Shown one piece after another: positions 1-45,602 of a stretch of 45,602 bases of DNA; within the stretch, counting starts at the first letter, position 1; each line of letters begins with the position of its first letter. This DNA is from Pseudomonadota bacterium. Its GTDB lineage: Bacteria; Pseudomonadota; Alphaproteobacteria; Rhodospirillales; Rhodospirillaceae. Under the pieces are notes generated by a model, which was given only the letters and a program-made list of their open reading frames with translations, had not been told where the DNA came from and ran no database searches. Location: assembly GCA_020160875.1 (NCBI GenBank), contig JAIUPE010000010.1, forward strand, positions 7,896-53,497. Direction: 5' to 3'. A program made the position numbers and the translations under genes.

Positions 1-2333
1 GAAGCATGAAGCGCCCGGATAGTGCAACCCGGATAGTGGCGGTTCAGGGCATCCGAGACGAACGTAAAAATGTCCCGATCAGTCAACCATCGGTTCATGT
101 CGTGGGCATCGCGAATCTTCTGGAGAATTACGTCGCCGTGCGCGACCAGACTGCCGGCCTCAGCCTCCAGCTTCTCGTGATGGAGCTTCTGGTTCTCTAG
201 CGCTTGTGCCGTCTGCTCAAGCTGCTGCGCCTTCTGACCTTCCGTCAGGTTGGGGTCCATGAGGATCGAGGTGAGCTCGCGGATCGGTTCACCCAGAACC
301 GCCTCAAACTCTCCAAGCGCCTGTCGACAAAGGTCGAGGCGAAGGTAGAGCCTGCGGTAGATCTCGTTGTCGATCGTCCCGTCGTGAACCAGATTGGTGA
401 TGCGGATTCGCTTGGCCTTTTGCCCCAGGCGATCGATACGGCCTATGCGCTGCTCCAGACGCATTGGGTTCCAGGGGAGATCATAGTTGACCATCGCCCA
501 GCAGAACTGGAGATCGATACCTTCGCTGCCAACCTCGGATGACAGAAGCAGATCGATGTCAGACTCCTCGCGAAACCGCCGCAGCAGTTCATCACGACTT
601 TCCTTCACGCTTCCGTGCATGAGGACGGCGTTCACGCCGTCCTTCTTCAGGCGCCGGGCGAGATAGTCGAGCGTAATGCGGAAGCTGGAGAATACGATCA
701 GTTTGGCTGCACCGTCCGACTTCTTCACTCCCGACAGGACTGCCTTGAGGCACTCGTACTTAGTGTCATTGTCCTCCAACTCGGACGTGAGATTCAGCTT
801 TCGTGCAAGATCGGACAGGCGATCCCTCAGCGGCCGGTGATCGTCAGCCTGGTCCGGTTCGGTGGCCAGCTCCTCGTCCTCGTCCAGCTCAGCAAACGAG
901 TCGCCTGACGCCGCCGCCCAGTACCTCGAAGCGGCTGCAGCGCTCGACGACAAGAGACGCTGCGGAACGGAGAGGAGGAACCTGTCGCTCACCTTCATCT
1001 TCATCGCGTGGCGGCTCACTTCAGCCGTCGCGGCGTCATAGAATTTTCGTTCGGCCTCCGACATATCGAGATGGGGGGCGGCAGGATCACGCACGACCTT
1101 GAAGGCCTCGACATCCCTGCGCCGCGTACGCGTCACGACGTTCGCAAGCAGGCTGGCCTGCTCGAGTTGCCAAGCGATTTCGGATCGCCGCCGCGCATCC
1201 AATCGTCCGCCGAGGGCCTCCTTGATCAGGGCAAGCTGGTTGTTCCCGCGTAGCAGTGGTTCGGCCATTGCCTTGTCAATGAGACCGCGGATCTCCGATG
1301 CTTTCGACGCCGAGGACATGACCCTGTCACGGGCCTCGATCAGCGGCTGGTTGGTGGCCAGAATCTCATGAAAGGCATCGGCGCGCTGGAAGGTATCCGG
1401 GTCGAGCAGCTTCAGAAGCGCATGGAGATCGTCATTCTTGAGATGGATCGGCGTTGCCGAAAGAAAAACGCGATGTGAGCTGACAGGTTGAAGCGCGCTG
1501 CCCACCTTGTGCGTCTGGGTCTCGGGATTGCGCATATAGTGCGCTTCGTCGATCACAAGCAGGTCGAAAAGCGGCGCGTAGGCCGCGGCGTCACGCAGGT
1601 ATCGGGCCAGCTTTGCCTGCGGCTTCCTGCTCGCTTCGTTGCCGGGGCCGTAGTCGGCTTCCTCCCAGTCTCGTGGCGGGCGAAGCGCCTGCATCCAACT
1701 GATTGCCGCAAAGCCCTGGTTCGTTGCCGAGCGCTCCTGCATCAATTCAAGGAGTTCGGCCGCGTTGACGATCTTTGCGTCGACCCCGAACCGGCGATCG
1801 AGTTCCATGCGCCACTTCTGGCAGAGCGTCTTTGGGCAAACCACAAGGAGCCGCCTAGCATCGAACCGGGCGCGCAACTCGGTCCAGATCAGACCGGCTT
1901 CAATCGTCTTTCCGAGACCAACCTCGTCGGCAATTAGAAGCGACTCCGACGGAGAATTGAGAAGTTTCAGGACCGGCTTGAACTGGTGCGCATAGAAGTC
2001 GGTATCACTCGCCTCCATGCTGTAGAACATGTCGGCAAGGCCCCCGGTCACCCTGATACGGGTCAGCGTGCGTCGCAACCAGTCGGGATCGGTGAAGCGC
2101 CCTTTGGCGAAAAGCTGGTCTGCCGTCTCGGCCTGGGCGGGGACGAGTTCGAGGCTCTCCACCGAAATGTAACGGAGTTCGCCCGTTCCAAGCCGTACCT
2201 GGACAAAGAGCATATCCCCGCCGGTCGTCATCGGCGGCGCCTCGGTTACGATCCCGGAGACGGACGCATCCTTCTTGGAGCGGACGAACGCTCCGCTCTG
2301 AAATTCTGCAGCGCTTCCAGCGCCTTCCGGCAT
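1..2333 (-). CDS. SNF2/RapA-like DEAH helicase, DrmD-like candidate (3' end off window)
   Basis: Reading the minus strand from ATG 2333 gives an open frame of at least 777 codons that runs off the left edge, so the C-terminus is missing. The start is chosen because GGAGG lies a few bases upstream. SNF2 motifs appear in order: Walker A DEVGLGKT at about residues 135-142, DEAH at about 261-264, SATP at about 291-294, and late in the frame the helicase C signature QRIGRIDRLGQ. The DEVGLGKT-type motif and overall pattern resemble RapA/HepA remodelers, which move along duplex DNA. SNF2 proteins of this sort include DrmD of class 1 DISARM, and similar helicases also sit beside type III-like restriction genes. 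It is divergent from the restriction genes (137 bp between starts), so it could serve either system. SNF2 family is sure; the DrmD label is inference. Confidence 0.85.
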   Translation of the reverse strand, partial: MPEGAGSAAEFQSGAFVRSKKDASVSGIVTEAPPMTTGGDMLFVQVRLGTGELRYISVESLELVPAQAETADQLFAKGRFTDPDWLRRTLTRIRVTGGLADMFYSMEASDTDFYAHQFKPVLKLLNSPSESLLIADEVGLGKTIEAGLIWTELRARFDARRLLVVCPKTLCQKWRMELDRRFGVDAKIVNAAELLELMQERSATNQGFAAISWMQALRPPRDWEEADYGPGNEASRKPQAKLARYLRDAAAYAPLFDLLVIDEAHYMRNPETQTHKVGSALQPVSSHRVFLSATPIHLKNDDLHALLKLLDPDTFQRADAFHEILATNQPLIEARDRVMSSASKASEIRGLIDKAMAEPLLRGNNQLALIKEALGGRLDARRRSEIAWQLEQASLLANVVTRTRRRDVEAFKVVRDPAAPHLDMSEAERKFYDAATAEVSRHAMKMKVSDRFLLSVPQRLLSSSAAAASRYWAAASGDSFAELDEDEELATEPDQADDHRPLRDRLSDLARKLNLTSELEDNDTKYECLKAVLSGVKKSDGAAKLIVFSSFRITLDYLARRLKKDGVNAVLMHGSVKESRDELLRRFREESDIDLLLSSEVGSEGIDLQFCWAMVNYDLPWNPMRLEQRIGRIDRLGQKAKRIRITNLVHDGTIDNEIYRRLYLRLDLCRQALGEFEAVLGEPIRELTSILMDPNLTEGQKAQQLEQTAQALENQKLHHEKLEAEAGSLVAHGDVILQKIRDAHDMNRWLTDRDIFTFVSDALNRHYPGCTIRALHA

Positions 2334-2470
2334 TTTTCCTCCCGCTGCACCCGGTACGGTCCTTCCCTGGCCATACCGTCCCCTGTAGCGTGGTAGCCTA
2401 TCGCGTTTCCGCAAGCTGCGGTTGAAAGGCGAGACTATTTGCCTTCGCGCGGAGCCTACAAGGGGGAAGA
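2334..2470. promoter_or_regulatory. Divergent intergenic promoter region
   Basis: This 137-bp gap separates two divergent starts: the SNF2 gene (ATG 2333, minus) and the restriction gene (GTG 2471, plus). It must hold promoters for both unless transcription enters from elsewhere. A purine-rich ribosome site lies just before 2471. I see no convincing -35/-10 pair or long palindrome. Confidence 0.4.
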
Positions 2471-5400
2471 GTGTTACAGGCTTTTTTTGAGCGTCCGATC
2501 CTCAATTCGCCTTACGAATATCCGCGGCGCCACTGGGAACTGGACGACCAGGGCCAGCCGACCCAGCGGGTTATGGAGTCCCGCCGAAGAGCATCGTTTA
2601 TCACCCCTATTCCGAAGCCCAAGAAGCGTAAGAAGGGCCGCGGCAAACAGGCGGAGATGGTGTTCGACGAGGGCAAGGGCCTTTCGACCGCCAAGCAACA
2701 GTACGACACGACCTCCGTCATCAACGAGGTGCGTCAGGCTGTGGACTCCTGGCGATCCCTCCCAAACCCCAACCAGTGGCAGGTGACTCCCGAGACGGCG
2801 CGGCTCCTCCATCATTGGCGGCATCACGACTTCGCTGGTGTGCGCCCCTTCTTCTGTCAGATCGAGGCCGTGGAGACGGCAATCTGGCTCACTGAGGTGG
2901 CCCCCAACACCGCCGCCGGCAAGCGCATCCTGGGCCTCCTGAAGTCCGCCACAGACGAAGCCAATCCCGGGCTCAACCGTCTCGCCCTCAAACTCGCCAC
3001 CGGCGCCGGCAAGACTACGGTCATGGCCATGCTCATTGCCTGGCAGACTGTCAACGCCGCTCGCCGCGAAAGCAAAAACTTCACCCGGGGATTTCTCATC
3101 GTCGCGCCCGGCCTCACCATCAAGGACCGCCTGCGCGTTCTTCAGCCCAACGATCCGGATTCCTACTACTTCGACCGCGAGATCGTTCCGCCGGATCTCC
3201 ACGATGAAATCAGGAAGGCCAAGATCGTTATCACCAACTATCACGCCTTCAAGCTGCGCGAGCGTGTCGAACTTTCCGCCGGCGGCCGGCGTCTGCTCCA
3301 GGGCCGAGGCGGGGATGATCTCGACACCAAGGAGACCGAAGGCCAGATGATCCAGCGCGTCATGCCGGATCTCATGGGCCTCAAAAACATCATGGTTCTT
3401 AACGATGAGGCCCATCACTGCTACCGCGAAAAGCCGCCCGAGGAGGACGACGAGGATCTGAAGGGCGAGGAGAAAAAAGAAGCGGACAAGGAGAACGAAG
3501 CCGCCCGCTTGTGGATTTCAGGCCTCGAGACAGTGAACCGCAAGCTTGGCATTGCCCGCATCATGGACCTGTCGGCCACACCTTTTTTTCTGCGCGGCTC
3601 GGGTTATGCAGAAGGCACGCTCTTCCCTTGGACAATGAGCGACTTCTCCCTCATGGACGCTATCGAATGCGGCATCGTCAAACTGCCTCGCGTGCCGGTG
3701 GCCGAGAACATCCCGGGCGCCGAGATGCCCATGTACCGCGATCTGTGGGAGAACCTTAAAGATGCCGAACCCAAGCTGCCTCGCGCCGGCCGCGCCGTCT
3801 CCGGTGACCTCGATCCTTTGAAGCTGCCGACACTTCTTCAGACGGCGCTTGAATCCCTCTACGGCCACTATGAGAAAACCTTCAGGCTCTGGCAGGAGCG
3901 CGGTATCAAGGTGCCCCCTTGTTTCATCGTCGTTTGCCAGAACACCGCCATTTCGAAGTTGGTCTTCGACTTTATCTCCGGCTTCGAGCGCAAGCAGGAC
4001 GACGGCTCTACCAAGCTCAACCACGGCCGCCTCGCGCTCTTCCGCAATTACGACGACGTGACGGGCAAGCCGCTGCCTCGCCCCAACACGCTGCTCATCG
4101 ACAGCGAACAACTCGAAAGCGGCGAGGGGCTGGACGACAACTTCCGCAAGATGGCGTCGGATGAAATCGACCGCTTCCGGCGCGAGATCGTGGAACGCAC
4201 CGGTGACATCCGCGCCGCGGAGAATGTGACGGACCAGGACCTGCTGCGCGAAGTCATGAACACCGTGGGCAAGGCGGGCCAGCTCGGCGCCAACATCCGC
4301 TGTGTCGTCTCCGTCTCCATGCTCACCGAAGGTTGGGACGCCAACACCGTCACCCATGTCCTCGGCATCCGCGCCTTCGGCACCCAGCTTCTGTGTGAGC
4401 AGGTCATCGGCCGCGCCCTGCGCCGCCAGTCCTACGAGCTGAATAAGGAAGGGCTTTTCGACGTCGAGTACGCTGATGTCTTTGGCGTACCTTTCAATTT
4501 CACCGCCAAACCTGTGCCTGCACCACCCCAGCCCCCGCGCGAGACCATCCCGGTGCGCGCAGTGCGGCCCGACCGTGATCATCTGGAGATCCGCTTCCCC
4601 CGCGTCGAAGGTTACCGCGTCGAATTGCCGGAAGAGCGGCTCACCGCCAAGTTCAACGCGGACTCCGTGCTCGAGCTAACTCCGGACTTGATTGGTCCGT
4701 CCATCACCCAGAACTCAGGCATCATCGGCCAGACCGCCGACATGACCGTCGAGCATATGAACGACATCAGGCCCTCCACCCTCGTCTTCAACGTCACCCA
4801 GCGTCTGCTCTATACCAAGTGGCGCGACCCCGGGGAGGAACCGAAGCTGCATCTTTTCGGCCAGCTCAAGCGCATCACCAAGGAGTGGGTCGACGGTTAT
4901 CTCGTCTGCAAGGGCGGCGCCAATCCGGGCCAGCTTATGTACCAGGCCATCGCCGACATGGCCTGCGACAAGATCACCGCCGGCATCACCAGCGCGTTCA
5001 TCGGCGACAAACCAGTCAAGGCGCTGCTCGACTCCTACAATCCATCAGGTTCCACACGCTTCGTGCGGTTCAACACGTCGCGCGAGACGCGCTGGGAGAC
5101 CAAGGGCCCGCCGCCGCGCAATCACGTCGATTGGGTGATCTGGGACAGCGAATGGGAGGCCGAATTCTGTCGCGTTGCCGAATCCCATCCCAAAGTCGTC
5201 GCATACACCAAGAATCACAATCTCGGTTTCGAAGTGCCCTATCGCTACATGGGCGAGAACCGCAAATATCGCCCGGACTTTATCGTGCGCGTCGACGATG
5301 GTCGCGGGACGGATGATCTGCTCAATCTCGTGGTGGAAGTCAAAGGCTACCGTCGCCAGGACGCGAAGGAGAAGAAGGCGACCATGGAAACCTATTGGGT

Positions 5401-5551
5401 GCCGGGCGTGAACAACCTTGGCTCCTACGGGCGCTGGGCCTTTGCCGAACTGACAGAGATCTACGAATTCGAGTCCGACTTCAAAGAGAAGGTCGGGGAA
5501 ACCTTCAACGGGATGATCGCCGCGGCGTCATCCATGCAAAAGAGCAAGTGA
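2471..5551 (+). CDS. Type III-like restriction endonuclease Res subunit (helicase-nuclease)
   Basis: This 1026-aa protein starts at GTG 2471 behind an AAGGGGGAAGA ribosome site. It is an SF2 ATPase-nuclease: Walker A ATGAGKT at residues 176-182, DEAH at 312-315, SATP near 365, and motif VI QVIGRALRRQ near 645. The C-terminal PD-(D/E)XK domain reads YRPDFIVRV, then VVEVKGY about 20 residues later (D...E-x-K). The N-terminus (FFERPILNSPYEYP) is typical of the BPTD_3080 restriction endonuclease family, which pairs with a long adenine methyltransferase. In type III enzymes Res cuts DNA only in complex with Mod, which supplies site recognition. The next gene, one base downstream, is that Mod, but it carries a stop codon, so Res is probably idle unless another Mod or readthrough supplies it. 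The gene itself looks intact. Confidence 0.9.
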   Translation: MLQAFFERPILNSPYEYPRRHWELDDQGQPTQRVMESRRRASFITPIPKPKKRKKGRGKQAEMVFDEGKGLSTAKQQYDTTSVINEVRQAVDSWRSLPNPNQWQVTPETARLLHHWRHHDFAGVRPFFCQIEAVETAIWLTEVAPNTAAGKRILGLLKSATDEANPGLNRLALKLATGAGKTTVMAMLIAWQTVNAARRESKNFTRGFLIVAPGLTIKDRLRVLQPNDPDSYYFDREIVPPDLHDEIRKAKIVITNYHAFKLRERVELSAGGRRLLQGRGGDDLDTKETEGQMIQRVMPDLMGLKNIMVLNDEAHHCYREKPPEEDDEDLKGEEKKEADKENEAARLWISGLETVNRKLGIARIMDLSATPFFLRGSGYAEGTLFPWTMSDFSLMDAIECGIVKLPRVPVAENIPGAEMPMYRDLWENLKDAEPKLPRAGRAVSGDLDPLKLPTLLQTALESLYGHYEKTFRLWQERGIKVPPCFIVVCQNTAISKLVFDFISGFERKQDDGSTKLNHGRLALFRNYDDVTGKPLPRPNTLLIDSEQLESGEGLDDNFRKMASDEIDRFRREIVERTGDIRAAENVTDQDLLREVMNTVGKAGQLGANIRCVVSVSMLTEGWDANTVTHVLGIRAFGTQLLCEQVIGRALRRQSYELNKEGLFDVEYADVFGVPFNFTAKPVPAPPQPPRETIPVRAVRPDRDHLEIRFPRVEGYRVELPEERLTAKFNADSVLELTPDLIGPSITQNSGIIGQTADMTVEHMNDIRPSTLVFNVTQRLLYTKWRDPGEEPKLHLFGQLKRITKEWVDGYLVCKGGANPGQLMYQAIADMACDKITAGITSAFIGDKPVKALLDSYNPSGSTRFVRFNTSRETRWETKGPPPRNHVDWVIWDSEWEAEFCRVAESHPKVVAYTKNHNLGFEVPYRYMGENRKYRPDFIVRVDDGRGTDDLLNLVVEVKGYRRQDAKEKKATMETYWVPGVNNLGSYGRWAFAELTEIYEFESDFKEKVGETFNGMIAAASSMQKSK

Positions 5552-5552
5552 T

Positions 5553-8369
5553 ATGGCCAGAGCACCCCGCGCGCCGCGCGCTGCAAAGACCGTCGAGACG
5601 CTGAAGCATGCCGAGGACAAGCGGAAAAACATCCCGACCGCCGAGCTTCAGTCCGTCATCGAGCAGGAACAGAAAAACCCCAAGAAGGTCAAATACCCGC
5701 GCAACACCGATCTCGACCCTCAGCTCGTCTGGCGCGGCAAAGACGAGCAGGACTGGTCCGATCTCGTCGTCAACGCGCCGCCGCTCTACATCCAGGAGAA
5801 GGTGCACCCCAAGGTGCTGATCGACGACCTGTTACGGGAGTCGAAGGAGCGCGCCCATGATAAGGGCGAAATCGCGCCCGATCTATTCTCCGACTTCAAC
5901 GGCCTGCCCAAGGGCGTCGACAAGACGGAGTTCTATCAGCACGACCAGAACTGGTCGAACCGCATGATCCTCGGCGATTCATTGCAAGTGATGGCTAGCC
6001 TCGCCGAGCGTGAAGGCCTGCGCGGCAAGGTACAGTGCATCTATTTCGATCCGCCCTACGGCATCAAGTTCAACAGCAATTTCCAGTGGTCGACCACCAG
6101 CCGCGATGTGAAGGACGGCAACGCCGGCCACATCACGCGCGAACCGGAGCAGGTGAAGGCGTTCCGCGATACGTGGCGCGATGGGATACACAGCTATCTG
6201 ACGTATTTGAGGGATCGGCTGACGGTAGCGCGGGATTTGCTGTCTGATTCTGGCTCTATCTTCGTGCAGATAGGTGACGAAAACGTGCATCGCGTACGCG
6301 GTGTGATGGATGAAGTGTTCGGCGATGACAATGTCATCGCACAAATATCAACCAAGACATCGGGAGGATCCACCGGAGTCTATTTGGCGGGCGTTCTAGA
6401 TCATGTGTTGTGGTACGCGAAGGATCGCGAACGAACTAAGTTTCGGCAGCTACATCTAACAAAGGAACTGGGTAACGATGGCGCCGAAAAGTACAACCGA
6501 ATTCGCCTGCCTGACCTACAAAGACGGCCGCTAACGGCGGATGAGCGTGAACTGCGGACGCCGTTGCCAATAAACGCCGCAGTTTATCGCCAAGACAATC
6601 TCACGAGCCAGAGCGTTGGTCGCGACAAGGGAGAGGGGGCGGCTTCATGGTTCCCAGTGGAGCTAGAGGGTCATACAGTTAAGCCCTCTATGCGCGTTCG
6701 TTGGAAAACAAACGAGGCGGGCATGGCATGACTGCTGAAAGCAGATCGCGTCGAACTCACCGGAAATAGCATTTCCTATGTACGGTATCTCGCTGACTTT
6801 GCCGGAATCGTTCTAAACAATTCTTGGGACGACATCGGTGGAATTCAGAGTCGAGCCGATCCCAAGGTCTACGTTGTTCAGACGCCCACTATGGCAATTC
6901 AGCGTTGCATCCTCATGGCGACTGATCCGGGGGATTTGGTCTTGGATCCCACATGCGGTTCTGGCACGACGGCGTCGGTCGCCGAGCAATGGGGTCGGCG
7001 TTGGATTACTATTGATACCTCCCGTGTCGCTCTCGCGTTGGCTCGTGCCCGTATCATGGCTACGCGCTATCCATTTTATTTGCTCGCTGACTCCCGCGAA
7101 GGTCAGATGAAGGAAGGCGAAGTCACGCGCACTGCGCCAAGCTCGAAGCCCGTGCAGGGTAATATTCGCCAGGGTTTCGTCTACGAGCGTGTTCCCCACA
7201 TCACGCTAAAGTCCATCGCCAACAACGCTGAGATCGATGTGATCTGGGACAAGTGGCAGCAGACGCTGGAAACCACCCGGGAAAAGCTGAACGCGGTCCT
7301 CAAGAAGAAGTGGAATGAGTGGGAAATCCCGCGTGATGCAGTCGGTTCCTGGCCTGAAGCCGCGAAGAAATTCCATGCCGACTGGTGGCAAGCGCGCATC
7401 ACGCTACAGAAGGAAATCGATGCCTCCATCGCCGCCAAGGCGGAGTTCGAATACCTCTACGACAAGCCCTACGAGGACAGGAAGAAAGTTCGCGTCGCTG
7501 GGCCCTTCACCGTCGAGAGCCTCAGCCCACACCGCATCCTCGGCGTCGACGAGAACGACGAATTCATCGATGGCCTAAGTGACGATGGCGCGGAATACGG
7601 CAAGCGCTCCTTCCCGCAGATCATCCTGGAGAACCTCAAGACCGCCGGCGTGCAGCAGGCCCACAAGGAAGACCGCATCACCTTCACGTCGATGGAACCC
7701 TGGCCTGGTGCGCTGGTGTGCGCACGCGGGAAGTATATGGAAGGCGAGAGCCAGAAGAGTGCCGCCATCTTCATCGGTCCGGAATTCGGCACCGTCCAAC
7801 GGCCCGATCTGGTCGAAGCTGCGCGGGAAGCGGCCGACGCCGGATTCGACGTGCTCATCGCCTGCGCCTTCAACTACGACGCCCACAGCACCGAGTTCGG
7901 CAAGCTCGGCAAGCTGCCGATCCTGAAGGCGCGCATGAACGCCGACCTGCATATGGCCGATGATCTCAAGAACACCGGCAAGGGCAACCTGTTCGTCATC
8001 TTCGGCGAGCCGGATATCGATCTCATGACCGGAAAGGACGGACGGCTTAAGGTAAAGGTCAAAGGCGTGGATGTGTTCAAGCCCCAGACCGGCGAAGTGG
8101 TCAGCGACGGCGCCGACGGGATTGCCTGCTGGTTCGTGGACACCGACTACAACTCGGAGAGCTTCTTCGTCCGCCACGCCTATTTCCTGGGCGCAAACGA
8201 TCCCTATGGTGCACTCAAGAACACCCTCAAGGCCGAGATCGACGCCGACGCCTGGGCGACGCTCAACAGCGACACGTCGCGCGCGTTCGAGAAGCCGAAG
8301 TCGGGTCGAATCGCAGTGAAGGTCATCAACCACCTCGGCGACGAGGTGATGAAGGTGTTCCGGGTATGA
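5553..8369 (+). pseudogene. Type III-like Mod adenine-N6 methyltransferase, interrupted by in-frame TGA
   Basis: One continuous reading frame of about 938 codons is split by a TGA at 6729-6731 (codon 393). Downstream sequence stays in the same frame and still reads like the family, with WDDIGG and VVQT..MAIQRCILMATDPGD just before motif I. Catalytic motif IV DPPYG is at residues 166-170 and the AdoMet-binding motif I DPTCGSGT near codon 465, the beta-class order of type III Mod proteins. The stop falls between them, so neither fragment (5553-6731, or 6891-8369 from the next ATG) holds a whole methyltransferase. A single C-to-T change in an Arg CGA codon would explain it. Normally this subunit methylates and selects the target for Res. 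Codon use changes from about 6180 to 7130, roughly where a target-recognition region would lie. Alternatives are a sequencing error or stop readthrough. Confidence 0.85.
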
Positions 8370-8417
8370 ACCGTGCCGTCATAGCCGCGCGGACCAAACC
8401 CGTAGGGCGGTGCTGAA

Positions 8418-8828
8418 TTGGCCGACATCATGTCGCCGGAGAAGCGAAGCGCGCTCATGTCCCGCATTCGGGGCCGGAACACCTCGCCCGAGGTGGCTGT
8501 GCGGAGGATGATCTTCGGCCTGGGATATCGCTTCCGTCTGCACCGGCGCGATCTTCCCGGCACACCGGACATCGTACTTCCGCGATTGCGCAAGGCAATA
8601 CTGGTGCACGGTTGCTTCTGGCATCGACACGCCAACTGTCGAGATGCGGTGATGCCAAAGACCAGGCCCGAATTCTGGAGAAGAAAGCTCGAGGGGAATG
8701 TCGCCCGTGACAAGCGATCCCGGGCCCTTCTGCGGAAAGCCGGCTGGCAGGTCCGCGTCGTCTGGGAATGCGAACTTCAGCGACCCAAACCCCTCATGTC
8801 GCGGCTTCGCCGTTTCCTGGAGAGATGA
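8418..8828 (+). CDS. vsr: Very-short-patch repair endonuclease Vsr
   Basis: This 136-aa protein is a full-length Vsr. The family nicks DNA 5' of the T in T:G mismatches that arise when 5-methylcytosine deaminates, starting short-patch repair. Visible signatures are the N-terminal SPEKRSALMSRIRGRNTSPE, the catalytic PGTPDIVLP with its Asp, and the metal/His segment HGCFWHRH, followed by PEFWRRKLEGNVARD. The start is taken as TTG 8418, which gives the family-typical M-A-D-I beginning and has an AGGGCGG-like ribosome site. ATG 8430, five codons in, is the alternative. Its last bases overlap the start of the cytosine methyltransferase as ATGA, so the two are translationally coupled, matching the usual dcm-vsr partnership. 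Confidence 0.95.
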   Translation: MADIMSPEKRSALMSRIRGRNTSPEVAVRRMIFGLGYRFRLHRRDLPGTPDIVLPRLRKAILVHGCFWHRHANCRDAVMPKTRPEFWRRKLEGNVARDKRSRALLRKAGWQVRVVWECELQRPKPLMSRLRRFLER

Positions 8829-10330
8829 TAGCCTTGAATTCGATGGGCGGCGCCAGAGCGGGGATGATGGACAGAGCCTTCGAAAAAAAGATTCAACGCC
8901 TGGCGGAAGGCGGAGCGCCGCGCGTGCTCGACGTATTTGCGGGCTGCGGGGGCGTCAGTCTCGGGTTCAAACGCGCGGGATTTGTACCCGTTGCAGGAAT
9001 AGAAGCCGATCCGCAGGCCGCGATCAGTTATGCCCGCAACATCCATGGCGAATCAGCGGATCGCCGATACGCGCGCGCGCGTGACATGCGGGACGATCCT
9101 GAAACGGTGCTGTCCGACATCGGGGTGAATCAGATTGCCAGCGCAATAGATGTCATGGTTGGCGGGCCCCCGTGCCAAGCCTACGCCCGCGTCGGCCGCG
9201 CAAAGCTTCGCGATGTCTACGAGCACCCCGAGGCCTTCCGCATCGACCCCCGGGCAAATCTCTATCTGCGGTTTCTCGAATATGTGCGCCGCCTGAAGCC
9301 GCTTGCTGTGGTCATGGAAAATGTCCCGGATATCCTCAACTTCGGGGGACACAACGTCGCCGAAGAAATCTGCGAGGTGCTGAAGAGTGAGGGCTTTGAT
9401 GCCGGGTACACCGTCCTGAATGCCGTCCACTACGGCGTGCCGCAGGTTCGTGATCGCGCTTTCGTCATCGCGTTCAGAAGGGAACTGCGGATTGACGTGT
9501 CAAAAGCATTTCCACGCCCCACTCACAGGCACGCGCTGCCGTCCGGCTACGTCGGATCCCGCAGCGTCGCCCTCAAGGTCGTCATGGATGACCTGTTCAC
9601 CCGAAGTTCGTTGATACGTCTGCCGACGGCCGATCCGGGCCTGCCGGCTGCCGTTACGGTACAACAGGCACTGGGTGACCTGCCGGAATTGAACTGGAGA
9701 ACGATCAGGCCGGGTGCCCGCACGCTGGATCGGACCGATGCGTACCGCCCTGTGAGGGCCTCCGCCTACGCAAGCATGATGCGGAACTGGCCCGATCTGG
9801 GCGTTCCCGAACATGTGGTCGACCATGTGACGAGATATCTTCCGCGAGACCCACCGATCTTTCGCCGGATGAAACCCGGGTCCGAATATCCTGCGGCGCA
9901 TGCGATTGCGATGCAGCTGTTCGAGAAGAAGTGCGCAGCGGTCAGACGCGCGGGTGGCCGGCTTACGTCAGCCCGCAAGGCCGACCTCATGGCGGAAACG
10001 GTACCGCCCTATCCGGTCGACAAGTTTCCGAACAAGTGGTGGAAGCTGGATGCCGGGCGGCCATCGCGGACCCTCATGGCGCATATCGGGAAGGATACGT
10101 ATTCACACATTCACTATGACAGCCGGCAGGCGCGGGTGATCACCGTGCGGGAGGCGGCGCGGTTACAATCATTCCCCGACGCCTTCCGCTTTGAGGGCGC
10201 CATGAATGCGGCGTTCCGGCAGATCGGGAATGCCGTTCCCCCGCTTCTCGCCTGGAGGATCGCGGAACGGATTGGCGAAGCCCTGGCCCAGTCGATCACC
10301 AACCGGGCGCGCCTGACGTCCGCGGCCTAA
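8825..10330 (+). CDS. DNA (cytosine-5) methyltransferase (Dcm/DrmMII-like)
   Basis: A C5-cytosine methyltransferase of 501 aa. Motif order is complete: motif I VFAGCGGVSLG (about 37-47) binds AdoMet, motif IV GGPPCQ (about 114-118) carries the catalytic Cys, motif VI has ENV (about 165), motif VIII RDRAFVIAF follows, then a variable target-recognition region, motif IX near TVREAARLQSFPDAF, and motif X RQIGNAVPP near 467. The frame is open from 8768, but ATG 8825 overlaps the vsr stop as ATGA and has GGAGAG just upstream, so it is preferred. In class 2 DISARM a C5 methyltransferase (DrmMII) marks self DNA. Position upstream of drmA-drmB suggests the same job here. The recognition sequence cannot be read from the protein. 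Confidence 0.93.
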   Translation: MIALNSMGGARAGMMDRAFEKKIQRLAEGGAPRVLDVFAGCGGVSLGFKRAGFVPVAGIEADPQAAISYARNIHGESADRRYARARDMRDDPETVLSDIGVNQIASAIDVMVGGPPCQAYARVGRAKLRDVYEHPEAFRIDPRANLYLRFLEYVRRLKPLAVVMENVPDILNFGGHNVAEEICEVLKSEGFDAGYTVLNAVHYGVPQVRDRAFVIAFRRELRIDVSKAFPRPTHRHALPSGYVGSRSVALKVVMDDLFTRSSLIRLPTADPGLPAAVTVQQALGDLPELNWRTIRPGARTLDRTDAYRPVRASAYASMMRNWPDLGVPEHVVDHVTRYLPRDPPIFRRMKPGSEYPAAHAIAMQLFEKKCAAVRRAGGRLTSARKADLMAETVPPYPVDKFPNKWWKLDAGRPSRTLMAHIGKDTYSHIHYDSRQARVITVREAARLQSFPDAFRFEGAMNAAFRQIGNAVPPLLAWRIAERIGEALAQSITNRARLTSAA

Positions 10331-10360
10331 GCCCCTCTCGCCGTTTGCCATTTTCCACTT

Positions 10361-10387
10361 CCCCTGGTAGTGAATCTCCCCTGGTAG
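10361..10387 (+). repeat. Two 10-bp direct repeats, 17-bp period, before the UvrD-like gene
   Basis: CCCCTGGTAG occurs at 10361-10370 and again at 10378-10387, in the 91-bp gap between the methyltransferase stop and the helicase ATG at 10422. Similarity extends a few bases past each copy (TGA versus CGA). The spacing is somewhat under two helical turns. It could be a protein-binding site or chance; this is the largest gap inside the 8418-19439 gene run. Confidence 0.4.
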
Positions 10388-10421
10388 CGAGTAAAAAGGG
10401 TACGATCGGGGGGCCGGCCTC

Positions 10422-12614
10422 ATGGCCGAAGTCGAAGTCGCCGTATTCCGAGCCGGCCGAGAAGTGGACCGGATTGTCCGGCCACTCCGGGAGCTGGACG
10501 GCCGCCCGGCGGTCACGTACCGAAGGCAGCTCTGGCCTCTTCTCCCGAATCGCGAAATTCACCTCGATGGTGTTGACCCCCGCCGCCCGTTTCCGGCGCC
10601 AGGATCCGCAACACGCGTTGCTCATGGCGACCGGAAGGCCGAACAGCGGATGGCCGGCGGCCCAGTCGCTGCGGGAGAGGCTCAGGTTGACGACGGAGAG
10701 GAACGCGCCGCAATCAGGTCCGCGGCTCCGGATGCGCGCATCCTCGTCCAGGCTGGACCGGGTACCGGAAAAACTGAAATCGCGGCCCGCCGTATCGCCG
10801 CCCTGATCGGATCACGGCTCTCACCCGGTCAATTGCTGGTCCTCAGCTTCTCGCGAAGCGCGGTCCGCACTCTTACCCGGCGCCTCTCGCGTCTGCAAAA
10901 CTGCGACGAGCATGTCGTTGAAGAACTACGGCACGTCGCGATCAGAACCTTCGATTCATGGGCGTTTCGCATCCTGCGACTGCTAGGCAGGCCGCCGGCT
11001 GAACTCATGAGTCGGAGCTATGATGACAATATCGCAGAACTGACGAGCTTGATTCGCGGGGAAAGACGCGAAGAGGTTCGGGCACGGATCGGCGAGCGGC
11101 GGCATATTATTGTCGACGAGTTCCAGGATCTGCCTGGTGTGCGCGCCGAGCTTGTCATGGCGCTGCTTGATCTGTTGGCGCCACCTGCCAAGAGCGGATG
11201 CGGATTTACCGTGCTGGGCGATCCGACCCAGGCGATCTTCGGCTTTACGTCCAAAGGAAAGGTCTTCCCCAAGGCCGCCGAATATTGGAAGCGAATGATC
11301 AATGCCTATGGCGAGAACATCACCGTTCGCACGTTGCACAAAAATTACAGGGCGGAGTCGGATATCGCGGCTCTATCTGCGCGGCTCCGGTCGCTGCTGC
11401 TGAGCGATTCCGATGAGGGCGAGAAACTGAAGGTCATACGGGAGGCCATAGATGCACTTCCGCCGCCACAGGAGCCGGTCGGACCCGGATTGCTCGCCGA
11501 CGACGGGCCTCGAAGCCATGCAATTCTCACCCGCACGAACGGTGAAGCGCTCCGTGTACTTCAGGAGTTGTTTGGCAGCGACGCTGCGGCCCCGGCGCGC
11601 AGCGTAAAGCTGCACGCCGGCAGCCATGTTTCGCTGCCGCCCGCGTGGATCGGTGCCCTGCTCCAGAGGCTGCAGCCGTCTGAGCTTCCGCGATCACAGT
11701 TCGGGAGGATCTACGCCCATCTCGGAAAGGAGTGGGACGAACTGACGAAGGAGCGGTTGGGTCTGCCGGACGAAAATACGGCCTGGACACGCCTCGCCGT
11801 CGCCAGCGGTAAGGCGGGCGACAGTCCTGCACTCAATATCGCCGACCTGCGCAGCCGGCTCGGATGGCCGGATGCGTTTCCGGATGATCAGGCGCTCTCG
11901 GATGAAGGGATCGTCATCACCACCATCCATAGATCAAAGGGGATGGAATTTGACGTTGTGACCATTCTCGATGCTTCGCCTGACGACGATGAACAACAAG
12001 CCAACAGCAACTGGTCCATGGCCGAAGAAGCCAGCGTCGGTTATGTCGGCATGACACGCGCGGCCCGAGACCTCAATCGTCTTGATGCAGATGAAATATA
12101 TAAGCCGCCGACATCCCGGTCATTTCGGGATGAGCGGGAGCGGCTGTGCCATTGGGGGAAGTGGATTAATCTGGAGATGGGCCTGCGTGGAGATATCGAT
12201 CCGTACGGCTTCGTCGACCCGGCGCTTCACGGCGGCGCCGCAGGTGTCAAAGACTTACAGGACTATCTTCTGAAGAATGCGCGGAGACTCGAAGGGCAGA
12301 AGGTCATGCTCCAGCGGCATTTCCTCGCCGAGGGCAAGGCCGTGTGGAACATCCACATCCAAGAGGGGTCAACGCCCGGCCGCGTCATTGGCCGGACCGG
12401 CCAGCAGCTCACACTCGACCTTCTCAGCCTCCTGCATAAGAAGGGCTACTCGCTGCCCAGGACGATCTTGAACCTCCGGATCGCGGGCGTCGGCACCGTC
12501 ACAGCGGAAGGAGAGTTTCCCCTGGAAGATCCACACCGCACCAGTCGTATATGGCTAGGAGTAAGCCTGTTCGGCACCGGAGATTTCAAGCCTCATAAGG
12601 GGCGCAATGGCTGA
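10422..12614 (+). CDS. UvrD/PcrA-like SF1 DNA helicase
   Basis: A 730-aa SF1A helicase. Walker A QAGPGTGKTEIA is near residues 110-120, motif Ia region LLVLSFSRSAVRTL follows, motif II IIVDEFQDL is near 228-236, motif III GDPTQAIFGF near 268, motif V THRSKGMEFDVV-type (here IHRSKGMEFDVV) near 503, and motif VI YVGMTRAARDL near 542. UvrD enzymes unwind DNA 3' to 5'. About 90 residues precede the usual helicase start and about 140 follow motif VI, so both ends carry family-specific extensions. The start at 10422 is the first ATG, and an antisense frame over its N-terminal part keeps some doubt about that end. The stop overlaps the drmA start by 8 bp, tying it to the DISARM-like operon. Its part in defence is inferred from position only. 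Confidence 0.88.
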   Translation: MAEVEVAVFRAGREVDRIVRPLRELDGRPAVTYRRQLWPLLPNREIHLDGVDPRRPFPAPGSATRVAHGDRKAEQRMAGGPVAAGEAQVDDGEERAAIRSAAPDARILVQAGPGTGKTEIAARRIAALIGSRLSPGQLLVLSFSRSAVRTLTRRLSRLQNCDEHVVEELRHVAIRTFDSWAFRILRLLGRPPAELMSRSYDDNIAELTSLIRGERREEVRARIGERRHIIVDEFQDLPGVRAELVMALLDLLAPPAKSGCGFTVLGDPTQAIFGFTSKGKVFPKAAEYWKRMINAYGENITVRTLHKNYRAESDIAALSARLRSLLLSDSDEGEKLKVIREAIDALPPPQEPVGPGLLADDGPRSHAILTRTNGEALRVLQELFGSDAAAPARSVKLHAGSHVSLPPAWIGALLQRLQPSELPRSQFGRIYAHLGKEWDELTKERLGLPDENTAWTRLAVASGKAGDSPALNIADLRSRLGWPDAFPDDQALSDEGIVITTIHRSKGMEFDVVTILDASPDDDEQQANSNWSMAEEASVGYVGMTRAARDLNRLDADEIYKPPTSRSFRDERERLCHWGKWINLEMGLRGDIDPYGFVDPALHGGAAGVKDLQDYLLKNARRLEGQKVMLQRHFLAEGKAVWNIHIQEGSTPGRVIGRTGQQLTLDLLSLLHKKGYSLPRTILNLRIAGVGTVTAEGEFPLEDPHRTSRIWLGVSLFGTGDFKPHKGRNG

Positions 12615-15600
12615 TCACACGGCGGTCCGCGAGGAACTGGTCAAGCTGACAGAGGGCCTGCTTCTGGGCCCACTTGCAGCCGATGAAATTCTCTCCTCCC
12701 CACCGGCCGATACCTACCTGACGGGCATACTTTGGCCGGAAGGGACGATGCTAGGTGAGGCCGAGGACGACAATGCGGATGGGGCCCCGTCGTCGGACGA
12801 CGGCGAAATGGACGCCGGCGTACCAGGCTATCGCGCCGTACGCCCCTGCTCCGTGGGTGTGACCGTCACCGCGGAAAAGTCCGCTACCTTGACGATCTCA
12901 CTGGCCAATACGGCCCGTTATGAGCTCTTGCAGGAGAGCGACGCGGCCGGGGGTCGAGCCAGCCGCCGCTGGCGGCGCATACCACTGCTCTACCGGTACG
13001 ACATTCCCCGCTCGGCAGCTGGAACGTGGCGAACAAACGAGTTTATCGGACCGAACGGCGAGCCCGTGCAGGATACGAACGTGCAGGTTCATATCCGCCA
13101 CAGGATCATCGGTGACAGCCAAGTTGTTACGGCCACTCTCATCAACAAGGCGGCAGAGAGCGACGAACGCCACCATAGCGAACAGTGCCTGTATCAGGCC
13201 GGGCTGGAGGTGCGCGCCGTGGATGCGTTGGGCGCTCCGGGCATTCGTCCGCGTCCCGCCGTGTCAACGGCAGGGAACGACGAGGATACCCAGTCTGCGG
13301 CTCTCCTCTACCGCGATGTGGTGGAATACGCCGTGGGACATGGGGTGTCCGCCATGTGGGGCGCGCCGGCCGATGGTCGAGTGGAGTCAGTCAGGACCGC
13401 CTGGATGCCTCGCGCCCACGTCAAAGGCATGAGCGCCGGCGGTCACGAAAGCCTGAGAATCTTCCAGAAGCGCTATCCGGACGCCTTTCGGGCGTCCTGG
13501 CTCGCCCGTAGCGACGCGAGGGCGGACGTCACAACTGCGCTTGGTGCATTCGTCGCAACCTATGAAACATGGATCGAGGAGACGCTCGAGAAGCGGAAGA
13601 ACAAATTCGAAGGCGAGTTGGCATTCGCCGCAGAACGCAACTTGCTGCGCTGCCAGACTGCAGCCCGTCGCATGTCTGCAGGGATCACCACACTCAAAGA
13701 AAACGAGTTCGCTTGGCGCGCATTTGCGCTCGCAAATAGCGCCATGGATCGACAGTCCAGGTACGATGCCAAGGGTGAGAAGAAAGGTCCGCTTGTGTGG
13801 CGTCCCTTCCAGCTCGCCTATTTCCTCCTGGTGCTGTCGGGGCTGGTCGATCCTACCGACACGGATCGTGAATGCGTCGACCTGCTCTGGTTCCCGACGG
13901 GAGGTGGCAAGACCGAGGCGTACCTTGCGCTGACTGCATTCCAGATTTTTCTACGGCGGTTGACGGACGGAGGTCGGCGCACCGGTGGCGGTGTCGACGT
14001 GCTGATGAGATACACCTTGCGTCTGCTTACCGTTCAGCAGTTCCAGCGCGCGGCCTCGTTGATCTGCGCGTGCGAAGCGATGCGCCGCGCAATGCCGGAA
14101 CTGGGAGCCGCGTCAATCTCGCTCGGCTTGTATGTTGGAGGCGACGCTACACCCAATCGCCGGGCGGACGCGCTGGAGGCCCTGCAACAGGAGCACGAGG
14201 GACAGGAGCCGCGCTCGACGCCGCGGCAACTTCTAAAATGCCCCGTGTGCGGTCAGGATCTTCCTCCCTCCTGCTATTCGGCCACCGAAGGCGCCGTCTC
14301 CATCGAAATTCGTTGCGCCAACAGCCGGTGCGAAACGGAGGGCCATCCACTCCCGGTGCTGACAGTGGACGACGACATCTATGCCCGTCCCGCCAGTCTG
14401 GTCATCGGCACGATCGACAAATTTGCCCAACTCCCTCGCAGGAGCGATCTCCGGGCACTGTTCGGTCTCGACGGCGGTCTCAGGCCCGGCCTCATCATCC
14501 AGGATGAGCTGCATCTGATTTCAGGACCACTCGGCTCAATGGCCGGTCTCTATGAGACGGTCATTGACCTCCTTTGCACGCATAATGAGGTCCGCCCGAA
14601 GGTCATAGGTTCGACCGCGACCATCGGACAAGCTGCGAGGCAGGTTCGCGCCCTTTTTGACAGGCCCGTTCTTCAGTTTCCTCCGTCCGGCTTTGAAGCA
14701 TCGGACTCTTTCTTCGCCGTGCGAGACGATGATGGGGCGGATAGACTCTACCTCGGCATCTCCTCTGCGGGGCGAAGCCCCAAGTTCGCGCTTCAGGCGA
14801 CAGCTGCCGCGCTCCTTCAGGCCGCCGCCGTGCGGCGACAAGGGGATCTGTCCGCCAGGCTGCTGGACCCTTTCTGGACGTGTGTCCTGTATTTCAACAG
14901 TCTGCGGGAACTTGGGGGCGCTCATGTGCTCCTGCAGGATGACATTCCGAGGCAGATGACATTTCTGGCCGGCCGGCTGGAATCCGACCAGCGCGTGCTG
15001 GAAGCGACGGCTGTAGAACTCAGCAGCCGCGTCCCGTCTCGCGAACTGCCCGAGTACCTTGCTCAACTGAACGTCGGACTTTCCGAGGATGACGAGGATC
15101 CGTTTTCCGCCCAGCCGCGCGACGCGGTTCTCGCATCAAACATGATCTCCGTGGGGGTCGATGTACCTCGGCTCGGATTGATGATTGTAAACGGTCAGCC
15201 AAAGTCCACCGCGGAATACATCCAGGCGAGTAGTCGTGTCGGGCGAGGATTGGATGGCCTGATTGTCACACACTACAATTTTGGGCGCCCGCGCGACGTC
15301 TCCCATTTCGAACACTTTCTCGCCTACCACGGTGCGTTGTATCGAAGCGTTGAGGCAACGAGTGTTACGCCATGGGCTCCGAGAGCGCGCGACAAGGCGC
15401 TGCACGCAGTCCTGGCCGCAGCAGTTCGTCACCTTGCCGTTGGCATGGAGTCGGATTCCGCAGCAGTCCAGTTCAATGCTGCGGACCCGGAAGTCCGCAG
15501 AATCGTCGCCGCAATCTGTGAACGCGCCAATGAGGCGTCGGAAGGTATCGAGGGCCAGGAAACCAGCGAAGACGTTGCCGGTATTATCCGGGAATGGGAA

Positions 15601-15804
15601 TTGAGATGTTTGAATGCACGCGGGAGCGGCTCGGACCTTCTTTACTGGGAGAAGAAAGCGCCGTTCGGCAAGACGCGCCCATACCTGATGACATCGGCGG
15701 AGGAAGGCAATCGTCCAGGTAAGACCGGCTGGCCCACTCCAAATTCGATGCGCGAGGTCGAACCATCTACCGCGTTCGCCTTGAAAGTGATCGGTAAGAA
15801 GTAA
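12607..15804 (+). CDS. drmA: DISARM helicase-like protein DrmA
   Basis: A 1065-aa protein with the DrmA pattern. A long N-terminal region precedes Walker A FPTGGGKTEAY at about residues 428-438. A zinc-binding segment CPVC...CANSRC lies near 544-570. The Walker B variant is DELH at about 633-636, then GSTATI, and the helicase C-terminal segment QASSRVGRGLDG near 873 followed by HYNFGRPRDVSHFEHF. DrmA is the large helicase of DISARM. With DrmB it forms the DNA-binding core that engages phage DNA, including unmethylated DNA with 5' ends (known for the family). The start ATG 12607 has AAGGGG upstream and overlaps the preceding stop. It ends on the A of drmB's ATG, so the pair is translationally coupled. 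Confidence 0.9.
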   Translation: MADHTAVREELVKLTEGLLLGPLAADEILSSPPADTYLTGILWPEGTMLGEAEDDNADGAPSSDDGEMDAGVPGYRAVRPCSVGVTVTAEKSATLTISLANTARYELLQESDAAGGRASRRWRRIPLLYRYDIPRSAAGTWRTNEFIGPNGEPVQDTNVQVHIRHRIIGDSQVVTATLINKAAESDERHHSEQCLYQAGLEVRAVDALGAPGIRPRPAVSTAGNDEDTQSAALLYRDVVEYAVGHGVSAMWGAPADGRVESVRTAWMPRAHVKGMSAGGHESLRIFQKRYPDAFRASWLARSDARADVTTALGAFVATYETWIEETLEKRKNKFEGELAFAAERNLLRCQTAARRMSAGITTLKENEFAWRAFALANSAMDRQSRYDAKGEKKGPLVWRPFQLAYFLLVLSGLVDPTDTDRECVDLLWFPTGGGKTEAYLALTAFQIFLRRLTDGGRRTGGGVDVLMRYTLRLLTVQQFQRAASLICACEAMRRAMPELGAASISLGLYVGGDATPNRRADALEALQQEHEGQEPRSTPRQLLKCPVCGQDLPPSCYSATEGAVSIEIRCANSRCETEGHPLPVLTVDDDIYARPASLVIGTIDKFAQLPRRSDLRALFGLDGGLRPGLIIQDELHLISGPLGSMAGLYETVIDLLCTHNEVRPKVIGSTATIGQAARQVRALFDRPVLQFPPSGFEASDSFFAVRDDDGADRLYLGISSAGRSPKFALQATAAALLQAAAVRRQGDLSARLLDPFWTCVLYFNSLRELGGAHVLLQDDIPRQMTFLAGRLESDQRVLEATAVELSSRVPSRELPEYLAQLNVGLSEDDEDPFSAQPRDAVLASNMISVGVDVPRLGLMIVNGQPKSTAEYIQASSRVGRGLDGLIVTHYNFGRPRDVSHFEHFLAYHGALYRSVEATSVTPWAPRARDKALHAVLAAAVRHLAVGMESDSAAVQFNAADPEVRRIVAAICERANEASEGIEGQETSEDVAGIIREWELRCLNARGSGSDLLYWEKKAPFGKTRPYLMTSAEEGNRPGKTGWPTPNSMREVEPSTAFALKVIGKK

Positions 15805-17684
15805 TGGCCCGCGCACCCAGAAAGCCGAAGACGGCGCCTCCACCCGAAGATGCCATTGAGCCGCTTGGGACCGTGCGTCGTTCGCAGCTGGTGTCCACAT
15901 TCGGTATAGGCGCGATCGTGGACCTTGAAAAAGGGTCTTTCATGCCGATGGGTCTGGAAGACTGGGAACGCGTGACGAAGCTTCCTTCCCTGACCATCGG
16001 AGAACCACGCCTGCAGGCCATGTTGGGGGTCAGCCATTTTCGATTGGGCCCCGTGAAGGAAGACATTCCGGGATCCAGCCAAGTCCGGGGCCGAAGCGCA
16101 GCTCCGGCGGTCCGCTTCCCCGAGTGGCACGAGTGTCCCAAGTGTCACCGCTTGGGCCGCGAGGGCGCGCCGTTTGAGCTCGCCGCCGATGGTGGGCGTC
16201 TGGTTTGCAACGGTCATAGTGGTGCGCCCGTACGCACGTCGCCCGTCAGGTTCGTTGTCGCGTGCCGTCGCGGGCATCTAAGCGATTTTCCCTGGGACTG
16301 GTGGACCCACCGGGAAAGACCCGAAGGAATTTGCCCCACTCCAACGCTCTATCTCGGCTCGCACGGCCGCTCAGCTGCGCTTGCTGACCTCTTCGTCAAA
16401 TGCACGGCTTGCGGTACCAAAGATCGGCCGACACGCGCATCGCTCGGAAACGCGTTTGGAGGGGCAGCACTGTCGGGCTTCCGGTGCACGGGCTACAGGC
16501 CGTGGCTTCATGATAGACAAGATGACTGCGACCAGCCTGTCCGAGCCCTGCAGCGTGGGGCGTCCAACGTCCATTTCGGCGTGCCCTGTTCCGCGCTTTC
16601 CATCCCGCCAGCTTCTGAAGCGGCGAGCCTTATCATTCAGGAGATGCGGGCGATTCTCGACGGCGTTTCGGAGGACACCCTGCCTGCCGTCCTCACAGGG
16701 GTTGCGAAACAATACGGCGTAACGGTCGATCAGCTTCTGGCCGCATATCGCAAGCTCCGTACGCTCGAAAACAGCGGCGTGTCACTGACCGAACGGCTCG
16801 CGCGTGCGGAGGAGTACGAGGCCCTTTCCGAGAACCGGGAAGATCCTGTAATCGGCGGCGTTGTTCCGCAATTTCTCAATCATGTCAGTGATCCCCCTCC
16901 TGGTTTGGCACAATGGTTCGATTTGATCGGGGCCGCGTCGCGATTGCGCGAGGTGCGCGCGCTGGCTGGATTCTCTCGGATCGAACCCTACCCCGTAAGC
17001 GCTGAATCTGTCCGGAAAGCGATCGAGGAAGGACTTGTCGCGCCGCTATCGAAAACGCCACGAGATTGGCTACCGGCGGCTGAGATACGCGGTGAAGGCA
17101 TTTTCCTCAGATTCAGGAGGTCGGCCGTCGAAGACTGGATCGATAGGAATTCGAAGCTTCGAGACCGCGCAGCGGAACTCGAGAATCGCAGCCAGCAGAT
17201 TGCCGATCAACGCGGATATGTTCGGGACTATTCGGTCACCCCGAGGCTCCTTCTCGTGCATTCTTTTGCGCACGCACTGATCCGTCAGATCAGTGTCGAA
17301 TGCGGGTATTCCGCATCGGCCCTACGAGAGCGCCTCTATGTGGCAGAGGAGGATCAGGCCGGCCCCGTGATGAACGGCGTCCTCGTCTACACCGGTTCAC
17401 CGGATTCGGAAGGAAGCCTGGGCGGACTGGTGAGGTTGGCCGAACCCGAACTGCTGGAGCCCATTGTTCTGCGGACGCTACGAAGTGCCGGCTGGTGTGG
17501 TAGCGACCCGGTTTGCATCGAGACGGACCCTGCCGTTTCCGGAGAGCGCGTAAGCGGCGCGGCCTGTCACTGTTGCCTGCTTCTGCCCGAGACGGCCTGC
17601 GAAAAATTCAACCGGGAACTCGACCGTGCTGTTCTAGTCGGCGATGCAGAAAATACGTTCAAAGGTTATTTCAGCAATGTGTGA
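15804..17684 (+). CDS. drmB: DISARM protein DrmB (DUF1998)
   Basis: This 626-aa protein begins with the DrmB hallmark RRSQLVSTFGIGAIVDL after a short basic-proline leader. Cysteine pairs CPKC (about 110-113) and CTACG (about 200) suggest zinc binding. The DUF1998 region near the C-terminus includes VHSFAHALIRQIS and ends with ACHCCLLLPETACEKFNRE around 587-605. DrmB is the obligate partner of DrmA and forms the DNA-recognition core of DISARM. Start and stop of the pair overlap by one base (drmA TAATG drmB). The combination and order match DISARM, so the assignment is strong even though drmC, normally downstream, is replaced here by the NERD-helicase gene. Confidence 0.9.
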   Translation: MARAPRKPKTAPPPEDAIEPLGTVRRSQLVSTFGIGAIVDLEKGSFMPMGLEDWERVTKLPSLTIGEPRLQAMLGVSHFRLGPVKEDIPGSSQVRGRSAAPAVRFPEWHECPKCHRLGREGAPFELAADGGRLVCNGHSGAPVRTSPVRFVVACRRGHLSDFPWDWWTHRERPEGICPTPTLYLGSHGRSAALADLFVKCTACGTKDRPTRASLGNAFGGAALSGFRCTGYRPWLHDRQDDCDQPVRALQRGASNVHFGVPCSALSIPPASEAASLIIQEMRAILDGVSEDTLPAVLTGVAKQYGVTVDQLLAAYRKLRTLENSGVSLTERLARAEEYEALSENREDPVIGGVVPQFLNHVSDPPPGLAQWFDLIGAASRLREVRALAGFSRIEPYPVSAESVRKAIEEGLVAPLSKTPRDWLPAAEIRGEGIFLRFRRSAVEDWIDRNSKLRDRAAELENRSQQIADQRGYVRDYSVTPRLLLVHSFAHALIRQISVECGYSASALRERLYVAEEDQAGPVMNGVLVYTGSPDSEGSLGGLVRLAEPELLEPIVLRTLRSAGWCGSDPVCIETDPAVSGERVSGAACHCCLLLPETACEKFNRELDRAVLVGDAENTFKGYFSNV

Positions 17685-17699
17685 CGGCTAGGTGCGCCA

Positions 17700-19439
17700 A
17701 TGGCGGAGCTTATCCCGGCTGTGCCCAAAGACTGCCCAGGCAGCGAACGCCTGGTGTTTGAACGTCTGGGCCGCGAACTGCCACATGACTGGATCATACT
17801 TCACTCCCTCGAATTCGCCTCCCACGAGACGAAGATGTGGGGTGAGACCGACATAACCGTTCTTTCTCCGCTGGGCATATTTGTGCTCGAGGTCAAAGGC
17901 GGAAAGGTCGAGTGCCGGAACGGCCTTTGGTACTACGGCGGCGGGGGCGAAACATTCGTAAAGAAAGAAAGCCCGTGGTCCCAAGCCTCCGGCTCCCTCT
18001 TCGCGATCCGCAAGCGCCTGCGCGATGCGGACGATTCATTCAAGAAGACGCTCTTCGGGATCGGCGTGGTGATGCCGTACACGACATTTACCGTCACGGG
18101 GTTCGAGATAATACCTGAAGTGCTGTTGGACCGGCGCCATTTCAGGGAACCACTTCTGGGATACATTGAACAGCTTCACAGGTATTGGGAGGCTGACTGC
18201 GCCCGGCGCGACAACGACGAGTGCCAGGGTTTGACGGCTGCGCAGCTTCGCAAGGTGCGCCAGATTCTCCGTCCGGATTTCGACACAGCGATGAGTCTTG
18301 GCGGGTACCTTACGGGTCTCGAAACCCAACTCCTTCACCTCACGAACGAGCAAATTCGAACATCGAGACGAATGGCGGCAAATCCCCGCAGTGTCGTGCG
18401 CGGGCGCGCCGGCACCGGCAAATCCATTTTGGCAGTCGAGCGGGCCCGCGAGCTTTCCGGTCTCGGTCTCCGTGTCCTGTACCTTTGCTTCAATCAGCTC
18501 CTCGCAGCGCACGTCCGAGCGTCATTAGCAAATGACCCGCGCGCCAAGGGAGTCGAGGCATGGCATGTCCATGCACTTTATCGGGACATTATAGATCGTG
18601 CCGGGCTTCTGGCAGACCTCGAGGCGGCCGATCCGAAGGCGGGCGACTACTTCCCGAAAATCTTTCCCAGGATCGCAGCCGAAGCGCTTTGCCTCGGACA
18701 GTTTGACGGATGGGATGCCCTGGTCATTGACGAGGCTCAGGATCTATTGACCCCTGAGCATCTCGACGCCCTGGATCTTCTCCTGAAGCAGGGTTTGCGG
18801 AACGGCCGATGGCACCTTTTTCTTGATCCACTGCAGAACATCTATGGTGGCGATGTTCAGGAGATGGTCGAGAAGCGTCTGGCGGAGGGAGCGCCGACCT
18901 TCGACGACCTTTTTGAGAATTGCCGCAATACGCGGCAGGTCGCGATCGAGACCTCCATTATTTCGGGAGTTGACCTGGCGATCGAAGGGGCTCCAAACGG
19001 GCCCAAGGCCGAGCTGCACTACTACACTTCACGCGACCGCGCGATCTCGGAAATTGATCGGGTCCTTTGCGAATTGATCGACGGGGATGTGGACCCGCTG
19101 GAAATCGCCATACTCTCCACCCGACGGCCCGAAAATTCCTTGCTCGCGGGGCGGAATGGCCTTGCCAGCCGAAAGCTTGTCGATCCTGCGAACGAAACCG
19201 AACTCAGGAGCGGCAATCTGCTTTTTACGACCATGCATGCGTTCAAGGGACTTGAGAAGCAGGCGATCATTGCCATCGATATGGATGAAATCGGCGACGC
19301 GTATTGGTCGATGCTTCATTACGCCGGCCTTTCTCGCGCTCGCTGCCTTCTGCATGTATTCCTGCCGGCGAGTGCCAAGGCGAAGTACGGCCTTCAGGCT
19401 GAAGCTTTCGGCCGCCGCCTGACCGCACGCTCCAGCTAA
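17700..19439 (+). CDS. NERD nuclease-like domain fused to UvrD-like helicase
   Basis: A 579-aa protein with an N-terminal NERD (nuclease-related) domain: WGETDITVLSPLGIFVLEVK at about residues 46-65 supplies the E/D...E-x-K pattern of the PD-(D/E)XK-like fold. A P-loop GRAGTGKS follows at about 235-242, motif II VIDEAQDL near 342, a motif III-like FLDPLQNIYG near 377, a motif V-like FTTMHAFKGLEKQAI near 503, and GLSRARCLLHVF near 542. It starts 15 bp after drmB and has the same strand, so it probably belongs to the operon, at the place where drmC (a PLD nuclease) sits in known DISARM. A substitute nuclease role is inference. It ends by overlapping the convergent gene's stop by 4 bp. Confidence 0.88.
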   Translation: MAELIPAVPKDCPGSERLVFERLGRELPHDWIILHSLEFASHETKMWGETDITVLSPLGIFVLEVKGGKVECRNGLWYYGGGGETFVKKESPWSQASGSLFAIRKRLRDADDSFKKTLFGIGVVMPYTTFTVTGFEIIPEVLLDRRHFREPLLGYIEQLHRYWEADCARRDNDECQGLTAAQLRKVRQILRPDFDTAMSLGGYLTGLETQLLHLTNEQIRTSRRMAANPRSVVRGRAGTGKSILAVERARELSGLGLRVLYLCFNQLLAAHVRASLANDPRAKGVEAWHVHALYRDIIDRAGLLADLEAADPKAGDYFPKIFPRIAAEALCLGQFDGWDALVIDEAQDLLTPEHLDALDLLLKQGLRNGRWHLFLDPLQNIYGGDVQEMVEKRLAEGAPTFDDLFENCRNTRQVAIETSIISGVDLAIEGAPNGPKAELHYYTSRDRAISEIDRVLCELIDGDVDPLEIAILSTRRPENSLLAGRNGLASRKLVDPANETELRSGNLLFTTMHAFKGLEKQAIIAIDMDEIGDAYWSMLHYAGLSRARCLLHVFLPASAKAKYGLQAEAFGRRLTARSS

Positions 19440-20392
19440 GACGAGGCAGCATCGAGACCAAAATGCCGATCGAGGCCATCCGAAATTTCCTTCGTTGACC
19501 GCAGATCACCAAGTCCGCGCATGATTTCCCGACAGTTGTTGTCGAGCCAAGCGGGGGTAAGCTCCGAAATAATGACGACACGTTCTTCGTAGACGGCGGC
19601 GATGAATCTGTCGCTCCAGGTGATTATATCCAGATCGAGCCTAAAGTTCTGCACGCCAGCGGCGTACAGCGCGTTGAGAAATTCGAGCGTTATACGATTG
19701 GAGCCGTATGCAGGACCAATCGCGTCGATCCGAATGGGTGATGAGTAAGGCATATCCGTGTATCCAGGGAACATGTGCCACGCGTACCAGCGACCCGTGC
19801 GCAGCTTGAAGGAGGCGTCGCCGCGGATTACCGATGCGGACATTGCATTTTCGGGCGTCCACTCGGCGATAAGAAAGTTCTCCGGCCTTGCGCCTTCAGC
19901 GAGACGCGCATGCATCCACTCGATTTGATTGGGCTTGATTGAGTCCTTCTTGATGCGTTTGGCGTCGCAAAAGACGACCGCATCGTTCTTCCACGCGAGA
20001 ACATCCCAACCGCCGCCGAATTTAGTGAAGCCGGTGGCGTGCCGGGCAAGAGCGGGTATTGCGCGGATCTCGGCCTCTGGAACGGATGCGGTCCGTGCGC
20101 CGGGCATGGCGCGGAGGTAACGGCTCTTCCAGGAATCAACCCATACCGCGCGCCACCCGGCCTCTTCGAAAAGACCGACGAGCGCGATCTCGGCGAAACA
20201 AGCGGTGCCGGCGTGGTCCACCACCGGTTTCGTGCCGTGCCCCCAGATGTTCGGAAACGGCGAGAGAGGGAAGGCAGGCCGGGCGACCGGAACCGCTACG
20301 CCGGCGAAGTCGATGGTGGAGGCCGGCGCGAGTGCGGCCGGGAGGGTGGCTTGCTCCGTTGGCATTGAACCAGCAACTTGTGCACCGATCAT
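19436..20392 (-). CDS. VRR-NUC-like PD-(D/E)XK nuclease
   Basis: Start is set at ATG 20392, which overlaps the HNH gene's stop as ATGA; the frame is open to an earlier ATG at 20437. That gives 318 aa. The core GGWDVLAWKNDAVVFCDAKR, with NQIEWMHARLAEG after it, has D...D-x-K followed by QxxW, a layout seen in VRR-NUC and related nucleases that cut or process branched DNA. The remaining sequence (TFKLRTGRWYAWHMFPGY-like part and a C-terminal helical end) I do not recognise. It is last in a three-gene coupled unit with an HNH nuclease and a possible PD-(D/E)XK protein, and converges on the DISARM-like operon. Nuclease fold is probable; its target is unknown. Confidence 0.7.
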   Translation of the reverse strand: MIGAQVAGSMPTEQATLPAALAPASTIDFAGVAVPVARPAFPLSPFPNIWGHGTKPVVDHAGTACFAEIALVGLFEEAGWRAVWVDSWKSRYLRAMPGARTASVPEAEIRAIPALARHATGFTKFGGGWDVLAWKNDAVVFCDAKRIKKDSIKPNQIEWMHARLAEGARPENFLIAEWTPENAMSASVIRGDASFKLRTGRWYAWHMFPGYTDMPYSSPIRIDAIGPAYGSNRITLEFLNALYAAGVQNFRLDLDIITWSDRFIAAVYEERVVIISELTPAWLDNNCREIMRGLGDLRSTKEISDGLDRHFGLDAASS

Positions 20393-21042
20393 CGCGCGAA
20401 ACCTTCCAGCCCATCCCACCGCGCTGCATTCGCCCATGCAACGGAGCGAGCGGTCGTGCGCGGATCGGCGAGACCCACTTCTTCAAGCAAATGCTCCATC
20501 CGACCGTAATTGCACGGCGCGCAGGTGATTACGATGTTATCGCAGACGCTTTCGCCACCACGGCTATTCGGGAGAACGTGATCGAACTGGAGCCACATCG
20601 CCTGGAAGGCGGCATGCTGCTCCCGCGCGATGCGGCTCCAGCGCAGAGCATCCGGATATAGCCGGCGGATGCGGGCGCGGGTCTTCGGATCGACAACGGG
20701 AATGCCGCAAAACCGGCAGAAGAGGCCATCGCGGCGGATGACATCCTGCTGCGTCTGAAGCGTCGGCATGCGAGGGAGGGGGCGATGGGCACGAGCTCTT
20801 GCCGGCGGTGCGCCTTCGACAACGCGGATGCGATGAATGTCCGCGCTCCACGCACCCCAGAGCGAGTCTGTCCACGCTGCGATCGCGTAATCATCCGCTT
20901 CTTTTATGAGCCGCTCGGCGGCGGCGCGGTCACCGGCCCCGTGCGCCTCCGCTGCGCTCAGCAACCGGTCGGCCGCGACCCAGATTTCCGGGATCGGCTC
21001 ACGAAGACAGCGACGCGGGGCGTAGAAGTCCAGATCGTTCAT
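20389..21042 (-). CDS. HNH endonuclease
   Basis: A 217-aa protein with a complete HNH module at about residues 109-185: CRFCGIPV gives the first zinc Cys pair, FDHVLPNSRGG the central D-H, DNIVITCAPCN the Asn and second Cys pair, and YGRM ends the fold. The N-terminal 90 residues are helical and unrecognised. It overlaps the upstream gene's stop (ATGA at 21039-21042) and the downstream gene's start (ATGA at 20389-20392), so three genes are translationally coupled. HNH proteins in defence islands are often restriction or McrA-like enzymes. Which DNA it attacks cannot be told here. Confidence 0.88.
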   Translation of the reverse strand: MNDLDFYAPRRCLREPIPEIWVAADRLLSAAEAHGAGDRAAAERLIKEADDYAIAAWTDSLWGAWSADIHRIRVVEGAPPARARAHRPLPRMPTLQTQQDVIRRDGLFCRFCGIPVVDPKTRARIRRLYPDALRWSRIAREQHAAFQAMWLQFDHVLPNSRGGESVCDNIVITCAPCNYGRMEHLLEEVGLADPRTTARSVAWANAARWDGLEGFAR

Positions 21043-22007
21043 CCGCTCCCACCCTCACCCAGTAGCCGCAGCGTACGGCGTGCCTCAATCTCCGCCAGGC
21101 GCCTTAGGCCCTCACCCGCATGAGGCTCGCTAAGATACGCGAGCCACGCCTTCCAGTCCTCCCGGCGTGAGTTACCGCGAGCGGGCCGGGACTGGTGCCA
21201 CTCCCACTCTTCGCGCGGCGGATTTTCGTCCGCTGCCGGATCCTCATCATCGAGATAGGAGCTCGCGTTCGAGCACCAGCGGCCGGCATCGTCGGTGAAC
21301 ACGCCCTCGACCTCGGGTGTCTGCCAGCGCTCCATCTGGCGCTTGCAGACGGAATCTTTCACCCAGGCCAGCCTCAGGCTGATGCCGTCGAAGAGGCGCG
21401 CGGGCGAGACTGCATTGGGCGCCGCTACCGGCATTTCCAGGGAACGGGCAAAATATTCAAATTTGTCGAACCAAGCACCGAGAGCATCGAACGAGTGGAC
21501 CAGCATCATCGCGCAGGGATAGCGCAGGCGCCGGGCCTCGTAGATGGCGGCGCAGGTACGATGCAGAAGCTGATAATGCACATCGCCGACGATATCAGTC
21601 TCGAGGCCGAGGGTTGCGCAGAGTCCCTTCAACCGGGCTATCTTGCCGGGAGCCGGCGTTGTTCCCAGCCATTTGTCCACGACTTCCCCAAAGGGCTCGT
21701 CCACCTTGCCCTCGACCGCGAGCACGGCGTTGACCGCCGGCAGCCCGACAACTGCAAGCAGATCCGTTTGACTCGGCGCTCCGGCGGTCCCGAGGTCGGT
21801 AGGACGTTCAAACACAGCGTCGAGAAGCTGGGCCCCACGCCATTCCGGAGCCTGGTCGAGGACCGAGCGTACAGAATCGGGGATGCCGGGAGAGGCGGTC
21901 CAGGCAACGGCGAGTTCGTAGGCGCTGCGACCTTTCTTCCAATGACGCAGCCCGCGACCGAGACGCGGTATGATCTCCTCGGGTTCTTCGATGGCGATGT
22001 GAAACAT
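21039..22007 (-). CDS. Unrecognised protein with possible PD-(D/E)XK core
   Basis: A 322-aa protein from ATG 22007, preceded by a GAAGGGGG ribosome site. Residues from about 84 read PSQTDLLAVVG, then AVLAVEGKVDEPFGEVVDKWL at about 97-117. The D...E-x-K spacing and hydrophobic strands fit a PD-(D/E)XK core, but I cannot name the family with confidence. After about residue 230 it becomes rich in Trp, Glu and Arg and ends with a helical segment. It is first in the unit with the HNH and VRR-NUC-like genes, so a role connected to DNA restriction is likely. Function unproven. Confidence 0.75.
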   Translation of the reverse strand: MFHIAIEEPEEIIPRLGRGLRHWKKGRSAYELAVAWTASPGIPDSVRSVLDQAPEWRGAQLLDAVFERPTDLGTAGAPSQTDLLAVVGLPAVNAVLAVEGKVDEPFGEVVDKWLGTTPAPGKIARLKGLCATLGLETDIVGDVHYQLLHRTCAAIYEARRLRYPCAMMLVHSFDALGAWFDKFEYFARSLEMPVAAPNAVSPARLFDGISLRLAWVKDSVCKRQMERWQTPEVEGVFTDDAGRWCSNASSYLDDEDPAADENPPREEWEWHQSRPARGNSRREDWKAWLAYLSEPHAGEGLRRLAEIEARRTLRLLGEGGSG

Positions 22008-22328
22008 GCGCGCCCCCTTCCCGGCAAAATACTATCCCGGTCTCCGTGGCCATTCGAGGAGTCGCGCACGCCGCCTCCGGCACGCACCGGCGCTCTCCAG
22101 GCCGTTCGAGATCAGGCATCACCCGAGCAAGAAACCGCTCCGGCGAGACGTTTGTGGGCCAGATTGTGGGCTAATCCGCCGCCTCGCGCCCGAGGCCTTG
22201 AATTAGCCGGGTTTTTCCTGCCTTGCGGCGGACACCTCATCCGCCATTATCCATAGTGGTCAGCCGCGGGCGGAGAATTTCAATTAAGACGTTCACTGAT
22301 TCAACGTATTGGCGACCGCGAGAATGAA
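22008..22328. promoter_or_regulatory. Divergent intergenic region, no gene seen
   Basis: About 320 bp between the starts of the nuclease unit (22007, minus) and the STAND gene (22329, plus). Frames crossing it look like shadows of neighbours. Promoters for both directions should lie here. The stretch nearest the STAND gene turns AT-richer, and a small inverted repeat, ACGTT at 22289-22293 and AACGT at 22303-22307, lies 20-40 bp before its ATG. No clear -35/-10 pair. Confidence 0.35.
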
Positions 22329-25300
22329 ATGTTGGGGGATTGTTTGGCCGACGTGGAGGAAATCACTTCCGACTTTGACGCGGATCTGCACGTTCCGCCC
22401 GACAAGGTGCCTGATAGGCCACCTGTAGAGACCAAGGTGCAAGAGCTGCCCTTTGGAGATCTGACCTGGGAAAACTTTGAACGAATTTGCTTACGCATAG
22501 CGAGCTTGAGCGAGCGCGCGGAATTCGTCGTCCGATACGGACGGAAAGGCCAGAAGCAAGAGGGTATCGACATTTTTGTTCGTACCTCGTCAGGAAAGTA
22601 CGACGTTTGGCAGGCAAAAAAGTATGAAGCGGTCTCACCATCAGACATTCGGGGCTGGATTAAAAAATTCACTGATGGTGAATGGAAGGATAAAGCAGAG
22701 CGCTTGTACTTAGCGATCAAGGCGCCAATCGATGACAAGAAAATCCAGGATGAGATCGAGACCCAACACGGCCTCTTGAAGGCCAAAGGTATATCCCTGT
22801 TTGCCTATGGCGGTGACAAGCTCAGTGAAATTCTGAAAGATCAGCCGCAGATTGTGGATGACTTCTTTGGCCGAGCCTGGGCCAAGAAGTTCTTCGACGA
22901 AGAGACCATAAAAAAGCTTGGGAATCGACTAGACGGGGGCGAGTTCTCGCGCGTTAGATCGCAGTTAGCCAAATTCTACACCGCCAGTTTCCATATGCTC
23001 GACATGAATATGCGAGCGATAGCGAATGATGCTGGTTCCGAAGCCCCAGACATTCTATCTCGCTACGTCGTGCCCGACCTTTACGTGCGGGAGAAGCATT
23101 CAGAGGCCGCGGTTAGCCCGGAGGCGCCAGCAAGTGAGCCGTCCGCAACGGCTCCGCAGACGGAATCTGGAGCGCGACGGGAGCCTAAAACATCAAGAAA
23201 GGTGAACGTCCAGAGACGAATGACGGCGTCCGTATGGTTGGCTGATGGCTCGCAACTGGCCGTGGTTGGGGACGCCGGCAGCGGTAAAAGTAGCTTGCTG
23301 AGAGCAATCGCTCTGGACGTAATGACCAATCAGCGCGTCTTTCCCGCTCTGTCGAAACGCTGGGGAGGGTTGCTTCCGCTCCACCTTTCATTCTCGCGAT
23401 GGAGCCGACTCAGCGCCAAGAAAGAAGCAGCAGTGGGTCTAAAAGAGATTGTTAAGGAAACTCTTCAGCAGTCTTTGACAGCCGATCTTATCAGCCTCTT
23501 GGATAGCGTCATCGATGAGAAGCGCATCTTCATACTGCTCGATGGGCTAGATGAATGGTCGGACGAGCAAGCGGCCAGGACGACGCTACATACGATTTTG
23601 ACGCTCGCGACGACCCATGAAATCCCCATGATCGTCACCGGCCGTCCACGGGGCTTGGATAAAATTGGTTCAATACCCCAACACTGGAAGGTATCGGAAC
23701 TTTCACCGCTCTCCCGCGCCCACCAGAAGAGGTTAGCCGAGATTTGGTTCAAGGCGGCCTTGCCGGCCGCGGAGGGAACCACGGCTTCCGAAGCACCCGT
23801 CCGGCAACGTGTAGAAAGCTTCTTTAGAGACTTAGAGCGCGATCAGAATCTGGCGGCGTTGGCAGGAAATCCTCTCCTCTTTGTGGGTCTCATTGCGCTC
23901 TCGATGAGGCAGATTGCCCTACCTCGCAATAGAGTTGAGGCAATCAAAAATCTCACAGAAATTCTCATTGAAAAGCACCCCGTCCGACGCGCTACGGAAG
24001 CGGGAGATACCAAATCTCGCTTTAATCACATCGCCGATCCCGAGATACGCCGCTCTGCTTTAGGTCGCCTCGCTTTTCATGTTCGTGGCACCGCCGGTGG
24101 CGGCACGATCGACATAAAAGACGCCAGAAAAAGCATTCAAGAATACCTCACCGGTTCAGACACCTACGCTTACACCGTAGACCAGGCGCAAAAAGCTGCG
24201 ACGGAAATGGTCGCTGTAAATGCTGAGACGGTGGGCATACTGATAGAACGCGCCCCTGGAGAAATCAGTTTCGCGCACGCCTCTTTCGAAGAGTATCTGG
24301 CGGCCGAACACATCAATACATGGCCGATGGATAAGGCGATCGCCTTTGCTAAGAATGCATCGGGCACAGCTTTATGGCGCAATGTCTTGGTGAATTGGGC
24401 GGCGTTATTGTCGCGTCCAACTGAAGTGGCGACGCTTATCAAAGCGGTAGAGGAGACGAAAGCCGCCAATTCTGAAATGGATCGCGCGATCAACTGCGAC
24501 ATACTTTTGGCAGAAATAGCCTTCGGTCCGGCAGTTAAGCAGCCAGCGACCACGAAAGTTCTTACCGATCACGCCTTCAGTGTCATCGAACGAGGGGAGT
24601 GGCTGCCGGCGCGTAGGGCCGTACTAAAGACAGCACTTACGAGCGGTCTGGTTGGTCAAACTGCATCAGTAGTCGACGCACGCATTGCTAAGTGGGCGCC
24701 CCGGCGCGGAAAATATTTCAACTATGCATATGATGTATTGGGAAGTTGGAAACGCGCCCCCGACGTGGAAGAGGTCCTTTTTCGAGGACTGTTTGACGAG
24801 GAACGACATGGGCAGCACAGCGCGGCGATTGCACTGGCAAAGATGTGTGCCGGTGACGCATCGGTCGCAAATGCGCTTCACGGAATCATGCGTTCCACAC
24901 TGGACACGTCAGCCGCGGCGGCAGCCCTAGAGGCGTTAATTGAAGGTTGGCCGAACGATACGGTGCTACCATGCCTGGTGGACGCTGCGTTTGCGTCGAG
25001 TGACGCAACTCTCAAATTGGTGGGTGTAAGTGGTCGAATCAAACTCGCGCGGGCGAGCGACGAAGACAAAGAGAGATTGATCGAACTTCTTAGTGAACGC
25101 ACAGACTTGGAATTTTGGGACAAGCCCAGAGCACGATACTTGCTCACAACGAACTGGATAAATGACCCGAAGATCATTGATGCCGCGCTTTCAGTAGCAA
25201 GCCGCGGACGGACAAGGGCAACCGACTTCGAGCGCGAAGCTGCGATGCATTACCTTCTTCGTTGTGATCCGAATAATGCGCTCGTGGCGAATTGGGTGAG

Positions 25301-27269
25301 GGAGCAGCTCAAGGAAAAGTACCCGTTTTCCATGTCACACGATGGCGCATATGAGCATATCGTCCCGTTTGCTCTGGCGCACGCCGACATTCGGCAAAGT
25401 GCCGTGGATGTCCTAAAGTCTGATTTTGGCAGGCACTTTCATCACTCGCTGCAAGGCCTAATACTTGGCCTCAAAGGCGACGATATCCGCGACCATCTCC
25501 TATCAATCGCAAGATCCGGCGAGGGGATGGACCGCTATTGGTCGATACTTCCGCTTGTTGAAGGCTGGGGCAGATCCGATCCAGAAGTCGCGAAACTGTA
25601 CGATGAAATTCCCGCCTGGACTGACGATCAGCTAAATAACCTTTCGTCACTTCTGCCGGATATTTATCAAGACAAAGCGGCGTGTCGAGCGCGCCTCCTA
25701 CACATGGCGCCCACAGTTGAACACGCCCGCCTGGACTTCATCACGTCGGGACTTTCAAAGCTCGGAAGCAGTTCCGATGACAACGAAGCTGTCGATATTC
25801 TTCTCGGGAGGAACGGAAAGGGGCCGCCGGCTTATGATCTAGGCGGCGGCTTTATCATCGTGTATTCGCGTCACCCGAAAGTCCGCGAACTAGCCATACG
25901 GGCGATGAGAAGTCACGAGCCAATGCTTCATGCTATGGCGCACGTCTATGAAAACGACGATGAGTTACGTAAAGAATTGCTCCAATCTCTGACGCCACTC
26001 CCTCTCACATTGCGCAGTGATCTCGTTGAATTCGCGTCCATAGAGATGGGTACACGTGAGTCATTTAGATCGCTTTTGGGCAACTATGACCTGGAGCATG
26101 ACTCCGATCTAAAGATTGGAACAGCTATTCACTACTACCGTCAGTTGGCGCGTGAGAAGCCTGATGATGGCGTCGTCGACTCTCTGAAGGTCGGCCTAAA
26201 TGTTGTCGGTCCGGACTACCAAGAACGTCGCGCGGCCGCATTCGCCGGGGTGCTACTGCTCGGCCACTTGAACATATTCATGCCGCTGAAGGAATTTGGT
26301 GACAAGCTGATGCATATCCGTATCGGCGCAGGATACGGCAACGAGAGCGGAAGTTTGGCCTCCCTACTTTGTGAGAAGTGGATAGAGCTCAAGGCCGCTT
26401 TTGGCGACTCCTTGGGCGCGCGACTTGGCGATTTCGGATCGAGCGAGGGCCAAGTTTGGGAATATCTCGCTCCCCATATCCAGGAGAACTCATCCGTTCG
26501 GCCTGAGTTTTTGGCCTATTGCCACAGTGCAAATGGGCAAATCGGTCTAAATTCCCTACGAAAGTTTGCAGAGGAGCAGCCGTCCAGCGAGCGCCTATTG
26601 GAATTATGTTGGCGTGGATTTGATCGGGAACTCTTGAAAGGTCAGAAACAGGATTCGCCCTGGGCAACCGTAAAAATGCGCCTAGAGATCGCCTATCTCT
26701 TGAAGCGCCATTTTGGCAGTCGAGCCGACGTAATTGATAAAGTCGCAAAGATGCTGAAAGGCGGACACGCGCCGGAATTGGTCGCTCTCATCCTTCTTGA
26801 TCCCCAGAATGCCGCTATGGGGGATCTGAGATACACATCATCCGAGATCATTGAAAAGTTCGGTGACTGGATGGCGGCGGTGCATTTGTCGGCGTTTCGC
26901 GATTCAGCTGCGGATTTCGTTAAGATGGTTCGCGCGATGTTAAATCGCGAGGATCAAGGCATCTGGTTGTTCCAAGACATCCTGAATCGAGTGGTGTTGG
27001 AGCGATTGCAGCGCGACGAAGCCGCGACTGCGCAGCTCAAGGAGTGTCTTGGAAAAGATGCAAATCATAATGAAATCGCGAGCATTCCACAGTACCTGTT
27101 AGCGGCCGGGAGTATGGATTCCGAGACCTTGGCTCTCTGTAAAAAGCTCCTTCATGACGAGGAAAAATTGCCCCTCCCGAGGACTGGTTACGACGCATTT
27201 GCCGACAAAATACTGAGTGTGAAGCGTAGTCTTATGGAGGTTCTGTCGCCCTCCATCACGCTCAACTAG
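22329..27269 (+). CDS. Mrr-like nuclease-NACHT STAND defence protein (Avs/bNACHT-like)
   Basis: A 1646-aa protein in three parts. Residues about 38-190 form an Mrr/PD-(D/E)XK-like nuclease domain: LTWENFERIC, then QEGIDIFV (Asp 81) and VWQAKKYE (Gln 95, Lys 97). After a linker comes a NACHT NTPase with Walker A GDAGSGKSSLL near 315-325 and Walker B ILLDGLDEW near 401-410. The remaining thousand residues look like helical repeats, suited to sensing a ligand. STAND proteins such as Avs and bNACHT bind conserved phage proteins, oligomerise and switch on the nuclease, killing the infected cell. GC content and codon use are lower than in the neighbouring DISARM-like operon, hinting at separate acquisition. 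ATG 22329 is used; TTG 22344 has a better ribosome site (GGGGGA) and would remove five residues. Single-gene unit. Confidence 0.85.
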   Translation: MLGDCLADVEEITSDFDADLHVPPDKVPDRPPVETKVQELPFGDLTWENFERICLRIASLSERAEFVVRYGRKGQKQEGIDIFVRTSSGKYDVWQAKKYEAVSPSDIRGWIKKFTDGEWKDKAERLYLAIKAPIDDKKIQDEIETQHGLLKAKGISLFAYGGDKLSEILKDQPQIVDDFFGRAWAKKFFDEETIKKLGNRLDGGEFSRVRSQLAKFYTASFHMLDMNMRAIANDAGSEAPDILSRYVVPDLYVREKHSEAAVSPEAPASEPSATAPQTESGARREPKTSRKVNVQRRMTASVWLADGSQLAVVGDAGSGKSSLLRAIALDVMTNQRVFPALSKRWGGLLPLHLSFSRWSRLSAKKEAAVGLKEIVKETLQQSLTADLISLLDSVIDEKRIFILLDGLDEWSDEQAARTTLHTILTLATTHEIPMIVTGRPRGLDKIGSIPQHWKVSELSPLSRAHQKRLAEIWFKAALPAAEGTTASEAPVRQRVESFFRDLERDQNLAALAGNPLLFVGLIALSMRQIALPRNRVEAIKNLTEILIEKHPVRRATEAGDTKSRFNHIADPEIRRSALGRLAFHVRGTAGGGTIDIKDARKSIQEYLTGSDTYAYTVDQAQKAATEMVAVNAETVGILIERAPGEISFAHASFEEYLAAEHINTWPMDKAIAFAKNASGTALWRNVLVNWAALLSRPTEVATLIKAVEETKAANSEMDRAINCDILLAEIAFGPAVKQPATTKVLTDHAFSVIERGEWLPARRAVLKTALTSGLVGQTASVVDARIAKWAPRRGKYFNYAYDVLGSWKRAPDVEEVLFRGLFDEERHGQHSAAIALAKMCAGDASVANALHGIMRSTLDTSAAAAALEALIEGWPNDTVLPCLVDAAFASSDATLKLVGVSGRIKLARASDEDKERLIELLSERTDLEFWDKPRARYLLTTNWINDPKIIDAALSVASRGRTRATDFEREAAMHYLLRCDPNNALVANWVREQLKEKYPFSMSHDGAYEHIVPFALAHADIRQSAVDVLKSDFGRHFHHSLQGLILGLKGDDIRDHLLSIARSGEGMDRYWSILPLVEGWGRSDPEVAKLYDEIPAWTDDQLNNLSSLLPDIYQDKAACRARLLHMAPTVEHARLDFITSGLSKLGSSSDDNEAVDILLGRNGKGPPAYDLGGGFIIVYSRHPKVRELAIRAMRSHEPMLHAMAHVYENDDELRKELLQSLTPLPLTLRSDLVEFASIEMGTRESFRSLLGNYDLEHDSDLKIGTAIHYYRQLAREKPDDGVVDSLKVGLNVVGPDYQERRAAAFAGVLLLGHLNIFMPLKEFGDKLMHIRIGAGYGNESGSLASLLCEKWIELKAAFGDSLGARLGDFGSSEGQVWEYLAPHIQENSSVRPEFLAYCHSANGQIGLNSLRKFAEEQPSSERLLELCWRGFDRELLKGQKQDSPWATVKMRLEIAYLLKRHFGSRADVIDKVAKMLKGGHAPELVALILLDPQNAAMGDLRYTSSEIIEKFGDWMAAVHLSAFRDSAADFVKMVRAMLNREDQGIWLFQDILNRVVLERLQRDEAATAQLKECLGKDANHNEIASIPQYLLAAGSMDSETLALCKKLLHDEEKLPLPRTGYDAFADKILSVKRSLMEVLSPSITLN

Positions 27270-27422
27270 GCACGAGTTGATCGACGAGGTCCTGGCTCGG
27301 GTTCCGACGCCGTAGAGCTAAAAAAACTGGGTCAGACAAATGCGGACCTTTCTAAGTAATCGGAAAATCACCGAGATCATGGCCCGGGCAATACACTCTC
27401 TCGGCCACGTGGGCGATTGATG

Positions 27423-29363
27423 TCACCCCCAAGCCTTGTTCAGCACCTGTGCCGCCAGCGCCGCCTTGTCTTGAGGCAGAAACCGCCCGTAGTGCTTTGC
27501 AACAACCTCGGGGGTGTCCTGTATGGCGTAGCTGGCCTGCTCGTATGACCCTGTGACTTTCAAGACATGTGTGGCGAGCACGTCGCGCACGCTGTGAGGG
27601 CCATGGGGGAGCAACCCGGCTATGGCGCCTCGTCCGGTGTAGGGGTTGAAGACCCCGAACCTCTGAGTGATCAGGCGCCAAGCATCGTAGAAAGATTTCT
27701 GGTCGTAGGACGCGTCAGCGGTAGAACACTTAGTCGTCTTCACGAAAAATGTTCGCGGGTCCGGGCTGCCCCGTAGGAGCCGGGCCCGATGCCTGCTCAG
27801 GTATTCGTCGATGTAGCGGTACAAATGGGCGAGATCGGGCAATGCAAGCCGAAAGGGCCTATTGCTGAAGAACGAGGAATTCATGTTCTTGAAGGCAACA
27901 GCAGGAATGAAGACTTCCCAGACATCCTCACGCTCGTTCCACCTAAGTTCGCCCCTCTTAAGATCGACAAGCTGTCGTTCCGGCGTCGCGGGCTCGCCGC
28001 GGCGCCGGACAAGCAACTGCCGAAGGTTCTTCTGACGTACACCCAGGTGCAGCCCAAGTCGTATCATAAGGAGCGACCTGACGCTCTCCGCGGCAGCGAT
28101 GGGGTATCTGGCCTCGTCAGGCATCAATCGAAGGATCTCGTCGGCAATCTTCCGATACTCACCAACAGGACTGGCTGCTTCCAGCACCGGAAGAATCGGT
28201 TCGAAGGGATCGCGGTGAACCCGCGCCACGCGCTCGATCTCTCGCTTACGTGCATTCGCAAACTTATGAATGCGATCGCACGCGCCCGGCCAATCGGCCC
28301 GAACGCCTGCTATGTCGTCCGCGCTGAGCAGTCCAGGAATAGGAAGCAGACGATCGGCAAGCAACGGGGACTGCCGCAGCCATCCCGTATTCTCACGAGC
28401 GAGGGCTGCACCCACGCTCAGCATGTCGACTTCCCACTTTGTGAAGAAGCCCCTCCGTGCATGCCGCCACTGTAAGTACCAATCCCAAACCGCAGGAAAT
28501 ATCAGTAGTGCGAACGTAAGGGCGTTGATCCGAACGCCATATCCCTTAACGGCATGGCGCGGAGAGGCTGCCAAGGCACCAAAAAGAAGGCCCAAATGCT
28601 CCGCTTTTTGTGAGGCCGTTTCCTCGCCCCACACACCATTGCGCTCAAAACCAACGCGGGTGAGCGTTGCGGTCTTGAACCGGAGGAGATCCAACATCTC
28701 CGTACTTAGCTGCGGCGGAGCCGGCGCGGCACCAGCTAGAAGTTCGGGATCATCAAATAAATCCTCAGCTTCCCGAAACGCATTTGCGTCATCCATCACG
28801 GGAAACTGAATTCCAAAGCGATGCTTCAAGGATGCGGCTTGGTATTGCCTGTATTCGGTCGCGCCAGAGATGATCACCCTGCGCACCCACTCCAGGATCT
28901 CCCGCTGCTCCGTCTGCGTTCGATCCGCAAAATCATCAGGCAGGTGCCACGCCAGCCGACGTTGTTCCGCTCCGGTTACGCCTTCGATCCTAAAGTGCCG
29001 GGCCGAGCGAGCTGAACAGAGGAGTTTTGCTTTCAGGTATCCATTGCCGAGACGATAGCGGCTTTCGATCTCATTCAGCGCCTTAAAGCTGGTAACTGAA
29101 TGCGGGATTTTCTCTCCCGAGCGCCATGTCCTGATGGTCTTGCAATCGACTCCCACACCAGCCCGCTTAAGTGCGCGATGCAAACAATGAGAATCGTCAC
29201 CATGGCGCCGCATGTGTAAGTCGAGCGCCTCGTGGAAGGTAGTTGGCTCGTCCCAGACATCGAAGGAGGGGAATGGTAACTGGACCGTCGCAGATGATCT
29301 GCTTCTCTTACGCCCCGCGTGCTCCGTCTCAAACTTAAACGCGAGCTGTGACTTCTGATCCAC
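27423..29363 (-). CDS. Large atypical tyrosine recombinase/integrase
   Basis: A 646-aa protein from GTG 29363, with GAGGT eight or so bases upstream. The C-terminal third has a tyrosine-recombinase pattern: a first catalytic Arg in LHLGVRQKNLRQL, the box II HSVRDVLATH (H-x-x-R), and a candidate nucleophile Tyr in VAKHYGRF near the end. The first 400 residues, with an HTH-like stretch around VGVDCKTIRTWRSGEKIP, are much longer than in phage integrases and I do not recognise them. Such large recombinases occur in transposon-like or multi-recombinase elements. It lies downstream of an Xre regulator on the same strand with palindromes between. It is unrelated in sequence to the P4-type integrase at the tRNA, so the island holds two recombinases. 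Confidence 0.8.
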   Translation of the reverse strand: MDQKSQLAFKFETEHAGRKRSRSSATVQLPFPSFDVWDEPTTFHEALDLHMRRHGDDSHCLHRALKRAGVGVDCKTIRTWRSGEKIPHSVTSFKALNEIESRYRLGNGYLKAKLLCSARSARHFRIEGVTGAEQRRLAWHLPDDFADRTQTEQREILEWVRRVIISGATEYRQYQAASLKHRFGIQFPVMDDANAFREAEDLFDDPELLAGAAPAPPQLSTEMLDLLRFKTATLTRVGFERNGVWGEETASQKAEHLGLLFGALAASPRHAVKGYGVRINALTFALLIFPAVWDWYLQWRHARRGFFTKWEVDMLSVGAALARENTGWLRQSPLLADRLLPIPGLLSADDIAGVRADWPGACDRIHKFANARKREIERVARVHRDPFEPILPVLEAASPVGEYRKIADEILRLMPDEARYPIAAAESVRSLLMIRLGLHLGVRQKNLRQLLVRRRGEPATPERQLVDLKRGELRWNEREDVWEVFIPAVAFKNMNSSFFSNRPFRLALPDLAHLYRYIDEYLSRHRARLLRGSPDPRTFFVKTTKCSTADASYDQKSFYDAWRLITQRFGVFNPYTGRGAIAGLLPHGPHSVRDVLATHVLKVTGSYEQASYAIQDTPEVVAKHYGRFLPQDKAALAAQVLNKAWG

Positions 29364-29534
29364 GATTTTACCTCAAAAACAAAAGCAAAGATTACCGCCC
29401 GGAACTGTTCCTAACTATGAGCGGGACCTGATAGGCACCTTGCGCCAATCGCAATGGGACTCTATCCGCTAAAAAGCACTAGCACCGCCGAATCGCAGTG
29501 CCTGCGCCGTACTTTCGGGCGTTGACCGAGCGTA

Positions 29535-29557
29535 GGGTTCGTGGATGAACCGGTTCA
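29535..29557. promoter_or_regulatory. Operator-like cluster of GGTTC/GAACC half-sites
   Basis: TGAACCGGTTCA at 29546-29557 is a perfect 12-bp palindrome. A further GGTTC at 29536-29540 pairs with GAACC at 29547-29551 across a 6-bp gap, giving three half-sites. It lies between the Xre gene's stop and the start of the large recombinase, about 180 bp before that start. It could bind the Xre protein or be a recombinase site. Confidence 0.45.
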
Positions 29558-29594
29558 AAAGACCGCACAGGGGGTGGCGGCCGCGACGGTTTTA

Positions 29595-29843
29595 TTAAGC
29601 CGTCTCCTTGGCCTTTTCCAGCCGTCGTATCGCACGACTGGGATCTACTCCCAGAGCCACAGCTAGGTCTAGAAACTCGATTATATCGAGACGCCGTTCG
29701 CCTTTCTCAACTTTAGCCACAAACGATTGGGGCTTCGACAAGCGCTTGGCAAGCTCTTGCTGAGTAAGACCGGCCTCTTTGCGAGCAGAAATTAAGAACT
29801 TCAAGAGTCGAGAATGCCGCGCCGAACGCAACGTTTTGGCCAT
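29595..29843 (-). CDS. Xre-family HTH transcriptional regulator
   Basis: An 82-aa one-domain regulator. The helix-turn-helix is plain: LTQQELAKRLSKPQSFVAKVEKGER at roughly residues 26-50 (given as parts LTQQELAKRLS and SFVAKVEKGER), followed by IIEFLDLAVALGVDP. Single-domain Xre proteins bind palindromic operators and often repress mobile-element genes. ATG 29843 has GGCGGT a few bases before it. It lies upstream of the large recombinase on the same strand, with operator-like palindromes on both sides, so it probably controls itself and that gene. Confidence 0.9.
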   Translation of the reverse strand: MAKTLRSARHSRLLKFLISARKEAGLTQQELAKRLSKPQSFVAKVEKGERRLDIIEFLDLAVALGVDPSRAIRRLEKAKETA

Positions 29844-29897
29844 ATGGACCGCCGTCCAGTTGAGAACGGCCCAAAGACTTAATCCCAGTTCCGGATA

Positions 29898-29912
29898 ATC
29901 CCATTTCGGGAT
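29898..29912. promoter_or_regulatory. Inverted repeat upstream of the Xre gene
   Basis: ATCCC at 29898-29902 and GGGAT at 29908-29912 flank five bases, 55-70 bp before the Xre start. A third ATCCC is at 29882-29886. This is a plausible autoregulatory operator. Confidence 0.4.
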
Positions 29913-30037
29913 ATCGTCAGAGACGAGAGATGGACTTAGGCTACTGTTTTATTTTGATTGCGCCGGCGGCAGATCGTCGCCCAGGCCCTGCGGATTAACC
30001 TTGGCAGGCCTCCGTACGGGTGCCTGGAGCGACAACT

Positions 30038-30325
30038 ATGTTGAGCAACCCTATAGCGCTAGCCGGCATCCTCTGGATAACGCTAGTAATTCTAACGTGG
30101 CGCTGGCTCGGTCGAGTGGGTCATGAAAGATTTGTTCGCGCCCAACAGCGCATAGGCGACCCAGGTAACGATCCTCCTCAAGCGCCTTTACTGTTGCGGA
30201 TAGTAGAGCTGATTGGAATCACCTTCGTATTGGGCTCAATTCTCATATGGGCTTGGATCGGGATTACAGGGCCAGGACTTGAGGACGGATCGTGGAACTG
30301 CGGCCCGAGAGGTATCTATTGCTAG
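30038..30325 (+). CDS. Small two-helix membrane protein, unknown
   Basis: A 95-aa protein with two hydrophobic stretches: IALAGILWITLVILTW near the N-terminus and IVELIGITFVLGSILIWAWI near residues 58-77, joined by a basic, polar loop (RVGHERFVRAQQR). That predicts two membrane helices. ATG 30038 has GGAG at a good distance; GTG 30020 in frame is the alternative start. I do not recognise the family. Small membrane proteins in islands can be toxins or exclusion factors, but nothing here shows that. Confidence 0.6.
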   Translation: MLSNPIALAGILWITLVILTWRWLGRVGHERFVRAQQRIGDPGNDPPQAPLLLRIVELIGITFVLGSILIWAWIGITGPGLEDGSWNCGPRGIYC

Positions 30326-30367
30326 TTAAGCGATTCCCTTTCTGCCGGCAGATGAGAGAGACGTTAA

Positions 30368-30565
30368 ATGAGCCAGAAACCGGTCATCGCACCAGGATTG
30401 GCCCGTTCAGCTCTGCGACTGCAGCAGGGGCTGGCGGCAGCAGGTGACGAGCATGTTTCTCACGCCATTCGGCACCAAGGATGGAAGCTCGCGTTGGCTG
30501 CCTACCGAACTCTAAAGGTGACTGAAAAGATCCGGCAAAAAGTGGCGCGGAGCAGAGGGCCTTAG
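30368..30565 (+). CDS. Possible small protein, unknown
   Basis: A 65-aa frame from ATG 30368 with GAGAGA about six bases upstream. The sequence is helical and basic, with no recognised motif. It follows the small membrane protein by 42 bp on the same strand. It may be a real small gene or a chance frame. Confidence 0.35.
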   Translation: MSQKPVIAPGLARSALRLQQGLAAAGDEHVSHAIRHQGWKLALAAYRTLKVTEKIRQKVARSRGP

Positions 30566-30591
30566 ATAGGGCCCAGCGCACGAGCGCCCTA

Positions 30592-30861
30592 CTAGTCGCT
30601 GGTCAACTCTGCGACCACTTGCCTCACGCTTCGTAGAAGCTGGCTAATCGCCCGCGCTTGCTCTTGGAATGCGCGAGACTTGCGACCATGGCGCCACGCA
30701 CCGTTTTCCGGACCGAAAGGCGCACCGGGGTTTGTACCGCCGTGCATCCGACAACGGCCGTTAGCCATTGCTGCCTGCTTGCACCGGCCGCCAAGTCGCG
30801 TCTTGGCGCCACAACGCCGAGCCTCAGCTAATGACCGAGGCATGGGATTGGCGGCACACAT
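30592..30861 (-). CDS. Small phage-type protein with CRMHGG motif
   Basis: An 89-aa basic protein with Cys pairs CGAKTRLGGRC and CRMHGGTNPGAP, then NGAWRHGRKSRA. This HGG-type arrangement (C...C...C-R-M-H-G-G) is common in small phage and prophage proteins of unknown role and may bind zinc. ATG 30861 shares one base with the previous gene's stop (TGATG); GTG 30864 is an alternative. It is the last gene of the minus-strand replication module. Confidence 0.7.
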   Translation of the reverse strand: MCAANPMPRSLAEARRCGAKTRLGGRCKQAAMANGRCRMHGGTNPGAPFGPENGAWRHGRKSRAFQEQARAISQLLRSVRQVVAELTSD

Positions 30862-31364
30862 CACGACTCACCCCCCGTCTTGCCGGCAACAGCCCCTACG
30901 ATCGCCTGTCCACCACTCTGCACCGTGACGTGCTTCACGACGACACTTTGCTTCGAAGCGCGCTTACCTTTAAGGGACTGCCACGTCTGCGTGAGTTCGT
31001 TTGCCGTACGCAGCAACCGAATCGCCCGGTTAAGGGTGATGTTGATGCCGTCCGTGTCGTTATCCGGGTGGGTCGCGAGGGCGAGCTGATACATCCCACA
31101 GCTATGCAAGGCGATCATTTGGGTCGCGATCATGCATTCCAGTGCGTTCCGCGGCTGCAGTTCATGGATCAAGCCGCGCACGAGCGAGACGTCAATATCC
31201 GGTCCCATCGCGGCGAGCAGTTGGCGGGGCAACCACGTTGCGATCTGCTCGTCATCGACCCCACAAATCGCTTTGAGCTCAGCGGCGATTCGTGCCCGCG
31301 CATCGTCCATCGCAACGACGTTGCCGGCGGTAGGCTTACGCATTTTGGAGATAGCCTTGCTCAT
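30861..31364 (-). CDS. Phage-associated protein of unknown function
   Basis: A 167-aa, mainly helical protein. Near the C-terminus it has VVVKHVTVQSGGQAIVG, a segment I associate with small conserved phage/prophage proteins without known function. It begins with an ATGA overlap with the DUF1376 gene stop (31361-31364) and ends one base into the next gene, so it is part of a coupled run. Confidence 0.65.
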   Translation of the reverse strand: MSKAISKMRKPTAGNVVAMDDARARIAAELKAICGVDDEQIATWLPRQLLAAMGPDIDVSLVRGLIHELQPRNALECMIATQMIALHSCGMYQLALATHPDNDTDGINITLNRAIRLLRTANELTQTWQSLKGKRASKQSVVVKHVTVQSGGQAIVGAVAGKTGGES

Positions 31365-32047
31365 ATTGCGTTCCTCGTTAGCTCCTGTTGTCGCAGTTCA
31401 AGCGCTTGGTCGCGGGTCATCCGCGTTTGCGGGCAGTCTCTGGGAGCCCAGACCTCATCAAAGTTTCCGTGGCGGTCGATCGAAAGCTTTGCGCCGCTCG
31501 GTACGGCGACAATCACCGTCTCCGGATCGACCGTCGTCCGAGGTCGGGAGGTCGGGGCGCTAGCGACCCCGACCGGTCCGGCCGACGACACAAATGGGGC
31601 TTGGTTCTCATACACACCCTTTGTGGGTGTGGTTGTTTGGGGGGTGTCGTCAGGGTTTGTCGGAGCATTGCTGGCGGCGCGCTGATGCTGTGTTGACGGT
31701 GACCGTGCTAAGCGCATGCGTCTACTTGCTGATTTGCGGCCAGCCTCAACGCGCTTTTTGTAAATTTTCTCCGCCCTCTGGCTCTCGGCGGCCGCTCGCT
31801 TCTGAACCCACCCATCCTTGGTCAGCGTCCAAAAGGCGAGCACGACTGTGCTGTTTCTTGCCCAATCATCAAGCGTCATGCGAGCCACTTGGGCCAACAC
31901 TGCCGCTTCGTCCGGGATCGGCTTTCGCGTGCGAACGAAATGGAAGAGCAGGAGTAAGTAAGCACCGTGCTGAACCGTGGTCAGGTGGCTCGTGTCTGCA
32001 AGATAGTCCCCGACATAAAACGGTATCCAATGGTCGTGCGCAGCCAT
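31361..32047 (-). CDS. DUF1376 (YdaU-like) phage replication-associated protein
   Basis: A 228-aa protein. The first 90 residues carry the DUF1376 signature: WIPFYVGDYLADTSHL, TTVQHGAYLLLLFHFV and WVQKRAAAE. The rest is low-complexity Ser/Thr/Pro and a charged tail. DUF1376/YdaU proteins are found in prophage replication modules. ATG 32047 overlaps the helicase stop (TGATG) with GGGAGAA upstream, which decides the start over the in-frame TTG at 32062. Confidence 0.85.
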   Translation of the reverse strand: MAAHDHWIPFYVGDYLADTSHLTTVQHGAYLLLLFHFVRTRKPIPDEAAVLAQVARMTLDDWARNSTVVLAFWTLTKDGWVQKRAAAESQRAEKIYKKRVEAGRKSASRRMRLARSPSTQHQRAASNAPTNPDDTPQTTTPTKGVYENQAPFVSSAGPVGVASAPTSRPRTTVDPETVIVAVPSGAKLSIDRHGNFDEVWAPRDCPQTRMTRDQALELRQQELTRNAI

Positions 32048-33009
32048 CACTCGTTCTCCCAACGACGCGGGCCTTCTGCTATCGCGGCTAAATCCGACTG
32101 TAGTACGAAGCGACCACCCTCGAAGGCGATGGGAATGGCTTCTCCCAACGCTCCATAGTTCGATTTCATGGGTTCGAGCACCAGTGGACCTTTCTCATCA
32201 GGATCCCCGCTGGGATGCTTCTTTCGGTGGAGATACAAGCGCGAGCGAACGGCGTTGTGCCAAGCCGTTGAACCGGCGTCGCCGGCTCCGCTGGTCATGC
32301 CTGCGCGCGACGGGTGGGCGACAAGGACCACAGCGCAGTTGAGCTTCTTCGCTAAACGCTTCAAACCGCCGATAAATTCGTTGACCTGGCTGCGGATGTT
32401 TTCGTTGCCACCGAAGAAGTTATAGAGGCTGTCGAGAATCAGCAGTTGCGCGCCTAGGGTCTGAACCGTCGACCAGGTTCGTTCGTAGAACTCGGTGAAG
32501 CGCCCGGTTACATCTTGGCCCATGGCTTCGTACATGATGCTCGAAACGTCACCGTCGCGGTCAAGCATAGTGAGGCCGTCGAGATCTCGCATATCGCGGC
32601 CGGACGGCTTTAAGAGTCCATCGCTGCGGCGCGTAATTTCATCCTTATCGTCTTCGGCGTGAATCATTAATGCGCGCACTTGCCGCACTTCATACCCGAG
32701 CCACGTCGAATGAGTGACGGCCGCAGCCGCGAGTTGAGCAGCCAGGAGCGATTTGCCTTCGCCGCCGTTCCCGGTGAGCATCGTCACAGAAGCCATGGGA
32801 ATTAGACCCGGGATGATCCAAAGGCGCGCGGGAATATTTCCGTCCCAAGCGGATGGTTCCCAAAGACCGTCATTGGGTGTGAACGCGCGCGGCCCGATGC
32901 GGGCCAACACTTCCTGCTGCCGGCGCCGAGCGCCTCGCACACGAGATGCGCGTTCCTTGGCATCTAACGACATGAATTCGTGGCCAGCGGGAAGATCTTG
33001 ATTGCTCAC
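32047..33009 (-). CDS. RepA-like RecA-fold replicative helicase/ATPase
   Basis: A 320-aa ATPase. Walker A GNGGEGKSLLAAQLA is near residues 79-93, a HAEDDKDEI segment near 116, Walker B LLILDSLYNFFGG near 190, and VVLVAHPSRAG near 225. These are features of the AAA_25/RSF1010 RepA-like hexameric helicases used by plasmids and phages to start replication. Upstream and downstream genes overlap it by 4 and 1 bp. Together with the next gene it probably forms the element's replication initiation set. Confidence 0.85.
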   Translation of the reverse strand: MSNQDLPAGHEFMSLDAKERASRVRGARRRQQEVLARIGPRAFTPNDGLWEPSAWDGNIPARLWIIPGLIPMASVTMLTGNGGEGKSLLAAQLAAAAVTHSTWLGYEVRQVRALMIHAEDDKDEITRRSDGLLKPSGRDMRDLDGLTMLDRDGDVSSIMYEAMGQDVTGRFTEFYERTWSTVQTLGAQLLILDSLYNFFGGNENIRSQVNEFIGGLKRLAKKLNCAVVLVAHPSRAGMTSGAGDAGSTAWHNAVRSRLYLHRKKHPSGDPDEKGPLVLEPMKSNYGALGEAIPIAFEGGRFVLQSDLAAIAEGPRRWENE

Positions 33010-33581
33010 GTTGGCACCTGAATTTCAGGAATTGCAAAGGGCCGCTGGAGTGTGGCCCGCAGACGTCGGCCGAATTCAACACTCGTACAGCGGAGCGCTG
33101 GAATTCCCGCCAGATGGAAGGGCCAAAACTGCTCATGGTTGATGACTACGACGCCGCGACGGCGCGCCCGTAGCCAGTCCAAGGGACTTTCAAGCACGGT
33201 AAGCGGTTGCGCGAAATAGGCGGCGCGCTCGAGTTCATCAACACCAAGCACCGCAGCCAAGCCTTCGTGACTGAAAAAGGTGAGCGGAGTTTCCAGACGA
33301 AAGGCGACGAGATCGATCAACTCTTGGGCTCGCATCACCGGTAAAATGATCGCGCGATGCCCGCTTTGGTCCTCAACCCACCGTCCACGCCGAATCTGTG
33401 CATTGATCGCACCGACATCGCGTAATTCGTCTGCTGGCACGCCGGCTCGGTAAAGACGCCACAAGTCGTCCCAAGGACCGATGGGATCAGGGCATGCTCG
33501 AGACCATATGCTCTCAAGGTTTGCGTCTGCGAACGCGGGGTCGAACCGAGCTGTCATGTAGAAGTTCCGAGCGCGCGGCAT
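33006..33581 (-). CDS. Conserved element protein upstream of helicase, unknown
   Basis: A 191-aa protein that I do not recognise. It contains GHRAIILPVMRAQELIDLVAF and VVVINHEQFWPFHLAG-type hydrophobic strands between polar stretches. A position immediately before a RepA-like helicase, with an ATGA overlap (33006-33009), is where primase-like or primase-accessory proteins sit in such elements, so a replication role is possible. No Toprim or primase motif is clear. Confidence 0.65.
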   Translation of the reverse strand: MPRARNFYMTARFDPAFADANLESIWSRACPDPIGPWDDLWRLYRAGVPADELRDVGAINAQIRRGRWVEDQSGHRAIILPVMRAQELIDLVAFRLETPLTFFSHEGLAAVLGVDELERAAYFAQPLTVLESPLDWLRARRRGVVVINHEQFWPFHLAGIPALRCTSVEFGRRLRATLQRPFAIPEIQVPT

Positions 33582-33712
33582 GTTGAGTCGCTGCGGGAGC
33601 TTTGTTCAATGATGCCGGCGACTAATTCACCAATCGGCCGAAACGGTGGTGGCGCGCCTGTATTGGTGCCGATAGTGCGCATTTGCGGTGGAAATCGAAC
33701 GACGTCGCCCAT
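33554..33712 (-). CDS. Small element protein, unknown
   Basis: A 52-aa frame from ATG 33712 that overlaps the next gene by 28 bp. The sequence begins MGDVVRFPPQMRTIG and is Pro-rich, without a known motif. The frame is open to a TTG at 33751. It lies between the excisionase-like gene and the unknown replication gene, in the same run and strand. Confidence 0.5.
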   Translation of the reverse strand: MGDVVRFPPQMRTIGTNTGAPPPFRPIGELVAGIIEQSSRSDSTCRALGTST

Positions 33713-33720
33713 GACACGAC

Positions 33721-33924
33721 CTAGGCCGCAGTCCGGGATGAAGATTGACAAAGCCTCTTTAGAGATGCGTAGACCAGCAACCGCCGGCCATCGACCTTGA
33801 AGCTATCGATTACACGGGCAGCGACCAGTTCGTTCATCTTCGTGGCGCCCAAGCCCGTGATCCGGCAGCCGGTCTTTATGGTGACGTACAGGGGTTCGAG
33901 AGCGTTTTCGCGTGTGGTAGCCAT
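33721..33924 (-). CDS. AlpA-like excisionase / HTH DNA-binding protein
   Basis: A 67-aa protein of the small MerR-like HTH type: YVTIKTGCRITGLGATKMNEL forms the HTH (written in part: GCRITGLGATKMNELV), then IDSFKVDGRRLLVYASLKRL, the usual beta wing and helix. P4 AlpA and similar proteins bind att DNA, promote excision and activate integrase. It is the first of the replication genes and lies about 2 kb from the integrase, consistent with that task. Confidence 0.8.
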   Translation of the reverse strand: MATTRENALEPLYVTIKTGCRITGLGATKMNELVAARVIDSFKVDGRRLLVYASLKRLCQSSSRTAA

Positions 33925-34020
33925 GGAAGTCTCCCCAGTTTGATTCGACCATCAGCGGTCGGGTGCGGGAGACATCGTTATCGGGCGAGCACTAGGCTGG
34001 GAATTCAGCCACCGCAGCGG

Positions 34021-34569
34021 CTACAAGCGTTTTTTCTTGTAATACAAAGACATATGCCGCTCGATCGTTGACGGATGGAAACCCTCACACAAGTTTAGTG
34101 GTGTGGCCGCCAAAAGCGCGAACTTAACAAACGCTCCATCGCGATACGTCATAGGTTCTGAGTTTGTCAAAGCTCGCCACGTATCAATCAGATCGAAAAC
34201 ATAGAGGCGAATCCGTGCATCCTCCGTACGCTCCTTGGAGAGTCCTTTTGCCCCAATCTCCTGCTTTGCCTCCTCCACATCGGCCGTCGAGATTCCAAGC
34301 CGTCCGTCGGTTCGAGAATCCCATCTCATAGCCATTTCGACGCTGATCGGACGTCCATAATCATCTTGGAGGCCAAGAGGCTTGCGTTCTCGAAAAGCTT
34401 CGATGGCCGCCGTGAGCGAGGTCTCCAACCTAACGACCTCTTCGACGGAGGCGGCTATGCCGCCTAACGCGGCTAACTTGCGCAGGTTTTCCAATGAGTA
34501 ATACTTTTCCGGACGTGGCGCTGGAGATCGAGAACCGTCTGCCGACGGCGGTGGTCTATACCAAGGCAT
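34021..34569 (-). CDS. Hypothetical protein next to integrase
   Basis: A 182-aa protein without a recognised family. It is mostly helical and charged (VEEVVRLETSLTAAIEAF; VEEAKQEIGAKGLSKE) and ends with a basic YYKKKRL. The first 22 residues are Pro/Ser-rich and may lie upstream of the true start. It is on the same strand as the integrase, 90 bp downstream of it. Confidence 0.6.
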   Translation of the reverse strand: MPWYRPPPSADGSRSPAPRPEKYYSLENLRKLAALGGIAASVEEVVRLETSLTAAIEAFRERKPLGLQDDYGRPISVEMAMRWDSRTDGRLGISTADVEEAKQEIGAKGLSKERTEDARIRLYVFDLIDTWRALTNSEPMTYRDGAFVKFALLAATPLNLCEGFHPSTIERHMSLYYKKKRL

Positions 34570-34658
34570 ATTGCCTCCGATGGCGTTCCGCAGAGTGTGG
34601 GCGCGGCAACCGGAGCGAAAAACTGACGTTCGGGTCAGCCAGCCGCGCCGATCGCAAT

Positions 34659-35918
34659 TTACTCGGCCGCTGCGAGCGACGCACCAATCGAGATGACCTT
34701 CGCGCCGCGCGCCATCGGCTTCGACATACAGTAGCCCGCCCAGGCTTGCATGAGCTTTCGCCGCTTCTCGAAGAGGTCGCCGCGATCATAAGCCTGCTCA
34801 GTCTCATCACCAACAACATGAGCCAAAGCCTTTTCGAGCAAGTCGCGTGGGAACCGAGTTTGCTCCGCCGCCCAGGTGCGGAACGTCGAACGGAAGCCGT
34901 GCGTCGTCGCGTTCGTGACGCCCATTCGGACCAGCAGCACGCGAAGAGCCCCATCAGAAATGTGCTTCCCCCTTTTCTGGCCTTGGAACAGAAATGGGTT
35001 CTCAGCATCGCGCGGCAAAATCTCGAGCAGTTGGATCGCGCGCGCCGGCAACGGCACACGGTGCGGACGTTTGCGGCCCTTGCGTCCTTTCATCCTGACT
35101 TTCGGAATCGTCCAGGACGATTCTACCGGATCAATCTCACCAGGCAGCGCCTTGAGCGTTTCGTTCGCTCGTGTTGCCGTCAAAATGATCCACTCGAGCG
35201 CGCGAGCCGCGACGTTTTGCTCGGCGCGGAGCTTTTCCATGAACGCGGGGAGATCTTGATACGGAAGCGCCGGATGGTTCTCGACCTCGCTGATGTCGTC
35301 GAGAGACGGCATGAGGTCTTTTAGATTGCCGCGCCAGCGGGCGGGGTTGTCGCCCTTGCGGTATCCGATCGACTGGCAGTAGTCGAGTATCAACTCGATA
35401 CGTCCCCTAAGACGTGAGGCAGTTTCGGGTTTTGTCGTCCAGATCGGGTCGAGAACCTTTTTCACGGCCGCCGTGTCGATCGCCTGGACTGACAGCTCGC
35501 CGAGGATGGGATCGGCATACGTCCGCAGCGTTTGAATCCACTGCTTCCGGTGCTTCTCATTTCCCCATTGCGGCGCTTTCGCCGCCATGTACTCGAGCGC
35601 GGCAGTGGTGAACGTGACCGCTTTCAGGTTCGCGGACTTCGCCTCGTGGAGTTCCTGTTTCCTGATCTCGATCGGATCTTGCCCAGTCTGCCGGAGGCGC
35701 TTGTAGCGATCGCGGTCCTCGCGCGCGGCCTCGAGGCTGGTCGCAGGATATGCCCCGAGTCCCATCGCTCGCGCCTTGCCGTCGATCATAAACCGGTAAA
35801 GCCAGGACTTGGCGGCCGCGCCACGAACCTGCAGGTACAGTCCGTCACCATCAGGGTGCAGACCCAGACCGGCTTTCCGCGCCTTGAGATCAGTCAGTCG
35901 ATTGATAATTTTCGCCAT
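34659..35918 (-). CDS. P4-type tyrosine integrase
   Basis: A 419-aa integrase of the P4/IntS group. The N-terminal DUF4102-like arm-binding domain has GLGLHPDGDGLYLQV and GLGAYPATSLEAARE. The catalytic domain has the first Arg in TATRANETLKAL, box II THGFRSTFRTWA (H-x-x-R), and the nucleophile Tyr in DETEQAYDRGD. The start is ATG 35918 (MAKIINRLT), the family-typical beginning; the frame stays open to 36008. The gene starts 174 bp from the 3' end of tRNA-Ser and reads away from it, so it integrates the element at that tRNA. The other end is outside the window. Confidence 0.93.
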   Translation of the reverse strand: MAKIINRLTDLKARKAGLGLHPDGDGLYLQVRGAAAKSWLYRFMIDGKARAMGLGAYPATSLEAAREDRDRYKRLRQTGQDPIEIRKQELHEAKSANLKAVTFTTAALEYMAAKAPQWGNEKHRKQWIQTLRTYADPILGELSVQAIDTAAVKKVLDPIWTTKPETASRLRGRIELILDYCQSIGYRKGDNPARWRGNLKDLMPSLDDISEVENHPALPYQDLPAFMEKLRAEQNVAARALEWIILTATRANETLKALPGEIDPVESSWTIPKVRMKGRKGRKRPHRVPLPARAIQLLEILPRDAENPFLFQGQKRGKHISDGALRVLLVRMGVTNATTHGFRSTFRTWAAEQTRFPRDLLEKALAHVVGDETEQAYDRGDLFEKRRKLMQAWAGYCMSKPMARGAKVISIGASLAAAE

Positions 35919-36092
35919 GCCAAAAAGTCTCCGCCGAAGCTCACAAATTGGCCCACAAACGCTTCGTCGCAACCAGCGAGGCTGGGCGAACAGCGATGAA
36001 GAAGCCAACGTCGCTTCACACGAACTTTGGCTTGATCCACCGGCATTTTCTATGGGTCGCCCGACAAGGGCGAAGAACTGCGACGAAGGATA
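35919..36092. other. Probable attachment-site region between integrase and tRNA-Ser
   Basis: This is the gap between the integrase start and the tRNA 3' end. P4-type integrases recombine at the 3' part of the tRNA gene, so the crossover core should be at or just left of 36093 to about 36130. A matching copy of the tRNA 3' end elsewhere in the window was not seen, so the exact core cannot be set. Confidence 0.5.
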
Positions 36093-36182
36093 TGGCGGAG
36101 AGGGTGAGATTCGAACTCACGGAACCCTTGCGGGCTCACTGGTTTTCGAGACCAGCCCAATCGGCCACTCTGGCACCTCTCC
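36093..36182 (-). tRNA. tRNA-Ser(CGA)
   Basis: A class II tRNA of 90 bases including an encoded CCA (36093-36095). The acceptor stem GGAGAGG pairs with CCTCTCC, discriminator G. The anticodon stem CTGGT/ACCAG encloses the loop CTCGAAA, so the anticodon is CGA, reading UCG serine. The variable arm GAGCCCGCAAGGGTTC is long, as in tRNA-Ser, and the T arm contains GTTCGAATC. The gene is intact, as expected when an integrase regenerates the 3' end on insertion. Confidence 0.95.
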
Positions 36183-36197
36183 GCGAGGACACACTCT

Positions 36198-36225
36198 ATA
36201 TATAAGTGAGAGATATATAAGTGAG
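36198..36225. repeat. Two 13-bp direct repeats in the tRNA-Ser promoter region
   Basis: ATATATAAGTGAG occurs at 36198-36210 and 36213-36225, upstream of the tRNA on its own (minus) strand. Read on the minus strand each has TATATA, so one or both may supply a -10 element for the tRNA. Period 15 bp. Confidence 0.5.
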
Positions 36226-36307
36226 CGCGCGGCCGTTTTTGGCAGGGGCGGAAACTAACCGAAGACGGACCCCGCCGCAACAGGCCGGTTGGGCGCCTAA
36301 ACGCCGT

Positions 36308-37687
36308 TTAACCGGCTGAATTTTCGCTGGTTTTGGCGGAGGCTCCCGTCCCGTGCCCATTCACGGGCGGGGCGCAGCGGGCCAGGAGGTCCCGGTAATG
36401 GTCCCGGACCCGTTCGAGGTTCATGCGATTCAGGAACGCCGAGTAGGCGATATAGGAAACCAGGAAGCGCAGGTCCCGCGCCCAGGGCGGCAGGAATTGC
36501 GGGAACAAACATAAGCCGTGCGCCGCCAGTGTGGTGATGGCGGGCATGTCCTCGATGTCCATTTTGCCGGCGAACAGGAGCCTGATGGTGTCGACACGCG
36601 TTTCCTGCACCGCGATTCGCAGGAAGTTGTGCACGCGCACGAGACCCTCGAGATAGACCGAATCCTTCGTGAAGGGCGCGCCGCCTTCGACCATGCCGCC
36701 GCGCACGATGCGGCGCGCGTTCTCGAAGGCACTGAAGTCATCGTGCGTGCGATCGCCGAAGAAACGATACAACTCGAGGAAGTCGGCGCCGTCCATCGCC
36801 ATTTGAATCGCGAGCACGCGGTCGGCGAGACGCAGCATCCGCGAGGGATCCATGGCGCCGGAGATAAGTTCGGCGAAAACAGCGAGCCCTTCCTGCGTGC
36901 GCGTGGTGCCGGGATGGCCGGCGGCGAGGAAGGGAAAAGCGGTTTGCGCCGCGCCGTTTAAGGACGTCGCGATATGCACGAAGGCCTCGTGCTGCACGAG
37001 TTGCGAGACATCGCGGTCGGAGAAGGACGCATCTTTACGCAGGCGGATATAACGCGCCCCCGCGAGTGCATTCGACGAAAGATGATCGACGATCTCGATC
37101 TTCGGCGCTTGATCGCCGAAGTGGCGCCCCAGGATTGTGCCCATGCGTGCGCCAAGCTGCGCGGCGGTGAGCGTGCGCGCGTCCTTGGCGTCGAGATTGA
37201 TTTCGAGATTGTGGAAAGAGCCGAGCACATAATCGAGCATGCGCGCGAGATCGAGCGGACGCACATCGCACTTCAAGAGGTCGGCCTGTGGTGAGCCGTA
37301 AAGTTGAACCGACTTGATGTGGAACTGTTTCGTGCCGATGCCCGCCAGCATATCCGCCGCGACGGCGATCACGTCGGCGCACCTTCTCAACCACTGTTGC
37401 ACCGGACCGTCGCCATCGATGAGCGCGCGCGCGGCGGCGAGCGCCTCATGAACCGGAGCCGCGTTGAGCGGGGTGTAGGTGACCTGGGGCAACTCCTTGG
37501 CTCCGGCGGCAAAGAAGCGTTCGGCGACCTCCGGGCCCCAAGCGACCGCCCGCAGGACCCGGACCGGCTTTTCGGCCTTGCGCAGGAGTTGGGCGGCGGC
37601 CGTAAGGCGCGCGATGGTCGCCGGCGACAGCCGGTCGGGCGGAGGACCCGATAAACCGTGAGACTCGGGGGCGGCGGCGCCTTCCAT
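36308..37687 (-). CDS. DUF1704/QEGLA-motif metallopeptidase-like protein
   Basis: A 459-aa protein of the DUF1704 family, known in bacteria as flavohemoglobin expression-modulating QEGLA-motif proteins. It has QHEAFVH near residues 230-236 (H-E-x-x-x-H) and TRTQEGLAVFAEL near 262-274. In the related eukaryotic tyrosine carboxypeptidases (MATCAP/KIAA0895L), the HExxxH histidines and a downstream Glu bind zinc, so a peptidase activity is likely here too, with substrate unknown. The C-terminal end is polar. Its start ATG 37687 faces away from rplU. Around its stop, inverted repeats (GCCGGTT 36284-36290 with AACCGGC 36310-36316) could fold, but no T-run follows. It is outside the island. Confidence 0.88.
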   Translation of the reverse strand: MEGAAAPESHGLSGPPPDRLSPATIARLTAAAQLLRKAEKPVRVLRAVAWGPEVAERFFAAGAKELPQVTYTPLNAAPVHEALAAARALIDGDGPVQQWLRRCADVIAVAADMLAGIGTKQFHIKSVQLYGSPQADLLKCDVRPLDLARMLDYVLGSFHNLEINLDAKDARTLTAAQLGARMGTILGRHFGDQAPKIEIVDHLSSNALAGARYIRLRKDASFSDRDVSQLVQHEAFVHIATSLNGAAQTAFPFLAAGHPGTTRTQEGLAVFAELISGAMDPSRMLRLADRVLAIQMAMDGADFLELYRFFGDRTHDDFSAFENARRIVRGGMVEGGAPFTKDSVYLEGLVRVHNFLRIAVQETRVDTIRLLFAGKMDIEDMPAITTLAAHGLCLFPQFLPPWARDLRFLVSYIAYSAFLNRMNLERVRDHYRDLLARCAPPVNGHGTGASAKTSENSAG

Positions 37688-37782
37688 GAGCTACGTCCGG
37701 GGGGTCCGGAACGGCAAACAGGCGCGGAATGGGGTTTTCGGCGTCAAAACCGCCTTCGGCATAAGGTTAACCACCCCCCCTA

Positions 37783-37808
37783 ACTCATTGTTAATAATTA
37801 ACAAATGA
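37783..37808. repeat. AT-rich near-perfect palindrome upstream of rplU
   Basis: CTCATTGTTAAT and its complement ATTAACAAATGAG face each other with one unpaired base; TTGTTAATAATTAACAA is its core. It lies about 150 bp upstream of rplU and 100 bp from the divergent DUF1704 start. It could be a regulator site or a folded RNA end. No binding protein can be named. Confidence 0.45.
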
Positions 37809-37829
37809 GCCCCATAAAAACCGCGGGGC

Positions 37830-37882
37830 CGTCGTTATATAACGGCCTATCGCCATTGACTTGGCAGTGCTCGCGGTATATT
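37830..37882 (+). promoter_or_regulatory. Probable rplU-rpmA promoter with adjacent palindrome
   Basis: TTGACT at 37856-37861 and TATATT at 37877-37882 form a candidate -35/-10 pair with a 15-bp spacer, short for a consensus promoter (ATTGAC gives 16). The start of rplU is about 80 bp downstream. Just before it, GTTATATAAC sits inside CGTTATATAACG, a perfect 12-bp palindrome near 37833-37844, flanked by GGCC/GGCC-type bases. Confidence 0.5.
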
Positions 37883-37960
37883 CACCCCGCTTCCGGCGCG
37901 GACCCTTTCATCCCTTGCGGATTCGAAGGCCGCCCTTTTCGTTTGGCTTAAGGTTCGACC

Positions 37961-38422
37961 ATGTTCGCAGTAATCAAGACGGGCGGCAAACAGTATCGCG
38001 TCACGAAAGACGACGTCATCGCCGTGGAAAAGTTGGACGCCGACGCCGGCGCCACCGTGGTGTTCGATAACGTTCTCGCCCTGGGCGACAAGATTGGCGC
38101 GCCGGCTATCGCCGACGCCAAAGTCGCCGCCGTGGTCGTGCGCCAGTTCCGCGATGAGAAGAAGATCATCTTCAAGAAGCGCCGCCGTAAGCACTATCGC
38201 CGCCGCACCGGCCACCGTCAGAACCTGACCCTGGTGAAGATCACCGACATGGGTCTCGGTCTTGCCGTGACGGCCACCCCGGCCGCCGCGAAGGAAAAGA
38301 AGGCCGCTGCGCCGAAGGCCGCGAAGAAAGCCGCTCCGAAAGCGGCCGCCGCCGACGGTGAAGCGAAGCCGGCCAAAAAGGCCGCCGCCAAAAAGACCGC
38401 TGCAAAGAAGGCTGAAGCCTAG
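37961..38422 (+). CDS. rplU: 50S ribosomal protein L21 with Ala/Lys tail
   Basis: The first 100 residues are a standard L21: [14 protein letters not shown] start, then [17 protein letters not shown], the rRNA-binding part. L21 binds 23S rRNA in the large subunit. The protein is 153 aa where E. coli has 103; the extra ~50 residues are almost wholly Ala and Lys ([10 protein letters not shown]-type repeats), a disordered basic tail seen in many alphaproteobacterial L21 proteins. It is followed 32 bp later by rpmA, the usual pair. Confidence 0.97.
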
Positions 38423-38454
38423 TTTTAGGCTCGCCAGATATTAGGAGTTAAGCA

Positions 38455-38727
38455 ATGGCACATAAGAAATCCGGCGGCTCGTCCTCGAACGGCCGCGACA
38501 CAATTGGCAAGCGCCTTGGCGTGAAGAAGTTCGGCGGCGAAGAAGTGGTCGCCGGCAACATCCTCGTGCGTCAGCGCGGCACCAAGTGGCACCCGGGCAA
38601 GAACGTCGGCCTGGGCAAGGATTACACCATCTTCGCGCTGACCGACGGCAATGTCGCGTTCAAGACCGGCGCCAACGGCCGCGTGTTCGTGTCCGTTCTG
38701 CCGAAGCCGGCCGCCAAGGCGAGCTAA
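38455..38727 (+). CDS. rpmA: 50S ribosomal protein L27
   Basis: A 90-aa L27: [16 protein letters not shown] start, [11 protein letters not shown] and [20 protein letters not shown]. Its N-terminus reaches the peptidyl-transferase centre. ATG 38455 has TTAGGAGTTAAGC upstream, a strong ribosome site. It is co-transcribed with rplU and ends before a strong terminator. Confidence 0.98.
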
Positions 38728-38774
38728 CGCGAGCAGATGCATCCCGTCGGCATCCGCCGGCGGTATATCGAGAC

Positions 38775-38804
38775 AAAAAGGAGACGGGAAACCGTCTCCT
38801 TTTT
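38775..38804 (+). terminator. Rho-independent terminator after rpmA
   Basis: AAAAAGGAGACGG (38775-38787) pairs perfectly with CCGTCTCCTTTTT (38792-38804) around a GAAA tetraloop, and the T-run continues. It lies 47 bp past the rpmA stop and 19 bp before the acetyltransferase ATG. A-runs on the other side would allow action on both strands. Confidence 0.93.
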
Positions 38805-38822
38805 TGCTTTTGGGAAAAGCCC

Positions 38823-41555
<2,733 letters not shown>

Positions 41556-41567
41556 GAGAGAGTTGAG

Positions 41568-42857
41568 ATGGACGGACCCGGTCAAGGCAATCAAGGTCAC
41601 AACGATATCGCCGGACTGATGCACAACATCGGCCGCGTCGCACGTTCCGCCGGCCGCGCTCTGGCGAAGACCTCCACCGAAGACAAGAACAAGGCGCTGC
41701 GGGCCGCGGCCGCCTCCATCCGCGCGAACGCCGAGACGATCAAAGCGGAAAACGCCAAGGACATGGCCGCCGCGCGGGCGAAGAACCTGACGCCGGCCCT
41801 GATGGACCGGCTGGAGCTGAATGACCCGCGTATCGTTTCCATGGCCAAAGGTCTGGAGGAGATCGCCGCGCTGGAAGATCCCGTCGGCCAGGTGATCGCC
41901 GAATGGACGCGGCCCAACGGGCTTGTGATTCAACGGGTGAGAACACCCCTCGGCGTGATCGGCATCATCTACGAGTCGCGCCCGAACGTGACGGCGGATG
42001 CCGGCGGTTTGTGCCTGAAGGCGGGGAACGCCTGTATCCTGCGCGGCGGCTCGGAGAGCTTCCATTCTTCGCAAGCGATTTTGAAATGCCTGCAAGACGG
42101 GTTGCGGGCCGCGAACATCCCGTTGTTCGCCATCCAGATGGTGCCAACCACGGATCGCGCGGCAGTCGGCGAGATGCTGACCATGACCAAATATATCGAC
42201 GTCATCGTGCCGCGCGGCGGTCAGTCGCTGGTGGACCGCGTGATGCGCGACAGCCGCGTCCCGACATTCCAGCATCTGACCGGCCTGTGCCACACCTACA
42301 TCCACGCGAAGGCGGACCCGGCGAAAGCGAGGCGGATCGTGCTGAACGCGAAAATGCGCCGGACGGGGATTTGCGGCGCGACGGAGACCTTGCTGGTGGA
42401 CGAAGACGTTGCGGCGCGCGTGCTGCCGCCGATCCTCGACGATCTGGCGAAAGCCGGGTGCGAGCTGCGCGGCGATGCTGGCGTGCAGAAGCTGGATGCG
42501 CGCGTGAAAGCCGCTAATACCGAGGACTGGGACACTGAATATCTGGACGCCATCCTCTCCGTGAAGACGGTGAAAGGGATCGACGAGGCCCTCGCTCACA
42601 TCGTGACTCACGGCTCGGAGCACACCGAGGCGATCATCACCGAGGACCGGGAGGCCGCCGAGCGGTTCATGGACGGGCTCAATAGCGCCATCGTCATGCA
42701 CAACGCCTCCACCCAATTCGCCGATGGCGGCGAGTTCGGGATGGGCGCCGAGATCGGGATCGCGACCGGGAAGATGCATGCCCGCGGGCCCGTCGGCGTC
42801 GAACAGCTCACGACCTTCAAATATAAGGTGCGCGGTGACGGCCAAATCCGGTCGTGA
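41568..42857 (+). CDS. proA: Gamma-glutamyl phosphate reductase
   Basis: A 429-aa aldehyde-dehydrogenase-fold enzyme that reduces glutamyl-5-phosphate to the semialdehyde using NADPH. Visible signatures are [26 protein letters not shown], and [10 protein letters not shown]; the active-site Cys lies in [14 protein letters not shown] 41568 has GAGAGAGTTGAG upstream. About 15 extra residues ([13 protein letters not shown]) precede the usual start. Its end overlaps nadD by 23 bp. Confidence 0.97.
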
Positions 42858-43446
42858 AATCCCACCCTTTGGAGACCGGCGCGAGGGGCGCATCGGCCTT
42901 CTGGGCGGCTCGTTCAATCCCGCGCATGAGGGACATCTGCATCTCAGCCGCGAGGCGTTGAAGCGCCTCGGGCTCGATGAGGTCTGGTGGTTGGTGAGCC
43001 CGCAGAACCCGCTGAAGAGCGCGGCCGATATGGCGCCGCTCACCGACCGGCTCGCGGGCGCGCGGAAAATGGCCGCGGACCCACGCATCAAGGTGACCGA
43101 CCTGGAACGCCGTCTCGGCACGGCACGCACCGCGCGCACCCTCGGCGCGCTCACCGCGCGGTTTAAACGGCTTCGGTTTGTTTGGCTGATGGGCGCGGAC
43201 AACCTGGCACAAATGCCACAGTGGTGGCGCTGGACACAGATATTTAAGGCCTCGCGCGTTGCGGTCTTTGACCGTAGTCCGTATTCTTATGGCGCTTTGG
43301 CTGGCGCCGCCGCGAAGCGTTTTAGCTGGGCGCGCGTGAGCCAAACAGTCACACTGTGGCATCGTAAGGCTCCTGTTTGGACATACGTCGCGATGCGGCG
43401 CCATCCGGCCTCGGCCACCGCGATCCGCAACGCGAAAAAACACTAA
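42835..43446 (+). CDS. nadD: Nicotinate-nucleotide adenylyltransferase
   Basis: A 203-aa NadD that joins ATP and nicotinate mononucleotide to make NaAD in NAD synthesis. The nucleotidyltransferase signature is [35 protein letters not shown] follows, and the C-terminal SATAIRN is the usual ISSTxIR-type motif. The frame stays open into proA, but GTG 42835, inside the proA 3' end with AAGGTG upstream, gives a normal length. It is followed directly by rsfS. Confidence 0.95.
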
Positions 43447-43492
43447 GGAGACGACCATCCCTAAGCCCCAAGCCGCTCCCGATCTGGACACC

Positions 43493-43843
43493 ATGCTCGG
43501 CGCGATCCTGACCTCGCTCGATGACGACAAGGCCCAGGATATCCTCACCATCGATCTCGTTGGAAAGACCAGCATCGCCGACCGCATGGTCATCGCGTCC
43601 GGGACATCGGCGCGTCAGGTGTCTGCCATGGCCGAACATCTTGTGCAGGAGTTGCGCGAGATCGGCGTGAAGGCGCAGACCGAAGGCGAGAAACACGGCG
43701 ATTGGGTGCTTCTGGACGCGGGTGACGTGGTCGTCCATCTGTTCCGCCCTGAAGTGCGCGCCTTCTATCAGATCGAGCGTATCTGGTCCTCGCCGTCGCC
43801 GACGACAGCGCCGCAACCGAAGAAACCGGCGAAACGCGCCTGA
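43493..43843 (+). CDS. rsfS: Ribosome silencing factor RsfS (start probably farther upstream)
   Basis: A RsfS/Iojap protein that binds L14 and blocks subunit joining. Core signatures are KAQDILTIDLVGKTSIAD, MVIASGTSARQVSAMAEH and GEKHGDWVLLDAGDVVVHLF. The listed ATG 43493 is the first ordinary start but has no ribosome site. In frame 36 bp upstream, an ATC at 43457 stands exactly 6 bases after AAGGAG (43445-43450) and would add PKPQAAPDLDT, which reads like an ordinary N-terminal leader of the family. So the true start may be ATC, a rare initiator. The C-terminus ends in a Pro/Lys tail. Confidence 0.93.
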   Translation: MLGAILTSLDDDKAQDILTIDLVGKTSIADRMVIASGTSARQVSAMAEHLVQELREIGVKAQTEGEKHGDWVLLDAGDVVVHLFRPEVRAFYQIERIWSSPSPTTAPQPKKPAKRA

Positions 43844-43875
43844 GCTCGGGGCTGCTCCACATCGTTATCGCCGCC

Positions 43876-44313
43876 GTGGCCAAGGCGAAAGCCGGCCCCG
43901 AACGGGATCTTTACGATGCATACGTCGCGCGGCTGCCCTGGCGCGTGGACCTGAAAGAAATCGAAATCAAGAAAGACCTCGCGGTTGACGTGCGCAAGGC
44001 GCGCGAGGGCGAGGCGTTGCTGGCCGCCGTGCCGCAGGGCGCGAAGCTTGTCGCCTTGGACGAACGCGGCCGCACGGAAACCAGCGAAGCTTTCGCCGCA
44101 CGCCTCGGACGCTGGCGCGACGACGGCGTGCGCACGGTGGCTTTCATCATCGGCGGCGCCGACGGCCTGGACGAGGCGGTGCGCAAGAAGGCCGACCTCG
44201 TATTGTCTTTCGGGGCGCTGACCTGGCCGCATATGCTGGTGCGCGCGATGCTGGCCGAACAGGTCTACCGCGCGCAGAGCATCCTTGCGGGGCATCCCTA
44301 CCACCGGTCCTGA
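43876..44313 (+). CDS. rlmH: 23S rRNA pseudouridine-1915 methyltransferase RlmH (start probably upstream)
   Basis: RlmH, a SPOUT methyltransferase acting on pseudouridine 1915 of 23S rRNA in the 70S ribosome. Signatures are KAGPERDLYDAY, FIIGGADGLDE with the AdoMet-binding knot, LSFGALTWPHMLVRAMLAEQVYRA, and the conserved C-terminal HPYHRS. The frame upstream of GTG 43876 reads LLHIVIAAVAK in frame, matching the first strand of the family, yet no ATG, GTG or TTG precedes it. CTG 43852 or 43840 are candidate starts. If GTG 43876 were really used, the first beta strand would be lost. Confidence 0.93.
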   Translation: MAKAKAGPERDLYDAYVARLPWRVDLKEIEIKKDLAVDVRKAREGEALLAAVPQGAKLVALDERGRTETSEAFAARLGRWRDDGVRTVAFIIGGADGLDEAVRKKADLVLSFGALTWPHMLVRAMLAEQVYRAQSILAGHPYHRS

Positions 44314-44314
44314 C

Positions 44315-45208
44315 ATGACGCAGCTTCCATACACGCACGCTCCGCTCGAACGCGCCGAACTTCTGCGCGGCAAGGACGACGAGGTGCGGGCGTTGACGAT
44401 GGACGCGAAAGCGCGGTTTCTGCCGGTGTGGAAAGAGACACATGCGGTCGACGAACGGCAACACGCGATGTCATTCGGGCCCGATATCCTGACCCGCATC
44501 AACGTTGAGACTGTTTGCGTGATTTTCCTCGGCCTCGCCGAGGGCGCCCCATGGTTCGCGCTGGCATTCGCACCCGAGGACGAACCGCCCGCCACCGGCG
44601 CGGCGGGCTTCGCGGGCCTGCGCGACATCTGGGTACACACCGAGGAAGCGTTCGCTTCGCGGCTGGTCTACGCGCGCGCGATGGCGATTTGGCACCAAAA
44701 CCACCCGCACTGCAGCCGCTGCGGCGCAAAGACCGTGTCGACGGAAGCCGGACACAGCCGAACCTGCAGCGCTTGCGGGCACCGCAGCTTCCCGCGCACC
44801 GATCCGGCCGTGATCATGCTGATCACCCACGGCGATCAATGTCTGCTGGGCCGCAAAGCGGAATGGCGGCCAGGACAATTCTCGACCATCGCCGGCTTCG
44901 TGGAGCCGGGTGAGAGCATCGAGCATTCGGTGCGGCGCGAGGTGGCCGAAGAGACCGGCGTTGTCGTTGGCGCCGTACGCTACATGGCCTCGCAACCCTG
45001 GCCGTTCCCTTCCTCATTGATGCTGGGCTTTCGCGGCGAAGCGCTGTCGACGGAGATCCGCCGCGATTCCGACGAACTCGAGGACTGCCGCTGGTTCACG
45101 AAGGATGAAGTGCTCGCCGCGGAAAGCGGTCCGGGCACCTTGTTGCTGCCCCACCGCTCGTCGATCTCGCGCTGGCTGATCGAAGGCTGGAGAGATGAGG
45201 CGCCGTGA
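44315..45208 (+). CDS. nudC: NADH/NAD pyrophosphatase NudC-like Nudix hydrolase
   Basis: A 297-aa NudC. The zinc ribbon has CSRCGAK and CSACGH (four Cys), followed by FPRTDPAVIML. The Nudix box reads GFVEPGESIEHSVRREVAEETG, matching Gx5Ex7REUxEExG (given in part: EPGESIEHSVRREVAEETG). It is followed by SQPWPFPSSLMLGF, the NudC SQPWPFPxS motif that selects NAD(H). NudC hydrolyses NADH to NMNH and AMP and removes NAD caps from RNA. ATG 44315 follows the rlmH stop by one base (TGACATG). Confidence 0.95.
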   Translation: MTQLPYTHAPLERAELLRGKDDEVRALTMDAKARFLPVWKETHAVDERQHAMSFGPDILTRINVETVCVIFLGLAEGAPWFALAFAPEDEPPATGAAGFAGLRDIWVHTEEAFASRLVYARAMAIWHQNHPHCSRCGAKTVSTEAGHSRTCSACGHRSFPRTDPAVIMLITHGDQCLLGRKAEWRPGQFSTIAGFVEPGESIEHSVRREVAEETGVVVGAVRYMASQPWPFPSSLMLGFRGEALSTEIRRDSDELEDCRWFTKDEVLAAESGPGTLLLPHRSSISRWLIEGWRDEAP

Positions 45209-45209
45209 G

Positions 45210-45316
45210 CCCCAATGTCGGGCGCAAATTTCGCGCGCTATTTCGGGGACAGTATACTTAATTACCGTCCGAATTAAGTATACTGTCCCCGAAATTGCTG
45301 TCCCCGAAATTGGGGC
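45210..45316. repeat. REP-like nested palindrome between nudC and pheA
   Basis: Two perfect 24-bp arms, 45240-45263 and 45272-45295, face each other across 8 bases; each contains CGGGGACAGTATACTTAATT or its complement. A partial third copy of the arm end, CTGTCCCCGAAATT, is at 45298-45311, and outer arms GCCCCAAT (45210-45217) and ATTGGGGC (45309-45316) close the structure. This resembles palindromes dispersed by REP-associated (Y1) transposases, known from many bacteria. It sits between two convergent genes and could also end transcription. Confidence 0.8.
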
Positions 45317-45326
45317 GGCGGTGCGC

Positions 45327-45602
45327 TTATTCCGAACGGAAGGCGTGCGCGGGGTACGTGCCGAGGATTTTCACTTCCTTTGAGAAGAAGCGCAGCTCCT
45401 CGAGGGCCAAAGTCATCGCGCGGTCCTTCGGATGGCCATCGACGTCGGCGTAAAACTGCGTGGCGGCGAAGTGGCCATCGACCATGTAGCTTTCCAGCTT
45501 GGTCATGTTGACGCCGTTGGTGGCGAAGCCGGCGAGCGCCTTGTAGAGCGCCGCGGGCACGTTGCGCACGCGGAACACCAGGGTGGTCACGTACTTCACG
45601 CC
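45327..45602 (-). CDS. pheA: Prephenate dehydratase, C-terminal ACT part (5' end off window)
   Basis: The frame enters from the right edge and ends at 45327. Its 91 or so residues are the ACT regulatory domain of a PheA: RVRNVPAALYKALAGFATNG, NMTKLESYMVDGHFAATQFY (Phe-binding ESRP-type site, here LESYM) and FYADVDGHP. Prephenate dehydratase makes phenylpyruvate for phenylalanine and is inhibited by phenylalanine through this domain. The catalytic part is outside the window. It converges on nudC with the REP-like palindrome between. Confidence 0.92.
   Translation of the reverse strand, partial: GVKYVTTLVFRVRNVPAALYKALAGFATNGVNMTKLESYMVDGHFAATQFYADVDGHPKDRAMTLALEELRFFSKEVKILGTYPAHAFRSE

Follow-up and report, generated by a model that had tools for sequence, protein, structure and literature searches.

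The window, as we call the whole 45,602-nucleotide stretch of DNA analysed here, carries what is probably a restriction-type anti-phage system of the DISARM lineage, composed of a fixed core encoding a UvrD-like helicase, DrmA, DrmB and a NERD-nuclease/helicase, and of an exchangeable modification module, represented here by Dcm with Vsr. The same four genes stand together in this arrangement in several bacterial phyla, and the system therefore looks like a distinct, little-described kind of DISARM and not a one-off. DISARM class 1 is arranged as drmD-drmMI-drmA-drmB-drmC and class 2 as drmE-drmA-drmB-drmC-drmMII.

Gene content and operon layout

A preliminary description had placed six plus-strand genes at positions 8418-19439 of the window, and all of them were recovered there (Table 1). 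The distances between them, in order from vsr to the NERD gene, are -61, +91, -8, -1 and +15 nt (negative values being overlaps), and drmB is a separate gene that adjoins drmA with a 1-nt overlap. The dcm frame contains an in-frame ATG at 8825, which overlaps the vsr stop as ATGA, and to judge from the sequence this start is likelier than that at 8768. The run of plus-strand genes begins farther upstream than vsr, since res and mod (2471-8369) end 48 nt before it. This upstream methylase is a type III Mod, whose two halves align with a single model of 983 positions, one at 76-418 and the other at 477-983. At 56 nt from res lies a DrmD-like gene, and its product scores 424 bits against the NCBIfam model for DISARM DrmD (cut-off 610).

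Table 1. Features of the operon and its upstream neighbours, in positions of the window.
Feature	Coordinates	Strand	Remarks
vsr, very-short-patch repair endonuclease	8418..8828	+	136 aa, TTG start; Pfam Vsr 98.2 bits, PADLOC Vsr; accessory
dcm, C5-cytosine DNA methyltransferase	8768..10330	+	520 aa; Pfam DNA_methylase 187.8 bits; accessory
uvrD-like SF1 helicase, GajB/Rep/UvrD type	10422..12614	+	730 aa; Pfam UvrD-helicase 83.9 bits; core gene 1
drmA, YprA-type SF2 helicase	12607..15804	+	1065 aa; PADLOC DrmA 717.9 bits; core gene 2
Acidic linker of DrmA, residues 45-78	12739..12840	+	position of DISARM trigger loop
drmB, DUF1998/MZB zinc protein	15804..17684	+	626 aa; PADLOC DrmB 247 bits; core gene 3
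NERD nuclease + SF1 helicase	17700..19439	+	579 aa; Pfam NERD 39.7 bits (residues 16-110) and SLFN-g3_helicase; core gene 4, predicted effector
NERD active-site stretch E49-x-D51 ... E64-V-K66 (assigned)	17844..17897	+	conserved in homologue alignment
Type III restriction subunit res	2471..5551	+	Pfam ResIII and RE_endonuc; possible further member of transcription unit
Type III mod, two same-frame ORFs (5553-6731, 6891-8369)	5553..8369	+	apparently split by stop
DrmD-like helicase	about -831 to 2414	divergent (other strand)	PADLOC DrmD 799 bits

That no DrmC or DrmE is seen, as noted beforehand, was borne out. No window gene matches the DrmC profile, and the best match in the genome, whose assembly is about 91% complete, reaches 37.7 bits against a DrmC_I cut-off of 133 and lies on other contigs; DrmE_fam has no match in the same assembly. 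Nor does any window gene match a two-sequence DrmMI profile. The NERD-helicase does stand at the DrmC position, as had been proposed, and drmA is immediately preceded by an SF1 helicase. That this SF1 helicase might be a diverged DrmE found no support in a profile comparison, a weak one with three sequences on one side, which showed no similarity.

Recurrence and correlated history of the four-gene core

The order UvrD>DrmA>DrmB>NERD-helicase was found in 20 of the 104 DrmA loci examined, which were chosen by similarity to the window's family, and so is neither a chance grouping nor unique to this genome; the exact six-gene order was seen among them in the window only. What stood of the subtype proposed earlier is a DISARM lineage apart from class 1, as seen in the DrmA tree, with uvrD-drmA-drmB-NERD and not the six genes as its conserved unit. 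In the main tree, which holds 44 rows selected by hand from the 104 loci, the 18 rows tested for the window's clade fall on one side of a branch with support 100/100, apart from class 1; 15 of them have all four genes, the others being L020, L027 and L122. Eight class 1 rows, assigned by DrmMI and DrmC, separate together with L028, L040 and L136 at 98/96 support. L136 is DrmC-bearing and class 1-like, its DrmD- and DrmMI-like genes lying on the opposite strand. The comparison with class 2 is an indirect one, since no complete operon with both DrmE and DrmC was identified in the sample, and the loci with DrmE above its cut-off (L030 and L077) branch away from the window's clade. L186 and L188 did not hold up as DrmE-bearing, with no match in one case and 34 bits (cut-off 80) in the other. 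A broader, quick tree made without a mixture model places L026, L045 and L089 outside the clade in spite of their four-gene order, so this order has arisen or moved more than once.

The trees of the four core proteins are correlated (r 0.85-0.91). Tree-distance correlations with DrmA are 0.91 for DrmB, 0.90 for UvrD and 0.85 for NERD, and none of 2000 permutations gave values as high. The NERD-helicase is present in 47 of the 104 loci and DrmC in 12, a count unchanged with a second profile, and none has both (Fisher p 4e-4, kinship ignored). Confinement of the NERD-helicase to the four-gene order was rejected, because it precedes drmA in 8 loci (NAB order); in 12 further loci the 'AAA ATPase' annotated ahead of drmA is a NERD-helicase homologue too, and L123 has one after drmB. 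No NERD-helicase was seen near DrmA in 57 of the 104 loci, nor was one found within the fetched stretches of the clade members L025 and L027, so that the protein may be dispensable or supplied from elsewhere. The phage records searched contained no DrmA relative.

The core proteins

DrmA of the window matches the DrmA of PDB 7S9V at E 1.8e-153, with an N-terminus about 157 residues shorter, and DrmB matches the DrmB of the same structure at E 1.9e-78 and NCBIfam DrmB_fam at 491.9 bits (cut-off 240). Against NCBIfam DISARM_DrmAS the window DrmA scores 919 bits, below the cut-off of 950, as do all five clade DrmAs tested (904-936 bits); outside the clade L186 is also below it (861), while L028 (1238) and L010 (1440) are above. 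The DrmA linker of 34 residues contains 10 D/E and a single K/R and borders the part aligned to 7S9V from residue 224 onward. In the 16 of 23 clade loci measurable by pattern it has 32-39 residues, with 8-12 D/E and 1-3 K/R. As read from these sequences, an acidic loop is kept where the autoinhibitory trigger loop of DISARM sits.

The catalytic motifs of both flanking core proteins, PD-(D/E)xK and SF1, are conserved. In the UvrD-like protein K117, D232, E233, Q270, R310 and R546 are kept in 35 of 35 aligned homologues (of 41 collected), and its model (pLDDT 85) has Rep, UvrD and PcrA as top PDB matches. The model of the NERD-helicase (pLDDT 87) matches SLFN11/14, Upf1, Dna2 and UvrD. Its residues E64 and K66 occur in 25 of 25 homologues, and E49 and D51 in 24 of 25, with one gap; E49-x-D51 ... 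E64-V-K66 is what we take to be the NERD active-site motif.

Dcm and Vsr as accessory genes

Among the loci of the clade, Dcm and Vsr differ in presence, position, strand and family. Vsr is found in 9 of 23, the window counted. The stretches fetched include a C5 methylase in 14 of the 23, compared with 1 of 10 loci of class 1 type; among the 9 clade loci in which none was seen, some are cut short by the end of a contig, and L002 has a truncated dcm gene annotated at its very edge. Distances in the Dcm tree are uncorrelated with those of the four core proteins (r -0.01 to 0.16; DrmA-Dcm 0.13). We therefore regard Dcm and Vsr as an exchangeable add-on, since place, strand and family vary and the Dcm tree does not follow the core, and for the same reasons we reject the six genes as a single unit. 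The best PADLOC models for the window Dcm are MTase_II (249 bits) and DrmMII (241 bits), and it is the sole C5 methylase found in its genome (one PF00145 match). The same family occurs without the core in G066, G096 and G263, so Dcm may belong to another system; it also forms part of a cassette with a DUF2357 gene and Vsr, which adjoins the core in L004 and L014 and stands without it in L165. In L004 the gene adjoining DUF2357 is annotated as hypothetical.

These observations also bear on the possibility, which we hold to be rather unlikely, that the two parts are independent neighbours, a self-sufficient, methylation-free UvrD-DrmA-DrmB-NERD system that tells self from non-self by DNA ends having come to lie next to a solitary Dcm-Vsr of another or a lost restriction system. 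The uncorrelated trees, the shifting place and strand of Dcm, the clade loci with none seen and the separate cassette would all fit, as would the argument in the portion of Bravo 2022 consulted (PMC9142583) that DrmAB recognises DNA structure. Against it, a C5 methylase in 14 of 23 stretches of about 10-23 kb (2-27 kb for the window) is far above the expectation for one per genome, and L005, where no Dcm was found, has type III mod-res ahead of the core.

Upstream genes and genomic setting

The window's setting comprises type III restriction-modification genes, a NACHT protein and a tRNA-Ser with a tyrosine integrase, and there are plasmid-borne and integrase-linked copies of the core, the plasmid ones including those of Azospirillum (L003) and Rhizobium ruizarguesonis (L002). 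It is improbable, in our estimation, that the divergent DrmD-like gene and res-mod-vsr-dcm-uvrD-drmA-drmB-NERD act jointly as one larger mosaic, a DISARM remodelled with a type III methylase. The close spacing of the DrmD-like gene to res and of mod to vsr, together with the PADLOC DrmD score, speaks for such a mosaic, as does L005, in which mod>res stands directly ahead of UvrD>DrmA>DrmB>NERD; in L122 a fragment resembling DrmD (34% over 276 residues) lies downstream of NERD, and L069 has type III genes ahead of DrmA-DrmB-DrmC. However, the window mod is interrupted, the DrmD-like protein is below the NCBIfam cut-off and encoded on the opposite strand, and beyond the window's own genome res and mod are matched at E 1e-15 only in L005 (both) and L036 (res). 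A link of the window's DrmD-like protein with the divergent helicases of L002, L018, L019, L021, L023 and L027 found no support (short alignments, 24-34% identity).

The UvrD and Vsr families have roles in DNA repair. That the genes form a repair or recombination cluster of YprA/UvrD/nuclease helicases with Vsr, and not a defence system, is nevertheless highly improbable: the YprA relatives MrfAB work in repair, according to the part of PMC12458937 consulted, but the nearest relatives of DrmA and DrmB are DISARM proteins, the neighbours are restriction genes, copies are plasmid-borne and integrase-linked, and the distribution is patchy, the UvrD family being found at E 1e-40 in only 3 of 385 genomes of the same class, its own included.

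Relation to known systems

With DISARM class 1 the window operon shares DrmA and DrmB that are homologous over most of their length, adjoining and in the same order, the acidic loop at the trigger-loop position and a DrmD-like helicase divergently upstream. It differs in lacking a detected DrmMI or DrmC, in the shorter DrmA N-terminus, in its UvrD-like and NERD-helicase genes and in the separate clade of its DrmA. Class 2 likewise joins a C5 methyltransferase to DrmA-DrmB and has one gene immediately before drmA and a nuclease immediately after drmB; the DrmE-bearing relative L077 reads vsr>dcm>drmE>NERD-helicase>drmA>drmB; the window has instead a UvrD-like helicase at the DrmE position and the NERD-helicase at that of DrmC.

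ARMADA type II, in the sections of PMC12458937 consulted, is another operon that brings together a YprA-type helicase, a helicase of the GajB/UvrD kind and a methyltransferase. It differs in having BrxHII-like and PglX-like genes, a YprA that carries a Vsr nuclease domain and a GajB-like protein fused to RelE. In the window, by contrast, DrmA and DrmB are separate genes, neither has a Vsr match in Pfam, and Vsr is a separate gene of 136 aa. TALON resembles it in having a YprA-type helicase and a NERD-type nuclease, and is described in those sections with ARMADA-like YprA, TPR-CSD and TBP genes; a Pfam scan of 24 window ORFs found neither of the latter two. The UvrD-Cas4 fusion loci, as portrayed in the excerpt of PMC5704561 consulted, place an SF1 helicase and a PD-(D/E)xK nuclease beside Dcm and Vsr in defence contexts, but there the nuclease is of Cas4/RecB type and fused to UvrD, and that excerpt does not name DrmA or DrmB. 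In the main texts of the openly licensed papers searched, we found no description of UvrD-DrmA-DrmB-NERD. The text of Bell et al. 2025, in the part consulted, mentions 'many uncharacterized DISARM-like' classes, so members of the clade may be listed there.

Proposed mechanism and significance

In the course of events that we infer, Dcm would methylate host DNA and Vsr would repair the resulting T:G mismatches. DrmAB would load on phage DNA whose 5' ends are single-stranded; as in the Serratia complex, the acidic DrmA loop would keep it off ordinary duplex DNA until the loop is moved aside. The UvrD-like motor would lengthen the single-stranded region, and the NERD nuclease-helicase, replacing the PLD nuclease DrmC, would move along the DNA and cut it. 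This protein is most likely the effector. More tentatively, and with the odds somewhat against it, the system may be a third DISARM class, in which DrmAB senses and loads, a RecBCD-like pair of SF1 motors (UvrD-like and NERD-fused) unwinds and destroys phage DNA from its end, the nuclease is built into the operon and methylation is supplied interchangeably by Dcm-Vsr or type III Mod-Res. Of the two motors, the UvrD-like one is expected to run 3'-5', while the fold of the NERD-fused one most closely resembles SLFN11/14 and 5'-3' SF1B enzymes, Upf1 and Dna2 among them.

PADLOC rules for DISARM demand DrmC in both classes, and our results suggest that such detection rules, together with the NCBI cut-off for DrmA, would miss or misname a multi-phylum group; they suggest also that such systems can swap their methylation part. 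The nuclease step of DISARM is unsolved, DrmC being dispensable and often missing according to the portion of PMC9142583 consulted. A nuclease-helicase that is co-inherited with DrmAB, and in our sample never found with DrmC, offers a direct route to testing what DrmAB passes its DNA to. If the reading as a third class is true, the nuclease sought in DISARM research would be a fixed member of the operon.

Results

Composition of the operon

The preliminary description placed six plus-strand genes at 8418-19439, and both the coordinates and the expected family matches were confirmed (see table). From vsr through to the NERD-helicase gene, successive spacings are -61, +91, -8, -1 and +15 nt (negative values being overlaps), and dcm more probably starts at 8825, where an in-frame ATG overlaps the vsr stop, than at 8768. 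The vsr start lies 48 nt beyond a type III mod gene, whose two ORFs match a single model; the gene (5553-8369) is apparently interrupted by a stop, or else reflects an assembly error. The DrmD-like gene is divergent from res, with its bulk within the window's left end, and scores 424 bits against an NCBIfam cut-off of 610; a 501-aa ORF, next on the minus strand, has no PADLOC match.

Features in and beside the operon, in window coordinates (G000, the window's own genome)
Feature	Position	Strand	Remark
DrmD-like SNF2 helicase	-831 to 2414 (G000:C10:7064-10309)	-	PADLOC DrmD 799 bits
type III res	2471-5551	+	upstream of vsr
type III mod, first ORF	5553-6731	+	model positions 76-418; same frame as second
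type III mod, second ORF	6891-8369	+	model positions 477-983
vsr	8418-8828	+	family match
dcm	8768-10330	+	family match
uvrD-like	10422-12614	+	family match
drmA	12607-15804	+	family match
drmB	15804-17684	+	family match
NERD-helicase	17700-19439	+	family match
three overlapping genes	19436-22007	-	unknown 333 aa, HNH nuclease, DUF6946
NACHT protein	22329-27269	+	1646 aa; HEAT-repeat match below cut-off, weak Avs2 match; candidate further defence gene
tyrosine integrase	34659-36182	-	adjoins tRNA-Ser(CGA)

Searching the fetched loci at E 1e-15 gave no homologues of the three minus-strand genes following the operon. Near contig position 1257 the tRNA-Ser end is repeated over 15 nt, a candidate att site, and a candidate element of ~43 kb, bounded by this copy, would hold the whole island.

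The preliminary description saw neither drmC nor drmE, and neither was found here: the 3.76-Mb genome that contains the window, about 91% complete, has no DrmE_fam match, and its best match to the DrmC_I model, at 37.7 bits, is far below the cut-off of 133. Its PLD proteins are encoded on contigs other than the window's, DrmMI was not found for the operon, and the genome yielded no C5 methylase besides the window's Dcm. DrmB scores 492 bits against an NCBI cut-off of 240. DrmA, at 919 bits, falls narrowly below the NCBI DISARM DrmA cut-off of 950, as do four further DrmAs of its clade (904-936) and, outside the clade, that of locus L186 (861); those of L028 and L010 exceed it. With DrmB above its cut-off, DrmA narrowly below and DrmC, DrmE and DrmMI not found, the system appears to belong to the DISARM lineage, yet to fit the definition of neither class 1 nor class 2. 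The locus sample used for comparison contained no class 2 operon verified to carry DrmE as well as DrmC.

Recurrence and phylogeny of the four-gene core

We compared 104 DrmA loci, comprising the window, 78 loci from genome contigs, 10 from plasmids (out of 85 plasmid records with a match) and 15 from two genome samples. The genome-contig loci are 78 of 80 (L053 and L074 were left out), and since these 80 are the best of at least 588 relatives, the sample is biased towards the window's kind. Fragment L130, duplicate L131 and the weak or short matches in sampled genomes G012, G411, G545, G560, G613 and G690 were also left out, and neighbouring genes were labelled by profiles made from few reference genes. 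The order UvrD>DrmA>DrmB>NERD-helicase recurs in other genomes, being found at 20 of the 104 loci; a further 30 have UvrD>DrmA>DrmB without an adjacent NERD-helicase, eight have the NERD-helicase ahead of DrmA, two have DrmA-DrmB-NERD without UvrD, 10 are class 1-type with DrmMI (six of these with DrmC), six have DrmC but no DrmMI within the same run and 28 have other arrangements. Among 385 evenly drawn genomes of the window's class, DrmA matches occur in 10 (one weak, one a fragment) and the four-gene order in two, the window's own and that of L122, where an IS21-type gene separates a shortened drmB from the NERD gene.

A quick tree built from 102 DrmA proteins places the window within a 22-row set (SH-aLRT 95), of which 16 have all four genes, five lack an adjacent NERD gene and one lacks UvrD. 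Incomplete loci L018, L020 and L024 have a contig end at or within 400 nt on the relevant side, L122 is interrupted, and no NERD-helicase was found in the stretch examined around DrmA in L025 and L027. L026, L045 and L089 also carry the four genes in this order but branch outside the clade, so the arrangement was reshuffled or arose repeatedly. A more careful tree, of 44 rows, set the clade apart from class 1: 18 rows of the clade, 15 of them complete and three (L020, L027, L122) lacking an adjacent NERD gene, form one side of a branch supported at 100/100, and eight class 1 rows separate, together with L028, L040 and L136, at 98/96. Clade members, some of them plasmid-borne, come from Pseudomonadota and from MAGs of Acidobacteriota, Balneolota and Micavibrio, bins which can be contaminated.

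Other arrangements were encountered. Six loci (L002, L018, L019, L021, L023, L027) carry, upstream of the UvrD-like gene, a divergent module of a ~1000-aa protein (without PADLOC match in L019) and a 920-1050-aa SNF2/DEAD-type helicase. In L031 (3462-8174) a protein of 1570 aa that has weak sacsin-type similarity plus an SF2 helicase directly precedes UvrD-DrmA-DrmB, which we regard as a second DISARM-like arrangement; this protein type was tested in L031 and Chloroflexota L026, other actinobacterial loci being similar by gene size. Locus L069, from a gut Bacillota MAG, reads Dcm>DrmD-like>N6/N4 methylase>type III Res>DrmA>DrmB>DrmC, by its gene content a merger of type III RM genes with DISARM; L073 and L086 resemble it by gene size alone.

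Co-inheritance of the core and variability of modification

We tested the correlation of tree distances with 2000 permutations, using 22 clade loci together with L026, L045 and L089 (25 in all). Correlations within the core were high, at 0.91 for DrmA-DrmB (25 loci), 0.90 for DrmA-UvrD (24), 0.85 for DrmA-NERD (21), 0.88 for UvrD-NERD (20) and 0.89 for DrmB-NERD (21), none being reached in 2000 permutations. Those of Dcm were 0.13 with DrmA (15 loci), 0.16 with UvrD (14) and -0.01 with NERD (13), equalled by 10%, 7% and 48% of permutations respectively. Fetched stretches contain a C5 methylase at 14 and Vsr at nine of 23 clade loci, window included, varying in place, strand and family; one of 10 class 1-type loci has a C5 methylase. 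The window's Dcm family (>429 bits) occurs in five of the 385 same-class genomes, beside the four-gene core in two and without it in three, and also in a cassette with Vsr and a DUF2357 gene, described as McrC-type (PMC11090510); this cassette adjoins the core in L004 and L014, but L165 has it with no core. The position ahead of UvrD is filled in L005 by type III mod>res. Hence, the six-gene operon first proposed holds for its core, which shares a correlated history, but not for vsr and dcm, and modification looks like an exchangeable module.

The NERD-helicase and DrmC

At 47 of the 104 loci a NERD-helicase that includes its NERD part lies on the same strand near DrmA; DrmC does so at 12 loci, and no locus has both (Fisher p 4.4e-4, loci counted without phylogenetic correction); a second DrmC profile, scanned over whole stretches, returned the identical 12. 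Locus L077 (4076-15298, Ignavibacteria MAG) reads vsr>dcm>drmE>NERD-helicase>drmA>drmB, its DrmE scoring 384 bits against a DrmE_fam cut-off of 80, without DrmC. These counts and this order argue that the NERD-helicase is a recurrent DrmAB partner outside class 1. Eight NERD-helicase matches exceed 120 bits in the 385-genome sample, six in or beside DrmA-DrmB runs (two in G364) and two away from them (G140, G065).

Protein motifs and folds

NERD active-site residues E64 and K66 are present in 25 of 25 homologues and E49 and D51 in 24 (one gap). The SF1 residues checked are invariant in the NERD family save Q379 (21/25) and S/T at 242, and in the UvrD-like family (35 sequences aligned of 41 collected) save single substitutions at T118 and H503. 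Structure models (mean pLDDT 87 for the NERD protein, 85 for the UvrD-like protein) gave SLFN11/14, Upf1, Dna2 and UvrD, and Rep, UvrD and PcrA, respectively, as best PDB folds; as TM-scores by query length were 0.25-0.46 among the matches listed, the models support the helicase superfamily and nothing finer. Alignment of DrmA with Serratia DrmA (7S9V) begins at window residue 67 and chain residue 224, so that ~157 N-terminal residues of the latter have no counterpart; class 1 DrmA is described as carrying an EVE-like domain in this region (PMC12458937). At the position of the trigger loop, residues 176-232 in Serratia DrmA (PMC9142583), an acidic linker 32-39 residues long, 8-12 of them D/E, occurs in all 16 clade loci measured (of 23), and four class 1 DrmAs inspected have an acidic stretch there as well.

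Discussion

Many uncharacterised DISARM-like classes are known (Bell et al. 2025, PMC12458937); the accessible portions of that paper do not name a UvrD-DrmAB-NERD system, nor do those of PMC10270631, PMC11090510, PMC9252829, PMC5704561, PMC12839542 and PMC10853773 describe one, and our literature search found nothing closer. If the UvrD-like protein and NERD-helicase act as paired, RecBCD-like motors, their polarities would be those expected from fold resemblance and family knowledge. Our best reading of the gene anatomy is that DrmAB, controlled by the acidic loop, would act as sensor and load onto 5' ends that are single-stranded, the UvrD-like motor would open the duplex and the NERD nuclease-helicase would cut the DNA, while Dcm would mark host DNA and Vsr would repair deamination products.
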